A DNA stretch of 64,000 nucleotides from Eunapius fragilis (lineage: Eukaryota; Porifera; Demospongiae; Spongillida; Spongillidae): the NCBI GenBank assembly GCA_963681505.1, contig OY811991.1, positions 2,759,171 through 2,823,170 on the forward strand, in the 5' to 3' direction. Of the stretch, positions 1-64,000 are shown piece after piece. The number at the start of each line of letters is the position of its first letter. Positions within the stretch are counted from its first letter, which is position 1. Under the pieces are notes generated by a model. That model saw nothing but the letters and a program-made list of their open reading frames with translations. It did not search any database and had not been told where the DNA came from. Position numbers and translations under genes: made by a program.

Positions 1-1479
1 ACTCCTCCCATCTTCCAGAGGAGGGGTGTGAAGCAAGGGTGCCCACTGAGCCCTATCCTATTCAATATTGTGTTGGAAGGGTTGCTACGCCACCTATCGA
101 GCTGTGATGCTGGGTACACCCTAGCTGGATGTAGGGTGAATTCACTAGCATACGCTGATGACGTCTGTATAGCAGCCTCCAGCAAGGAAGAGAACCAGCA
201 CCTGTTGGATAGAGCAATGGAATACGTGGAGTGGGCAGGGTTTGCCTTCAACGCCAAAAAGTGTGGTTCCCTGTGTATGATCAATCAGGCTCCTCGAATC
301 TCTGTAGATCACCTCTACACCCCTCGTCTGGGAACGGATGTCATCCCTGCACTCTCGTGGGAGGAACGCTACAAGTACCTGGGGTGCCCTACGGGTGCCT
401 TCCGCTCGAATGCCAAAGTGCTTGAAGAGCTACGACAGTCCCTTGTGAAGGATACAGATACTGTCTTCCAGTCGCCCTTGGCGGAATGGCAGAAGTTGGA
501 TGCTTTTTGGAGGTTCCTGTTCCCCAGGCTATCATTTGCAATGAAAGTCATGTTCCCCGGAATAACGTGGTGCAAGAAACTAGATACCTCTCTAAGATCC
601 ATCATCAAACGTGGCCTCCACCTACCCAGGAGGACCTGCACCCATTACTTCTATCTATCTCACGACCTAGGAGGACTGGGGATCCCGAGCGCAGAAATGG
701 AATCCCATGCTGTCAAGGCAGGGCAAGCATTCAAGTTTCTCGCAGACACCAGGGACCCGTACATCAGAGCGGTAGCACTGGACCAGCTGACAGACACAGT
801 GAAAAAGAGAGCTCGCCACCTCGACCCCAACAAACCCGAACATCTGTCAGAGTTCCTAAACAGTTCGGCGCCCCCAGGGGAAGGTGGAGCAGGGGACATG
901 CAAAGCATCTGGAGTCAGTGTTGGGATAGCCTTGCCACTGGCGGGGCAACCATAGAGCTAACACAAGACTCGGCAACACTCCATACTGTAGACCAGCATC
1001 TGTCCTGGATAAAGCGGAACCAGATAGTCCAAGTCCTGAAACAGGCCATGAAGTTGCGTCATCTGAATGGACTCAGAAGATCCATGGACCAAGGCAGGGC
1101 GTTCGACTCGGTAGCTCAGCACCCGGACTCGACCTTCTTTACATACACCGGAGCATTCCTAACCTTCCCACAGTATCGATTCATACACAAAGCGAGGCTC
1201 AACCTGCTTCCTGTGAGAACGGTGCAAGCCCGATGTCGCCAGGCAGTCCCTTCAACCCAATGTCGTTTGTGTGGGAGGATGCCAGAGACACTTGCACATG
1301 TACTGAATCACTGCCACGCCAACCTGGGACTAGTACGAGAGCGACACAATGCCATCCTCGATAGGATTGTGCGGGCTGTTCCTCCCAGCCTTGGAACAAA
1401 GTACAAGGAGCAGGCAATACCTGGCACCACGGGAAATAATAGGCCTGACCTCACAATCATATCTCCGGACGAGTTGTGA
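1..1479 (+). pseudogene. Family C RLE retrotransposon ORF, RT palm to truncated endonuclease
   Basis: The frame is open from base 1, so the ORF enters from outside the window. It begins in the RT fingers/palm with RGVKQGCPLSPILFN, followed by the catalytic YADD at 151-162. After the thumb come the conserved LSHDLGGLGIPSAE block and the TFFTYTGAFLTFPQYRF block, then a CCHC knuckle (CRLCG...HVLNHC, about 1261-1314). The restriction-like endonuclease starts with RPDLTIISPDE, but the reading frame stops at 1477-1479, just where related copies continue with the second acidic motif (VEVSCPFE). About 100 C-terminal residues are therefore missing. The element would make target-primed cDNA at a nicked site; this copy should be endonuclease-dead. 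The family assignment rests on similarity to the copies at 11561-12892 and 53301-55911. Confidence 0.85.
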
Positions 1480-1803
1480 TGGTGTAATAGTCACTGACGA
1501 AACATGAACGCTTATGTTCTCTCGCTTTATTGACACGACCAAAGCCGATTTCTTCGAACGTTCTTCATTCTTTAGGTGTGGCGCTAGTCTGAATTTTCTC
1601 CCACCCATCACCTTTGAAGAAGCGCATGCCGTGAAAAAGTCACTAGTTACACAAAAAAATTCTTGAACTCAAAAATACAAAGCAAGAGCTACAAGACAAT
1701 ACCACTTTTAGACATGTAACGTGTATGATGAGGGGTACATTTTCCCTTCTGATAAAACTTGTTTCCTTGCTTTTTACACCAGTATACTATTTGCCTGCAA
1801 AAC
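1480..1803. other. Stretch without recognisable gene
   Basis: Homology to the retrotransposon ends at about 1474. The sequence that follows is AT-richer and shows no domain, RNA gene or clear element terminus on either strand. Confidence 0.5.
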
Positions 1804-2320
1804 TACATACACATACATTGAGTAAGTTAGATACTGCTTAATCACCAGGGAAGCATGGTACTGGTGAGGCTGTGCATTCTGGACCTCACCCAGAGGTTGC
1901 CTGACATGGTAAAGTCTAGCTCATGTCATTGGCCCCTCCCATCTGAGGGCCCATGGCTATGTCATCATTACATACACATACATTGAGTAAGTTAGTTACT
2001 GCTTAATCACCAGGGAAGCATGGTACTGGTGAGGCTGTGCATTCTGGACCTCACCCAGAGGTTGCCTGACATGGTAAAGTCTAGCTCATGTCATTGGCCC
2101 CTCCCATCTGAGGGCCCATGGCTATGTCATCATTACATACACATACATTGAGTAAGTTAGATACTGCTTAATGACCAGGGAAGCATGGTACTGGTGAGGC
2201 TGTGCAGTCTGGACCTCACCCAGAGGTTGCCTGACATGGCAAAGTCTAGCTCATGTCATTGGCCCCTCCCACCTGAGGACCCATGGCTATGTCATCATTA
2301 CACACACATACATTGAGTGT
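1804..2320. repeat. 165-bp tandem repeat, three full units plus partial
   Basis: Units begin at 1804, 1969 and 2134 with TACATACACATACATTGAG, and a partial fourth begins at 2299. The spacing is exactly 165 bp each time and the units differ at only a few positions. The unit has no open frame in common and looks like a minisatellite. It lies between the truncated retrotransposon and the decayed PHD/transposase gene. Confidence 0.92.
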
Positions 2321-3196
2321 TTTAATCTCCACAGGGAAGCATTGTAGTGGATCTCCTACAGAGAGACTATTCAATTTTCTCTTTATTAGCATTTATGTGT
2401 ATGTCTTAATTCTCTATTAGCACAGTTTGTGTGAGTGGCATGACTTGGTGTAGAATGCTTATTGTCTAGAATATTCCTAGATAGTATTTTAACACGGATT
2501 TTTTCCTTACTTTATTGAGTGTTTGAAATTGTATTAGCATGGTATGTTGCTGCGTAGTGGTGTCTGCATTGTTTATTTTGCAAAATCTTCTCAGGGACAG
2601 ACAAAATACAACATTGATCCTGCATATTTTGTAGCTGTCCTTATCGATAGAGTCCAGCCCCCTCTTGATGCCTCAAGGAAAGTTCCACGTGGGGTACTGG
2701 ATTTTAGTAGCTGTATCTCTCTCTGTGGCTGTAGCAGGCCATCAGACAAGTATGTACTGGCTGTGTACAAATACTGGAGAAGTAACAGAGGCAATCTGCA
2801 CACATTTCTAGGTTTTCCAATCTGCACTAACTTATGTTTGTTTTTTGCTCCGCTTTAGGTGAGGTTAATGACAGTACAGTTACCATTCCATTGGGGGGAG
2901 ATGAAATAGTTCCTGTGCCTGAGACAAATGTTGATGAAGTCGATGAAGGGATTATAAGAATGCCTGAAGAGGAGGGTGATAGAACAGATGCACTTCAAGC
3001 ATGTGAAAAAGAGGATCATTGATACAGCATGGCACTGTTCGCATAATAATGTAAAGATGGTCTAACTTATTATATTGTGAATTTCTGTCAGGCTGAATCA
3101 ACAAGTGAATTGCCACTGAGAAGAGATGACAAGGTGTGGAGACAGGTACTTTGTATTGATGCATATTTATATAGGATTTGTCACAGGGGGTGAAGA

Positions 3197-3420
3197 TGGA
3201 ATCATTACAACTGTATTGTTTATGTCAACAACCTTATGATCCATCAAAGTAAGAGTATTACTGGTAACAAATTGCTTAACTGCCCTTATGCATTTGTTTC
3301 TAGATTCATGATTGGTCGGCAATGAATGGTTTCACGGTAGCTGTGTAGGTATTAGTACAGAAGCATCATCTATTGAGGCTTACAAATGTCCTACCTGCTG
3401 TAAGGAGTGTATTGAGGATC
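3197..3420 (+). pseudogene. PHD finger split by an intron, damaged
   Basis: The first exon ends at 3248 and reads YCLCQQPYDPSK, followed by a GTAAG donor. The second exon starts at 3304 after a TAG acceptor and reads FMIG, then NEWFHGSCVGIS and YKCPTC. This matches the Cys4-His-Cys3 order of PHD fingers, which bind histone tails. The expected CD-x-C between FMIG and NEW is missing and the frame shifts there, consistent with a 7-nt deletion. The finger can no longer fold as a complete zinc site. Confidence 0.7.
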
Positions 3421-4069
3421 CTTCCTACATTGAAGAAACAGCTTTACATGAATAATGTACTCCATATGTACTGCTGCTATAGAATTATCAAGTGAATCAA
3501 GAGGCATTCCAACTTCGCAACAGGTTTGAATTTTTAAGGGTTCTATATGAGTTTGTGTGGTTTGCATTGTGAGTGTGTTCGTATTTCATTAGCTAGTGAT
3601 CTAAAAGCATAGTCATATCTGGTGTGCAATGTATGCATATGTATTTCCCTTTCCATAACCGGATATACACATTTAGAGTATGTTTATATATGAAGGATTT
3701 GATACAATTAAATATCTGCTTACAACAGTCTTAACATAGTTCCATTAATTGTATTACCATAACTAGTAAAATGACTTAAGTGTGCAGAGTAATAATTATA
3801 TAAAACCTTTGCCTTCATTTTGTTCTGACCATGACAAGCAATAGGTTAATACATAGGAGGTATTATACAATTTGTGACAATATTTAATAGTGCTTTGTTT
3901 GTTTCAGCGAACAGATCTATGTAGAATTATAGCAGAACTGCTTGCCCAATCTGCTGACTTACCAACCAGCAACATGTTTTGTAAATCCATACTACATCGT
4001 GGTTCTTTTTCAATCATGTGAGATACAATCTGCATAGGTGACACTATGAACCCGTCTTGGGTGCACGTA

Positions 4070-5095
4070 ATGGCAAATGGGCTATCTGAGATTAACCAGT
4101 ACTGCTGTTTTGCTTTTAAGCGACACTGGAAAAAGCAAGTCCAGTCAAGGAAACAGCTTAGTTCAATTTTCTTTAAGTACAGTAACTGCAAAGCTTTCTA
4201 TAACTAAACAAAACATTCATGCAGATAGTGTCGTTGTTGAGGTCATGCTCACTGGATCTACGCAGCACGTTACAGGGGAAACAAAAGCTCGAAATATTAG
4301 TTTGTCTGTAAGGAACGACATGCAACAACATTTTCAAATGACGCACATTGCACCATCAAAAGAGTACCATCAATGGCTGATAGCTCTTAGCTCTGAGCAG
4401 TATGCATCAGGGAATAGAAATGGAGTTGGTTGTTGAAGTACAGTAATCAGAAAAATATCATCAGAAGCAAGGCTGGCAATGCAATGTGACAAGGATCTTA
4501 TTATGTCACTCTTAATACTTCAAACCGAATTATTAATGGAATCAGTTTCTAGTAATAAATCTGTTAAAGGCTTTATCCAGCATATTCATGCTGCACCATT
4601 CAGTGTCATATGTTACAATGAGGCCTCAGTTCGTTTGTACCATGAGATAGCCAAATCTTTTCCACTGTTTTGTGATGCAACAGGTACTATAGTGGCCTTA
4701 CCCAAGAAAATAGGTAAACAGCCTACTGTCTATTATTATGCAATTGTATTAAAGCATCCTGTTGATGGCAAGTCTCCAATCGCTGTTGCAGAGCTAATTA
4801 CAGAGGACCACACAGTGCTTTCCATATCTTTTTTCTGCAAAGTTTTAGACAAGCTGAGAGTTTATTGTATGGTGCATGTAATTTGATAAATCCTGGTCAA
4901 GCCATCATTGACCGGAGTCAAGTGCTTCTTATCAGCTTTCTCCAAGTGTACCGCATGGAATCAATCGGAGATTACCTACATAGAGCTTTTAGAATTGTGA
5001 ATGGTTCAGGTAAACCCAAAGACTTCTCAAAAATTTTGCCTCATGGCTGTACCAGCCATGTCATGAATTCAGTCAAGAAGGACACCAAAAAGTGG
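4070..5095 (+). pseudogene. MULE-like transposase: zinc domain and DDE core
   Basis: A Cys/His-rich segment (YCCFAFKRHWKK... YSNCKAF ... IHADSVVVEVMLTG) at about 4100-4300 resembles the FLYWCH/WRKY-type zinc domain found at the N-terminus of MULE-type transposases. A candidate first catalytic Asp lies in LFCDATGTIV (codon 4674-4676) and a candidate second in AIIDRSQVLL (codon 4910-4912). HGCTSHVMNSVKKD at about 5042-5083 matches the C-x2-H insertion of this superfamily. A stop at 4434-4436 interrupts an otherwise continuous frame and a frameshift occurs near 4865. An intron appears to start near 5096. The superfamily assignment is from motif order, not from a profile search. Confidence 0.6.
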
Positions 5096-5199
5096 TGCGT
5101 TTCATTATGCTACAAATATCAATGTAACTGGTTATTTCCCATTCAGGTTTCAAAATGAGCAATACAGGTTTAGCATGTACTGCTTTTCCATTGCAGTAA

Positions 5200-6100
5200 A
5201 CTGTTCAACACGACGAGTTGTCAAAAATCGTATGTTTGTTTAAGTTATTGTATTGCTCTAAGATGGAAACTGATGGCATGGTAACGGCATATAATTCTTT
5301 AGTCAGTATGGTCAATTCCTTTCAAGAAGACCAGCTATGCTTTCAAGGCGAGGCTGAACAACCTGATGCTGTTGTTGATCATGACTACAATCTTCCTGTT
5401 CACCATCCATTTGGAGCTTACTTTAGCCAAAAAACCGATAAGGTGGTACTCGCTGATGGAGGTAGTACTGTAAACAAGTACTATAAGCCTGAATACTTTG
5501 ATGCACTAATGAAAAATTGGTTTCCAATGGCTCCATTTTGGAGTGGACTTATGCTTGGTAAGGCACATTCTAAATTACGCATCTTCAACATGACTTACAT
5601 TGGTGTTCTATTGTAGGGGACCTTCAGCGCCATAAACAGGAGACATCACATGGAAAACTAGTATTATACTATTACTATTTTAAGTATGTTATTTTTAATA
5701 AGTTCACTTTGTCTTAGCTTTCTAGAGATATGTGCAAAACAGCAGGAACAATAGAAGCATGGAACTACATCTTGAAGAGGATAGATCATACAGAAATGCA
5801 CATGAGACCAGATGTATTTATTCGCAATCACTATCCAGTAATATTGGGAAGTCAGCGGCAATTTTATGATGACCTACACAAGTCCTCAAGAAAAAGGCTG
5901 AAGGTGTCAATAAATGTATTTTGTTCATATAATTGCTTTTTTGTTACAGACATCTGAGTCCAAAAAAGGTTCTCGCCAAATTTGTGAAAAATGGTCAAAG
6001 AGAAATGTCAACAATGATGCCATCAACAATTCTATTGGATATTTTCAACAGAAGCCACCTAAACCATTTTCTATTAAGAATCAGACGTATGTTGAATAAC
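5200..6100 (+). pseudogene. MULE-like transposase C-terminal exons
   Basis: Successive open segments read HHPFGAYFSQKTD ... KNWFPMAPFWSGLMLG (to about 5560), GDLQRHKQETSHGKL (from about 5617, after a TTGTAG acceptor), KTAGTIEAWNYILKR ... RPDVFIRNHYPVILG (5735-5900) and ESKKGSRQICEKWSKR (about 5950-6098). The GT/AG borders and uniform strand indicate spliced exons of the same gene. The last piece is basic and may be a linker before the peptidase domains. No catalytic residue could be assigned with confidence in this part. Confidence 0.5.
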
Positions 6101-6567
6101 AATCTTACTGCGGCACCATATATTCATAAATAGAATGTATGTCAATTGCAGCAATGAACAAAGCAAGAATGTAACTACCAACACAACAAGGTTGTTACAT
6201 TTTAAAACATTTGGTTTAGTAAGGTTAAATTTGTAACAATAAAATTATAGAGAAGTAGCCAAGGCAGTAGAAGTGGATGATTGTTTTTCTGAGTCTGTGG
6301 ATACACTCCTTGACCACAAGTAAGGGTACAAGGGTGCATTATTGATTTAAGGTGGATATAAATTAACATGCCATTTATCCCTTTATTGAAAGAAGTCACA
6401 AGGCTGCTCTACAACACTTAGAACTGCTGCAAATGTAGAGGCTAAGGAACTTGCAGTCATGTTGAGCATTGCAGCTCTACTCACCATAGCTGCAAGTTGT
6501 TGTTCAAAAATAGATGCTATATAAGTCTGGCAAGTACCCCATACTTCTTTTATGGCTTTTTATTTCT

Positions 6568-7790
6568 CAGGAAGAAACAGGAGCCATCATAGAAGTTGCA
6601 CGAAAACAGAACAAAGGACTGGAAAATTCATCAAACATATGCTGGCTGAATGCTGCCATACAAGCCTTGTTTACAACGCCACTGTACACGATGATGAAAG
6701 GTATGTGGTAACTTTCTTACTTTGAATTTTGCGTCATGCACCATAGTTATGATTACATATAATCATTATACAGCAATGATGTCATTAAGTAAGGCATTAC
6801 TACTTGAAGCATTTGTCAGCATTTGCAATGATTTGGAAGGAATGGTGAACCATCCCTGTGATCCTGCAAATCTTGCAGTAAGATTATGTCACATCTGATA
6901 AAACAAACATTAGGATGCAATCAGGTCAGAAATGGTCGGTCTTACTCAAGGTGCTCAAAATGACTGCATTGTTAGAAAGATTGTTTATGGAAACAGAGGT
7001 TTAATGAACAATTTCATGGCAAAACATCAAATGAGCAACTTATGCCCTCAATTGCTAGATTGGTCATAAAATCCAGCAGCAGATTTGCACATCCGTTACA
7101 AGGCAGTCCCAGTGCGTTTGAAGGTGCATTTTCCTTTTGTTCTAACCAGTGCCTGCCTTAACCACAATATAACAAAATAGAATGTGTGAAATCAGTGCTT
7201 TCACTGTGATCCCATGTGGTGTTAACCAAACACATGGAAGAAATGTTTTTGATTTAATGATGGAGTGGCTAGATAGCAGACTCTCTGAAACGGAAGGACC
7301 ACAAGTGTTAGATGTGTTACTGTAGTTCGAATTTTTTTAGTGCCATTTACACTATAGATTCTGTGAAGGTTGCAACCAATGTTTATCTGTTCAGCAGAGA
7401 GAATTATCATTTCCATCTACCCTAATTATTCATTGCTCAAGAGTATCAGCCGATAACACATACAGAAAGCTAAAAAGCAGAATTGAAGTTCCAAGGTTTG
7501 CATCACAATTGCCATTTAACACAAATGACTTATTTGTATTACAGATCATACCAAGTGACTCATCCATGCTCCAGTGTCAATAGTGTCTATGAACTAAGTG
7601 CCTTAGTGGTAAGTTTGTATGCATACGATTCAGTAATGATTATTTAATTTAGCTTCATCACGGAAAAAGTGCAAATGAAAGACATTGTAATCCATGAAGA
7701 ATACACGGAGCAGGAACGCATGGATTCATTATAATGATGTAGAAGTCAGTTTGATTTTGCTTCCTGATTACATATGCTCAATAGAAGTGA
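6568..7790 (+). pseudogene. Ubiquitin-specific peptidase (C19) domain, decayed
   Basis: The exon at 6568-6704 contains the Cys box GLENSSNICWLNAAIQALF, matching the USP signature that holds the catalytic Cys, and ends at a GTATG donor. Further pieces follow at 6775-6890, a degenerate QNDC segment near 6955-6990, a CxxC-containing palm segment (FCEGCNQC ... STLIIHCSR, about 7360-7440) and a His-box region (HHGKSANERH ... WIHYNDVEV, about 7655-7750). USPs cleave ubiquitin from proteins. Stops around 7220-7330 and frame changes show decay. The lack of a canonical GHY in the His box may reflect damage. Confidence 0.6.
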
Positions 7791-8149
7791 AGGTAAAGAA
7801 TGCCGGAAAGCAAATTATGACACTTTATACTGTGTTCAATTTTAGGAGAATGTATCATTGGCAATCTATACAACTTCTATGACATCCGTATGTGATGGCA
7901 TGCATGTTTGAGTCACATCACATTGATGCATTAATTGATTTGCAGACATTCCTGGACAGATGCAATTCCAATCCACCTCCAATATATTTGCAGAAGTTCC
8001 ACACTCTGGTAAGTGGCATATGTGATATTTGAAGTGTTGCATAATGGAATACTTCAATTCAGGAGTAGTCCGGTTTACCAATGGAAATTGAAGCTGAGGT
8101 TGATTTATTAAATAAATGTATACAATGAACAACATTCTTTCAGCTTAGG

Positions 8150-8971
8150 ACAAAAGGAGCAAAACCACACTCCAGTTTTCAGCTAGAGAAATGTGATTTA
8201 ACATCATTGATAAGTGGAGAATGGATCAGCTCAAGAGTAAAGTATTTTCCACATATAATGGTCAAATCAAAGAGTATTCGTATTCAACAGATCATTGCTG
8301 CTTATTTGGATCTGCTTCAGAACTCTGTACATGTAAGCATTTGCATTGCATATCTTTGTACAGTAATCCTATAAGCCACTAATTACTAGGGAATGAAAGT
8401 AATTTCCTTTGATCCAACATTCTTGCCAGCCTTCAAAGCAAAAGGCTACAGTGGAGTTAGGTGTGCAAAAGTAAAAAAAATCCATGTGTGAACTAAATTT
8501 ATAACCCTAATCATTGGGTAGGGGAAGAATGTGATGGACTAAGACATGCTACTGTTTCCAGTACATAAACCACAACACTGGTGTCTAGTGGTTAGCATTT
8601 CTGTTTTGTACTACATCTAAACAATACTGGTTTGCAGGTGGTTTATCTTAAGTCAAAGGAAATTCACTGCATTGATTCACTAAATTGCAGCAATGAAGAT
8701 GCTGTCAATTGAATATAGTGAAAGGGGAAATCTGTCCTGTCAAAAATAATTGTTTTCTTTTTTTTTATTAAGGATGTATATGGCCATCGAAGTACAATAT
8801 TCAAGTAAGATTCAACTCTCAAGCTCAGATTGGAAGTTTAGTGATGTAATGGTATACATAGTGCCTTATGCAGTTATGCTCAATGCACACCTTTCCTCTC
8901 TAAAGACTGGAGGTACAGATAATCCCATGCAGAAAAATTCACAAGATTGTGGAGTCTTTGAGTGCTTGTAA
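8150..8971 (+). pseudogene. ULP1/SENP-type (C48) cysteine peptidase domain
   Basis: CDLTSLISGEWISSRV (about 8190-8240) is the entry segment of ULP1-like domains. VISFDPTFLPAFKAKGYSGV follows at about 8399-8460. The catalytic triad is readable: His in PVHKPQHWCLV (codon 8577-8579), Asp in IHCIDSL (codon 8674-8676), and Gln/Cys in NSQDCGVFECL (Gln 8942-8944, Cys 8948-8950). ULP1 peptidases remove SUMO-like modifiers and recur in several eukaryotic DNA transposons. A stop sits just upstream of the His motif and introns separate the motifs. This is the best preserved domain of the gene. Confidence 0.72.
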
Positions 8972-9177
8972 GAATATAATATTATGATTACATGTCCTAG
9001 TGTGATGATGAACACATCTATTAGGCTGCAAGACTACTTGTAGAAGGATTCCCTTGTCTGCACACACAGGTATGGCATGATGTTATATTATACTTTGCAT
9101 CATCTAGAAAAACAATTTTATTGCACCTTTCCTTCTAAACAAGGACTTGATTCACAAATTTAGATTGCAAATCGCGC

Positions 9178-11560
9178 ATGAGCTATCACTTGGTGCTAAC
9201 GAAATTAATACACAAGGAACTCAGTCCTCCCCATCAACATTGCCAGACAGCTCGCCCTATTGGAGCATGTCGTCAGGCTCCCCAACAGTCTACCTTGGGG
9301 GGGAACCCAATAAACCCTAACCCTCGGCTGCCCACAATAGTGGAGATCACTCCCATCCCCTCACCAATGCACACATCAATCCAGAAAACATCCACCTCAC
9401 ACCAACAAACCAGAGCTACGTTACAAATGGCAGATGAGGCACTTCACCTTCTGAGGGGTACACCCACAACCACACCCACCACCCACCACCCCCTCTGGGT
9501 TAGCAGCCAGCCCTTGCCCAACCCGCTCTCAAACTACAGTCCACTCCTCCCCTCCACGCCATGGCCAGACCCCACAGAGAGGGACTTTAGAACTGGCTCA
9601 CTCCTGGCCAACCCAATACCCCTGGCAACCGCCCAGGCAGTAATACCCTCTCTCAGCCTCAATATAAACAACCTTGTCGCCACCATCAGACAAGAAGTGG
9701 AATTAGGCCAACAGATCACATCAAGAAAGAGAAGAGACCAGGGCCATCTCTCCTCCCCCTCAAGGAAACTCACCCCCTACCCCGCCCCGCCACAGACAAG
9801 TGTTCATCAGGACACAGCCCGGCCACACTCCCTCTCCCAACCAAGGAAGGCCCAAGTACAAGAAGAGAAAGAGGCCACCTCTCCTCCCTTCAACAGTTGG
9901 GGAGGAGAGGTGGCCTCTTTCTCTTCTTGTGGTCTCCCCGGTGGACCACTCCCCGCCCCTCCTCTCGCCTTGTGGCCCACTGGCAGGCCTGCCCTGGTCC
10001 AATCGTATACCCCTGCCATGCATGCTCCTGGAATACTTAACACCCCATCTTGGATAACATGGGCGAGGTTGGTCCGTGGGTCCCTACAATTGGTACATGT
10101 ATGGCCCGGTCTGGTTGGCCAAATACCCTCCCCATCCATGGCCTGATGGGGGGACTGGTCCGGGCCCACCGCTGGGTGCCGGGAGGAATGGGGGATGGGT
10201 CCTAGAGGGAAGGATATTAGACCCACAACTGGTGTACACTCCTGGCGGGGAACTGGTGGGGGCCAGCGGTCCAACAGGCCTCATCCAGGGGGCAGAGTTA
10301 ACCCCCTAATAATAATCCCAGACACCCTGGTAGTACCAGGAGGGCCCCCACAGCCTTTAATAGACAACCAGAAAGAGAAGGGGGCAACTTAGTACTTCCA
10401 CTAGACAACAAACGAATGGGACATGACACCCACACAACAGGGCCTACCCAGAGGGTAATAGGGTCCCTACCTAAACAAACATTCGGATGACAATGAGGCC
10501 CCAGCGAAACTCTCCTCCACCCTCCAAACCCTCACAGAACGCCGCCTCTCTGATCCAGAATGGGCCCAGTGGTGCTCACTTTTAGACCAATGGTCCCAGT
10601 GGTCAAATGAGAGATCCAACCAGTCTCACCCGACAGCTCAAACAGCTTGGGCTCGCCGACAACAAAGCAGAAGGTCTAACGACCCACACCCCGCCTCCCA
10701 TCAGGCTAGGAACACACCCAGGAACCGCACCATCACACGCATGGTGGCCCTGCAAAAGTCCTACCGGCAAAACCCAAAAAGCTGCATGGCAAGGCTGCAA
10801 AAAAACTCCTCCGCCTCTAAGCTGCAAGGTTCCCATCGCAGCAGTATCAGACTATTTCCTAGCCAAACAGATATCAGTGGACCCAAACATCCCCATCAGC
10901 CCTCCACCCACCCAATTGTGGCAGGACGTCACTCCCACTGACCTCCTAGATACACCCATCTCCAATGACGAGGTAACAGGCATGTTGAAACAAACAAACG
11001 CCAACTCAGCTCCAGGACCTGACCGCCTCCCATATGCCGCCTGGAAGAAACTTGACCCCAGACACGCCATCATAACTACCATCCTGAACACGTGCTGGGT
11101 CAGTGCCAAAATTCCACCCTCATGGAAAAGGTCAATGACGATCCTGATCAATAAAGGCGACAAAGTAAACAACCTGGACAACTGGAAGCCCATTGCCCTC
11201 CAAAACACTTTATACAAAGTGTATGCCTCAATCATTGCGCGGCGCTTATCAAACTGGGCCATCGACAAGGGGTCGTCAGCCCTGCCCAAAAGGGCTTCCT
11301 CCCAATCTAAGGTTGCCTCGAACATGGTTTCTTGTTAAAGAGCATCCTGCAGGACTACAGGCGGAACAGGAAAGAGGCCAACATCGCATGGCTGGACCTG
11401 AAAGATGCATTTGGCTCGGTCCCTCATCCTTTTCTCTGGAAACCCTGAGTCTTGCAGGCCTCTGAGACGTCACACTAGCAACCATCAAGGACATATACAC
11501 TGACTCGTCCACCTCTGTAAGAACCTCCTCAACCACATCCACCCCAATCCCCTGCCGAAG
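9178..11560 (+). pseudogene. Family U (Utopia-like) linker and RT N-terminal half
   Basis: The first kilobase encodes the Pro/Thr-rich linker of family U, with the shared motifs RATLQMADEALHLL and DPTERDF and the block NLVATIRQEVE; the same blocks occur at 58080-58500. The GPYNWY segment near 10076 also recurs at about 58990. RT sequence starts with QTAWARRQQ near 10640 and is in a good frame from about 10800 (CKVPIAAVSDYF ... SAPGPDRLPYAAWKKLDP ... LDNWKPIALQNTLYKVYA). A poly-A frameshift lies near 10800 and others near 11270 and 11440. RT homology ends near 11560 just before the YADD palm, where an abrupt join to family C follows. The zinc-finger/Myb part is absent. The left border at 9178 is approximate. 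Confidence 0.75.
9859..9929. repeat. Perfect 30-bp inverted repeat (hairpin)
   Basis: Bases 9859-9888 are exactly reverse-complementary to 9900-9929, with an 11-nt spacer that can itself pair partly (CAAC-A-GTTG). It lies inside the Pro-rich linker of the family U copy. Related linkers at 14010 and 58650 carry only one arm, so the second arm is probably a local inverted duplication in this copy. Confidence 0.93.
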
Positions 11561-12892
11561 AGGCAACACCTCTATCTGCACATCATCAAGCGGGGTCCTC
11601 TTCCCCAAAGAACTTGTACAAAATATCTGTACCTTTCACAGAGATTGGGGGGAATTGGTATCCCATGTGCTGAAGACAAGTCCCATGTGGCGCGGGCGGC
11701 ACAAGCATTTAAGTTCTTGGGGGACACAAGGGACCCGAGATGTAGCCCTACACCAGCTGGGGGAGACCATGCGGAAGCGTGCAAGACACCTGGATCCATC
11801 AAAGTGCGAAGACACGGCAGAATTTCTGAATTCCAAAGCACTGCAAGAGGAGGGTCGTGCAGGCGATGTACAAAGTTTGTGGTCTGTTGCGAGGGCTAGC
11901 CTGGCAAATGGAGGTGCCGTAGTGGAGCTAACCGAGGACTCTGCCATCCTCCACACAGTGCGCCACAACATCAGCTGGCTAAAGAGAAATCAAGCATACT
12001 AGTGGCTCAGAGAGGACTTCCATGCTCGCCGCCTATCTGCCATCAAGCGCTCCAGCGACCAGGGTAAAGCCTTCGACTCCCTGTCTCTACATCCCGACTC
12101 CACCTTCTTTACCTATACTGGTTATAGGTTTATTCACTAAACCTGCTGCCAGACCGAACAGTGCAGGCTCGCTGCCGCAAGCTAATTCCCAGCACCAAGT
12201 GTCATCTCAGTGGAAGGGAGGAGACCCTGGCACATGTGGTAAACCACTGCCACCACAATTTGTTGATGGTCAGAGACAGGCACAACGCCATCCTGGACAG
12301 GATCGTTAGAGCAATCCCAGACCACCTCGGGACAAAAATGAAGGAGCAACCTCTCCCCGGGACATCGGGGGCCAACAGACCGGACCTAACGATCATCTCC
12401 CCAGATGAGACATCCATACTGCTTGTGGAGGTCAGTTGCCCATTTGAAGGCTCAACCACGGCCCTTAAGGATGCAGCACGCATCAAGAACGAGAAATATG
12501 AACCACTTCGCCAGACCCTACTGCTGAAGTACACCTCTGTAGAGGTCCTGCCATACATCGTTGGTGCTCTGGGCAGTTGGTACCTGCCAAATGACCGTGT
12601 CCTCTCCCGTCTCCACATCGGGTGGAAATACGCATCTCTAATGAGATGTCTCTGCGTCGTCTCAGCCATCTCAGGGACACAGGCAATTTGGTACAATTCT
12701 ATGTATACCCAGAGATGCAGGCCTCCACCTGATGATGGTCCTGTGGCTCCTCAGGTCGCTGTGACTACAGATGGGAACATTTCTGCTGGGGCTTCTGGTG
12801 ACGGCATTGTTGGACCTCAGGGTGAAACCCCACCTGCAGATGGGGGTGGTACTGTTGACTCCACTGGTGGGATTGTACCTGCCAATGTTTAA
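11561..12892 (+). pseudogene. Family C C-terminal region with complete RLE domain
   Basis: The join brings in HIIKRGPLPQRTCTKYLYLSQ, GGIGIPCAEDKSHVARAAQAFKFL and the helical block ending near 12000. After a frame break near 12000-12140 the frame 12161-12892 reads the CCHC-like knuckle (CHLSGREETLAHVVNHC; the second Cys is Ser here), the endonuclease motif RPDLTIISPDETSILLVEVS, then PFEGSTTALKDAARIKNEKY and a C-terminal GALGSWYLPNDRVLSRLHIG block. The Pro/Gly-rich tail ends at 12892. The RLE cuts the target DNA for target-primed reverse transcription. The domain looks complete, but the upstream RT palm is deleted, so this copy cannot move. Confidence 0.8.
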
Positions 12893-12900
12893 TACATATT

Positions 12901-13085
12901 GTCCCTCCACTTGCCCCCCTATTCACTGGCTCTTCAGCCCAGTGCTATTGCCCCTCCTTCTGTTCCCGTATTCACTGGCTCTTCAGCCCAGTGCTATTGT
13001 CCCTCCACCTGCTCCCCTATCCTCTGGCTCCTCAGTCCAGTGCTATTGTCCCTCTACTTGCTCCCCTATTCATTGGCGCTTTGAA
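12901..13085. repeat. 49-bp tandem repeat, about 3.7 units
   Basis: Units beginning GTCCCTCCACTTGC recur with a 49-bp period; the internal mark ATTCACTGGCTC is at 12921, 12970, 13019 and 13068. The array starts just after the stop codon of the family C ORF and so occupies its 3' UTR. A 3' repeat array of this kind was not seen in the other family C fragments here. Confidence 0.88.
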
Positions 13086-13159
13086 CTGCACAATCAACCA
13101 GACCATTCCAGTTGAAGTCCTGATATGAACTTATATCGATACTTAGAATGTGTTGTGTC

Positions 13160-13964
13160 TTTGTGGATCAACCAGGTGCAAGAAGTTGGACACCACTCTG
13201 CGAGGAGTCATCAAGCAGGGACTCAAGCTGCCCGGCAGGACTGCTACTCCCAGTACGTGTACCTGCCCAAGGTCTTTGGGGGTTTGGATGTCCCCAGTGC
13301 AGAGGATGAGGCTCATATTGCAAGAGCTGCCCAGGCCTTCAAGTTTCTGGAAGACATGAGATACCCTGTTGTAAGAAGTGATGCTTTGGATCAACTGAAG
13401 GAGATGATTATCAGGAGAGCAAGGAGGCTTGACCCCACGAAACTGGAGGACTGGCAGAATTCCTCCCATAGGGAGGGACGTGCGGGAGATCTTCACAGCC
13501 TGTGGTTTCAGTCAGAGCCAGCCTGGCAATCACAAGTGCTACAGTGGAGGTAACATCGGAGTCAGCTGTTCTTCACACCAGCAAACACCATTTAAGCTGG
13601 CTCCAAAGGAAGCAAGCCTTCCAGGCGTTGAAAGAGGCAATTAGAGTGCGTCATCTATCTGCCGTCAAGCGCTTCAGCGACAAGGATAGAGCCTTTGATT
13701 CTCTTTCTCTCCATCCCTACTCCAACTTCGTTACCTATACGGGTAAATTTCTATCCCTCTACCAGTATAGGTTCTGAACCTGTTGCCTATACGTACGGTG
13801 CAGGCCCATTGCCACAGGCCAGTCCCCAGCACCCAGTGTCGCCTTTGCGGAAGGGAACAAGAGACCTTGGCAGATGTGGTTAACCACTGCAACCACAATC
13901 TGGGGATGGTCCGAGAGTGGCACAATGCCATACTGGACAGGATAGTGGTGGCTTCCATCTGTCA
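13160..13964 (+). pseudogene. Family C fragment, post-RT region to start of RLE
   Basis: Homology starts with CKKLDTTLRGVIKQGLKLPGRT and runs through VFGGLDVPSAEDEAHIARAAQAFKFL, the helical block, KHHLSWLQRKQAFQALKEAIRVRHLS and the YTGKFLSLYQYRF block to a CCHC knuckle (CRLCGREQETLADVVNHC). At least four frame changes or stops occur. It ends at about 13964, before the RLE catalytic motif, where it is joined to a family U linker sequence. It is non-functional. Confidence 0.75.
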
Positions 13965-14505
13965 AGAGGTAAGCTACAGTCCACCCCCAAGAAACAGGTC
14001 ACGGAGGAGGCGGCAGGGCCACCTCTTGTCCCCCTATAGTGCCAATGACTACTCACTACCTCCAACCACACCTGTCATGAGCCCAGCACTGGCCCCCATC
14101 CAACCCTCACCGTCACTAGCAGAGTTCTAAACTACTACAGAACACCCGCAGACGACCCCCCCCCCCACCAGCTGAGAACTCAAGGGGAACCCCCATCTGA
14201 GATCAATGCTAACAAAGGGGTAGGATGGTCAGAAGGGCCTTATAGATGGTACGGGCCAGGCTGGAAGAGGGGTAGGTGGGTTCAACCCTTAGTACCCAAT
14301 AGGAGTGCAGGACCCAGACTCCAGACTCCCATGGAGGGAAGGATGGAGTGTTGGCACCAGAGGGGAAGGGAGAACACATAGCAGACCCCCTTCCAAACCC
14401 CCCAACCCTGGAGGTGGCCCCCTTAGACAACCTCAGGCCCCTGGTAGGAACATGGGCAGGGCACGGACACCGAGATGGGAGGAATGGGGTGAAGTGATTG
14501 GCGAA
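13965..14505 (+). pseudogene. Family U Pro-rich linker fragment
   Basis: The sequence after the join encodes SICQEV and SRRRRQGHLLSPYS, matching the IRQEVE ... RRDQGHLSSPS segment of the family U linkers at 9670 and 58490. It continues to a GVGWSEGPYRWYGPGW segment like those near 10070 and 58980. The frame is broken. No RT follows. It adds another chimeric joint to this stretch. From 14506 to 14736 nothing is recognisable. Confidence 0.6.
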
Positions 14506-14736
14506 TGAGGTAATATTTATTAACGGACCAACACTCGACGTTCGAAATGATCAACGGGTCGAAGTTAGCTTTTGCTGACAATAGGATTTGTGTCCTCTTT
14601 GCGTACGATGTACAGATAAATACTGGCTCTGCTGTAGTGAGATTATTCGTCGCGGTATCGCGGCATTTTATCAGGTGTCCAGGGATTAAGGCTTGCTGAA
14701 CCACTCTACTAATACTTCCCACTATAATAACCAACT

Positions 14737-15205
14737 TGACTTCAAGTTTCTATGGGACTCGAGAGACGTCAGGGTGCGGAATATGGCAATTAATCAGCTG
14801 GTGGCAACAGTAGCCAAGCGAGCCCCTTATCTGGACCCTACTGACCCCGATCACCTCGAGATGTGGCTAGCCACCACAGCGAGCCCATTGGAGGGAAAGG
14901 CTGGGGACCTCCAGTCCCTTTGGAGCTCAGTGCGCGGCAGCCTCATTCTGACAGGGTCCTTCATCAAGCTGACGGAGGAATCTGCCACACTGCACACAGC
15001 TAAGTATACTATCACGTGGGCCAAGCGCAAGCTCACATACCTAGTGCTTAAGGAGGGCACTAACAGCCACCACCTCACCCTCCTCCAGTGCTCAGCAGAC
15101 CAGGGCAGGGCGTCCTTCTCAACCTCACTCCACCCAGACTCAACATTCTTCACCTATACTGGGGGCATTCTCTCCTTCCCCCAGTATAGGTTATCCATCG
15201 TGCAA
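14737..15205 (+). pseudogene. Family C fragment, region between RT and CCHC knuckle
   Basis: The frame encodes DFKFLWDSRDVRVRNMAINQ, then KRAPYLDPTDPDHLEMWLATT and EGKAGDLQSLWSSVRGSL, then the ITWAKRK and FFTYTGGILSFPQYR blocks. It is close to the family C copy at 55720-55910 and to the chimeric ORF at 29350-29550. It stops at about 15200 just before the KARLNLLP segment expected next, and is directly followed by telomere-type repeats. Confidence 0.78.
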
Positions 15206-15208
15206 GGT

Positions 15209-15233
15209 CTAACCCTAACCCTAACCCTAACCC
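15209..15233. repeat. Interstitial telomere-type repeat (CTAACC)n
   Basis: Four tandem copies of the CCCTAA unit, the common metazoan telomere repeat in the C-rich orientation. They sit exactly between a truncated family C fragment and a Penelope-like RT fragment. Confidence 0.9.
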
Positions 15234-15240
15234 AAATCCT

Positions 15241-15990
15241 ATCTTAAGAACTCGCAACGACTGGTAGAAGAGATTAGAAAGATGGTTCTGCCTAATTATG
15301 GAGAAAAAATGCTTTTAGTTACTATGGATGTCAAATCGATGTGCACAACAATCCCACAAGACGAGGGTATTGAGTCTTCATTATCAACATCGATATTATT
15401 GGTTTACCCAAACATGTATTAAGAGAGATGATGAACTTGGTCTTTAAAAATAATGTGTTTACATTTAATGGCAAGATCTATGAACAACTAACTGGCGTAG
15501 CAATGGGAACTCCCTTAGCCTCCACATTAGCAATATTATTTATGTCAGATTTAGAAGAAGCATTATTAAGTACACAAAAGTTTACACCTTATTTTTATAC
15601 AAGATATATAGATGATATATATTTTTTATTTGGTTACATGGGAGAGCGAATCTAGATTTATTTTAATAATTTCCATCCAAAAATTAAATTTGATATTGTA
15701 GTTTCAGATACAGAAATTGATTTCCTAGATATAAACCAAATAATTTTGCGACAACCGGAATTCTTGCTACAAAGACCCATGTTAAGCCCACAAATACGTT
15801 CCAATACATTCATTACTGTTCCCACCATCCTTTTGCCATAAAAAATCAGTGTTATACTCAGAAATATTAAGATATAAGAGGCAATGCTCGGAAGAATGTG
15901 AATTTTAAAAAATGAAAGAAGTATATATAAAGAATTTTCTAGGCAGAGGATATCCTTTTGCACTAATTGAAAAGGCAATGCAGAAATTAC
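15241..15990 (+). pseudogene. Penelope-like reverse transcriptase fragment
   Basis: The blocks LVTMDVKSMCTTIPQDEGI, NNVFTFNGKIYEQLTGVAMGTPLAS, YFYTRYIDDIYFLF (catalytic YIDD at about 15606), then NFHPKIKFDIVVSDTEIDFLDI and a decayed FLGRGYPFALIEKAMQK tail follow the motif order of Penelope-like RTs. The reading frame is broken several times, including a stop near 15653. No GIY-YIG endonuclease is visible; sequence similar to a family U RT starts at about 16065. Base composition is much more AT-rich than the surrounding retrotransposons. Some Penelope-like elements lack an endonuclease and live at telomeres, which fits the adjoining repeats but does not prove it. Confidence 0.72.
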
Positions 15991-16064
15991 CTAGAATGAT
16001 GGAACAAGAACAGGAGCAAAAATCCACAAACGAGATCTTCACCCAGCGAGCACCTACGACGACG

Positions 16065-16855
16065 ACGGTGGGGCAGAAAAACGGTGCATAGCAGCAATAC
16101 GAAAAACCCCTCCCCCCATCCGCTGCACTGTTTCCGTCAAAGTAGTGAATGACTATTTCCAGGCTAAACAAAGGGCCCCCGACATTCAACATCTCAGAAG
16201 GCCCCCTACTCACCCACCTATGGCAGGACACCACACCAATAGACCTCCTAGAAGCACCGTTTACCAGGGAAGAGGTACTAGGCACCCTGAAGATGACAAA
16301 CACCAACTCGGCCCCAGGCCCCGGCCGTCTTCAATATACGGCCTGGAAGAAGCTTGATCCCAGGCATGCCATCATCACAGACATCCTAAATACCTGCAGG
16401 ATCAATGCTAAGGTACCTCCTTCCTGGAAACGCTCAACCACCATCCTAATACACAAAGGTGTTGACCCCACAAACTTGGATAATGGAGGCCTATAGCCTT
16501 ACAAAACACCCTCTATAAAATTTATGCAGCTGTACTGGCAAGACGTGTCTCAAACTGGGCAACCAGTAACAACATCATCAGCCCCTCACAAAAAGGTTTT
16601 CTGCCGTATGAGGGTTGTCTAGCCACGGGTTCGTACTGAAGAGCATTCTTCAGGACTCATGTCGCCACAGAAAGAAGGTCTGCATCGCATGGTTGGACCT
16701 GAAGGATGCCTTCGGCTCGGTCCCTCACTCTGTTCTCCTGGAGGTCCTGCGACTGGCGGGCCTACAGGGCTCCACTATAAAAGTCATCAAGGACATTTAT
16801 ACTGACTCGTCCACAACAGTCAAGACCTCGTCGGGAATGTCCACCTGGTCATTCC
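16065..16855 (+). pseudogene. Family U RT fragment, fingers to palm motif A
   Basis: Reads KRCIAAIRKTPPPIRCTVSV, VVNDYFQAKQRAPD, LLEAPFTREEVLGTLK, SAPGPGRLQYTAWKKLDPRH and TILIHKGVDPTNLDN, then after frame changes at about 16490 and 16640, SILQDSCRHRKKVCIAWLDL and KDAFGSVPHSVLLEVLRLAGL. Asp in WLDLKDAFG is RT motif A. Homology ends at about 16850, before motif B and YADD. Its closest relatives in this window are the copies at 10800-11560 and 61680-62900. Confidence 0.75.
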
Positions 16856-17585
16856 ATGTCCTGACACAAATGAATCAGCATGTACCCCTCAGATTTGTGT
16901 GCAATTTATCATATTTGCTTGACCTAATATGGATGTTACTTTAACGCATGAATTTTTAAAATCTCACGAGCGGTTTACGAATTAACACCATCATGAACAA
17001 TTAATTGCTTTCCACTTTGAAGACTCATAACTCCCTACTCACAGAACGTGTATGGCTAATGTTGGCATCAAATTGAAGCTCTCTTAGTGTACAATCCAAC
17101 TATAATATATTTCTGTGGGAGAGGCGAAAGGGTTAAAGAATAAACGTTTATACAGCACGGTTTTCAATATTTAGGTCACTTGCAGGATGATACTTAAGAA
17201 TTTTGTTTTTGTATATGAAAACTGTTCATTGTCCTTACATTTAAAAAAAAATTAAAAGTTTGAGTATCAGCTACTTCTGGGAACTGCAGAGAGTTAAACG
17301 GCAAGACGCCATTTTAAATTTCTTCATAGTTGATGTTATCACTAATGAGAAGTGTTTGTTTAGATACACCTCAAGGGTATTACATAATACTGTCGTCAAC
17401 TATCACAACAGTAAGAAAGGGTGTTGGTAATTTTAAAAAATGATTTTTAGTACATCGAATTGCGCATTTATTGGAAACCGTTAAGCTTTCTAATGGGATC
17501 GTTGCTTAGGTAAGCGTGCTCGTTATTACTGTCATAAGTGGCAACATTTCTTTTGATTGGAAGTAAAAATGAATAACGAGGTTTA
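16856..17585. other. AT-rich stretch without recognisable gene
   Basis: About 730 bp with no domain homology, no long frame and no obvious terminal repeats. It may be genomic sequence between insertions or a non-coding mobile element. I see no RNA gene in it. Confidence 0.5.
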
Positions 17586-17935
17586 ACTGAACTGGCAGTG
17601 GGACCTATTCAACCTGCTCAAGAAGTGGTGGTCCCTCAACCTGGTGGAAGCAGTGCTCTGACCAAGGAAGGTCCATTGCATGTGTATCTGTCCACCCAGC
17701 CAGCAGTCACTAAATTTCCAAAGGCAGGAAGAAAGTGAACCTTTCTCCCCAAAAGAGGTGCTTGGGCTGCTTAGAAGAACGAAGGGATCTGCACCTGGGA
17801 TACATGGCATAAACTATGCAAATTGGAGATGGGTGAACCCCCTAGGCTCAATACTGGCAGTTATATTCAACATCTGCAGGCTGACGAGGAAGGTTCACAA
17901 AACATGGAAGCACTCCACGGTCGCTCTCAGGTTAG
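17586..17935 (+). pseudogene. Family C RT fragment, fingers
   Basis: The frame 17680-17940 reads FSPKEVLGLLRRTKGSAPGI, INYANWRWVNPLGSILAVIF and NICRLTRKVHKTWKHSTVAL, matching TPEEVVTQFKRTKRTSPGTD and the following RT fingers in the copy at 46190-49468. It stops where the 5' UTR of the next family C copy begins, so an older truncated copy lies head-to-tail with a younger one. Confidence 0.7.
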
Positions 17936-20845
17936 GTTAGGAACTTTAGTAGCAAGGGTAGGGTTTAAAAGCTTAGGGGTTTCATTTTCCGGACAGGGGG
18001 GGGGGAAGCTTTAGGTTAGGCCTAGACTTGGGTTTAATCAAATTCTACCTGGTCATGGCCTGGAGCCCAGAAGGCGCTGTTTTCGCCGAGAAACGAGCCA
18101 ACAAGTGGAAGAAGAGGAGCATCGGGTGGATAAAGAGGAGCCAAGCTCCAAAGCAGATGGCGTAAGTGAACTGATGAGAGAGGACCCGCCCACCAGATGC
18201 CATGTGGAGATGGAAGAGGAGCGTCTCCAGTCATCCCCCATGCTGGAGGAAGAGGGGCCTAGTCGTGAAGCGGACAGTGTGAGTGCGGCCAAGACAGGCA
18301 ACGGCATCTTTGTGACATCGGAACGCCATCAAGCGGGACTACTACCAACAACTTCGGATCATGCGATAAACTTCGTGGTCCTCTACCCCAGTCAGATGCG
18401 GTTCTCGTGCCCAGACTCTGGATGCCGTCTGACTTATACAACCCACACTTCCCTCGTCCATCACGTGGGCATATCGCACAAGCGAATGAATCTGAATATC
18501 AGATTCAAGTGCGCTGTGCGATTACGCCCACACATGCTACACTACCAACACGCTCACAGTGTCGCTGTACCTCCGCAGCAGATTGACAGGTCGAACGAGA
18601 AGATGCCCATTCTGTCCAATGACATTCCCATCTACCCGCTCCTGCTCCACCCATATCCAGGAAAAACACATGGGGGAGATGTGCGCGCAATGAGCTCTAG
18701 AAGCGGCGCAAAAAAAGCTGTCCAGCAGGGGGAGTCCACAACCAGAACCAAGTGGACCCAGCACCCGGCTGCACCGTAGACGGAATCGCCCACTCCTTTG
18801 TTCCTCCTCTGCAGCAAGTAGCCCCTTGTCCCAGCCATCAGAGAGCCACAAGTCACCAGGCCCCAGCAACGTCAGGCGGAACAGGCCAGTGGACACCAGG
18901 GCATTTCCAGCCCTAGCAGTACCTACAAGGCAGAGGCGTGGGACACCTCCCGATCAAATCTATGTCACCAACTCCATCGCAACCAGACCGTGCAGCAGCT
19001 GCTGGGCAACAGCTGCCTGCAGGAACTCTAACACCCCCCTCAGGCTGCAGTCTCCCGCAAGGCAGCACCGCAGCCCTGGGGTGGGTTGGTGACACCATCT
19101 ACCTACTGCGGCAACACAAGTTTCAGCCCAACCAGTTACCCACCCAGTCGTCCAAAGGGACCCTCCTCATCATCACATGCACCTCAGACTGAGGAGACAG
19201 CCGCAATGCTCATCAGTGCTTTGGACGATCAGTTAAAGGCACTGCTGCTCAACCCCCCCAGCTACAGCAGATCTTGAAGTGACCTGCTTCACCCCACCAG
19301 CTGAGCTGCCTACCCCTGCCTCCACCCCACCTCTGGTTACGGAGGAAGCGACCCCTCACCACCACCTGTGGCCATCCCAGGGGGAGGGGCACTGTGGCTC
19401 CTTAACAAATTGCTGGATATTCTCGGGTCGAACAACATTGTGATGTGGGACCCTGAGGCTCATGCTTTTCCCCACCACCTACGGACCTGGTCACTCCTTC
19501 ATCCACCCCATCTCCGGCTACAGTCTCCGAAAGGCAGCACTGTAGTCCAGGGGTGGGTGTGGCCCGCCAGCCGCAGTCACCACCAGCTGCCACAACACCT
19601 GCTCCAGCTATCATCAACCTGGACCAGTCGAGGTCGGTGCCTGCTGTGTCTTCAGAGGAAGCCCCAGTGCCACCACCCTCCATCTTCAGGTCCCTTCTGA
19701 ACGTCCCATCATTCATCCTGGGTGCACATTGGACATCCTCCATGGTCCAACAGCTTGACCAGGTGTTACACTCTTTGAGAGGAGAGGCTCCAGACACCCC
19801 CCTCTCACACCACCATCCTCACCTGTCCACACCCCCACCTACGCCACATGGAGATGGGTAGACCCAAAAAGTTTCATCCTGGTCCTGGTGTTTAACATCT
19901 GCTGCCGCAACTCAAAGGTCCCCCCGCGTAGAAACACTCCGTCACCCTCATCCACAAGGGGGGTGAACAAGATGAGGAACTGGCGTCCCATCAGCCTCCA
20001 GCTCACCTGCTATAAGCTGTATGCAGCCATCATTGCCAGGCGTGTTGCTTCCTGGGCCACGGCAACATCATCCTTCGTGAAAGGCTTCCTAGCCTATGAT
20101 GGGTGCTCGGAGCACAACTTTTTGTTGCGCTCCATGATAACTAACTGCCGGAGAAAAAGAAAGGAATTTGGTCCTGACATGGCTGGACATCAGGGAGGTA
20201 ATTCCATTGGTATTCACACTATCTGATGCTCTCCCTAATGGAGCGTTTTGGCCTCTCAGGGACCCTACTGAGAGTGGTCCAGGACATCTACAGCGGCGAC
20301 ACCATTACCGTGAGAACTGGAAGGGATTCCTACACTACCAACAACCCCCAGCGGCATGGTGTCAAGCAGGGGTGCCCTCTCAGCCCCATCCTTTTTAACA
20401 TAGAGCTAGAGTGACTCCTGCGGCACTTATCCACAAGCCGGCAGGGTACTTAATTGGTGGATATAGCTTATGCTGACGATGTGTGTGTGGCAGCCTCAAG
20501 CAAGGAGGTCCAGGCTATGCTGGACAGATGTGCGGCCTTTAGGGACTGGGCAGGTATTAGGTTCAATGCATTAAAGTGTGGCTCCTTGTGTATGGTGAAC
20601 CATGCACCACGTATATATGTGGACTGCTTATTCACGGGACTGAAGTGATCCCAGCACTTGCTTGGGAAGACAGATACCGGTACCTTGGTTGTCCCACTGG
20701 GGCATACCGGACGAAGGGGCAGGACCTGAACACCATCAGTGGGGACCTAATCAAGAACACCACCACCATCTTCAAGTCCCCCTTTGCAGAGTGGCAGAAG
20801 CTGGGCGTCTTTCAGCGGTTCCTTTTCCCCAGGTTGACCTTTGTA
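17936..20845 (+). mobile_element. Family C copy with 5' UTR, zinc fingers and RT; 3'-truncated
   Basis: The 5' UTR has the family's G-run followed by TTAGGTTAGG (18003-18020) and a CTACCTGGTC segment. The frame 18105-18779 encodes an acidic N-terminus and one good C2H2 finger (FSCPDSGCRLTY ... HHVGISH); the second finger is damaged and the Myb domain is lost after KWTQ. A Pro-rich linker with many stops follows to about 19870. RT pieces are in several frames: NWRPISLQLTCYKLYAAIIA, GFLAYDGCSEHNFLLRSM, GVKQGCPLSPILFNIELE and IAYADDVCVAASSKE (YADD near 20469). It ends in the thumb at about 20840. Multiple frameshifts and a missing endonuclease make it dead. Confidence 0.8.
18045..18074 (+). other. 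Degenerate U2-antisense-like stretch in family C 5' UTR
   Basis: ACCTGGTCATGGCCTGG and the following bases align with the reverse complement of U2 snRNA nt 4-32, as in the better preserved copies at 46261 and 53402. This copy carries extra mismatches, some not wobble-compatible, in keeping with its general decay. Confidence 0.4.
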
Positions 20846-21125
20846 ATTCTAATTATACGAGATACGTTTAATTTCTCTCAAGGAAATTTTGGCGGGCTCA
20901 ACCCCCCCCCCCCCCCCCAAGCCCTCCCTTGTCTACGGCCTTGATGTTATTACTACGTGCCCGTTACTTTCGCGCTTTGTCGCCATGAAGCACGTGTCAC
21001 ATGTACATATACCGCAATAATTAATTATTCATACTCAATAATAAAAGTGGGGGGGCTTAGCCCCCACACATTTAGAAGTGGGGGGGGCTATAGTCCCCTC
21101 AGCCCCCCCCCTTCCTACGCCTATG
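20846..21125. repeat. Low-complexity C-run and G/C hairpins
   Basis: An uninterrupted C-run lies at about 20902-20919. GTGGGGGGGCTTAGCCCCCAC at 21047-21067 can fold on itself, and a similar GGGGGGGG...CCCCCCCC pair follows to about 21112. No coding sequence is recognisable. It separates the truncated family C copy from the next RT element and may contain a small non-autonomous element. Confidence 0.6.
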
Positions 21126-21219
21126 CGTATTGGCAATTGCATGAATGTCACACCTCCGTGTGCATACTTGCCCGCCGCAAGTGTTTTACCAACAAGCAGC
21201 AGTCCAATGTCCCCTACTA

Positions 21220-24063
21220 AAATGGTTCAAGATACTTCGAACGAATCTTTTGTTGATAAGAAAATGGAGCAGGCCTATGGTGCAAAATTGATCAAGTGTG
21301 TGCATGGTGGTGTTGAAACACGGTGGAAAAAATTGTGGAAATGTGTTGCTTACTCAAACGCCAAGCAATACGATCTTCCTGGTGGGGCTGTTGGTAGAGA
21401 ATTTGTTGAACTGCTGAAGGATGAAGTCAACTTACTGGCTGGTGGAAAGGAAGTTTCTGAAAGACTGATATGCTTTACTGCGTTGCTGCTGCATAGAGAT
21501 CACATGGTCAAGAAAGGTTGTGATATTCGTCGTCTCCTTGCTAGGCGTATGAATTTATGGAGAACTGAAGAATTTGATGCCTTGCTGCTAGAATTTGAAC
21601 GATGCACACAACAGCATTCCAGGCAAAACAAAGGAAATGACAAACTCATTTACAGTGAGTCCCATGCAATTCGTGTTTTCACAAGACTTATGCTTCGGGG
21701 TAAGGTGAGCAACTCGCTGGATTACACAGAGGATGACAGGCCATGTTTTATCCCCAACGGAGTTAGATAGCAAGTCTGGAAAAACAGTGTTCGAAGTTCT
21801 AAAAGAGAAACACCCAATGCCTGGTACAGTTGATCCTATTACATTCATAGGTTGCAATACATTACCACCACTTATTGACGTTGATGTCACACCGTCTCAT
21901 GTGGAAAAAGTAGCACACTGCATTAGAGGTGGAGCAGGTCCAGGAGGCACAGACTCGTTACAGTGGCAACATTTTCTTCTAAGATATGGTACTCATAGTG
22001 CAAGGTTGAGAGATGGTGTAGCAGCATTGACTAGACGGTTGGCAAATAAGTTGGTAGATTGGGAAGACATTAGTGCACTGATGGCAAATCGACTTATAGC
22101 AATAGATAAATGTCCTGGAGTCAGACCAATTGGTATTGGAGAATGTTTGCGTCGAGTCATATGCAAGACCATGGCACTTGTAACTGGAAGAGATGTAGAA
22201 GTGGTTTGTGGAGTTGAACAACTAGCAACTGGGCTCAAATCAGGCATCGAGGGTGCTGTTCATGGCATGACTGCTCTATATGATGAATTTTGTGATGGTG
22301 GTTGGGGATTTCTCCTCATTGATGCAAAGAATGCATTTAACATGATCAACAGAGAGGCAGCGCTTTGGAATGCATATGTGTTATGGCCTAGGTGCATTCG
22401 CTTCCTGTTCAATACCTACAGGGACTATGCTAAGTCGTTAGGGGTTGTGATGAATTCCTGTATAGCAGAGAGGGAGTTACGCAAGGCGACCCAATGTCAA
22501 TGTGGATGTATTCCATTGCAGACATGCCACTGATAGTCAATCAGATGCAAAGAAAAGTATTTGCAGTGTTGGTATGCTGATGACTTGGCCTGTGCTGGGA
22601 AGCTGTCCCACATTCACTCATGGCTTAGTCGTCTTCTTCAGCTCAGTCCTGCATATGGCTACTTCGCTGAACCCACTAAGAGTTTTTTGGTTGTAAGTAA
22701 ACAATATGAAGAAGAAGCAAAAAAGCTCTTTAAAGATCATGGTGTGATTGTTGTATCAGGCCATTGCTTCCTCGGTGGGGTGATTGGGGATAAGGACAGT
22801 CAAAAGTCATATATCCATGAGAAGGTGGATGGCTGGGTGAAGTGTGTGCAACATCTATCACATGCTGCTACCAAGACACCTCAAGCAGCATTTGCAAGCA
22901 TGACAAAGTCTCTTCAGTGTGAATGGGGCTTCATGCAAAGGGTAGTACCAGATTGCAGTGATGAATTCATAGTACTTCAAGAAACAATCTAGAAGTGTTT
23001 TTTGCCTGCCTTGCTTGATGGAAGCCTATCTGATGCTGAACTGCTGTTGTTTGCGCTGCCAACACGCCTAGCAGGTCTAGGAGTACTTGACCCTAAATCT
23101 ATGCCAACAGAGATCTTCAAGTCATCTAAACAAGGCACAGTTGTTATTGCCAATGCCTTAATGGGTAAGGATACATTTTGCCATGTTAGTCATCTGGATG
23201 CAATCAATGAGGCCAGACAGATGCACCGTAAAGTTCAAGAGGATTTACACCAGTCCAACTTGGAGTCCATTCTAGCAAAGTTCACACATGAGCGACAGAG
23301 ATCAATACGAAGGGCAATAAAAGGTAAAACATTAGCTTGGCTGAATGTGGTCCCATTAGAGAGTTGTCACTTTGACCTAGCATCTTCTCAGTTTAGGGAT
23401 GGTTTGGCAATTCGATATCAACGGCAACCTTCCTGTATACCTATCAAGTGTGATGGATGTAGTGCAAATTTCACGTTGCAACATGCATTAGACTGTAGGA
23501 CAGGTGGTCTTGTCATCCAATGACATAACGAAGTTCGGGACTGTCTTGGGGATATGGCTGCTCAAGTATGGAGACAAGTTGTACGTGAACCAATAGTCAA
23601 AGAGGCTGAATCCAAAGCAGATGGTCCAGGATTGAGGGCCGATCTAGGCATTCGAGGTGTTTGGACTCCCCAGGTGGAAGCGTTGTTTGATACAAAAGTC
23701 ATTGACACAGACGCACCATCCCACCTGCATCGAACACCAGAATCAATTTTGGACTGAGGGGCTCTAGAGAAGAAGAAGCTATATAAAAAGGCAGTGGAAG
23801 ATAGGCGAGGAACATTTACTCCTTTCATAATATCCGTTGATGGGCTTCTCCACAGAGAGGCAGAACATTTTTTGAAGCACATCTCTACCAGCATAGCAGC
23901 AAAATGGGAAAAATCATATGCAGAAACGTGTGCATTCATCAGAGCTCGACTTTTGTTTGCCCTGGTTCGAGCATCAAGCTTATGTCTAAGAGGATCTAGG
24001 GTAAAGTGGAGGAGTGGACTAGGCTTTGATAATGGGGCATCACTTCCTACAATCATGCAATAG
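21220..24063 (+). pseudogene. Unclassified retroelement: RT with zinc knuckle and RLE-like C-terminus
   Basis: After an N-terminal helical region (21220-21770), the RT domain includes GGAGPGGTDSLQWQHFLL, RPIGIGECLRRVICK, motif A GWGFLLIDAKNAFNMINR (about 22303), motif B TQGDPMSM (about 22481) and motif C WYADDLACAG (about 22566-22595). A LALPTRLAGLG-type block (FALPTRLAGLGVLDPKS) follows. The C-terminus has CDGCSANFTLQHALDCRTGG (about 23452-23510), then RADLGIRG ... FDTKVIDTDA (about 23637-23715), a plausible PD-(D/E)xK arrangement. Frameshifts near 21750, 22470 and 22555 and stops at 22990, 23521 and 23755 show decay. It differs from families U and C and has lower GC. I recall similar RT proteins from cnidarian and sponge genomes but cannot name the clade. 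Confidence 0.65.
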
Positions 24064-24250
24064 GCTTTAGCATTTTTTTTTGCATTCGTTATTTTTGTTC
24101 TGCTTTGTAATTCTTTCTGTTCTATTATATTAGATGTTTTTTCATAACTTATCATTATTCATTTACTTGCACTGTTGCGGGCCCGTATACGCTAACGTTA
24201 CGCCAAAGTTGGGTACCGCTCACATTATGGCGATTCAAGAATTGGTTGTG

Positions 24251-26710
24251 AAGATCAAGTAGAAATAACTATTGATGTCATTGGTGTCTATCAACACCAC
24301 ATAAAGCTCTACTTATCGGGTGAAGCACCAAATTAACGCGCCATCCTGAAGTAGAAGATTTGTCTTGTGACGTCTTCACGTAAGTGAAAGTTTTGGCGTG
24401 ATTGATCTTAGCCAGGGGGCCGGACAAAAGGGTTTTCCTACAACAACTTTCCGATTCAAGGGGCGTTGGAGGTTTTTCCCTAAGGTTTACAAACCTACAA
24501 TCCATAATGGAATGGAACTGGTACTCTACGGTGTCCACTTTGCTCGTCATGCTTCTGGAGAGCATCGTCGTATGAAACCCACGTACGACGCCATCGTGTG
24601 CCACCTATTAGGGAATTATGCGGGTGTAGTGTGTGTCCAACAACATACTTAAACAAAACAGAGGTCAAAACACATTTTCGCGCCAATCACACACCCCAAT
24701 TAGACCCCACCGTAGTCACGGTCGTCATTCCGATACGGAAACTGAGGAGGACTTAGAAACCTGGCTGCACTGTGACTTTTGTACTAAGTCCTTCCGGACT
24801 AATAGGGGTCTGTTGAACCATGAGCAGGCAATGCACCAGGCCCAACGGTAAAAAATTTTAGCAGCCAACAAAGCCCAATCTAAATCCAACCGTTGGACGG
24901 AACAGGAAATAGATCGCTTTAAACGCCTTGTGCAGACCTTCGGACTGAAATCCAACAAGCTATTAGCTAGGAAAATGGGGATAAAATCGATGGGGCAGGT
25001 AGCCGGTTTTAAACAACGCTTTCTTCGCAAACACCCGTTATGGAGGAGATTTGATTACGGAACGCCTACACTCGACTTGTCACCACGCTCCTCATTAACG
25101 GAAACGACTAGCTCCCCGGCTTCTACTGTTAGCAACAAAGTCCCGTCACCGTCTACCACCAAAATGGACTCTAGCGACTGTGACCGTTTTGCTGCTAGTC
25201 TCACCCAACATCGTGCCCAGTCCACTCTTCTAAATAGGGCTGATGACTTAATTGCAGCACTAAGGGTACCCATCCTCTCAGACTAATGAACAATCTGAAG
25301 CACTCACAGAGCTGGGCCAGAGAGTTGACCAACGAATTCAACAAAATCCAGCCATACCACGAGACCTGGAGATCAGCCCATCTCTACAAACACCAGTGGA
25401 ACCTGTCTATGAGAGACTTAGAGTGGCAAAGGCTTGATGCCTTTTGTAGGTTCCTTGTCCCTCGACTCACATATGTCCTGAAGGTGTTTTTCCCGGGTTC
25501 ATCATGGTGCCGTCAACTGGATACTAGTTTACGGAAGTGGGTAAAAAAAGGAGCATCTATTCCATCTCGCTCGTGCTCAGCCTTTGCCTACACCCCGTAG
25601 ACTCTTGGGGGATGAGGAGAGCCTTGCTGTGAGGATGAGATGCATGTTGCACGTGCATCTCAGGCCTTTAAATTCCTGGCTGATACCCGAGACCCCACGA
25701 TTAGATCCATTGCCTTAAAACAGCTCGAGAAGGTAGTACGCAAACGTGCACACATCCCACGAGCATCTCCCTTGACCATGGATGACCTGGCTGCCTTCCT
25801 CAACACACCTGCACCATCACAGGAAGGCATGGTGATGTGAAGAGCCTGTGGAGCTCTGTACTGGGTAGCCTACAATTCACCAACTCCTCACTCCGTCTGA
25901 CACCTGACTCAGCCACCATCTTAAGAAATGGAACTGAGCTCTCCTGGCATAAATGCCATCAGGTGAACCAGACTATCAAAGCCGCCACCATAGTAAGACA
26001 CCTCACGCCCTCCAACAAGCCACTGACCAGGGACGTACGAGTTTTTCAATGTGCCTTGCTGAAGCTTCAGACTTTTTTACCTACTCAGGGGCATATCTCA
26101 CCTTCCCTTACCCTGAGAACTTGATTGAACTTCCTCCCGCCCAGGACTGCTCAAGCAAGAAGTTGGTTCATCTATTCATGACACCCGCTGTTAGCGCTGT
26201 CACCTCGTATCTGAGACACTATCACACATCATAACCTCGGCCTGGAGAAAGACCGCCATAATGCTATCCCTGAACGTGTCATCCGCGCAATCCCTCGGAC
26301 TCTAGGCGATATGTACAAGGAACAGCCACTGCCTGGCACATCGGGGCGACCTCACCATTATATCACCAGTTGGTCAATTGAAAATCCTACTAGATTATTC
26401 CATCCCATTTGAAGGGGTCCCCAGACACTCTTCAAAAGGCTGCACTGCACAAGATCAACAAATAAGAACCTCTGCAACAGACACTGCTCCGCTTTGACAA
26501 TGTGAAATTTCTCCCATTCATAGTAGGGAGTCTGGGAAGTTGGTTCCCACCCAATGACACAGCGACTCCACATTGGTTGGAAGTATGCAATCCTCATGCG
26601 TAGGTTGTGCGTCGCCTCTGTCTTAGCAGGATCTTAAAACATCTGGTACCACTCCACCTGCTCCCACCCCGGTACCAACACCCCCGGCCATCTTCGGCTC
26701 CCAGACCTAC
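24251..26710 (+). pseudogene. Family U-like copy: U2-junction 5' end, ZF-Myb, RT deleted, RLE remnant
   Basis: It starts with AAGATCAAGTAGAAATAACT (24251-24270), the same 20 bases that span the U2/Utopia-like junction at 40328-40347. A C2H2 finger (CDFCTKSFRTNRGLLNHEQAMH) and a Myb domain (RWTEQEIDRFKRLVQTFGL to LRKHPLW) lie in one frame at 24633-25286, with one stop at 24849-24851. The RT fingers and palm are deleted; from 25420 the frame resumes in the thumb (WQRLDAFCRFLVPRLTYVL), then the family C-like helical region (25640-26124) and scraps of the RLE (GDLTIISP near 26346). The post-RT part resembles family C more than the copy at 40338, so this may be a third subfamily or a chimera. Confidence 0.7.
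24402..24423 (+). other. U2 snRNA-antisense stretch in Utopia-like 5' UTR
   Basis: The 22 nt starting TTGATCTTAGCC match the reverse complement of U2 nt 9-30 as found in this window. Nineteen positions are Watson-Crick and the other three are A-to-G changes that leave G-U pairs. It lies about 140 nt inside the element. The sense U2 remnant AAGATCAAGT sits at 24251-24260. Confidence 0.6.
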
Positions 26711-27195
26711 CACTGCCAGTCGCCAATGCATCTCATGTATAGCTTTCATGTTAAATTCAATGCCATTAATGTACACTTTGGTTTCTTTTGTCCCACCTTG
26801 TTTGTTACTACTGTGCGACACAGCGTTCATAAGTCTTCTTCAATTCCACTGCTTGAACTTTGGACTGCAACTCCCATGATGCCTCGTACATCACGGTCCA
26901 GCAAGAGATACATTTACGTGTAAAACATTTGTACTTATCTTTGTACTCATTATAAAACTAGTTCATGTACTGAAATAGGTTGCCGTTTGTCACACTCCGC
27001 CAACCTAGTTGAGGGGCCCCTCTGCGAAGAGGCAGTGGACGCACCTGCTGAAGACCCTACATCGCTGTATGTATGGATGTGTGCATTCTAGAATGTATAT
27101 GTATGTGCAAATAGACGATGAAAATTTGAAATTACTGATTTTCGTTGCAGAGTCCCCCGTACACGCGTGATTGCAGTCACCTTAAAGGTTTCTAG
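26711..27195. other. 3' flank of the U-like copy, with a GNRA hairpin
   Basis: No gene is visible. CCTCT-GCGA-AGAGG at 27019-27032 forms a 5-bp hairpin with a GNRA loop, in the position where other family U 3' UTRs carry ACCCC-GCGA-GGGGT. The remaining sequence is AT-rich and probably 3' UTR. Confidence 0.5.
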
Positions 27196-28613
27196 CTACA
27201 TCTTGGTCAAGTGAGCAAGATCCCACAGCCAAGTATTGGGTGCTGTCACATCCAAGGGCAGAGCCGTTGAGATAGGGTTTTTTTCAGTGTTTTTTTTCCC
27301 TGGGGAATTGGTGTTGACCCACCCCCCTAAGTAAATCACTTGTCCGGTCAAACACTCTGTAGAAGCACTTGTTGATGGTGAAAATATGACTACTGGAGTT
27401 AGGGTCTACCCAGAAGAAGGTCTACTAGACTGCTCGTGGTGTTACGCGTCGTTCTGGAGGCCCAAGCAGAGGGAACCTCTTCCTTTACCTGTGAATCTGT
27501 TCAAAGTGCCAACGAAGTTTCCCCATTAGACAACAAGTGGCGAACCACTTTGCGAGCGCACACCCATCTACCTCAATGTTTCCTGCCAACGAGCACATTT
27601 TGGAAGAGGTAGACGATGAGGGTAATGCTACTGTCGCAGGTGGCACTGCCGTCGAGGCTGATGCTACCGTCGCAGGTAATGCTACCACCACGGGTGACGC
27701 TACCATCACAGGTGACGCTGCTGAGGACGGCAACGTTGACGACGCTAATGTCTATAAGTGTATGCACTGTGAAAGATACCTACCGTCGAAGAAGGGGCTG
27801 CACAACCACAAGAGCCGGTACCACCTAGCTGCTGTGTCAGCAATGCTCGTGCAACAGGCGTCAACTTTAGAGACGTGCGCTATCTCAACGGAGACCACGT
27901 TGTCGCAGGGACGACAAAAAAAAACATGGCAGAGCTGGACAGGAGCGGTGCAAAAGTTCAAGAAGGCGGTTCAAAAAGTGGGGTAGAGAAAAACAAAGAA
28001 TTGTCCAGATTGATGGGAACGAGGAGCGAACCTCCTCCTCACACGTTCCGTGAGAAGATCTGGGGGAGCAATAGCGGACGTGAGCTGCCCCAAATGTCAC
28101 CTGGAACAAGAGACACTAGCTCACGTCCTTAACCACTGCCCACCACACATGGGTCTGATTCGGCAGCGACACAATAGGATCCTCCATCGGCTTGCCAAGG
28201 CGGTCCTACTGGCAAAAGGAAGGTAGTTCTTAGAACAAATGGTACTGGGGGAAAACAGGAACCTCAGACCAGACTTAGTCATAGTGAACGAGGCCAAATC
28301 GGAGGCCTACATAGTTGATGTGGCAGTACCCATAGAGGGAGAAGAGTCCTTCCCAGCCGCCAGAAGGGCCAAGGAAGACAAATACCATCACCTCAAGGCC
28401 CTTCTGCGTGCGAAAGGCATCCAAAAAGTTGAGGTCGATGGTTTTGTGGTGGGTGCACTGGGTAGTTGGGACCACGAAAATGAGGGGGTCGTGAGAAAGC
28501 TGTCCATTGGGTCCAGATATGCGACCCTCTTCAGAAAATTGAAGCCATTAAGGGCAGCTACGCCATCTGGAGGGCAAAGACAGGGTGACCCGGATCCCCT
28601 AAATGAGGAGTGA
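27196..28613 (+). pseudogene. Family U copy with large internal deletion (ZF to Myb joined to CCHC-RLE)
   Basis: The 5' UTR contains TCTTGGTCAAG (27201) and the family's GGTTTTTTTC...CCACCCCCCTAAGTAAA segment (27270-27340). The ORF begins MTTGVRVYPEEGLLDCSWCY at 27387, matching the N-terminus at 40545, and holds a damaged first finger, the end of a second (ANHFASAH) and a third finger (YKCMHCERYLPSKKGLHNHK). A six-residue repeat follows the second finger. In the Myb domain (FKKAVQKVG) it jumps near 28040 to the CCHC knuckle (VSCPKCHLEQETLAHVLNHC) and a readable RLE (RPDLVIVNEAKSEAYIVDVA) ending at 28613. Linker, RT and thumb are missing, so it cannot transpose. Confidence 0.8.
27621..27746 (+). 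repeat. 18-bp coding repeat (six-residue unit x7)
   Basis: Between two zinc fingers the frame reads GNATVA, GGTAVE, ADATVA, GNATTT, GDATIT, GDAAED, GNVDDA. Each unit is 18 bp, so the frame is kept. The family U copies at 40545 and 55912 have only a short acidic spacer here. The array lengthens an interfinger linker. Confidence 0.8.
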
Positions 28614-28756
28614 TGTAACTTGTATTCTATATTATGAGTGCGAACAATTTAACTAGGTGTGTGTGTTTCTCCATGTGTACGTGTACATATCGCCTTGGCG
28701 GAGGGCCCTATATGTGTGTACTCACTTTCATCCGGCCGGATGAACTGGAGGGTGCC

Positions 28757-28786
28757 ACCCTGCGAGGGGTCACCTCTTCGGAGGTG
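28757..28786 (+). other. 3' UTR twin hairpins (GNRA and UUCG loops)
   Basis: ACCCT-GCGA-GGGGT at 28757-28770 is followed directly by CACCTC-TTCG-GAGGTG at 28771-28786. The second has the extra-stable C(UUCG)G tetraloop. The pair lies about 145 nt after the family U stop codon and recurs in other family U 3' UTRs at 35895, 46087 and 53212. Confidence 0.75.
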
Positions 28787-28799
28787 TAATCGGTTTCAG

Positions 28800-29550
28800 T
28801 TTCTGGGTGTTTTTACGGGTGGGGGGTAAAGCCTTAGGTTAGGTACAGCGTTAGGTCTAAGGGAAGGATTGGGGTAAATTCTACTTGGTCTTGGTCAGGA
28901 GGTCTGAGGGTGTAGGCCCATCTTATACTTTCCAAATATTATTTTGCCCGAAATGGACCTCCCACCGAATGAAAATGAAGATATCGAAAGGAGAAGACCG
29001 AGTGAGTGTCCAGATGATGGAAATGAGAACCGCGTGACTCCGACAGCTGGCGGCGAGTCTGAAGAGACAGAAGAGAACCACGTGACTCCGACCAATATCG
29101 GTGGCGAGCCTGAGGGTCACGAGGAGACGGAGAACCACGTGGCTCCTAATACCGGAACAACCAGCGCGCGGGCCCAGAGTACGGACTTCACCATCGCACA
29201 TCCAACGCGTCCCTTTTACCTGTCCAGTAAGTGCGCTGACTTATCCAAAACACACCTCGCTTGTCTGAACCTCAACATCACGTTCAAATGCGCTCTATGT
29301 GACTACACTCCTGCGAACAAGCGGTCGACGTCGCTCCTCATCCGGCACGCTACTGACCCTGATCACCTCGAGGGGTGGCTAGCCACCACAGCACGCCCAT
29401 TGGAAGGAAAGGCTGGGGACTTCCAGTCCCTTTGGAGCTCAGTGCGCGGCAGTCTCATTCTGACGGGGTCCTTCGTCAAGCTGACGGAGGAATCTGCCAC
29501 ACTGCACACAGCTAAGCATACTATCAAGTGGGCCAAGCGCAATATCACAT
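28800..29550 (+). pseudogene. Family C chimeric ORF: N-terminus joined to post-RT region
   Basis: The 5' UTR has the G-run, TTAGGTTAGG and an ACTTGGTCTTGGTCAGGAGG stretch. The ORF starting near 28944 encodes the acidic N-terminus (EENHVTPTNIGGEPEG), a damaged first finger and a second finger (FKCALCDYTPANKRSTSLLI). At RHAT/DPDHLEGW (about 29350) it jumps over Myb, linker and RT into the post-RT helical region (EGKAGDFQSLWSSVRGSL ... HTIKWAKRN). The frame stays open through the joint to about 29730. Homology ends near 29550. The joint is an internal deletion or template switch within family C. Confidence 0.78.
28883..28910 (+). other. U2 snRNA-antisense stretch in family C 5' UTR
   Basis: ACTTGGTCTTGGTCAGGAGG and adjoining bases pair with U2 nt 11-32 using Watson-Crick and G-U pairs only. 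The stretch is nearly identical to the one at 46261. Confidence 0.5.
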
Positions 29551-30434
29551 ACGGTACGAAAAAGACCCTGAAACGAAGCGAGCAAAGAAATAGAAGAGAT
29601 CCTGAAGTGAATCGGGTTAAGAAAAGGGCAAGGTACAGACCCTTGTCATCCTATTTTAATTTGTATCTTCAAACTAGCTCTGATGATGACCCATGCGAGA
29701 CGCTGGACGGGCACGGGACGAAAAAGACCTGAGACGAAGCGAGCAAGAATGACAACGCAGACCCTGGATCAAAGCAAGACGCAGAAAGAGCACGGTGGTA
29801 CCAAAAAGGTCCTGGATCGAAGCGGGTTGGTGAGCACAAACACTACCTTGATCATGCTGAAACAAGAAGAGCAGTTAAAAGTCTGGGTCTGATCTAAACA
29901 CTGCCTCCCATGTGCTGGACAAAAAGAAGTCATGATTAAACGGTGAGTCCGTGTATCAATGTAACACTGTATACTGTAACAAGTACTGTGGTGAAATAAG
30001 AAGTAATTTAATGTTTAATTTTTACTCAGGTTTTGTCTCTTCAAACCAAGAGATGATAAAAGGCAGGGTGTATTTGCATGTTGCTTGAAAAGACACTAAA
30101 TAGCAATAAAACGTACAAGAAAAGGTTGTTGAAGATTTTAAAGAAGCACATGAATGGTTGGCTGACAAAGTACGCATTGCAATGTTAGCAATGCCTGTTG
30201 ACACTAACGGCTGGTGTGTTGTGGTTAACGAAATAAAGGATAAAAGTAAGTAGTGACCGTCCCAATGGTAAGGGTGTTCAGGGGTTTTTTTATAGGGGGA
30301 TGGGGAATACTGGTTCTAAACTGGTTTGAGTCCTGCTCCTGGTATCACATGTCATGCAGGCTAGGGATTAGCACTTCATGCCTGCCTCAGCATGCTGATT
30401 TTTGCTCTAGATGTTACATTAACACCTGTAACTG
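29551..30434. other. Degenerate short repeats and a possible exon
   Basis: A motif of the form ACGAAAAAGACC...GAAGCGAGCAA occurs at about 29554 and 29720, with a more diverged version at about 29803; it looks like a decayed tandem repeat. Between a TTTTACTCAG acceptor (about 30020-30029) and a GTAAGT donor at 30246 lies an open segment VVEDFKEAHEWLADKVRIAM ... WCVVVNEIKDK that could be an exon of an unknown gene. No family is recognised. The rest to 30434 shows nothing. Confidence 0.35.
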
Positions 30435-31420
30435 TTGACACACTTCAGCTCTGGAAACATCTGGACCCCCAGCAGGAGATTGTCACATGCATACTAAACA
30501 CCTGCAGGGCCAATAGGAAAATCCCCCCTGCATGGAAAACATCTACGACCATCTTAATCCACAAAGGGGACGACCCAAGGGTCCTGGACAATTGGAGACC
30601 CATTGCTTTGCAGAACACCGTGTACAAGGTTTATGCCGCCATCATTGCAAGGAGAATCACCACCTGGGCGGTGGACACAGGAATCATGAGTCCCTCCCAG
30701 AAAGGGTTCCTCCCCATGGAGGGCTGTCTGGAGCATAACCACCTGATGACATCCATGCTCCAGGACTCTAGGAGAAGGAAAAGACCGGCATACCTCGTGT
30801 GGTTGGACCTAAAGGATGCGTATGGCTCTGTACCACATGAGATCCTGTTCCGGGTTATGGAGCTGGCCGGTCTGGAAGGCACAACCCTGGAAGTGGTCAA
30901 AGACCTTTACGATAGAACAACCACCTCGATCAGAACAAATAGGATGGCCACAGACCCCATCACCATCGAGAGGGGGGTGAAACAGGGGTGTCCACTGAGC
31001 CCCATTCTCTTCAACCTGGTTATGGAGGTCTTGATCAGGGCGGCAGAGGAAGTACCAGAGGCGGGATACAAGATTGCTAACTCTACCATCAAATCCCCTT
31101 GCCTACGCGGACGACCTCTGCGTCCTGGCATCCAGCCCCCAGAAGCTTACAGGAGATGCTAGACCGACTTCACCCGGCTAGCTCATGGGCGGGCCTGTCC
31201 TTCTCACCCAGGAAATGTGCAGCTCTGTCGATCGTGCGCTCATACCGAGCGCAGCAACGAGTGGACAACTGCACGTACAAACTGGGTGATACAGTTGTAC
31301 CAACTATGGCCTGGGAGGACAGGTACAAGTACCTGGGTGTCAAAAAGGGAGTGGACCACCCCCTGACCTGCAAGCAGTGGGGCAAGGAATACCTAAGGGA
31401 TGTGGAGGTTATCGCCAGCT
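30435..31420 (+). pseudogene. Family U RT fragment, fingers to thumb
   Basis: The frame encodes IPPAWKTSTTILIHKGDDPR, LDNWRPIALQNTVYKVYAAI, GFLPMEGCLEHNHLM, LVWLDLKDAYGSVPHEI (motif A) and RGVKQGCPLSPILFNLVMEV (motif B). One extra base near 31098 shifts the frame just before the YADD motif (tac-gcg-gac-gac), after which it continues SSWAGLSFSPRKCA ... AWEDRYKYLGVKKG to about 31415. It is very close to the RT of the copy at 40338. It is then joined at about 31420 to the zinc-finger region of another family U copy. Confidence 0.82.
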
Positions 31421-33795
31421 CAGACCTCACGCACCCCAATTAGACCCCACTGTTGTTTCTGGCCGTCTCTCGGACAGTGAAACAGAGGACGAAATGGAGG
31501 CTTGGTTGCAATGCGATTTTTGCGACAAGTCTTTCCTTAGCAATAGGGACCTATTAAACCACGAGCGGGCGTTACACCAGGCTCAACAATCAAAAGCGCT
31601 AGCAGCAATTAAAACGAAATCTAAACCTAGTCGCTTGTCAGAGCAGGAGGTAGATCGATTCAAATGGTTAGTGCAGACCTTTGGACTCAAGTCAAACAAA
31701 CTTCTAGCTAGGAAAATTGGTACAAAATCCGTAGGGCAGGTGGCAGGTTTCAAGTATCGTTTCCTCCTGAAACACCCACTATGAAGGAGATTCGACTATG
31801 GCTCGCCCAATTTAGACTCGTCGCCCCACCCTACATCTACACCAACAGACACATCTAGCTGCCAATCTTCCCCTACTTTTGTAGCCGCTAACAAGCCTCC
31901 CTCACCTAGCACAACATAGATCTACTCTAGCGACTGCGAACGCTTCGTAGAAAGTCTAACACAATCAGGTCACCAGTCCTCTCTAATAGTCAAAGCTACT
32001 GCATTAATTGCAGCTCTCAGAGCACCCCCATCACTACAATTGAGTCAATTGGTAGATGATCTCCCTACAGAGGGTGAACAGGTTGGGCCTTCCATACTAC
32101 CAGAACCAACTGATAGCCAACACACTCCTACCAACCAACAGTCACCACTGCTGGAACCAGAGACACCGGTAGAACCGGTACTATATGAGAGGTGAAGACT
32201 TGACTTCACGGAGAGGGACTTTGAGAACTGCAACATTGTACAGTCCACAGTACCTCCACCAAGACCAACAACATAGGATACCACCCCAAACGCCTCACAA
32301 GTCATCAGGATGGTCATCTCAGACATCAGAAGTCGTGGAAGAGGGAGCTCAAGGTCTGACCTCTCAAGATCAGCATGAAGGTAGGGAAGATAGACCCGGG
32401 GAAGGCCAGCTTAGGGATGAGGTGGGATGAGAGAGGGAAGGTGGGGCTACAAGGGAGGATGTAGAAATGAGCCAGCCTATGGAAGAAGCTAGATCAGGGG
32501 GAGAAGATCAGTATGAGGGTACAAATCTAGAAGGAAGGGGGAGGGAGCCTAGAAGGGTAGAACTAATAAGAAAGAAAGGACCATGGGAAAGAGATGCATT
32601 ACCAGAGAATGGCCTTTCCCATACAGGAGGAGGAGCTGGGGGACTGTGGGAACACCAGGGGGAAGCCCAACATAGTCACCCACAGTCATTCTAGAGGGAG
32701 AAGACGGGGTGAAGCATATCAGCCGCAACCTGGGAGAGGCAGTAAACTGGGGAGGCCTGATAGGCCTAGGGACAATGTCCCACATAGTCAGGAATATGAG
32801 GGGCAGCCAGATAGGACTAGGAGTGATGCCCAACATAATCACGGTGGGGGACGAGAAATGGACCATAGTAGACTAGGAGGGTCTGAGGGTGATAGCCTCT
32901 TGCAGCCTACAAGGGGTCAGACAAACAGGAGGAATGGTCTCTACACAAGTGCTCCTCCCTTCCACCCGAGACACACCCAACAACAGCGGAGTCAACAGCC
33001 ACAAGGCACACTCCGAACACAACCACAATCCCAATCCAACAAGGACAGAATCAACACCCTGTTCCAACCTGGACTGTTCCGTCTTACGGAATCTCCGCTA
33101 CTCAACGACGAAGAATGGATGACCTTCTGCAACAAACTGGACGAACTAACACGAACAATAGCACAACTGTGTGACAAAGACAGACCACACAACAGACAAG
33201 ACAACAACAGAAACGGACAGAGGGGCTATAGACAACAGGAGGCCTCACAACCAGAGAGAAGACCTAACCGGTTAAACGGGAGGGAACGGAGAATCAGAGA
33301 AATGGCCAACATCCAGAAGCTCTACCGAAAAAATCCCAAACAGGCTATGAAGCAAATTAAGCAGGAACCACCTCCCCTACGGTGTCAGATACCATGCCAA
33401 ACTGTCCAGGATTACTTTGAACAACTGGGTAGACCCACACCGAATTTTGACAACCCGGGTCTATCACCATTTGGGTCATGGCCAACCAGCAGACGGTGAT
33501 GTAATGAATAGGGAGCTGACACAACAAGAGGTGAGGAACATAGTAAAGAAGATGTCGTACCAGTCGGCACCCGGCCCTGATCGCGTGACTTACGCCAACT
33601 GGAGGGAAGTTGACCCCACTCCGTGATTGTCACCAGAATCCTCAACACTTGCAGGAGAAACAGGAAGGTTCCAGATAGCTGGAAAAACTCCACCACCATC
33701 CTCATCCACAAGGGAGAGGACCCGGCTAACATCACGAACTGGTGCCCAATCAGCCTGCAGAACACCATCTACAAGTTATACTCTGCAGCGATTGG
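31421..33795 (+). pseudogene. Family U copy: zinc finger, Myb, linker and RT start
   Basis: One C2H2 finger (CDFCDKSFLSNRDLLNHERALH) and a Myb domain (RLSEQEVDRFKWLVQTFGL to LLKHPL) lie in frame from 31425 to 31784. They are closely similar to the ZF-Myb part at 24700-25050. A stop at 31782-31784 and others interrupt the Pro/Gln/Arg-rich linker. From about 33060 the frame reads SPLLNDEEWMTFCNKLDELT, IREMANIQKLYRKNPKQAMK and PPPLRCQIPCQTVQDYFEQL, then after a shift SAPGPDRVTYANWREVDP and TTILIHKGEDPANITNWCPI. RT homology fades at about 33795. Bases 33796-33951 are not assigned. Confidence 0.78.
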
Positions 33796-33956
33796 GAATA
33801 GACGTCCACCTGGCCATGACTGCATTCAAACCTCGCAACACCTGTTGCTCGCCCTATGCAAAAATCATTTTGAAACCTTACTAATAGAAAATAATACTCA
33901 GAACAAATTGAACAGGTAGGGGACGAATTCACATGTGGAATAGCTAGGATAAAATG

Positions 33957-34760
33957 CAGGGTTTCCGATAAGGAGGATTAAGTGCTCTGACAAAATGTCA
34001 GAACATGAACAAAATTGACCAGACATATGGTTTAATTCTTCAGACATGATTCAATGAAGATTTTTACAAGTTGTGCTGATATGTAGTATGGGTTCATATG
34101 TGCTATGCTAGTGGTACCATCCCTGTGTTCATATGTGGCACCATCCCTATGTGTTAGGGTTGTACATGTATCTGATAAGCTTGAAAATATGTTTTTCTTG
34201 GCGCACTGACGTTCACAAGTGTTCATTTCAGTTTCAGCATCAAGATTTTGGATCAACTGTATAATCGGTGGGCAGTTGCAGGCATTACTCGGCCCCGCTT
34301 GCTTCTTTTAAAAAAATCATCATTGCACGCGTGTGGATCTCACTTTTTGCGTGATCTTTTTAAAAAATTCGTAGTACGCAGATTAGGTGTTTCATCAATG
34401 AGCATACTATACGAAAGTTGCGCATTCTAACCAGCCTTGCTTCAAACTCTACGCAAGCCGCACATCGCAATAACCCAACCATGTCTCGTCCATCTTTCAC
34501 GTACTTCAGCCAAAGCGATGTATCCAAAGCCTTGTCATTCTCTGCCACCCACTTTTCTACAGTTTTAATCGTCATTTTAACCGTCACTGACCGCTTTTTT
34601 GGTGCTGAAATGCCATCCTCTACATCGTCCTCACCTTCCTCCCTAACAAGCGCACGCTTTTTTTGTCCTGACATTTTGTCCGAACGTAATTAATTATGTT
34701 TGGACAAATGGCTTAATTGATCGGAAAATGGCATGTGTCCGAACGCTATCCGAAACCCTG
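33957..34760 (-). mobile_element. hAT-like non-autonomous DNA transposon, 804 bp, 5-bp TSD
   Basis: Terminal inverted repeats CAGGGTTTCCGATA and TATCCGAAACCCTG (one mismatch) bound the element. AAATG is duplicated at 33952-33956 and 34761-34765. Subterminal TGTC(T/C)G-type motifs recur at both ends. On the minus strand 34674-34360 encodes MSGQKKRALVREEGEDD ... KTVEKWVAENDKALDTSLWL and RCAACVEFEARL, the N-terminal zinc-binding region seen in animal hAT-type transposases; the rest of the transposase is absent. The related ORF at 62128-62442 belongs to a similar element. hAT elements usually make 8-bp duplications, so the 5-bp value is notable. Confidence 0.75.
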
Positions 34761-34765
34761 AAATG

Positions 34766-35790
34766 GGAAGACAAGACAAAAGAAAGGCGAAAGAAACCAG
34801 CTAACGTTGTGTGGCTAGACCTGAAAGACGCCTTCGGTTCAGTACCTCACCCAGTCCTCCTCCAGGTCCTCAGCCTAATGGGCCTCCAAGGTGCCACCAC
34901 TGCCATCATCAAGTACATCTACATGGGATACACCACCTTCATCCAGACCAAGTCGGAGTGATCCCCCCAAATCCCGTGCCTAAGGGGCGTTAAACAATGG
35001 TGCCCCATTAGCCCCATCCTCTTCAACCTGGCCATGAAGGTGGTTATACAGGCGATGGAGGAAGTCCCATAGTCTGGCTATCAGATAGCCAATTCTACCA
35101 TCAAGACCTGTACATATGCGACATAAACATGACAGACAGGAAAGTATACCAGTTTTGGTGAATATCGCTTTGCCTTAAAGGCACGGCTCAATCTCCTCCC
35201 TACTAGGACAGCACGCTACAGGGCAAGAGAAGCCATACCAGACCGCAGCTGCAGGAGGTGCAATAGAGCAGGAAACACTAGCCCACATCTTGAACCACTG
35301 TACTGTCCCAACCATGTTAGCCTGCTCCGCCTCCGGCACAATAAGATACTGTCACGTCTTGCAAATGCCATCCCTGCAAAAATGCGTCGACAGTATAAGG
35401 AGCCGGTTGTCCCAGGAGACCGGCTGGGCCTAAAACCTGACCTTGTTGTGCTCGACGACACCAAAAAAGAGGCATTCGTCATTGATGTAACTATGCCCTT
35501 TGAGGGAACGGAATCTTTCCCAACTGCCCGCTTGGAAAAAGAAAAAAAATACGAGCACTTGAAGGCCACATTGAGACAAGGGTTATAAGAGGGTGGAAGT
35601 TGACGCCTTTATTGTGGGCTCCCTAGGCAGCTGGGACACCTCCAATGAGCAAGTTCTACACAAACTAGAAATTGGAAGAAACTACTCAAGGTTGTTCCGG
35701 AACCTATGCTGCACCGAGGCCCTGAAGGGGAGTTTCTCCATTTGGACAACTTTCCTGCAGGACTCAAATAACAACAACTCTACCTAGTCT
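34766..35790 (+). pseudogene. Family U copy: RT palm fragment joined to CCHC-RLE
   Basis: After the hAT-like element the frame reads RRKKPANVVWLDLKDAFGSV (motif A), then the GVKQWCPISPILFNLAM motif B with a Gly-to-Trp change, to CTYA at about 35115. There it jumps within the YADD motif to TGKYTSFGEYRFALKARLNL, so the thumb and helical region are deleted. A knuckle (CRRCNRAG...) with a disturbed frame follows, then the RLE (KPDLVVLDDTKKEAFVIDVT, 35430-35490) and the C-terminal GSLGSWDTSNEQVLHKLEIG block. A stop at 35586 splits it from the last piece ending at 35787. Confidence 0.78.
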
Positions 35791-35894
35791 AGCTGACTTT
35801 TGTGTTTGTGACAATGTATTATGGTGTATACCTCGTGCCAGCAGCACACACTAAATATGTATGTATTACCAACCCAAATGAGGTCGACGGTGTC

Positions 35895-35926
35895 GTCCCC
35901 GCGAGGGGACCACCTCTTCGGAGGTG
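35895..35926 (+). other. 3' UTR twin hairpins with compensatory stem change
   Basis: GTCCCC-GCGA-GGGGAC at 35895-35910 and CACCTC-TTCG-GAGGTG at 35911-35926. Compared with the copy at 46087 the fifth pair of the first stem is T-A instead of A-T and the stem is one G-C pair longer, so both strands changed together. Confidence 0.75.
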
Positions 35927-35959
35927 CTGACCTTCATTGCTAACTACGGGTGATCCCTG

Positions 35960-37735
35960 GGAATTTCTGCTTGGTCTTATCACGGTCTTCGCAAACTGGA
36001 TCGGTGATCGGTGATTGTCATCACTCGTCGTATCGTTTCGCAGCCCGACAAATCATCTACCCCTTCGTCATTCTGTGCGACTATCTACCCTCTACCTCCG
36101 AGGGGTGCAAGGACCGTGAGGTTTGGAAAAGCCAAGAAGCTACGTGGTGGGTTTTTCCCCCCTAACTGCAGTAGGGTTTTTTTCCCGGGGACGAGGGTGA
36201 AGTGCCCACCCCCCCCCCCGAATAAACACCGATTTCCTGGCACCGTATTTTACTTTCTGCCAAAAATGGCAACAAGTTCTCCTCAAGCGGAGGTCTGGGA
36301 AAGAACCTACCCACTCCTGTCTGCGTTAAAATGCCCGTGCTGCTCTGCTTGCATGTGGGCGGAAAAATCTTTTGTTCGCCATGTACGAAGTCATTTCCTT
36401 GCCCCACCTAAGGAAGTCTGGGTCTGTGATGTGTGCCGAACGTTGGCGGACTCCAGAATCGCAATAGCGCAACATCACCGCTCACATCAACCAAGAGCAA
36501 CCTCAGCGCCACACCCCCCGATGATACAAACAACGACCGCTCGCGTGGCTACGTTTGCGAGTACTGTGAAGCGGTTCTGCCATCGAGAAAGGGTCTAACG
36601 AACCACGAAAGAGCACATCACCAACCGCTAGTCTCTGCCGCTCTCTCGAGAGATGCCTCCTCCGCGTTACCTCCGCATTTGTCATCTACGCGTTGGACGA
36701 AGGAGGAAATTGCTAAATTCATAGCAGCAGTAGACCGTTTTGGCTTTAAACAAAACGCCCTAATAGCGCAAGCTATCGGTACCCGCTCCTCAACTCAAGT
36801 GGCAAGCTTCAAGAAACGCTACAAATTAAAACATCCCGCTTGGGCTCTGAGGCATGAGCTTCCAACTATCACCCAATCCAACGAGCAGGGCACGCAGTCC
36901 TCCCCACACAGTCCCCAGGCAGCACTCCCCAGTGGAGCACTGACTCAGCAGTCTCGCCTGCAAGTTCATTTGGAGGAAATACTGCCCCTAGACCACATCT
37001 ACCTGCCATAGTAGAAGTCACTCCTGTATCCTCCCCTGATCACTCCTCTGTACAACACACATCTGTAATCTCTCTCCGCACACAGGCCACCCTACAGACA
37101 TGACCACCAAATCGCTAGTAAAGAAACACTTCAAACTCCCACGCAGAACAGTCTCTTCCTTTACTCTCCAACGAAGGCGGGTGGACTCGGCCTCCCAAAC
37201 ATTGAGGACAAGATCCACCTCTTCAGGGTCTCTACAGGGTCTCTACAGCCTTCAAGGTCCTATTTGCGCAGGATGCTCTAATTAGTGATGTCGCAGCCCC
37301 TGCGCTCGCTAGGACGGCAGAGATAGGGTCCAATAACCAGAAGACCGCCGACGGCTTCATCAGCAGCTCCCCTGACCCAGGAGAGGGAAAGCGAGGAGAT
37401 ATCACCTCACTGTGGAGTGAGGTCCGCACCTCCCTCCAACACTGCGGAGCAGAGATCCACATGGGTAATAAGTCCATCTCCTGTGGAGATACCTCGCTGA
37501 GCTGGTGCAAAAGGAAGTTTCTCTCAAGCCTCCTCAGAGATTCGGTGCAAAACCGTTACCTGGAGGAATGGAAACAATGCTCGGATCAGGGCAGAGCTAC
37601 TATTTGCACCTCAGCCCACCCGGCAAGTAACCATTGTGTTACCACCGGTAACTATACCAGCTTCGGAGAATACCGGTTTGCCTTAAAAGCCAGGCTAAAC
37701 CTCCTCCCGACAAGAACATCCTCAACCACTGTACC
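35960..37735 (+). pseudogene. Family U copy: three zinc fingers, Myb, RT deleted, post-RT region
   Basis: The 5' UTR has GCTTGGTCTTA (35969) and the T-run plus C-run segment (36149-36230). The ORF from 36266 encodes finger 1 (LKCPCCSACMWAEKSFVRHV), finger 2 (WVCDVCRTLADSRIAIAQHH) and, after a shift near 36530, finger 3 (YVCEYCEAVLPSRKGLTNHE) and a Myb domain (RWTKEEIAKFIAAVDRFGF to KLKHPAW). It stops at 37009-37014. The linker and RT are deleted; from 37100 it reads TTKSLVKKHFKLPRRT, then in shifted frames the IEDKIHLFR block and RGDITSLWSEVRTSLQHC to SFGEYRFALKARLNLLPTRT at 37730. It is the only copy with all three fingers readable but no RT. Confidence 0.78.
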
Positions 37736-39055
37736 CGCAACTTGGGAATGGCTAGGGAACGGCACAACTCTGTCTTGGACTGCACCATCCGGGCAGTCCC
37801 TGAGCACCTGGGTACCAAACAAAAAGAACAACCCATCCCAGGAACATCAGGGGCTTCCCCAGGCTGACCTTCGTCCTTCAGGTAATCTTCCCTGGTCAAC
37901 CTGGTGCAGGAAGTTGGACACCACTCTGCGAGGAGCGATCAAACAGAAACTCAAGAACTGCCACCCAATATTTCTATCTGCCCCAGGCTTCTGGGGGTTT
38001 AGGCGTCCCCAGTGTTGAGGACGAGGGCCATGTAACTCAGTGCAGCCCAGGCCTTCAAGTTCCTCAGAGACACTCAGGACCCCATCATCCGAAGTGTGGC
38101 TCTACACCAGCTGGCAGACACGGTGGCTAAGAGGGCGAGGAGACTGGACCCGACAAAGCTTGAAGACCAGTCCGAATTTCTCAATACAACAGCCATCCCA
38201 GGGGAAGGACATGCCGGTGATCTCCACAGTCTGTGGAGCCAGCCTGGCAAACACGGGTGCCACATTAGAACTAACACCAGAGTCAGCTGTCCTCCACACT
38301 AATAACCACCATCTCAGCTGGCCCCAAAGGAAGCGGGCCTTCCAAGTGTTGAAGGAAGTGATTGGAGCGCGCCATCTGTCAGCCATCAAACGCTCCACAG
38401 ATCAGGGCCAGGCCTTCGACTCCCTTTCACTCCACCCAGACTCGCCATACTTCACTTATACTGGGGCATTCCTCTCATTTTACCAGTATAGGTTCGTACA
38501 TAAAGCTCGCCTGAACCTGCTACCCGTGCGCACCGTTCAGGCACGGTGTCGCAAACTGGTCCCCAGCACACAGTGCCGCCATTGTGGGAGGGCAGAGGAG
38601 ACCCTTGCGCACATCCTCAATCACTGCCACCAACATTTGGGGATGGTGCGAGAACGGCACAACGCTGTTCTGGATCGGATTGAGCGAGCAGTCCCGGCGC
38701 ATCTGGGGACCAAAATGAAAGAGCAAGCCATCCAGGAACATCAGGGGCCAACAGACCTGACCTGACAATCATATCACAAGATAACTCTTCCATCATCCTT
38801 GTCGAGGTCTGTTGCCCCTTCGAATGTTCACCCAATGCACTGGAGGACGCTGCCTGCTCCAAAATGGATAAATACGAGCCCCTGCGGCAGGTCTTCCTGG
38901 AGAGGTATACATCGGTCGAGATTTTGCCCTTCATTGTTGGCTCCCTGGGGAGTTGGTATCCTCCCAACGACAGAGTGCTGTCAAGACTCCACATTGGATG
39001 GAGATCTACCTACCTGAAATTCTGTGCTAAATGTAGGTATGTAATATTTATTAAT
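37736..39055 (+). pseudogene. Family C C-terminal region, partly duplicated, with RLE
   Basis: A short RLE-side piece (NHCTRNLGMARERHNSVLD..., 37736-37860) is followed by a jump back to the thumb (RLTFVLQVIFPG) and the normal order: FYLPQASGGLGVPSVED, the helical block, TYTGAFLSFYQYRFVHKARL, knuckle CRHCGRAEETLAHILNHC (about 38574-38627), then the endonuclease split by a 1-nt change near 38755 (LTIISQDNSSIILVEVCCPF) and GSLGSWYPPNDRVLSRLHIG. It ends near 39015 and the frame closes at 39070. Several frameshifts lie at 37980-38100. The out-of-order first piece shows rearrangement. Confidence 0.75.
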
Positions 39056-39141
39056 GCTAAATATCCATAATTCCTTGTTTCCTTACTTTTTACTCAATTG
39101 CTTCCTACAAATCCTACATCACCAATTTAAATTTTTATATC

Positions 39142-39735
39142 TTGATGAAGTACCTCTCCACCAGCACAGCAGGCCACAATTTCAACACCTTGGCATACGC
39201 GGACGATGTGTGCGCGATGGTGACGTCTAAGGCGGTCCTCCAGAGTATCCTGGACCGGTGCAAAGAGTTTGCCGACTGGGCAGGCCTAGTCTTTAACACC
39301 AAAAGGTGCGGCACCTTGTGCATGGTCAACCGCACGCCTAGGCTCTATGCGGACCACCTCTACAACCCTCGACTGGGCACAGAGGCCATCCCTGCCCTCT
39401 TGTGGGAGGACAGGTACAAATACCTGGGATGCCCAATGGGATCCTACCGGACACCAACCAACATGAGGGATGGCCTCTGAGACACCGGGTTGTGTTCTCC
39501 TCCCAACTGGCAGAGTGGCAGAAGCTGGATGCCTTCCGCAGGTTCCTATTCCCCCGGCTATGTTTTGTGCAGAAAGTTGTGTTCCCGGGCGCCATCTGGT
39601 GTAAGAAGCTCGACACTGCCCTCCGTACCACCATTAAGCGCGACTACACCTCCCACCTACAGCCTGCACTAAATACTTTTATCTCTCACAGGCCTTGGGT
39701 GGGTTAGGTATTCCGAGCGTGGAGGATGAGAACAC
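39142..39735 (+). pseudogene. Family C RT fragment, palm YADD to thumb
   Basis: The frame reads STSTAGHNFNTLAYADDVCA (YADD near 39194-39205), FADWAGLVFNTKRCGTLCMV, LLWEDRYKYLGCPMGSYRTP, then after a shift at about 39480 QLAEWQKLDAFRRFLFPRLC, FPGAIWCKKLDTALRTTIKR and a last match to the LGGLGIPSVED block at about 39725. The copy ends there. Upstream of 39142 there is no motif B, so both ends are truncated. Confidence 0.75.
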
Positions 39736-40305
39736 AATTTCCTACTGCACTCAATGCTAACAGACTCTCGTCACCGCAAGCACACATGCAATCTAGACAT
39801 TAGAGAGGCATCTTCATCTATATCTCACCTACCAGCTGATGCTCTTACGAATAATGGAGCGGTTGGTTCTGGTAGGGTTGTACTCCCAGTGGTCCTTGTA
39901 AAACGCGCATGCGCACAGACGCACTTTAAACCCACAACTGCAGGGCGTGCACGCCAGCACACAAATATCAAAATGCAAAACTGCATGGCATCGCACATAA
40001 ACTCTACTATACATGTACTATTTCAATTCAGCACAGCCACACTGGCTTACCAAGGTGTTGGTTGCATGCTGCCATCAAATTGCAGCTAGGAGGTAGGTGC
40101 ACGTGTTGCAATAAAGTTCTGGATCATGCGCACCGTGCTGCACGTGATTTGGTGCGTGCTCTAACCGTGTTGACTCAGGGATGCAGGTGAATGTAATTAA
40201 TGTGCGCAATTTAGCCTGTGAATATTATTAACGGCAAGTAATTTTGTGCCCTAATCGTGCAACGACAGCCAAGCTACAAATACGAAGCGAAAAACTGCAG
40301 AAACT
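39736..40305. other. Upstream flank of the U2 snRNA gene remnant
   Basis: No coding sequence is recognisable. Because bases 40306 onwards match the start of U2 snRNA, this segment should contain the original U2 promoter if the locus was a real gene. I could not identify a proximal sequence element by eye; metazoan PSEs are too variable for that. Confidence 0.4.
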
Positions 40306-40337
40306 ATCACTTCTCGGCCTCTTGGCTAAGATCAAGT
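40306..40337 (+). ncRNA. U2 snRNA gene, 5' 32 nt, interrupted by retrotransposon
   Basis: Thirty of 32 bases match the 5' end of metazoan U2 snRNA (differences at nt 4 and 16, as recalled from the human sequence), ending at GATCAAGT just before the branch-site recognition sequence. The Utopia-like element begins at 40338. No downstream remainder of U2 (GTAGTATCTG onwards) was found intact in the window. The gene is destroyed. Position and orientation match the known preference of Utopia elements for U2 genes. Confidence 0.88.
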
Positions 40338-40544
40338 AGAAATAACTACTTACTATTGTTTAGGCGATCAATAACCAAGCCTCGGGTGGTGTTTCACGCG
40401 AGGGCAAAGCAGCTGTGACAAGGTTTTTTCACCCTCTGTCATACACAACAAGGGTGTTTTTTTCCTTGGGGATTCTGGTGTTGGTCCACCCCCCTAAATA
40501 AATATAGTCCGACCGAGCTCTTTGTAGGTCCGAGAAGAAGAACA

Positions 40545-43500
40545 ATGGCTGAGAGTCTCTCCGAGACGAACGAGTGGATAAGAGTCTACCCTGAAGTAGG
40601 AGTGCTAAGCTGTCCCTACTGTCAAAAGTCATACTGGAAGGCCAAACAGAGGGAGAAGCACGTGAGGAGATACCATGGCCCTCGACAGGAACGATGGAAG
40701 TGTGTGACTTGCTCAAGAGCCTTCTCGACGAAACAGGGGGCGGGAATTCACTACGCGAGCGCACACTCGAAAGCAAATGATGGCCCTAGCGTCGGGGGAC
40801 CAACCGTGAGGGAGGAGGATGGTGAGTAAGAGTCGCTCGCGTGCTCTTTCTGTGGCAGGAGTCTACCCTCTCGACAGGGCCTCCGTAACCACGAGAGACG
40901 GTGGCATCAAGCGGAGGTATCTACGCGTCTCGCGAACCAACCCGACCGCCCGAAGCAACGAGAGAGATGGTCGGAGGAAGAGGTCAGGAAATTTAAGGAG
41001 GCCATTCTTGCGAGGGGAATACGATCTAACAAGAGCATCGCGGAGATGGTGGCAACAAAAACAGCACGACAGGTGGGCTCTTTTAAGAGACGGTTCCTGA
41101 TAGATAACCCATTATGGGATACATTAATTGTCCCACCATCCGTGTCAACCTCCGCCTCCAAGAGCAATAATTCGCCGTCATCTAGTATCCTAGAGAGCTC
41201 CAACCCAGGGAGTCAACAAGGAGAGATGACATCAAGTTCAGGAGAAACCCCCCGAAATCAAGAAGTGGTTCTACCCAAGAGTCACTTGAACACTCCATCG
41301 CCTTCCCTGAGTGACCTGTTAACAAGGGGGCAGGTACCTGAGGAGCAACAGCTACCCCCAATGACTGGTCTGTCTGCTAGTACCCTGCAGGATCCCGAGA
41401 GAGTGGTCACCAATCAGCACCTCCCACTGACCTCTAATCAGAGGTCTAGGATCAACCTGGAGTGGGCTGACAAGACACTCCAGGCTCTGCGACGACCAGC
41501 AACGGGGAGAGAAGAGGCTGAGACTCCCCCAAGTGTCCCTGTCATGACAGGGGCTCAGGGAGCGCAACCTACAGCGGGAGGGGCAAACCCCCAAACAGAT
41601 GAAGTGCTCCAGATTATGGAGATTTTAGTGTCATCCCTATCCCCCTCAGAGGGAACTGGTGGGTTCGGTGTCTGGTACAGGAGGGGAAACACCCAAGAGC
41701 CTAAACCTGGAAGGGGTGCTGGACTGGAACCCACTACTGATTTCTCCACATCAGTGCACGGAGGACAGACCCCCAATGCCAGGGTGGCCATACAGTCCTC
41801 TTAGTCCGACAATGGCCCTAAACAATTCTGTTCACTGGTCCCCAGTTCTAGGATGGCCATACAGCCCAAGCAGCTCCAATACCAGCTTCACAGTCACCTC
41901 TAACAATCCAAGAGGAGTGGAGTTCCAATATGGACGAACTACGGGTGAGTTCACCCCGCTACCGCTCACAGTCCCCCCAGTCCCCAGACTTCCCTAGGCA
42001 TGGCCCCGACTACTCCCTGAGGGACTACATGCAGGGTTACAGGGTGGGAGGGCCCCAACATACTCAATGGCCTTATAGCCCATTGTCCTCCAGTACCCCG
42101 GGTCCTGGTCCAGGGCATGAATATGCCCTGTTGGGAACACGGAGTGGATGGACTCCCAGAATAGTGGGAAGGGGAAGTCCCCCATGGGGAAAAGAGGTTA
42201 CAATAAAGGAGTGGGTGCCCAGGTAAACAAGACCCCACTAGTACACCAACCAACGGGAAGGGGTATGCCAGTGGGGGGGGGGGGTTGGACCATCCAAGGG
42301 AACATGAGGATAGAGGAGGCCGGGTCCAAATGAGCATTGGCCATTCTAGTGGTGGGGGGGACGAGGGTAGTTCGAGCCATAACCAGCTAAGAGGGACAGA
42401 GGGCCCAGACCCCAGAAGAGGAGGTCAGGTAACCCCTAGTACGCCCACACAACCTGGTAGGGAAGGAAACCTGTTAAGAGGGTCAGGGGACCGGCATAGA
42501 CCAGTGGCCTCAGTACGGGATCAGCCCACACACTCCCAACCACAAGCTCCTATTACCAATCCCTCTAATGTCACCCCACTCCACTACCGATGGATATTAA
42601 AGACGACAGAGCCCCATACAGCTCTTCTCTCCACTAAAGCCACGATCAGGAAAGGTCCTCTCCTCAACAGAGTGGGCACTGTGGTGTCGAGATCTAGAGA
42701 AATGGACGGCAGGCCTGTCCCAGTGGGCTTTCAATCGGTCAAAGACTGCCACACCACAACAGGCCTGGTCGAGGAGACAGAGCCAGAAAAGAAGACAACT
42801 ACAGGGGGATGGATCTGGGAATGACTGGAATGCAGAGCCAGAAACAGATGACAGGCCCCAGAGGAGTAGAGGGAGAAACAGGATCATCACTCGGATGGCT
42901 AATCTCCAGAGGAGCTACAACACCTCCCCGAGGAGATGCATGGATGCCATCAGACACACGCCACCACCCCTGAGATGTGAAGTGCCTATAGGTGAAGTGT
43001 CCAACTTCTTCTCTGCCAAACTGGCAGCCCCACAGGGCATTGACCCTTATGTCCCACCACCTTTCCAACTGTGGAATGGTACGACACCGTGTGATGTAAT
43101 GGAGCACACAATCACCCCGGATGAGGTAAAGAGGACATTTCGGGCTATGGAGTTGGACTCTGCTCCTGGGCCAGACCGCATCAGGTACAAAACTTGGAAG
43201 CTCATTGATCCAAATCTGGAAGTCGTAACGGGGATCCTCAACACCTGCAGGACCAATGGGAAAATCCCGCCAGCCTGGAAGTTATCATCTACCATCCTTA
43301 TCCACAAGGGGGATGACCCATTGGTCCTGGACAACTGGAGGCCCATAGCATTGCAGAACACTATCTACAAGCTATATGCGGCCATAGTGGCCCGAAGGGT
43401 GTCGTCGTGGGCGGTTGAGTCTGGGATTATGAGTTCTTCCCAGAAGGGATTCCTCCCAATGGAAGGATGCCTGGAGCACAATCACCTCATGTCATCAGTG

Positions 43501-45964
43501 CTCCAGGACTCCAGAAGGAGGAAGAGACCGGCATATCTGGTATGGCTGGATCTGAAAGATGCATATGGCTCGGTATCTCATGATATATTGTTTCATGTAA
43601 TGAAACTGGCGGGGTTAAAGGGGAAAACTGTGGAGGTGGTGAAGGACTTCTACCACCTGTCAACCACATCCGTCCGCACCAAAAGTAACTCCACAGCCCC
43701 TATCAGGATTGAAAGGGGAGTCAAGCAGGGCTGCCCATTGAGCCCAATCCTCTTTAATCTTGTGATGGAGGTACTCATCCGAGCTGCGGAGGGAGTGGAG
43801 AGAGCAGGCTACAGGATAGCTAACTCGGTGGTCAAATCATTGGCATATGCAGATGACCTCTGCATACTGGCGTCCTCTCCACCCAAGCTGCAGGAGATGC
43901 TTGACAGAGTGTACAGGGCAAGTAAGTGGGCTGGAGTGGCCTTCTCGCCCAGAAAGTGTGCATCTCTGTCGCTAGAGCGGTCATACCGGGCCCGACAAAG
44001 AGTGGCCTCCCAGGCTTACCATCTAGGGGAGACAGCTGTACCCACCATGGCTTGGGAAAACAGATACAAATACCTGGGAGTGAAGGCAGGAGCCAACTCA
44101 GGGGTGGATATAGTGGTCGGACATCGGACAAAATCTGACCAAAACTGTACAATGTCAGCCCAAACTTCCCATTGTCGGACAAAAGTGCCGATCGTTTTTT
44201 AATGTAATTCACAAGTGTGGAATTGATTGTTTGTACAAACATAACCACTGAAAATCGTTTGTATAGACATAAGCCACATGAAGCGGTATTAAATTCATAG
44301 TTACTTAGATTAGCAAAGTTTGCTACGTAGCGCTACAGTACTGCGTGTACATCTATAAAGCCAACGATCGTAAAATGCATAGTTACATGTACGGGAAATG
44401 TTCCAAACCAATTAATCCACGCAAATAGGAATTATTAATCGTTTGTTCAAAATGGCCACGAAGCGGTCGAAAAGGCAGGCATCATTTGCGTGCTTTAAAG
44501 TGGCAATCCACATATGAGAATGTATTTAAAAGGACATATTTAGCAATGTCAGACCATGTCCGACCAACTCCCAATATGGTCTGACATTATGTCAGGCCAT
44601 TTCTGAAACCTTATATCCACCCCTGCAACTCCACCCCTGACCTGGAGAAACTAGGGAGAGATTACATCTCAGACATAGAGGCAATCACCAGGTCAGACCT
44701 CACAGACTGGTAAAAGTTAGATGCCATCCACCTGTTTGCCAAACCGCGCCTAGTTTATACCCTGCAAAACCAACTCCCAGCACTAAGCTGGGCAAAGACT
44801 CTCGACAGAAAGGTCAGAGCCCTGGTAAAGTGTAATCTAAAACTACCAAGGAGGACAACTGATGCTTTCCTCTACTCTCCTTGGCGAGCTGGAGGCCTGG
44901 GTCTCCCGAGAATTGAGGACGAGGTGCACATTTATGGAGTGTCCACCTCGTATCGCCTTCTGGCATTAAGCAAGGACCCCATAGTGGCGGATGTCTCTCT
45001 TGGGGCGTTAGATTTTACGGCCAGAACGCGTTCCCAGGGTTCTCTGTCCCCACAAGAGTTTCTGAACAGTCCCCCACAGAGGGGTGAAGGAAAACAGGGA
45101 GATATTATGTCTCGGTGGAGTAGGGTGCGAACGTCCATGCAGCTCTGTCAAGCTACCATCAACTTGACATCAAAAGAGATCCAAATAGCCGACAGAGTGT
45201 ATGGACCTGCCAAGAAAAGTCTGATTTGCAAAGCAATGAGGGCAGTTATGCAAGACCAACACCTGGCAAGATGGGGAAGAGCCAAGGACCAAGGCAGAGC
45301 GACGGGTTACCTGGCACTACACCCTGCCAGCAACCACTGGATTAGAGGGGGGAAATACACCTCCTTCTCAGAATACCGTTTTGCTCTCAAAGCCCGTCTG
45401 AATCTCTTGCCAACAAGAACTGTAAGGAAGAGATCGGGGGAAACCATCGTGGACGTGAGCTGTCCAAAGTGCCACCTGGAGCAAGAAACGCTTGCCCACG
45501 TTCTCAACCATTGCCCCCCTCATGTGGGTCTGGTGCGGTCCAGACACAATAAGATCTTAAACCGTCTGGCAAATGCGGTTCCACCAACAAAAGGGATTAA
45601 GATCCTGGAGCAGGTGGTTCCGGGAGACACCAGAGCCCTCAGACCTGACATGGTCATCCTCAATGAGGCAAAGTCAGAGGCCTTCATTGTGGACGTTACA
45701 GTGCCCTTTGAAGGGGAGGAGGCCTTCCAGGCGGCTCGCAGAGCAAAGGAGGATAAGTATGCATACTTGAAACCTCTCCTGCACTTCAGAAAAGTGGAAG
45801 TGGACGGATTTGTTGTTGGGGCCCTTGGAAGCTGGGACCCAGATAATAACAAAGTTCTACATAAGTTGTCCATCGGCCAGAACTATGCCATCATGTTCAA
45901 GAAGCTTTGCTGTACAGAGACAATTAAAGGTTCATATGCCATCTGGAGGGCGAAGACTGGTTGA
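40545..45964 (+). pseudogene. Utopia-like ORF: ZF-ZF-ZF-Myb-linker-RT-CCHC-RLE
   Basis: Finger 1 (LSCPYCQKSYWKAKQREKHV), finger 2 (WKCVTCSRAFSTKQGAGIHY) and, after an in-frame stop at 40827-40829, finger 3 (CSFCGRSLPSRQGLRNHERR) precede a Myb domain (RWSEEEVRKFKEAILARGI to FLIDNPLW, to about 41115). The Pro-rich linker to about 42600 has several frame changes. The RT frame is open from about 42640 to the hAT-like insertion at 44099: SAPGPDRIRYKTWK, motif A WLDLKDAYGS, motif B GVKQGCPLSPILFN, YADD at 43846-43857. Excising the insertion plus one TSD keeps frame, which then has one stop at 44711-44713. The CCHC knuckle is at about 45462-45515, RPD at 45641-45649 and VDV around 45689-45697. The protein would nick U2 DNA and prime cDNA there. 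Confidence 0.85.
44099..44625. mobile_element. hAT-like non-autonomous DNA transposon, 527 bp, 5-bp TSD
   Basis: Perfect 14-bp terminal inverted repeats CAGGGGTGGATATA / TATATCCACCCCTG, flanked by CAACT at 44094-44098 and 44626-44630. Subterminal GTC(A/G)GAC(C/A)-type motifs repeat at both ends. Only a vestigial ORF start (ATGGCCACGAAGCGG, near 44452) remains. The insertion interrupts the RT thumb codons of the Utopia-like ORF; 532 bp (element plus one TSD) must be discounted for the frames to match, and they do. Confidence 0.82.
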
Positions 45965-46062
45965 CTCTGTGTGTGTATGTGGGGGAACAATCCTACTTAT
46001 GCGTACCATATAAGTGCACGCACCGCCGTGGGCGGAATGTTGATTTGTGTACTTGTGTGTAC

Positions 46063-46116
46063 CTGGCCGATGAGCCAGAGAGTGCCACCCCGCGAGGGGT
46101 CACCTCTCCGGAGGTG
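46063..46116 (+). other. 3' UTR hairpin cluster of the reference family U copy
   Basis: CTGGC-CGATGA-GCCAG (46063-46078), ACCCC-GCGA-GGGGT (46087-46100) and CACCTC-TCCG-GAGGTG (46101-46116) are three perfect hairpins in a row, about 100 nt after the stop codon. Non-LTR RTs recognise their own 3' UTR RNA, so this cluster is the best candidate for that signal; this role is inferred. Confidence 0.75.
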
Positions 46117-46189
46117 CGGGCCTTATTGCTGTTTGCAATTATACTCTTTAACTGTTCTTACGAGTGTAACTGGTTTCAGTTTCTGGGTG

Positions 46190-49100
46190 TTTTCGGGTGG
46201 GGGGAAAGCCTTAGGTTAGGTAAAGCGTTAGGTTTAAAGGGAAGGGTTGGGATAAACTCTACTTGGTCTTGGTCAGGAGGTCTGAGGGCGTAGGCCCACC
46301 TTATACCCGCCGAAGATTATTTTGCCCGAAATGGACTTCCCACCGGACGAAGACGAAGAGGCCGAAAGGAGAAGTCCGTGTGAGTGTCCAGAGGATGTCG
46401 ATGAGAACCGCGTGACTCCGACAGCTGGTGGCGAGTCAGAAGAGAACCACGTGACTCCGACCAATACTGGTGGAGAGCCTGAGGAGACGGAGGAGAACCA
46501 CGTGGCTCCTAACACCGGAACAACCAGCGCGCGGGCCCAGAGTACGGACTTTACCGTCGTACATCCAACGCAAGTCCGTTTCACCTGTTCAGTATGCGCG
46601 CTGACGTATCGAAAGCACGCCTCGCTCATTCGTCACGTGGGTGTGTCACACAAGAGTGTGAACCTCAACATCAAGTTCAAATGCGCTCTGTACACTCACG
46701 CGAACAAGCGGTCAACATCGCTCCACTTCCGGCACGCCCACGGCGTCGCTATCCCTCCGGCGACGATTGACGGGTCCAAGGAGAAGGCGTGTCCCTTCTG
46801 CCCTCTGACGTTCCCATCCAGCCACTCGTGCTCCATCCACATCAGGGAGAAGCACATGGCTGAGGCGTGCCAGCAACGCTCCCGAGAGGCAGCACAGAAG
46901 GAGGCCCAGCAGGGTGTGTCAACAGCCTGTACAAAGTGGACCCAGCGCGAGATAGAACTCTTCAAGGCCGCGCTCGCAAAGTACGGGCCTGCATCCAACA
47001 TCAAACTGGCCAAAGAGATCGGGACCAGGTCTACAGAGCAGGTCAACGTTTATAAGTGCAGGTTCCTGAAGGCTTACCCAACTTGGGTATCGGAACATTA
47101 CCACCCGGCCACACCTATAGACGGAACCGCCCGCTCCTCCGCTACGACACGTAGCCCATCCTCGCAGCCACAGGCTGGTCACACACCTCCAGGCCCCAGC
47201 AACACCCAGGGGAGCAGGACAGCGGGCCCCAGGGCACTTACAGTCCCAACAGTAAACTCAAGCCGGAGGCGTGGGGCACCCCCCGCATTTCCCACATCGC
47301 CACCATCATCACCACCAGATGCAGCAGCTGCCGGGCAACAGCTGCTTACCAGGTCTCCAACATCTACCACCCCACACCAGGCTGTGGCCTCCGCAAGGCA
47401 GCACTACAGTCCTGGGGTGGGTGAGGCACAATCACAGACCCCTGCGGTGACGCCACCTCCGACCCCACCAATCACCGTTTCCCCAGTCACCGCTCAACCC
47501 AGCCAAAAGGAAAGGACCCCCTCACCACCACCTGTGCCTGTCTCAGAGGGAGGGGTACTGAGGCTCCAGCTCCTTGACCAAGCGCTGACCATCCTAAGGT
47601 CCAACAACATCTCCGTGTGGGACCCTGAAGCCTCTTGCTTCTCCCTACCGGCAACGGACCTGGCCACCCCGACATCCTCCTCACCTCTGACTACGGTCCC
47701 CGCAAGGATGCACTGTAGCCCAGGGATGGGTGGGGCCTGCCAGCCTCAGCCACCACCAGCTACCATCCTACCCTACCTGCTCCAGCAACCACCCCACCTC
47801 CGGCTCCAGTCACCGCAAGGAAGCCCTATAATACAGAGGTGGGTGTGGATCACCTGATGTCGCCGTTCGCTGCATATCCAGAGGAGGCACCAGTGTCACC
47901 ACCCTCCATCTTCCAGTCCCTCCTGCACGTCCCGCCATTCGTCCCGGCTGTCCCACGTACATCCATGACACGACGACTGGATCAGGCGTTACAATCCCTG
48001 AGAGGAGAGGCTCCAGACACCTCCCCCCCTCCCACACCACCATCCTCGCCTGTGCACACCCCACCCCCGGCTACGGTCCCCGCAAGACAGCACCATAGTA
48101 TGGAGATGGGTGTGGCTGCAAGTCAGCCGCCGACCGTCCTTCCTGCTGCTATGGAGTCTGTCCAGCCTACACCACTATCACCACCTGGACTGCCTCCACC
48201 TCCAACCAGGGTCCCTGGCCCATTGGAACGGATCGTCATTGACCCTGATAACATGGATCCGACCCTACGTCTGCCATTTCACCAGGAGCTCCTCCCATTC
48301 GCTGACCGAATGCTGGGGGACTTTGAGTGGGTGGCATTCGAATGTGTCTTAGATCGTTGGTCCACAGCCATCAAGGAGGTGGTGATTGCACAACGCCGCC
48401 GCCCCCTCATCCAACCTCAGTGGGCACGTCGCCAGAGAAGACGACACGCAGGGAATCAGCCACAGCCGCAGCCTCCATCACCATCCCCCTCACTTCCACC
48501 GGACCCGTCGCAGTCCACCGAGCCACAGGTCCCGAACACACCCAACAACCGTGCTTCGGTTCGAGCTCGCCAGGCGGCCAAGTCGAGGTATCTGCAGAAG
48601 CTGTATTGTTCCAACCCTGGGGCATGTATGCGGCGACTATTGGACAATGGTCCTCCTGTTTATTGTACCATCCCAGAGCCTGACCTTGTGGGCCACTTTA
48701 CCACCACCTACGCGGAGTCTCCTCCACTGGGCCCACCCCCCGCCTGGCTGTTCCCAGACAGACAGTCAGGTGAAACTGGGGTGTCTGGAGCCACTGATGA
48801 GGGTGATGTCCTCCAGTCTCCGTTCACTCCAGAGGAGGTGGTGACTCAGTTCAAGAGGACGAAGCGAACATCTCCGGGTACTGACGGCATCACCTACGCC
48901 AACTGGAGGTGGGTGGACCCTAAGGGGGTTGATCCTTGCTACCATCTTCAACACCTGCAGGATCAACTCCAGGGACCCCCGCCCCTGGAAACATTCAACC
49001 GTCACCCTCATTCACAAGGGGGGCGACACAGCCAACATCAGGAACTGGAGGCCCATCAGCCTCCAGCTCACAGTGTACAAACTCTATTCAGCCATGATAG

Positions 49101-49468
49101 CCAGACGCATAGCATCCTGGGCTATCGGATGTTCGGCCTTCTCAGCAGCACAAAAGGGGTTCCTTGCATTTGATGGCTGTGCTGAGCACAATTTCCTGCT
49201 CAGGTCGATGTTGACTGACTCCAGACGGAGGAGCAACCTGCTGCTGACATGGCTCGACCTGCGGGAAGCGTTCCCATCCGTGTCCCACAACCTATTGATG
49301 TTTCTGATGCCCGCCTGGGACTGTCAGGCACTGTAATGAAGGTTGTTGGAGACATCTACTCCCATTCCTCCATGTCGGTCCGTACAGGCAGGGAGTCATA
49401 CACGCCACCCATCCCTCAGAATCGTGGGGTGAAACAAGGATGTCCCCTCAGTCCAATACTTTTCAACA
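46190..49468 (+). mobile_element. Family C copy 1: 5' UTR to RT motif B, 3'-truncated
   Basis: The 5' UTR holds the G-run, TTAGGTTAGG and the U2-antisense stretch. The ORF at 46322-47857 encodes an acidic N-terminus with repeated EENHV(T/A)P units, finger 1 (FTCSVCALTYRKHASLIRHV), a second finger that lost two residues including one Cys (FKCALYTHANKRS), finger 3 (CPFCPLTFPSSHSCSIHIRE) and a Myb domain (KWTQREIELFKAALAKYGP to LKAYPTW). A long Pro-rich linker follows, with a stop at 47855-47857. RT frames: QWARRQRR, SPGTDGITYANWRWVDP, NWRPISLQLTVYKLYSAMIA, GFLAFDGCAEHNFLLRSM, WLDLREAFPSVSHN and GVKQGCPLSPILFNI at 49450. There it is joined to the N-terminus of copy 2. YADD and everything downstream are lost. 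Confidence 0.83.
46261..46290 (+). other. U2 snRNA-antisense stretch in family C copy 1 5' UTR
   Basis: The first 22 bases (ACTTGGTCTTGGTCAGGAGG and two more) can pair with U2 nt 11-32 of the gene remnant at 40306: 17 Watson-Crick pairs and 5 G-U pairs, no mismatch. All five differences from perfect complement are A-to-G or C-to-T. Confidence 0.6.
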
Positions 49469-50606
49469 TCTATCAAAAGCGGTGGAAGACTCGGGGATTT
49501 TGGAGGCGGAGCCTGCTCAGGCTGCCGACGAAAAAAGACCGCCGAATGAAGGGGGGTTCACTAACCCTGAAGCAGATGACGTAAGTGCAGTCGAAACAGA
49601 AGTTGATGAGACAGATACTGGAACCACGTCAGGACGCCAACAACAACCAGAGGATGCCGGAACGGGAGTCTCCATTCGTCCCCCGACCAGCCGACACGTG
49701 ACGGACCTCGTCATAATCCACCCGAGTCAGACCCGCTTCACATGCCCGGACACTGGATGCCGACTCACGTACCCCACCCACGCCTCCCTCGTCCGCCACG
49801 TGGGTGTGTCACACAAGCGCATGACCCTCAACATCTCGTTCAAATGCGCTTTATGCGACTACACCCACGCAAACAAACGATCTACCTCGTTACACTTCCG
49901 ACACGCTCATGGTGCGGCAGTTCCTCCAGCGTCGATTGAAGGCTCCAACGAGAAGGCATGTCCCTACTGCCCATTGACATTCCCAACGAAGCGCTCGTGT
50001 TCCACACACATGCGCGAAAAGCACATGGGGGAGGTATGTGCCCAAAAGGCCAGAGAGGCCGCGGAGGAGGTACAGCGGGGGACGTCAACAGCGCGAGCCA
50101 AGTGGACTGAGCGTGAAGTCGATCTGTTCAAGACGGCGCTAGCAAAATATGGACCGGACTCCAACATAAAGCTCGCGGCTGAAATCCAGACCAGGTCTGC
50201 AGCGCAAGTGAACGTGTTCAAATGGCGTTTCCTTAAGGCTTACCCATCATGGTTAAGCGAACATTACCATCCAGCGCCACCCGCGGGCAACGCCCTCAAC
50301 CCTCGTCGCGCCTCATCGTCACCACGCAGCCCGTCCTTATAGACACCTTAAGACCGCTCCCCCAGTGTGACCCAAGCACCCAGGACACTAGTAGGCACTG
50401 GAGCAAGACCTGCCACTGCAAGGATAGCTGTAAGGTCTGGAAGAGGAACACGGCCTGCCACTGCTGTTCCATCATCACCATCATCCCAACTAGCAGTATC
50501 TCCACCTGGACCACAACTAGCAGCCAGAACAGTCACCCCTCCATCTCTGGCTAGTCCGGAGGCGGGAGTAGCCCTTCAACCAGCACTGTCTGATGCAGCA
50601 ACCAAC

Positions 50607-50774
50607 GGATCAAGCCCTATAGACGGCACCTACCAATAATTAATTACCCCTCTATCCTACAGACGGCACCTATGAATAATAAATGAGCGGTGTATCGTTA
50701 CAACCAATCAACACCTTTTTAACACTTGCTTCGTAGAACAGACCTTTGCGCGCCTAACTCTCAAACCTGGTCAT
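50607..50774 (+). repeat. Merlin left terminal inverted repeat
   Basis: Begins GGATCAAGCCCTATAGACGG and is the reverse complement of 51879-52045 apart from a few inner differences, including one length difference near the inner end. Confidence 0.92.
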
Positions 50775-50801
50775 GAACGAGTATATAAGAACAGGTTTTC
50801 C

Positions 50802-51790
50802 ATGTCTGTACGTATTGTGCTGGAGATGGCTTTTTTGGATGTTGGTCCAATCATGTTCGGCGGGACTGAAGGAGTTATACATTTCTTCAAGACCAAGCGT
50901 GTACTGGCTTCTTCTATGCAATGCACAAGGTTAGTAGGGATGCAAACATTTGCCTCATCCACCAAAACTGTGTACATTAGGTGCACCGTTGCAATGCAGT
51001 CCTGCACTCGCAAAGATGTCATGGATGGTGCTGGGTGGTGGTGCCCCTCCTGCAAGACCAGGCAAGCTCTGAGGACAGGCAGCTTTTTTTCCAAATCAAA
51101 GCTGACTCTGCAGACGTGGCTCATGCTCATCCACTTTTGGGCACGACAAAATCCCGTATTGGACACCGCTGACTGCACAAAGGTGTCCAAAAACACAGCT
51201 ATAGATGTCTACCAATGGCTCCGAGAGGTTTGCTCAACGCGGGTGATCAGGGATGGGCCTGTAATGCTTGGAGGACCAGGGATTATTGTTCAAATAGACG
51301 AGTCTCTGTTTAACCACAAGCCTAAGGTACTCGTACTATAGTACATTTATATATGTTTGTTACTATGTTCCTTCAGTACCACAGAGGCAGGCGTGCAGAT
51401 GTTGAAAACTGGGTATTTGGCATGGTGGACACCTCCCAAAGTCCTGCTTTAGGGTACATGCAGATGGTGGACAGAAGAGATGCTGCCACACTTCTCCCTA
51501 TAGTCAGAGCACACACTGCACCAGGCACCATCATTCATTCTGATGAGTGGGCAGCATACTCAGCTATTGACAGAGTCATTCCCCACGTCCAGCATGGAAC
51601 TGTGAACCACTCCATCGAGTTTGTTGCGAGACAAACAGGTGTGCACACCCAACATATTGAGAGCTATTGGGGTAGGGTGAAGAAGAGGTTCAAGTCTACG
51701 AAGGGTGTGCACAGCCATCAGCTACCAAGTTACCTGGATGAATTCATGTGGAGAGAACGATATGGGAAGAGCAGTGAAGATGCATTTTAA
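50802..51790 (+). CDS. Merlin transposase, two exons
   Basis: Exon 1 (50802-51326) contains a zinc-ribbon-like segment (C-x6-C, then WWCPSCKTRQALRTGSFFSK) and ends with VQIDESLFNHKPK. A 50-bp GT-AG intron (51327-51376) follows; its removal continues in phase into YHRGRRADVENWVFGMVDTS. The DDE-type residues are the Asp of QIDES, the Asp of IIHSDEWAAYSAI and the Glu of TQHIESYWGRVKKRFK. There is no internal stop, so the protein (about 310 residues) may be active. The start at 50802 is the first long option; MAFLDVG a little downstream is an alternative. It catalyses cut-and-paste movement in the nucleus. Confidence 0.87.
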
Positions 51791-51878
51791 GAGACAGTAG
51801 TGTGCAGTACCCTGTTTAATTATGCTCATAGGTTTACTTGAGGACATTATAAAATGTTTAAGACCTAAGTATAGCACG

Positions 51879-52045
51879 ATGACCAGGTTTGAGAGCTAGC
51901 GCGCAAAGGTCTGTTCTACGAAGCAAGTGTTAAAAAGGTGTTGATTGGTTGTAACGATACACCGCTCATTTATTATTCATAGGTGCCGTCTGTAGGATAG
52001 AGGGGTAATTAATTATTGGTAGGTGCCGTCTATAGGGCTTGATCC
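51879..52045 (-). repeat. Merlin right terminal inverted repeat
   Basis: Mirror of 50607-50774. The outer end reads TATAGGGCTTGATCC. Confidence 0.92.
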
Positions 52046-52485
52046 CCATGCCCATGGCACAGTCACCATGAGCCCACCCGACAATGCTCCACAATCCAGT
52101 CCGGGTGGTGAAGAGAGAACCCCTTCACCAGCACCTGTGCAGCTCTCTGAGGAGGGAGTTGCAAGGGTTCAGCGCCTCGACCGGATGCTGCAACTACTGA
52201 GGCCTCAAACCGTCTCATCTTCGACACTCCCAGCAGGCACTACCACCCCCATCTCTACGCCTCCAGCAGCTGACCTGGCGTCTACCGCCCCCACCCCACT
52301 CATAACTCCGGACACACCAAGGATGCCCTACATCCCAGGGGAGGGTGTAGAACAGCCATCGACACCATCACGGGCTGCGATGGTCTCTTCGTCCGACAAC
52401 CTCTCTGACCCACCACCCTCTGTCTTCCACTCCCTCATCAATGCCCCGCCTTTCATTCCCGGAATGTTACATCTAGAGGCACCTA

Positions 52486-53250
52486 CGAATACCGTTTTGC
52501 TCTCAAAGCCCGTCTGAATCTCTTGCCAACAAGAACTGTAAGGAAAAGATCGGGGGAAACCATCGTGGACGTGAGCTGTCCAAAGTGCCACCTGGAGCAA
52601 GAAACGCTTGCCCACGTTCTCAACCATTGCCCCCCTCATGTGGGTCTGGTGCGGTCCAGACACAATAAGATCTTAAACCGTCTCGCAAATGCGGTTCCAC
52701 CAACAAAAGGGATTAAGATCCTGGAGCAGGTGGTTCCGGGAGACACCAGAGCCCTCAGACCTGACATGGTCATCCTCAATGAGGCAAAGTCAGAGGCCTT
52801 CATTGTGGACGTTACAGTGCCCTTTGAAGGGGAGGAGGCCTTCCAGGCGGCTCGCAGAGCGAAGGAGGATAAGTATGCATACTTGAAACCTCTCCTGCAA
52901 GCCAAGGGCTTCAGAAAAGTGGAAGTGGACGGATTTGTTGTTCGGGCCCTTGGAAGCTGGGACCCAGATAATGACAAAGTTCTACATAAGTTGTCCATCG
53001 GCCAGAACTATGCCATCATGTTCAAGAAGCTTTGCTGTACAGAGACAATTAAAGGTTCATATGCCATCTGGAGGGCGAAGACTGGTTGACTCTGTGTGTG
53101 TATGTGGGGGAACAATCCTACTTATGCGTACCATATAAGTGCACGCACCGCAGTGGGCGGAATGTTGATTTGTGTACTTGTGTGTACCTGGCCGATGAGC
53201 CAGAGAGTGCCACCCCGCAAGGGGTCACCTCTCCGGAGGTGCGGGCCTTA
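52486..53250 (+). pseudogene. Family U fragment: CCHC-RLE and 3' UTR
   Basis: The frame from YRFALKARLNLLPTRT through knuckle CPKCHLEQETLAHVLNHC and RLE (RPDMVILNEAKSEAFIVDVT, GSWDPDNDKVLHKLSIGQNY) to the stop at 53087-53089 is open. It is nearly identical to 45375-45964 but keeps the QAKG codons that the reference copy lost in a 9-nt deletion at about 45785. The 3' UTR repeats the hairpins. The upstream RT is missing because the fragment is fused at 52485 to family C copy 2. Confidence 0.85.
53212..53241 (+). other. 3' UTR twin hairpins (GCAA and UCCG loops)
   Basis: ACCCC-GCAA-GGGGT (53212-53225) and CACCTC-TCCG-GAGGTG (53226-53241). The only change from 46087 within the first hairpin is GCGA to GCAA, which keeps the GNRA consensus. 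Confidence 0.75.
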
Positions 53251-53300
53251 TTGCTGTTTGCAATTATACTCTTTAATTGTTCTTACGAGTGTAATTGTTT

Positions 53301-55911
53301 TCGGTTTCTGGGTGTTTTTTTCGGGTGGGGGGAAAGCCTTAGGTTAGGTTAGGAAGCGTGGGTTTAAATTAGGTTAGGCCAAGCCTTAGGTTTTGATTTC
53401 TGCTTGGTCTTGGTCGAGAGCCGGGAAGCTCCCTTCTCGAAAAACTGTCAAAAGCGGTGGAAGACTCGGGGATTTTGGAGGAGGCGGAGCCTGCTCAGGC
53501 TGCCGACGAAGAAAGACCGCCGGATGAAGGGGGTTCACTTACCCTGAAGCGGATGACGTAAGTGCAGCCGAAACAGAAGTTGACGAGACGGATACTGGGA
53601 CCACGTCAGGACGCCAACAACAACCAGGGGATGCCGGAACGGGAGTCTCCATTCGTCCCCTGACCAGCCGACACGTGACGGACCTCGTCATAATCCACCC
53701 GAGTCAGACCCGCTTCACATGCCCGGACACTGGATGCCGACTCACATACCCCACCCACACCTCCCTCGTCCGCCACGTGGGTGTGTCACACAAGCGCATG
53801 ACCCTCAACATCTCGTTCAAATGCGCTTTATGCGACTACACCCACGCAAACAAACGATCTACCTCGTTACACTTCCGACACGCTCATGGTGCGGCAGTTC
53901 CTCCAGCGTCGATTGAAGGCTCCAACGAGAAGGCATGTCCCTACTGCCCATTGACATTCCCAACGATGCGCTCGTGTTCCACACACATGCGCGAAAAGCA
54001 CATGGGGGAGGTATGTGCCCAAAGGGCCAGAGAGGCCGCGGAGGAGGTACAGCGGGGGACGTCAACAGCGCGAGCCAAGTGGACTGAGCGTGAAGTCGAT
54101 CTGTTCAAGACGGCACTAGCTAAATATGGACCGGACTCCAACATAAAGCTCGCAGCTGAAATCCAGACCAGGTCTGCAGCGCAAGTGAACGTGTTCAAAT
54201 GGCGTTTCCTTAAGGCTTATCCATCATGGTTAAGCGAACATTACCATCCAGCGCCACCCGCGGGCAATGCCCTCAACCCTCGTCACGCCTCATCGTCACC
54301 ACGCAGCCCGTCCTTACAGACACCTTAAGACCGCTCCCCCAGTGTGACCCAAGCACCCAGGACACTAGTAGGCACTGGAGCAAGACCTGCCACTGAAAGG
54401 ATAGCTGTAAGGTCTGGAAAAGGAACACGGCCTGTCACTGCTGTTCCATCATCACCATCATCCCAACTAGCAGTATCTCCACCTGGTCCACAACTAGCAG
54501 CCAGAACAGACACCCCTCCATCTCTGGCTAGTCCGGAGGCGGGAGTAGCCCTTCAACCAGCACTGTCTGATGCAGCAACCACGCCCATGGCACAGTCACC
54601 CATGAGCCCACCCCACAATGCTCCACGATCCAGTCCGGGTGGTGAAGAGAGAACCCCTTCACCAGCACCTGTGCAGCTCTCTGAGGAGGGAGTTGCAAGG
54701 GTTCAGCGCCTCGACCGGATGCTGCAACTACTGAGGCCTCAAACCGTCTCATCTTCGACACTCCCAGCAGGCACTACCACCCCCATCTCTATGCTGCCAG
54801 CAGCTGACCTGGCGTCTACCGCCCCCCACCCCACTCATAACTCCGGACACACCAAGGATGCCCTACATCCCAGGGGAGGGTGTAGAACAGCCATCGGCAC
54901 CATCACGGGCTGCGATGGTCTCTTCGTCCGACAACCTCTCTGACCTACCACCCTCTGTCTTCCACTCCCTCATCAATGCCCCGCCTTTCATTCCCGGAAT
55001 GTTATATCTGGAGGCACCTACAATGTCGCCAGAGAGTGAACCAGCGCTGACACTCGCCACCTCCCGGTCGTCCCTGGATGCACAGCCATTCATTCCAGGT
55101 ACAACCTGGACATCAACAAGGGTCCAGCGACTGGACCAGGTACTGCTAACCCTGAGGGAGGGGATCGCTCCAGACACCTTCCCCCCTCCCACGCCACCAT
55201 CTTCACCTCAACACGCCTCACCGCCGACTGCGGTCTCCGAAAGGCAGCACTGCAGCCCGGCGGTGGACGTTGTCATCAGCCAGCCGCTATCTATGTCGCC
55301 AGCTGTGGGAGGGGTCAACCCGCCAACACCACCGTCGTCACCTGGCCAACTACCACCTCCGGCTGGGGCCCCCGGTCCACCAGCTACCATCACCATCGAC
55401 CCAGAAAGGATGGATGAAACCCTGCGTATGCCCATGTACCAGGAGCTCGCCCCCTTGCTGAATGAACTGGCAGAATGGCAGAAGCTCGATGCCTACCGCC
55501 GATTTCTGTTCCCCCGTCTGAACTTTGCGCTCAAAGTAGTGTTCCCAGGGGCTACATGGTGCCGAAAGCTGGACACGGCTATTCGGGCTATCATCAAGCG
55601 GGGACTACACCTCCCACCAAGGACCTGCACACAATACCTCTACTTGTCGCAGGCCTTGGGGGGGATGGGTATTCCAAGTGTTGAGGATGAGTCCCACGTA
55701 GCGCGTTCAGCCCAGGCCTTCAAATTTCTATCGGACTCTAGGGACGTCAGGGTGCAGAACGTGGCAATTGACCAGCTGGTGGCAACAGTAGCCAAGCGGG
55801 CCCCTTATCTGGACCCTACTGACCCCGATCACCACGAGAGGTGGCTAGCCACCACAGCGAGCCCATTGGAGGGAAAGGCTGGGGACCTCCAGTCCCTTTG
55901 GAGCTCTGGAG
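53301..55911 (+). mobile_element. Family C copy 3: 5' UTR, ZF-Myb, linker, RT deleted, post-RT part
   Basis: The 5' UTR (53301-53450) has a G-run, three TTAGG units in a row and the longest U2-antisense stretch. The ZF-Myb frame (53675-54328) has three good fingers and a Myb domain (KWTEREVDLFKTALAKYGP to LKAYPSW). A stop at 54326-54328 is followed in the same frame by the Ser/Pro linker to 54943 and, in another frame, 54858-56060. The linker ends at MYQELAPLLNELAEW and jumps from the pre-RT region to the thumb (QKLDAYRRFLFPRLNFALKV), so fingers and palm are deleted, yet the frame is open across the joint. It continues LYLSQALGGMGIPSVEDESH to DLQSLWSS at 55911. Confidence 0.82.
53402..53429 (+). 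other. Longest U2 snRNA-antisense stretch, family C copy 3 5' UTR
   Basis: GCTTGGTCTTGGTCGAGAGC and the next eight bases pair with U2 nt 5-32: 27 of 28 U2 positions are matched (21 Watson-Crick, 6 G-U) with one U2 base bulged. It includes CCGGGAAG, opposite CTTCTCGG of U2, a part less well kept in copy 1. Confidence 0.62.
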
Positions 55912-58900
55912 ACCCTTACAAAGGGAGAAACACGTCCGTAAGTGGCATAACCTCCCTCGTCAACAGTGGCGCTGCTCTAGGTGTGAACGAAGCTTTCCCA
56001 CCAAACACCACGTGGCGAACCACTTCTCAAGAGTACACTCCTCTGCCCCCACTTTGCTAAACAGCGACGAGGAAGGAGAGGGTGACACAACAGATGCGGC
56101 ATTCAAATGTCCCTACTGTGAACGGAGCCTGCCATCCAGACAGGGTCTCCGCAATCACGAGAGGCAGTTCCACCAGGCCACCGTTTCTTCGACGTTGGCC
56201 CGAGAGGCGGCGATTCAACAACCGAGCGCGAACGTCACGGAGTCCCTCTCGTCACAAGGCGCAACAAAGAAGGGCGGGAACAGGTGGTCTGACGCGGTGG
56301 AGCTATTCAAGGAGGCAGTTAAAAGGATTGGTTGGAAACACAACAAGGAATTGGCCAAATTGGTGGGAACGAGGTCCACATCACAAGTGGCAGCGTTTAA
56401 GACGCGCTTCGCCCGCAACAACCCTTTGTGGGTGATGGAGAATGTACCAATGTACACGCCACCCCAATCCGCTTCTACAAGGAGTTCTGGACCTGCTACA
56501 CCTTCGTCAGTCTCCACCCCCATCGGGGAGCATCGGGAGGGCGTGGCAACACCGGAACTACCATACCAATCACCACCCCTCCTACTCCCCGCTGGGCCTA
56601 TGGACTCTACACCATCCCCCTCTGGGGGGGACCTCATCATGAGGCAAGGAGACCCAGTGGAGCAGACAAGTACCCCAGCCACATACAAGGTCCCAACATC
56701 TCTACCAACTGCCACACCCATTGGGGAGCGTGGGGAGGGAGTGGCACTATCTGAACAACCACTCCCCGATGGGAACTTGATGTCTACCCCATCACCATCA
56801 GTGACTGAGCTCATCATGAGGTCAGGCGACACAGAAGGGCAACCAATGAAATCAACTGTGGTACAGAGGGCAGAAAGTCTCCTGAGAGACCTAAGGAGAC
56901 CCCTGAGGAGGTCATCAGCCAGACCTCATCTACTCCGGCTCTCCAGCCAAGCCCTGGGGTGACACCCACCATCAACGCACTCCCATCTACTTCGACTCTC
57001 CAGCCAACACTCACCACCAATGCACTCCCAACTGATGGGGAGGTGGTGGAACTCCTCAACAAGTTGCTGGACGCTCCCCTCACCTGGGAGGGGGTACAGG
57101 TACCCAGTCCTAGAGTGGAGGTGCTCAGCAATGTGGAACTGGGAGACGCCCTGGACTGGGAGGAGCTACCGGCGTCACCACACCCCTGCACAAAGGGGAA
57201 TGGGATGATGCAGGGATCAGGATGGCCCGCTAAGCCACATCCCTGGGGGTCTCTCACCAGAGACGGCAACAACAGGAGAGTCAGGGCGGGGCACAAGGAG
57301 CATAGAGGGAGGAACAGGATGGCCGTACAGCTCACTTAGCCCCTCCCCACTAGAACGCTCACCAGAAACAACAACAGGAGAATCAGGAGGACGGGTCAGG
57401 GGAAGTCAAGGGGAAGATGGTGAGCTGCGGGGTACAACCACGCCCACACGCACACAGGGAAATAGGTCAGGCCCTGACTATGCAGTAAGGGACTACATAC
57501 AAGGGAATGTAGTGTTCCTAACCCGCATCCACTGGCCATACAGCCCCATATCCCCTGACTCACGCCCCCCCCCCCCCCCACTTTGGTCGAGGACAGAGGG
57601 TGGATGGATTCCCAGATGTCAGGGAGGGGGAAGTCCCCAGTGGGGAAGAAAGGTACCAATAAAGGGGCCGGGGGGAAGGCAGGGAAGGGCCCAATAGTCC
57701 AACCTCGGGGGAAGGGTACAAAAGAGGGAGGGACAGCAAACCCAGGGGAGAAAAGGAAGGAGGGAGGACAGGACACTAGCACCCACACACCTGTTCCCAC
57801 AACCACACTCACCCCAGCCCCCAACCCTGCACCGATGAGAGTACCTGTAAGGAGACTGGCCATTAGCGTACACCCATCAGTTCCTGCACCCACACTCCCC
57901 CCAGACCCCACCCCTGTACTGATGGGAACACGCATAGGGGGACAAACCACTAACACCCACCCAACAGATGGTACACTCACACACACCCCTGCCTCCACCC
58001 CTTTACCCATGAATAAACACGATGACAAAGCACCAAACATGCTCTTCACTACCCTCAAACCGCGAGCCACGCTGCAAATGGCCGACCAGGCCATTCGGCT
58101 ACTAAGGGACCACTCAGTCACCACTTCCCCCACAGCTCCTGAAAGACCCAAACCACACTCCCCCTCCCCCCTTCCTCCCACTTACCCCGTGACTTCATCA
58201 GCACCTACTGATTCAAGTCCAACTCGCTCTCCTACACCGACCCCCCCCCCCCCCCCCCCTCGTCACGGCCCAGACCCGGCAGAAAGGGACTTCAGAGGCG
58301 ACTATCCTACTGCGCCCCCGGCAATCTCCCAAGATCCAACACCTCCCTCCCACTCCCCCCCCCCCTCGTAGTGGCTCAGACCCGGCAGAGAGGGACTTCA
58401 GTAGCGACTCTCCTGCTGCTTTCCCAGCAAACTCCCAAGTCCGACTACCCCCCTCCCGTCTTGACATACAAAACCTCGTCGCCTGCATCAGGCAAGAAGT
58501 GGAAGAGGATATGGACCAACAGGGCAACCAAACTGGAAAATGCACCCCAACACCACCCCCCACCAAATCGCAGAGGACCCCCTGGCCCCGAACCAGATCA
58601 GTTGCAACTACAGGCCCAAAACCAAACGGAGGAAGCTCAAGAGCAAGGAGAGACAGAGGCCATCTCTCTTCCCCCTCAACTGATGGAGATCATACCCCCC
58701 CCCCCCTCCCTCGACTCTGACTCTGGTCCCCTCGCCGTCTCCCCGCCCACCCATTGGCCAGCTGGCCTCATCTACGCTGCTTACCCAGGGTCAGTACCAC
58801 ACCCCAACACTGCATGCCCCCTCATCCACCCCCATCCCACCCCCGAGACAGCCATTCACCCCAACCCTGCATGCCCCCATAGCAGCTCTTACCCCACCCC

Positions 58901-59745
58901 TGGTCCAACCACATTCCCAAACCACCCCTGCTCCCCGGGTAATCCACACCCCACACTCCATTAACATAACGAGAGGTTGGTCTGCAGGCCCCTATAATTG
59001 GTATGGTCCAGGATGGCTAGATAAGCATACTCCCCGTGTAGGAATAGACAGGAGGGAGAGATCAGGTCCACAAGTAGACACCTGGGAGGAATGGGGGGAG
59101 GGTCCTAGGGGAAAAGGGAGAGATAAATCCACTGGGCCCATGAGTGTCACCGGTCCCAGGCAGGGGGTAGGTCGGGGCCAACAACCCAAGGTGCCATTCC
59201 CTGGAAACAGAAGTAGACACCCAAATAGCAGACCCGGGCAGCCTAGTACTAACAATGAGACACCCATAGCTGCAACCAGTCAACCAGGGATGGGTAGCAA
59301 TCAACCCAATGTCCCAATCAGAGAGCATGCAGGTAGGGCAGGACAATTACATGCAAACCGGGTCAATACTAATGGGCCCCTCCCAAATCCTACTGCCAAT
59401 CACCCAAGTGGTAACAACGCTGTTCGCGGTGGGGGGGGGAGACCGGGGGACTACCCTGCCCCCAACAGGCCCTCTCCTGATGAATCCAGCTGACGACACG
59501 GCCCCAGTAAAACTATTCGCCCTTCTCCGACCCTTCACAAACCGTCGCCTCTCAGACCAGGAATGGTCCCATTGGTGCACACTACTAGACTGCTGGACGC
59601 AAGGTTTCTCCCAATGGTCATGTGACCGCTCCAACCAGTCTCACCAGTCCATCCCAACCCCCCAAGCTGCCTGGGCACGCCGCCAACAACACAGGAGAAC
59701 CAACAACCAACAGCCTAACCCCCAACAGTCCAGAAACCCTCCTAG
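55912..59745 (+). pseudogene. Family U 5' half: zinc fingers, Myb and long Pro-rich linker
   Basis: Fused to family C copy 3 within a shared CTCTGG, it enters family U inside finger 1 (RPLQREKHVRKWH). Finger 2 (WRCSRCERSFPTKHHVANHF), finger 3 (FKCPYCERSLPSRQGLRNHE) and a Myb domain (RWSDAVELFKEAVKRIGWKH to FARNNPLW) lie in one open frame to 56962. The linker has repeated TPIG(E)..EGVA and LIMR units, HWPYSPIS, DPAERDF and NLVACIRQEVE motifs, with frame changes near 57340 and 58370. The pre-RT segment LSDQEWSHWCTLLDCWTQGF and QAAWARRQQ ends at about 59740. No RT follows. It supplies the best linker sequence for family U. Confidence 0.8.
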
Positions 59746-59848
59746 AGGGTGTAAATCTTTCAGGTCTAAAGACTTCTCTGCCAAGTGATGTAGAATTATG
59801 TTGGTTCTTATACTATGAAGTAATTCTTAGTTTCTGGTCATTGTAGCT

Positions 59849-60097
59849 GTGTTTGTAGCTGGGAAGCGGCAGTACATTACAGATTTCATATTGCTTTTTA
59901 CTTCGGGCACAGAACAGCACGAAATCAAATGCGACAGCGAGGAAGACAGGGTTTCTTGGATGAAACTGTTGGGCCTTTTGATCCTGTTTCCGCAAGCGCA
60001 CATCCCGGAAGAACCTTTGAATAATCCCATTAAGGATTCCTTTCGTAGCATATTGAGTGCCCAGGCCACAAAGATCGAAAAGATGCCTGTTTTATGA
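59849..60097 (+). CDS. Possible last exon of a host gene with PH-like domain
   Basis: The frame reads KRQYITDFILLFTSGTEQHE, IKCDSEEDRVSWMKLLGLLI and then PIKDSFRSILSAQATKIEKM before a stop at 60095-60097. The spacing of FxLxT-like strands, SEEDRVSW and the following helix resembles the C-terminal half of a pleckstrin-homology domain with its conserved Trp. A TTTGTAG acceptor-like sequence lies at about 59848-59855, so the true exon may start a few bases inside. It follows directly after a truncated retrotransposon, and no other exon was found. PH domains bind phosphoinositides or proteins at membranes. Confidence 0.45.
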   Translation: MFVAGKRQYITDFILLFTSGTEQHEIKCDSEEDRVSWMKLLGLLILFPQAHIPEEPLNNPIKDSFRSILSAQATKIEKMPVL

Positions 60098-60226
60098 CAC
60101 TAATTATTATGATCTGGGGTGAGTGTTTCCAGAGTTCTATGGACAGAGGCAACAGCTATAGACTGGCCTCTGCTTCACCTCATTACACGTAGCTAATGGA
60201 ATTTCCAGATGTCATTTAGATATTGA

Positions 60227-60305
60227 TTGTGTGTGTGTGTGCGTGTGTGTGTGCCTATGTGTGTGTTTGTATGTGTTGTGTGTGTGTATGTGTGTGAGCC
60301 TGTGT
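60227..60305. repeat. (TG)n-rich microsatellite
   Basis: Imperfect TG dinucleotide tract with interruptions; no coding meaning. Confidence 0.9.
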
Positions 60306-60337
60306 GATACCTGTACTCTGGAAAAGGGCTTTCATGT

Positions 60338-60529
60338 ATGGGTAGGAAGCTCACCCCAATCCTTCTACAACTCCTAGAAATGGTCACCAAAAACAATGTC
60401 TTTGAGTTTGATGGAGAATACTACCTTCAGACAAAAGGTGTCCCAATGGGTAACATAATGGCTCCCTCATACAGTGGGCTCTTTATGGGAGAACTAGAAC
60501 AAAAACTGATGTTCAACAAACACGCATAG
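60338..60529 (+). pseudogene. Penelope-like RT scrap
   Basis: The frame reads LEMVTKNNVFEFDGEYYLQT, KGVPMGNIMAPSYSGLFMGE and LEQKLMF, matching the block before the catalytic motif in Penelope-like RTs (compare NNVFTFNGKIYEQLTGVAMG at 15450). It stops at 60527-60529 before any YIDD. It differs clearly from the fragment at 15241-15990, so a second Penelope-like family is present. Confidence 0.6.
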
Positions 60530-60605
60530 GAAAGATCCTTCAAAGTAGAGGATCCAGTATAGCTATCTAGGAAGGAAAATGGACAGTGACAACATGCAAG
60601 TGATA

Positions 60606-60705
60606 GGAGGGAGGGATGGGGAGGAGGGAGACGGTGGGGAGGAGGGATGGATGGGGAGGAGGGAGGGATGTGGAGGAGGGAGAGGGTGGGGAGGAGGGAG
60701 ACTGG
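60606..60705. repeat. Purine-rich GGAGGGA minisatellite
   Basis: About 100 bases of G/A on the + strand with irregular GGGGAGGAGGGA units. Confidence 0.85.
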
Positions 60706-60792
60706 CAACTTTGTTTTCCATGCATCTACAGTAGAACTATTAACCTTATGTAGTACTTAACCCAATACAATTCCATGTGACACAGGCTAACC

Positions 60793-61014
60793 TCAGCAAA
60801 TTGTAGTATCCACCATTAAGAGTGAGAGCACTGAAACAGGCCCTTGCTCCTTCTGTTTCCTAGTGCCTTGGAGCTGTTGTTCTGCTTGTTCCTTCTGTTT
60901 CCTAGTTTCTTTGAGTTGTTGTTCTGTTATTTCTTTCAGTTTCATTATCTGATATAGTTGTTGCCTTGTTTCACAAAGTTGTTGGCAACACTGAGATGTA
61001 CAATTATAATGCAT
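60793..61014 (-). other. Short minus-strand frame with coiled-coil repeat
   Basis: The frame encodes EQQLKETRKQKEQA and EQQLQGTRKQKEQG, a near-perfect repeat of about 15 residues preceded by QQLCETRQQLYQIMKLKEIT. Heptad-like spacing of Leu and Gln suggests a coiled coil. It may be an exon of an unknown gene or only a translated DNA repeat; splice sites are not convincing. Confidence 0.3.
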
Positions 61015-61387
61015 TGTGGTTACAACTACTTCGTTTCAGTAGATTCGACAGGTCTGAAATTTCAGATACATCGAACTAGTAGGGGATTATGATGAGTCAG
61101 TGAGAAAAATTTTGATGCACATATATACATGCACACACACACACAAACAAACAATGCTTTAAGTACCTAATCCACCTAAAAAGCTCATTATTCGACTTGG
61201 AACAGATGGGAGGAAGGAGGACATTTTATGAAAGAGGAGGGGGACATATATTTATTTCGCTTGTGGGTATTTTGTCTGGGGATGGGATCTGCTATGATAC
61301 CGGTATGAGCATGGCATGTGACTTAGCATTGGATACAGCAGAAGTTTTTGAGACTGGTTTCAATTCACCCATCAATGCACTTTGTAA

Positions 61388-61391
<4 letters not shown>

Positions 61392-61450
<59 letters not shown>
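61392..61450. repeat. (CA)n microsatellite
   Basis: About 29 uninterrupted AC units. Confidence 0.97.
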
Positions 61451-61456
<6 letters not shown>

Positions 61457-61599
61457 CAGTATTCACCTTTCAGAACAAAAGTACAAGTGTCTAGGTAGGA
61501 GCTTCACACTGTTTGGTTGAAACAAACTTTGCCAGCATGTTTTGCAGTGTCTGATTGTAACGTTCATCCAGACCATTTGCCTGTGAATAATGTTAATCA

Positions 61600-64000
61600 A
61601 GGAAACCGCACCATCACGCGAATGGTTGCCTTCCAAAAGGCGTACCGGTAACATCTAAAGCGCTGTATGGCCATGTTGCGAAAAAAAAACCCTCCGACAC
61701 GCTGCAACATCCCCATCGCAATGGTGACAGACTTCTTCATGGCCAAACAAAGAGCTGCTGACCTCAGCACCCCCATTGGCCCCCCTCCCACCCAGATGTG
61801 GCAAGAGGCAACTCCAACTGACCTCCTAGAAGCTCCCATCACCAGCAACGAGATCCAGAACACCCTCAAGCGCACAAACCCTAACTCTGCCCCGGGACCA
61901 GACCACCTCTCCTACGCAGCCTGGAAGAAACTTGACCCCAATCACGACATCATTACTGCCATCCTCAACACGTGCCGGGTCAACGCCAAAGTCCCACCCT
62001 CCTGGAAAGGCTCAACCACCATCCTAATTTTCAAAGGCAATGCAGTGATTTGGATCACGTCCGGTCATCGGACATTATCCGACCAATTTAGACAATTGAC
62101 GGGTAGAATTGCGCATGCGCGGACAAGATGTCTGAGAAACGAGCGCGAGTAGCAGACGAAGCGGTTAGTGCGGTTGATGATGATAGCCCATGTAAAAAGC
62201 GTGGTCTTACTATACAAACTGTAAAAAAGTGGGTGACGGACAATGAAAAAGAGCTGACCACGACATTGTGGCTTACCTATGATCGCCTTGATCGTGACCA
62301 CGTGTCTGCTTTGAAGTGCAAAGTGTGCATACAGTTTGAAGACCAGCTAACTAGCACCAGTATGAGTACATCGGCATCCACCACTTCACATGAGCCGTAC
62401 ACTTTAAATATTGATGACTGGGATAGCTTTTTAGCAGAGTAGTTTTGTGTTTAGTGTATGCAACTATTTTTCTTGATTGTACTCATTAAATTACATGTCT
62501 GGTCAAAATCTATAAATGTCTGATCAAAATTGTCATGTGTTGACTTTATGTCTGGTCAAAAGCCAAACCTTATCCAAATCACTGCAATGATACCAACAAT
62601 CTTGACAATTGGAGACCCATTCGCTCCAGAACACTTTATACAAAGTGTATGCCTCAATTATTGCCCGCCGCATGTCCAACTGGGTTATCACCAACAAGAT
62701 CCTAAGTACCTCCCAAAAAGGTTTCCTCCCGGTGGAAGGTTGCCTCGAGCACGGCTTTGTGCTTAAGAGCATCCTGCAGGACTCCAGAAGAAACAGGAAG
62801 GCAGCCTGTGTAGCTTGGCGGGACCTAAAAGATGCCTTTGGGTCGGTCCCACACCACGTCCTCCTAGAAACCCTGAGGCTAACCGGCCTTCGAGGTACTA
62901 TCCTAGCCGCCATCCAGGACATTTACTCCGACACGTCCACCTCAGTCAGGACCGCCTCCGCCACCTCTGCCCCAATCCCCTGTCGGAGAGGGGTAAAACA
63001 AGGCTGCCCCCTCAGTCCCATCCTCTTTGACCTCATCATTGAGGTGGTAATAAGAGCGATAGAAGAAGTACCTGGAGCAGGCTACCAAATAGCACACACC
63101 CCCATCAAGACCCTAACATACGCCGACGACCTGTGTGTCTTCGCATCATCTCCATCCATCACCGAACAAATGCTAACGAAAGCCCAGGATGCGGCGGCGT
63201 GGGCAGGGTTGACCTTCAATCCTCACAAATGTGCAACCCTTACCATCATTAGAGGTGGTGGCAAGAGGCAACGAGTCGACAGGCCTCAACCTACGATTGC
63301 AGGTCAACCGATCCCGGCTCTACCCTGGGAAGGCCAGTATGAATATCTGGGATGCAGACGTGGAGCAGACCCGAAGTCCGACCTGTCCCAGGCAGCCAAA
63401 GACTACCTACAGGACTGTAGAGTCATCTTTGAGTCGGACCTAACAGACTGGCAGAAGTTGGATGCCATTAAGCGCTTCGCCAGACCCAGGCTGACTTACC
63501 TGCTCCAAAACCTTGAGCCAAAGATTGGTTGGGCCAGAGACATCGATAAGGCTACGAAATCTCTCGCAAAGCAACACCTGAAGCTCCCGCACCGCACCAC
63601 TTCCAACTTCCTGTTCACACCTACAAGGTTTGGAGGGCTGAGCCTTCCGAACATCGAGGACGAGATTCACATCTTTAGGATATCCACGGCTTTCAAGGTC
63701 CTCTTCGCACAGAACGACATCCACCTCCACGACATTGCTCATTCCACCCTCACGAGAACAACGGAAATAAGAACCAGGAACCAGAAAACAGCCCAAGAGT
63801 TTCTCAACAACCCTGCTGACCCTGGTGAAGGGAGACGAGGGGATATCACCTCCCTGTGGAGTGAGGTCCGCTCCTCCCTCCGTCACTGCGATGCAGAACT
63901 GCTCCTCCACAACCGTACTATCATATCTGGAGGTGTAACCCTGGGCTGGATCAAAAGGAAAGACATCACAGGTCTCCTCAGAGACACAGTCCAGCGCCGT
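61600..64000 (+). pseudogene. Family U RT to post-RT region, runs off window
   Basis: Enters at TITRMVAFQKAYR (a stop soon after) and reads NPPTRCNIPIAMVTDFFMAK, SAPGPDHLSYAAWKKLDPNH and PPSWKGSTTILIFKGN to the hAT-like insertion at 62043. After it the frame resumes with DTNNLDNWRP, loses one base near 62626 and is then open to the window edge: GFLPVEGCLEHGFVLKSIL, RDLKDAFGSVPHHV (motif A), RGVKQGCPLSPILFDLIIEV (motif B), LTYADDLCVFAS (YADD near 63119-63130), DWQKLDAIKRFARPRLTYLL, FGGLSLPNIEDEIHIFR and RRGDITSLWSEVRSSLRHC. The RLE should lie beyond 64000. Apart from the insertion and two lesions this is a well-kept RT. Confidence 0.83.
62043..62584 (+). mobile_element. hAT-like non-autonomous DNA transposon, 542 bp, 5-bp TSD
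   Basis: Perfect 13-bp terminal inverted repeats CAGTGATTTGGAT / ATCCAAATCACTG, flanked by CAATG at 62038-62042 and 62585-62589. Inside, 62128-62442 encodes MSEKRARVADEAVSAVDDDS, GLTIQTVKKWVTDNEKELTT, LWLTYD and KCKVCIQFED, ending DDWDSFLAE. This matches the minus-strand ORF in the element at 33957-34760 and the N-terminal zinc region of hAT-type transposases. GTC(T/C)GGTCA-like motifs repeat near both ends. Discounting 547 bp keeps the interrupted RT frame. Confidence 0.82.

Follow-up and report, generated by a model that had tools for sequence, protein, structure and literature searches.

The window, by which we mean the whole stretch of 64 kb that was analysed, is a nest of decayed R2-like non-LTR retrotransposons inserted into one another. 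Pieces of reverse transcriptase (RT), N-terminal and C-terminal regions were found within it by tblastn at many spots, on the plus strand throughout. The RT ORF of one element, here called element A, matches the RVT_1 domain (1.1e-33), and its best solved relatives are PDB 8gh6 (9.5e-45), labelled 'reverse transcriptase-like', which we take to be R2Bm, and 9nl2, 'R2 retrotransposon protein' (7.3e-43). Downstream of the RT, the region 44714-45961 matches the R2 C-terminal region (7.7e-30) with RPD/VDVTV aligned, that is, a restriction-like endonuclease (RLE). Matches of N-terminal regions to zinc-finger C2H2-type and Myb domains recur with E from 3e-5 to 9e-3, all below the Pfam cut-offs, and the N-terminal regions of families C and E have only ~33% identity.

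Judged from these elements and from a piece of U2 described below, the source of the DNA is a eukaryote. The elements are U2 gene-targeted, R2-like non-LTR retrotransposons of the RLE type, and probably Utopia-type elements, as far as sequence comparison can place them. No relatives of these elements were found by protein and alignment scans of viral and genome contig collections; DNA patterns hit 29 loci of the viral contigs in one scan and 4 in another, and on reading, the flanks of those 4 loci contained no U2 gene.

Several other structures were seen in the window. The segment 49470-53368 is a 5'-truncated family D copy that lies in an RT ORF. It is interrupted by the segment 50607-52045 with 147-bp perfect inverted ends, and at ~52487 it passes into the 3' end of family A, as a chimera or through an internal deletion. 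On the minus strand, 9845-9941 forms a strong long hairpin, which several microRNA precursor models matched well below their gathering scores. At 15209-15241 there is a short series of CTAACC units, the telomere repeat TTAGGG read in reverse.

Element A is preceded by the beginning of U2 snRNA, and element E by what looks like a decayed version of it. The features concerned are as follows.

40306..40337, plus strand: U2 snRNA nt 1-32 in sense orientation, directly upstream of element A (the U2 leader; Rfam U2)
40338..40348, plus strand: 5' terminus of element A, AGAAATAACTA, adjoining U2 nt 32
42601..45961, plus strand: RT and restriction-like endonuclease region of element A, two ORFs (RVT_1, PDB and R2 C-terminal matches)
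24219..24260, plus strand: decayed U2 leader, judged by eye, before element E; it ends in AAGATCAAGT, its only exact part
24261..24271, plus strand: 5' terminus of element E, AGAAATAACTA (21-mer match)

The Rfam U2 match scores 33.8 bits where the gathering score is 46, with E of 0.0044 for the whole window and 3.4e-05 for 501 bases. A permissive Rfam search listed U2 at 40306-40373 only, and no family reached its gathering score. Clear likeness is limited to the first 32 nt, where 30/32 positions are identical to textbook U2. The 21-mer made of AAGATCAAGT and AGAAATAACTA occurs at 24251 and 40328 only, with up to 3 mismatches allowed and 0 occurrences expected in the window; thus elements A and E, which belong to diverged families, share a terminus directly after U2 nt 32.

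At the other end of the elements, stretches similar to U2 nt 39-58 (15/20 matches) lie at 46151-46170 and 53276-53295, after family A-type 3' UTRs. By their letters they would fit the expected Utopia 3' flank or a target-site duplication. No such stretch was seen after the family A-type 3' UTRs at 28772 and 35912. Four 3' UTRs (28757-28785, 35896-35925, 46087-46115 and 53212-53240) have in common a double hairpin, for example CCCCGCGAGGGG then CACCTCTTCGGAGGTG, which is perhaps a protein-binding structure; in family A it ends with ACCTCTCCGGAGGT, and it precedes both of the 15/20 stretches.

The 5' UTRs of the elements hold sequences antisense to the same part of U2, in most cases continuing into the complement of the element terminus (AGAAAT). 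The energies in the list are for pairing with U2 1-32, and family C and D copies are named by position.

18043..18078, plus strand: decayed family C copy of the antisense (C18), -28.9
24400..24423, plus strand: element E, antisense to U2 nt 32-9, -41.1 kcal/mol
27219..27233, plus strand: element F, weak antisense GATC-CCAC-AGCCAAG to U2 nt 28-25 and 22-16 (pattern match)
28877..28911, plus strand: family C copy (C28), antisense to the U2/element junction, -43.3
35963..35980, plus strand: element H (H36), ATTTCTGCTTGGTCTT, antisense to U2 nt 23-32 and AGAAAT; its 16-mer is identical to 53396-53411
40346..40379, plus strand: element A, antisense pieces 1-3, with pair probabilities of 0.68-0.99 in the native co-transcript fold; piece 1, CTACTT (40346-40351), pairs with U2 29-32 and AG, piece 2, GATC (40366-40369), with U2 nt 25-28, and piece 3, CCAAG (40375-40379), with U2 nt 16-20
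40526..40537, plus strand: element A, piece 4, AGGTCCGAGAAG, complementary to U2 nt 5-15 apart from a single bulged base, pair probabilities 0.74-1.00
46256..46289, plus strand: family C copy (C46), antisense to the U2/element junction, -41.3
53396..53429, plus strand: family D copy (D53), antisense to U2 nt 5-32 and AGAAAT, -43.3

Pairs were counted against the window's own U2 copy (40306-40337). The region 53402-53429 pairs with U2 nt 5-32 at 27 of 28 positions, by 21 Watson-Crick and 6 G-U pairs with U2 nt 13 bulged: 53402-53420 contributes 14 and 5 against nt 32-14, and after the bulge nt 12-5 contribute 7 and 1. The region 46261-46282 pairs with U2 nt 11-32 by 17 Watson-Crick and 5 G-U pairs. 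Both counts agree with the preliminary description of this DNA, which had also called the copy at 28883 similar and the one at 18045 decayed; indeed, the former is the same as 46261 across nt 32-11, and in the latter (18045/18047) three of the changes within nt 32-14 are incompatible and three are wobble changes. The site of element E at 24400, missing from that description, was newly found. Here U2 nt 31 is mismatched, nt 30-18 are matched exactly (13 bases), three A>G wobble changes follow down to nt 9, and the match is lost from nt 8 on.

The antisense is contiguous in C, D and E and split into colinear pieces in A. The sequence CCGAGAAG occurs in the window only in piece 4 of element A and on the minus strand of U2 itself. 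The distance from antisense to ATG is 7 nt in element A (ATG at 40545) and ~40 nt in the 46261 copy. As to coding constraint, the antisense of C46 does not belong to the downstream ORF: positions 46283-46285, inside it, are an in-frame stop for that ORF. The window has no U2 leader at the C and D copies. The copies C28, C46 and D53 come after the end of a family A-type 3' UTR, and C18 sits inside the RT ORF of another element.

The complementarity to U2 is a real, non-random feature of these 5' UTRs. In an RNAduplex scan of both strands, the top four sites after U2's own antisense were 28883, 53402, 46261 and 24400, all on the plus strand and in element 5' UTRs, with energies of -43.3, -43.3, -41.3 and -41.1 kcal/mol; the next site had -33.5 or weaker. 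Among 60 dinucleotide shuffles of U2 1-32, a site of -40 or better appeared in 1/60 and two such sites in 0/60. When each UTR was itself shuffled, none of 150 shuffles was as good for any of these four sites; the other four of the 8 UTRs did not stand out by this single-duplex measure (C18 8/150, A 30/150, H 41/150, F 44/150). Exact antisense 8-mers numbered 12 in the 8 UTRs, six of them overlapping words of E, against 0.64 expected from their density elsewhere. Shuffled queries (n=500) gave at most 9, and the 8 that were observed without the C and D copies were reached by 2/500.

The preliminary description had pointed to unrelated snRNAs as a comparison. Six of the seven other snRNA segments stayed at -36.5 or weaker, with no comparable site for U2 33-66, two segments of U1, two of U6, and U5. 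The seventh, U4 1-32, had a single minus-strand site at -40.6 kcal/mol (~19037-19080), opposite the coding sequence of the 18-kb element, which we took as chance.

Which molecule is the partner? Past U2 nt 32, the copies C28, C46, D53, H36 and C18 complement the AGA(AAT) terminus of the element and not U2 nt 33-38. We compared the pairing energy with the junction, U2 1-32 followed by the element's own 5' terminus AGAAAT, and with intact U2 1-38 in six copies, A and F being left out. The junction was preferred in five: -51.9 vs -43.9 for D53 (53402), -50.6 vs -45.2 for C28 (28883), -47.9 vs -45.5 for C46 (46261), -28.2 vs -20.3 for H36 (35969), and -36.2 vs -32.3 for C18 (18047). The exception is E (24400), with -41.1 for the junction vs -42.2 for intact U2; the antisense of E pairs poorly with E's own decayed leader (-17.2). 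The 16-mer 53396-53411, which is identical at 35963-35978, also occurs with up to 2 mismatches on the minus strand, where it coincides precisely with both U2/element junctions (24251 and 40328). The other matches are 28877, 35963 and the unrelated 12779; 6 were found vs 0.07 expected. Both the junction preference and the 16-mer matches favour pairing in cis, within a U2-element co-transcript, over U2 snRNA or an empty target as the partner.

Three partners had been proposed earlier: the U2 leader in a read-through transcript, the snRNA itself, and the displaced target strand. The read-through leader is favoured by our comparison and narrowed to the U2/element junction, given that 5/6 copies prefer AGAAAT; the same preference speaks against the snRNA and the displaced strand. 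The letters give direct support to the complementarity, to its extension into the terminus in most copies, and to one U2 leader plus one decayed one.

The same pairing was sought in predicted folds. In the RNAfold prediction for the native segment 40306-40548, four colinear pieces of the 5' UTR pair with the U2 leader and cover most of it; the pair probabilities for leader nt 5-10 are 0.98-1.00. The interaction energy of element A is -12.2, which was equalled by 0/100 UTR shuffles, 5/100 leader shuffles and 1/300 random windows. When the decayed leader of E was replaced by U2 1-32, the value was -24.0, equalled by 0/100 shuffles of both kinds and 1/300 random windows. With U2 1-32 added in silico, the gain was -5.3 for C46 (27/100 UTR and 9/100 leader shuffles as good) and -5.9 for D53 (27/100 and 30/100); this net gain is small because the G-rich 5' UTRs fold strongly by themselves. 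The remaining elements with the leader added gave -9.3 for C28 (4/100 UTR and 3/100 leader shuffles as good), -8.9 for C18 (17/100 and 74/100), -5.1 for F (10/100 and 26/100) and -4.4 for H (11/100 and 32/100). The values for F and H are not significant, although the 16-mer is present in H. These models support the cis fold for A and E; for C and D they do no more than permit it.

The preliminary description had further stated that good copies differ from the exact complement by A>G and C>T only, the changes that keep a wobble pair. Indels apart, this holds for the substitutions in 28883 and 46261 (nt 32-11 in both) and in 53402 (nt 32-5), and the newly found 24400 obeys it over nt 30-9; the rule is broken by the incompatible base of 24400 at nt 31 and by the three in 18047. 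Substitutions were counted by hand from the aligned letters, leaving indels aside, over nt 32-6 in C, 32-5 in D, 32-22 in H and 30-9 in E. Within these limits the good copies have 13 distinct substitutions (10 in C, D and H taken together, 3 in E), of which 13/13 retain a wobble pair; this count excludes E nt 31-32 (one incompatible, one wobble), everything beyond these limits, and copy 18047. G+T makes up 62-69% of the C and D 5' UTRs, a composition that favours wobble-keeping changes anyway, and 50% of that of element E. With G+T allowed for, the chance of 13/13 is 7e-5 to 0.012 for a transition share of two thirds to 1. If the 3 incompatible changes of 18047 are counted as well, the tally becomes 13/16, with a probability of 0.007 to 0.27 depending on the transition share. 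As to A-to-I editing as a source of A>G, about half of the sites have a 5' G, and a 5' G is disfavoured by ADAR.

The antisense is not an island of conservation in the two pairs of copies compared. Between C46 and C28 it has 32 positions the same and 2 different, against 113 and 10 in the flanks (Fisher p = 1.0); between C46 and D53 the figures are 16 and 3 against 50 and 19 (p = 0.38). The earlier proposal that the stretch is selected for pairing with U2 therefore survives in part: the wobble enrichment is suggestive, and the G/T-rich UTRs, the decayed copy and the flank-level conservation weaken the claim. As read from aligned letters, the wobble-only argument is suggestive and not decisive. 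The presence of the antisense in both C and E, despite ~33% N-terminal identity, means that it either survived a long divergence or was gained repeatedly.

The reading that we tentatively favour as the best one, at something below an even chance, is a cis "leader lock" in a U2-element co-transcript, which would stand where R2 has its ribozyme fold. The U2 promoter would drive the synthesis of an RNA that begins with U2 nt 1-32 and continues into the element. The 5' UTR would hold the complement of the leader and of the first element bases, so that the host-derived leader would be folded into a long stem, with the 5' UTR supplying its 3' strand. This stem could serve as a 5' module of the RNA, protecting the leader and holding the RNA end. 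That end would later be copied into cDNA, and the U2 part of the cDNA may anneal to the target, which could produce the identical 5' junction of A and E. In many R2 elements, the same job has been ascribed to the leader and its HDV-like ribozyme fold, which contains 28S sequence. That U2 and element are transcribed together, that the RNA folds in this way in vivo and that the stem is used as a 5' module are what we infer from the pairing and its models.

A further-reaching reading is rather doubtful: a ribozyme-free 5' module, in which a junction complement in the 5' UTR locks an snRNA leader through a wobble-tolerant stem of up to ~33 bp, with layouts that differ by family. To our knowledge, the making of the RNA 5' end in target-specific retrotransposons that depend on host transcription is best worked out for R2. 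Should a leader-antisense stem take the place of an HDV-like ribozyme in U2-targeted elements, the problem would have a second, simpler answer. One could then predict where the template's 5' end lies and understand why 5' junctions are uniform, and tools that insert genes from an RNA template might borrow the stem as a designable 5' module.

Against the leader lock stands the view that an inverted U2/element 5' junction was acquired in the 5' UTR once or a few times, by fold-back, template switch or an inverted neighbour, and has drifted since, the wobble changes being transitions in a G/T-rich region. We consider such passive capture rather unlikely, although much is consistent with it: the copied unit is the junction in 5/6 copies tested, the C and D 5' UTRs have the base composition just mentioned, 18047 has its three incompatible changes, the antisense is conserved no better than its flanks, and C46 and D53 gain little from the leader. 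However, element E, at 50% G+T, has 13 exact bases and only wobble changes over nt 30-9, element A has its antisense as colinear pieces, and the divergence of the C and E N-termini would need long survival or repeated origin of the captured piece. The 13/13 wobble-compatible changes in good copies (p of 7e-5 to 0.01 by model) also argue against drift.

Other explanations accept the pairing as functional and give it another role. It could be the P1 stem of an R2-like, HDV-like self-cleaving ribozyme with U2 as the 5' strand, and R2 ribozymes do place host 28S in P1, with strands 23 to >700 nt apart, as reported in PMC3774820; but we regard this as improbable. The pairing spans ~22-33 bp in C, D and E vs ~7 there. 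Rfam listed no HDV-like family, either for the window or for the surroundings of A and E. A search for the HDV topology in 5 sequences gave 0 solutions; it was made with a home-made scanner, run without a positive control, for which shuffles likewise yielded almost no solutions. A little less probable still is a guide function, in which the 5' UTR would pair with the displaced top strand of U2 at integration and tether the RNA 5' end upstream of the cut. The same complementarity would serve, it is located upstream of the 5' junction at nt 32, and rG-dT and rU-dG wobble would be tolerated; yet the empty U2 target has GTAGTA at nt 33-38, and 5/6 copies favour AGAAAT. The junction preference also tells against pairing in trans with U2 snRNA, whether for nuclear retention, hijack of the U2 snRNP or interference with splicing. 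Up to 27 pairs with U2 nt 5-32 could form, but this region of U2 is engaged in stem I and with U6 in the mature snRNP, and we regard this role as very improbable.

The leader lock, our preferred reading, can be set beside the systems already described. Utopia elements are non-LTR retrotransposons of the RLE type that target U2 snRNA genes (Kojima and Jurka 2015, PMC4640811). As far as the main text of that paper describes them, the elements of the window share with them the RT and RLE, the U2 5' fragment upstream and the nesting of several families, and perhaps the zinc-finger-like N-terminus, for which the matches stay below the Pfam cut-offs. Insertion into the U2 gene is indicated on the 5' side by U2 1-32 directly before element A; U2 nt 39-58-like sequence (15/20) follows two of four element A-type 3' UTRs and may correspond to the Utopia 3' flank, which starts at U2 nt 39, and the RT is of the RLE (R2/NeSL-like) type. 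They differ in the 5' junction at nt 32 and in the junction antisense in the 5' UTR, and the terms ribozyme, antisense and complementary occur 0 times in the main text of PMC4640811. According to the same text, Keno has the same U2 target gene and 3' flank as Utopia, but it is of the APE type, with an apurinic-like endonuclease, whereas the elements here match R2 RLE proteins.

The likeness to R2 concerns the 5' end. By the account in PMC3774820, many R2 lineages self-cleave within the 28S leader by an HDV-like ribozyme whose P1 comes partly from host sequence, and the leader that is kept is proposed to make it possible for the cDNA to anneal with the target, giving uniform 5' junctions. For an R2-based insertion system, PMC11331408 reports a benefit from a stable fold at the template's 5' end, which may act by limiting decay from that end. 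In common with R2 elements carrying the 28S-containing HDV-like ribozyme, the elements of the window would keep a host leader paired with the 5' UTR, by prediction in native A and in E with the U2 leader, and uniform 5' junctions are a further common feature. The difference lies in the pairing, which is a P1 of ~7 bp within an HDV-like fold in R2 and ~22-33 bp, or colinear pieces, here. Among the matches listed on U2-targeted retrotransposons and on antisense or co-transcripts of snRNA genes, titles and abstract openings describe no such antisense, supplements and subscription journals being outside this scope. Within these sources, U2-targeted RLE elements and the pairing of the host leader in R2 are already known, and the antisense to the leader junction in the 5' UTR is what appears to be new.
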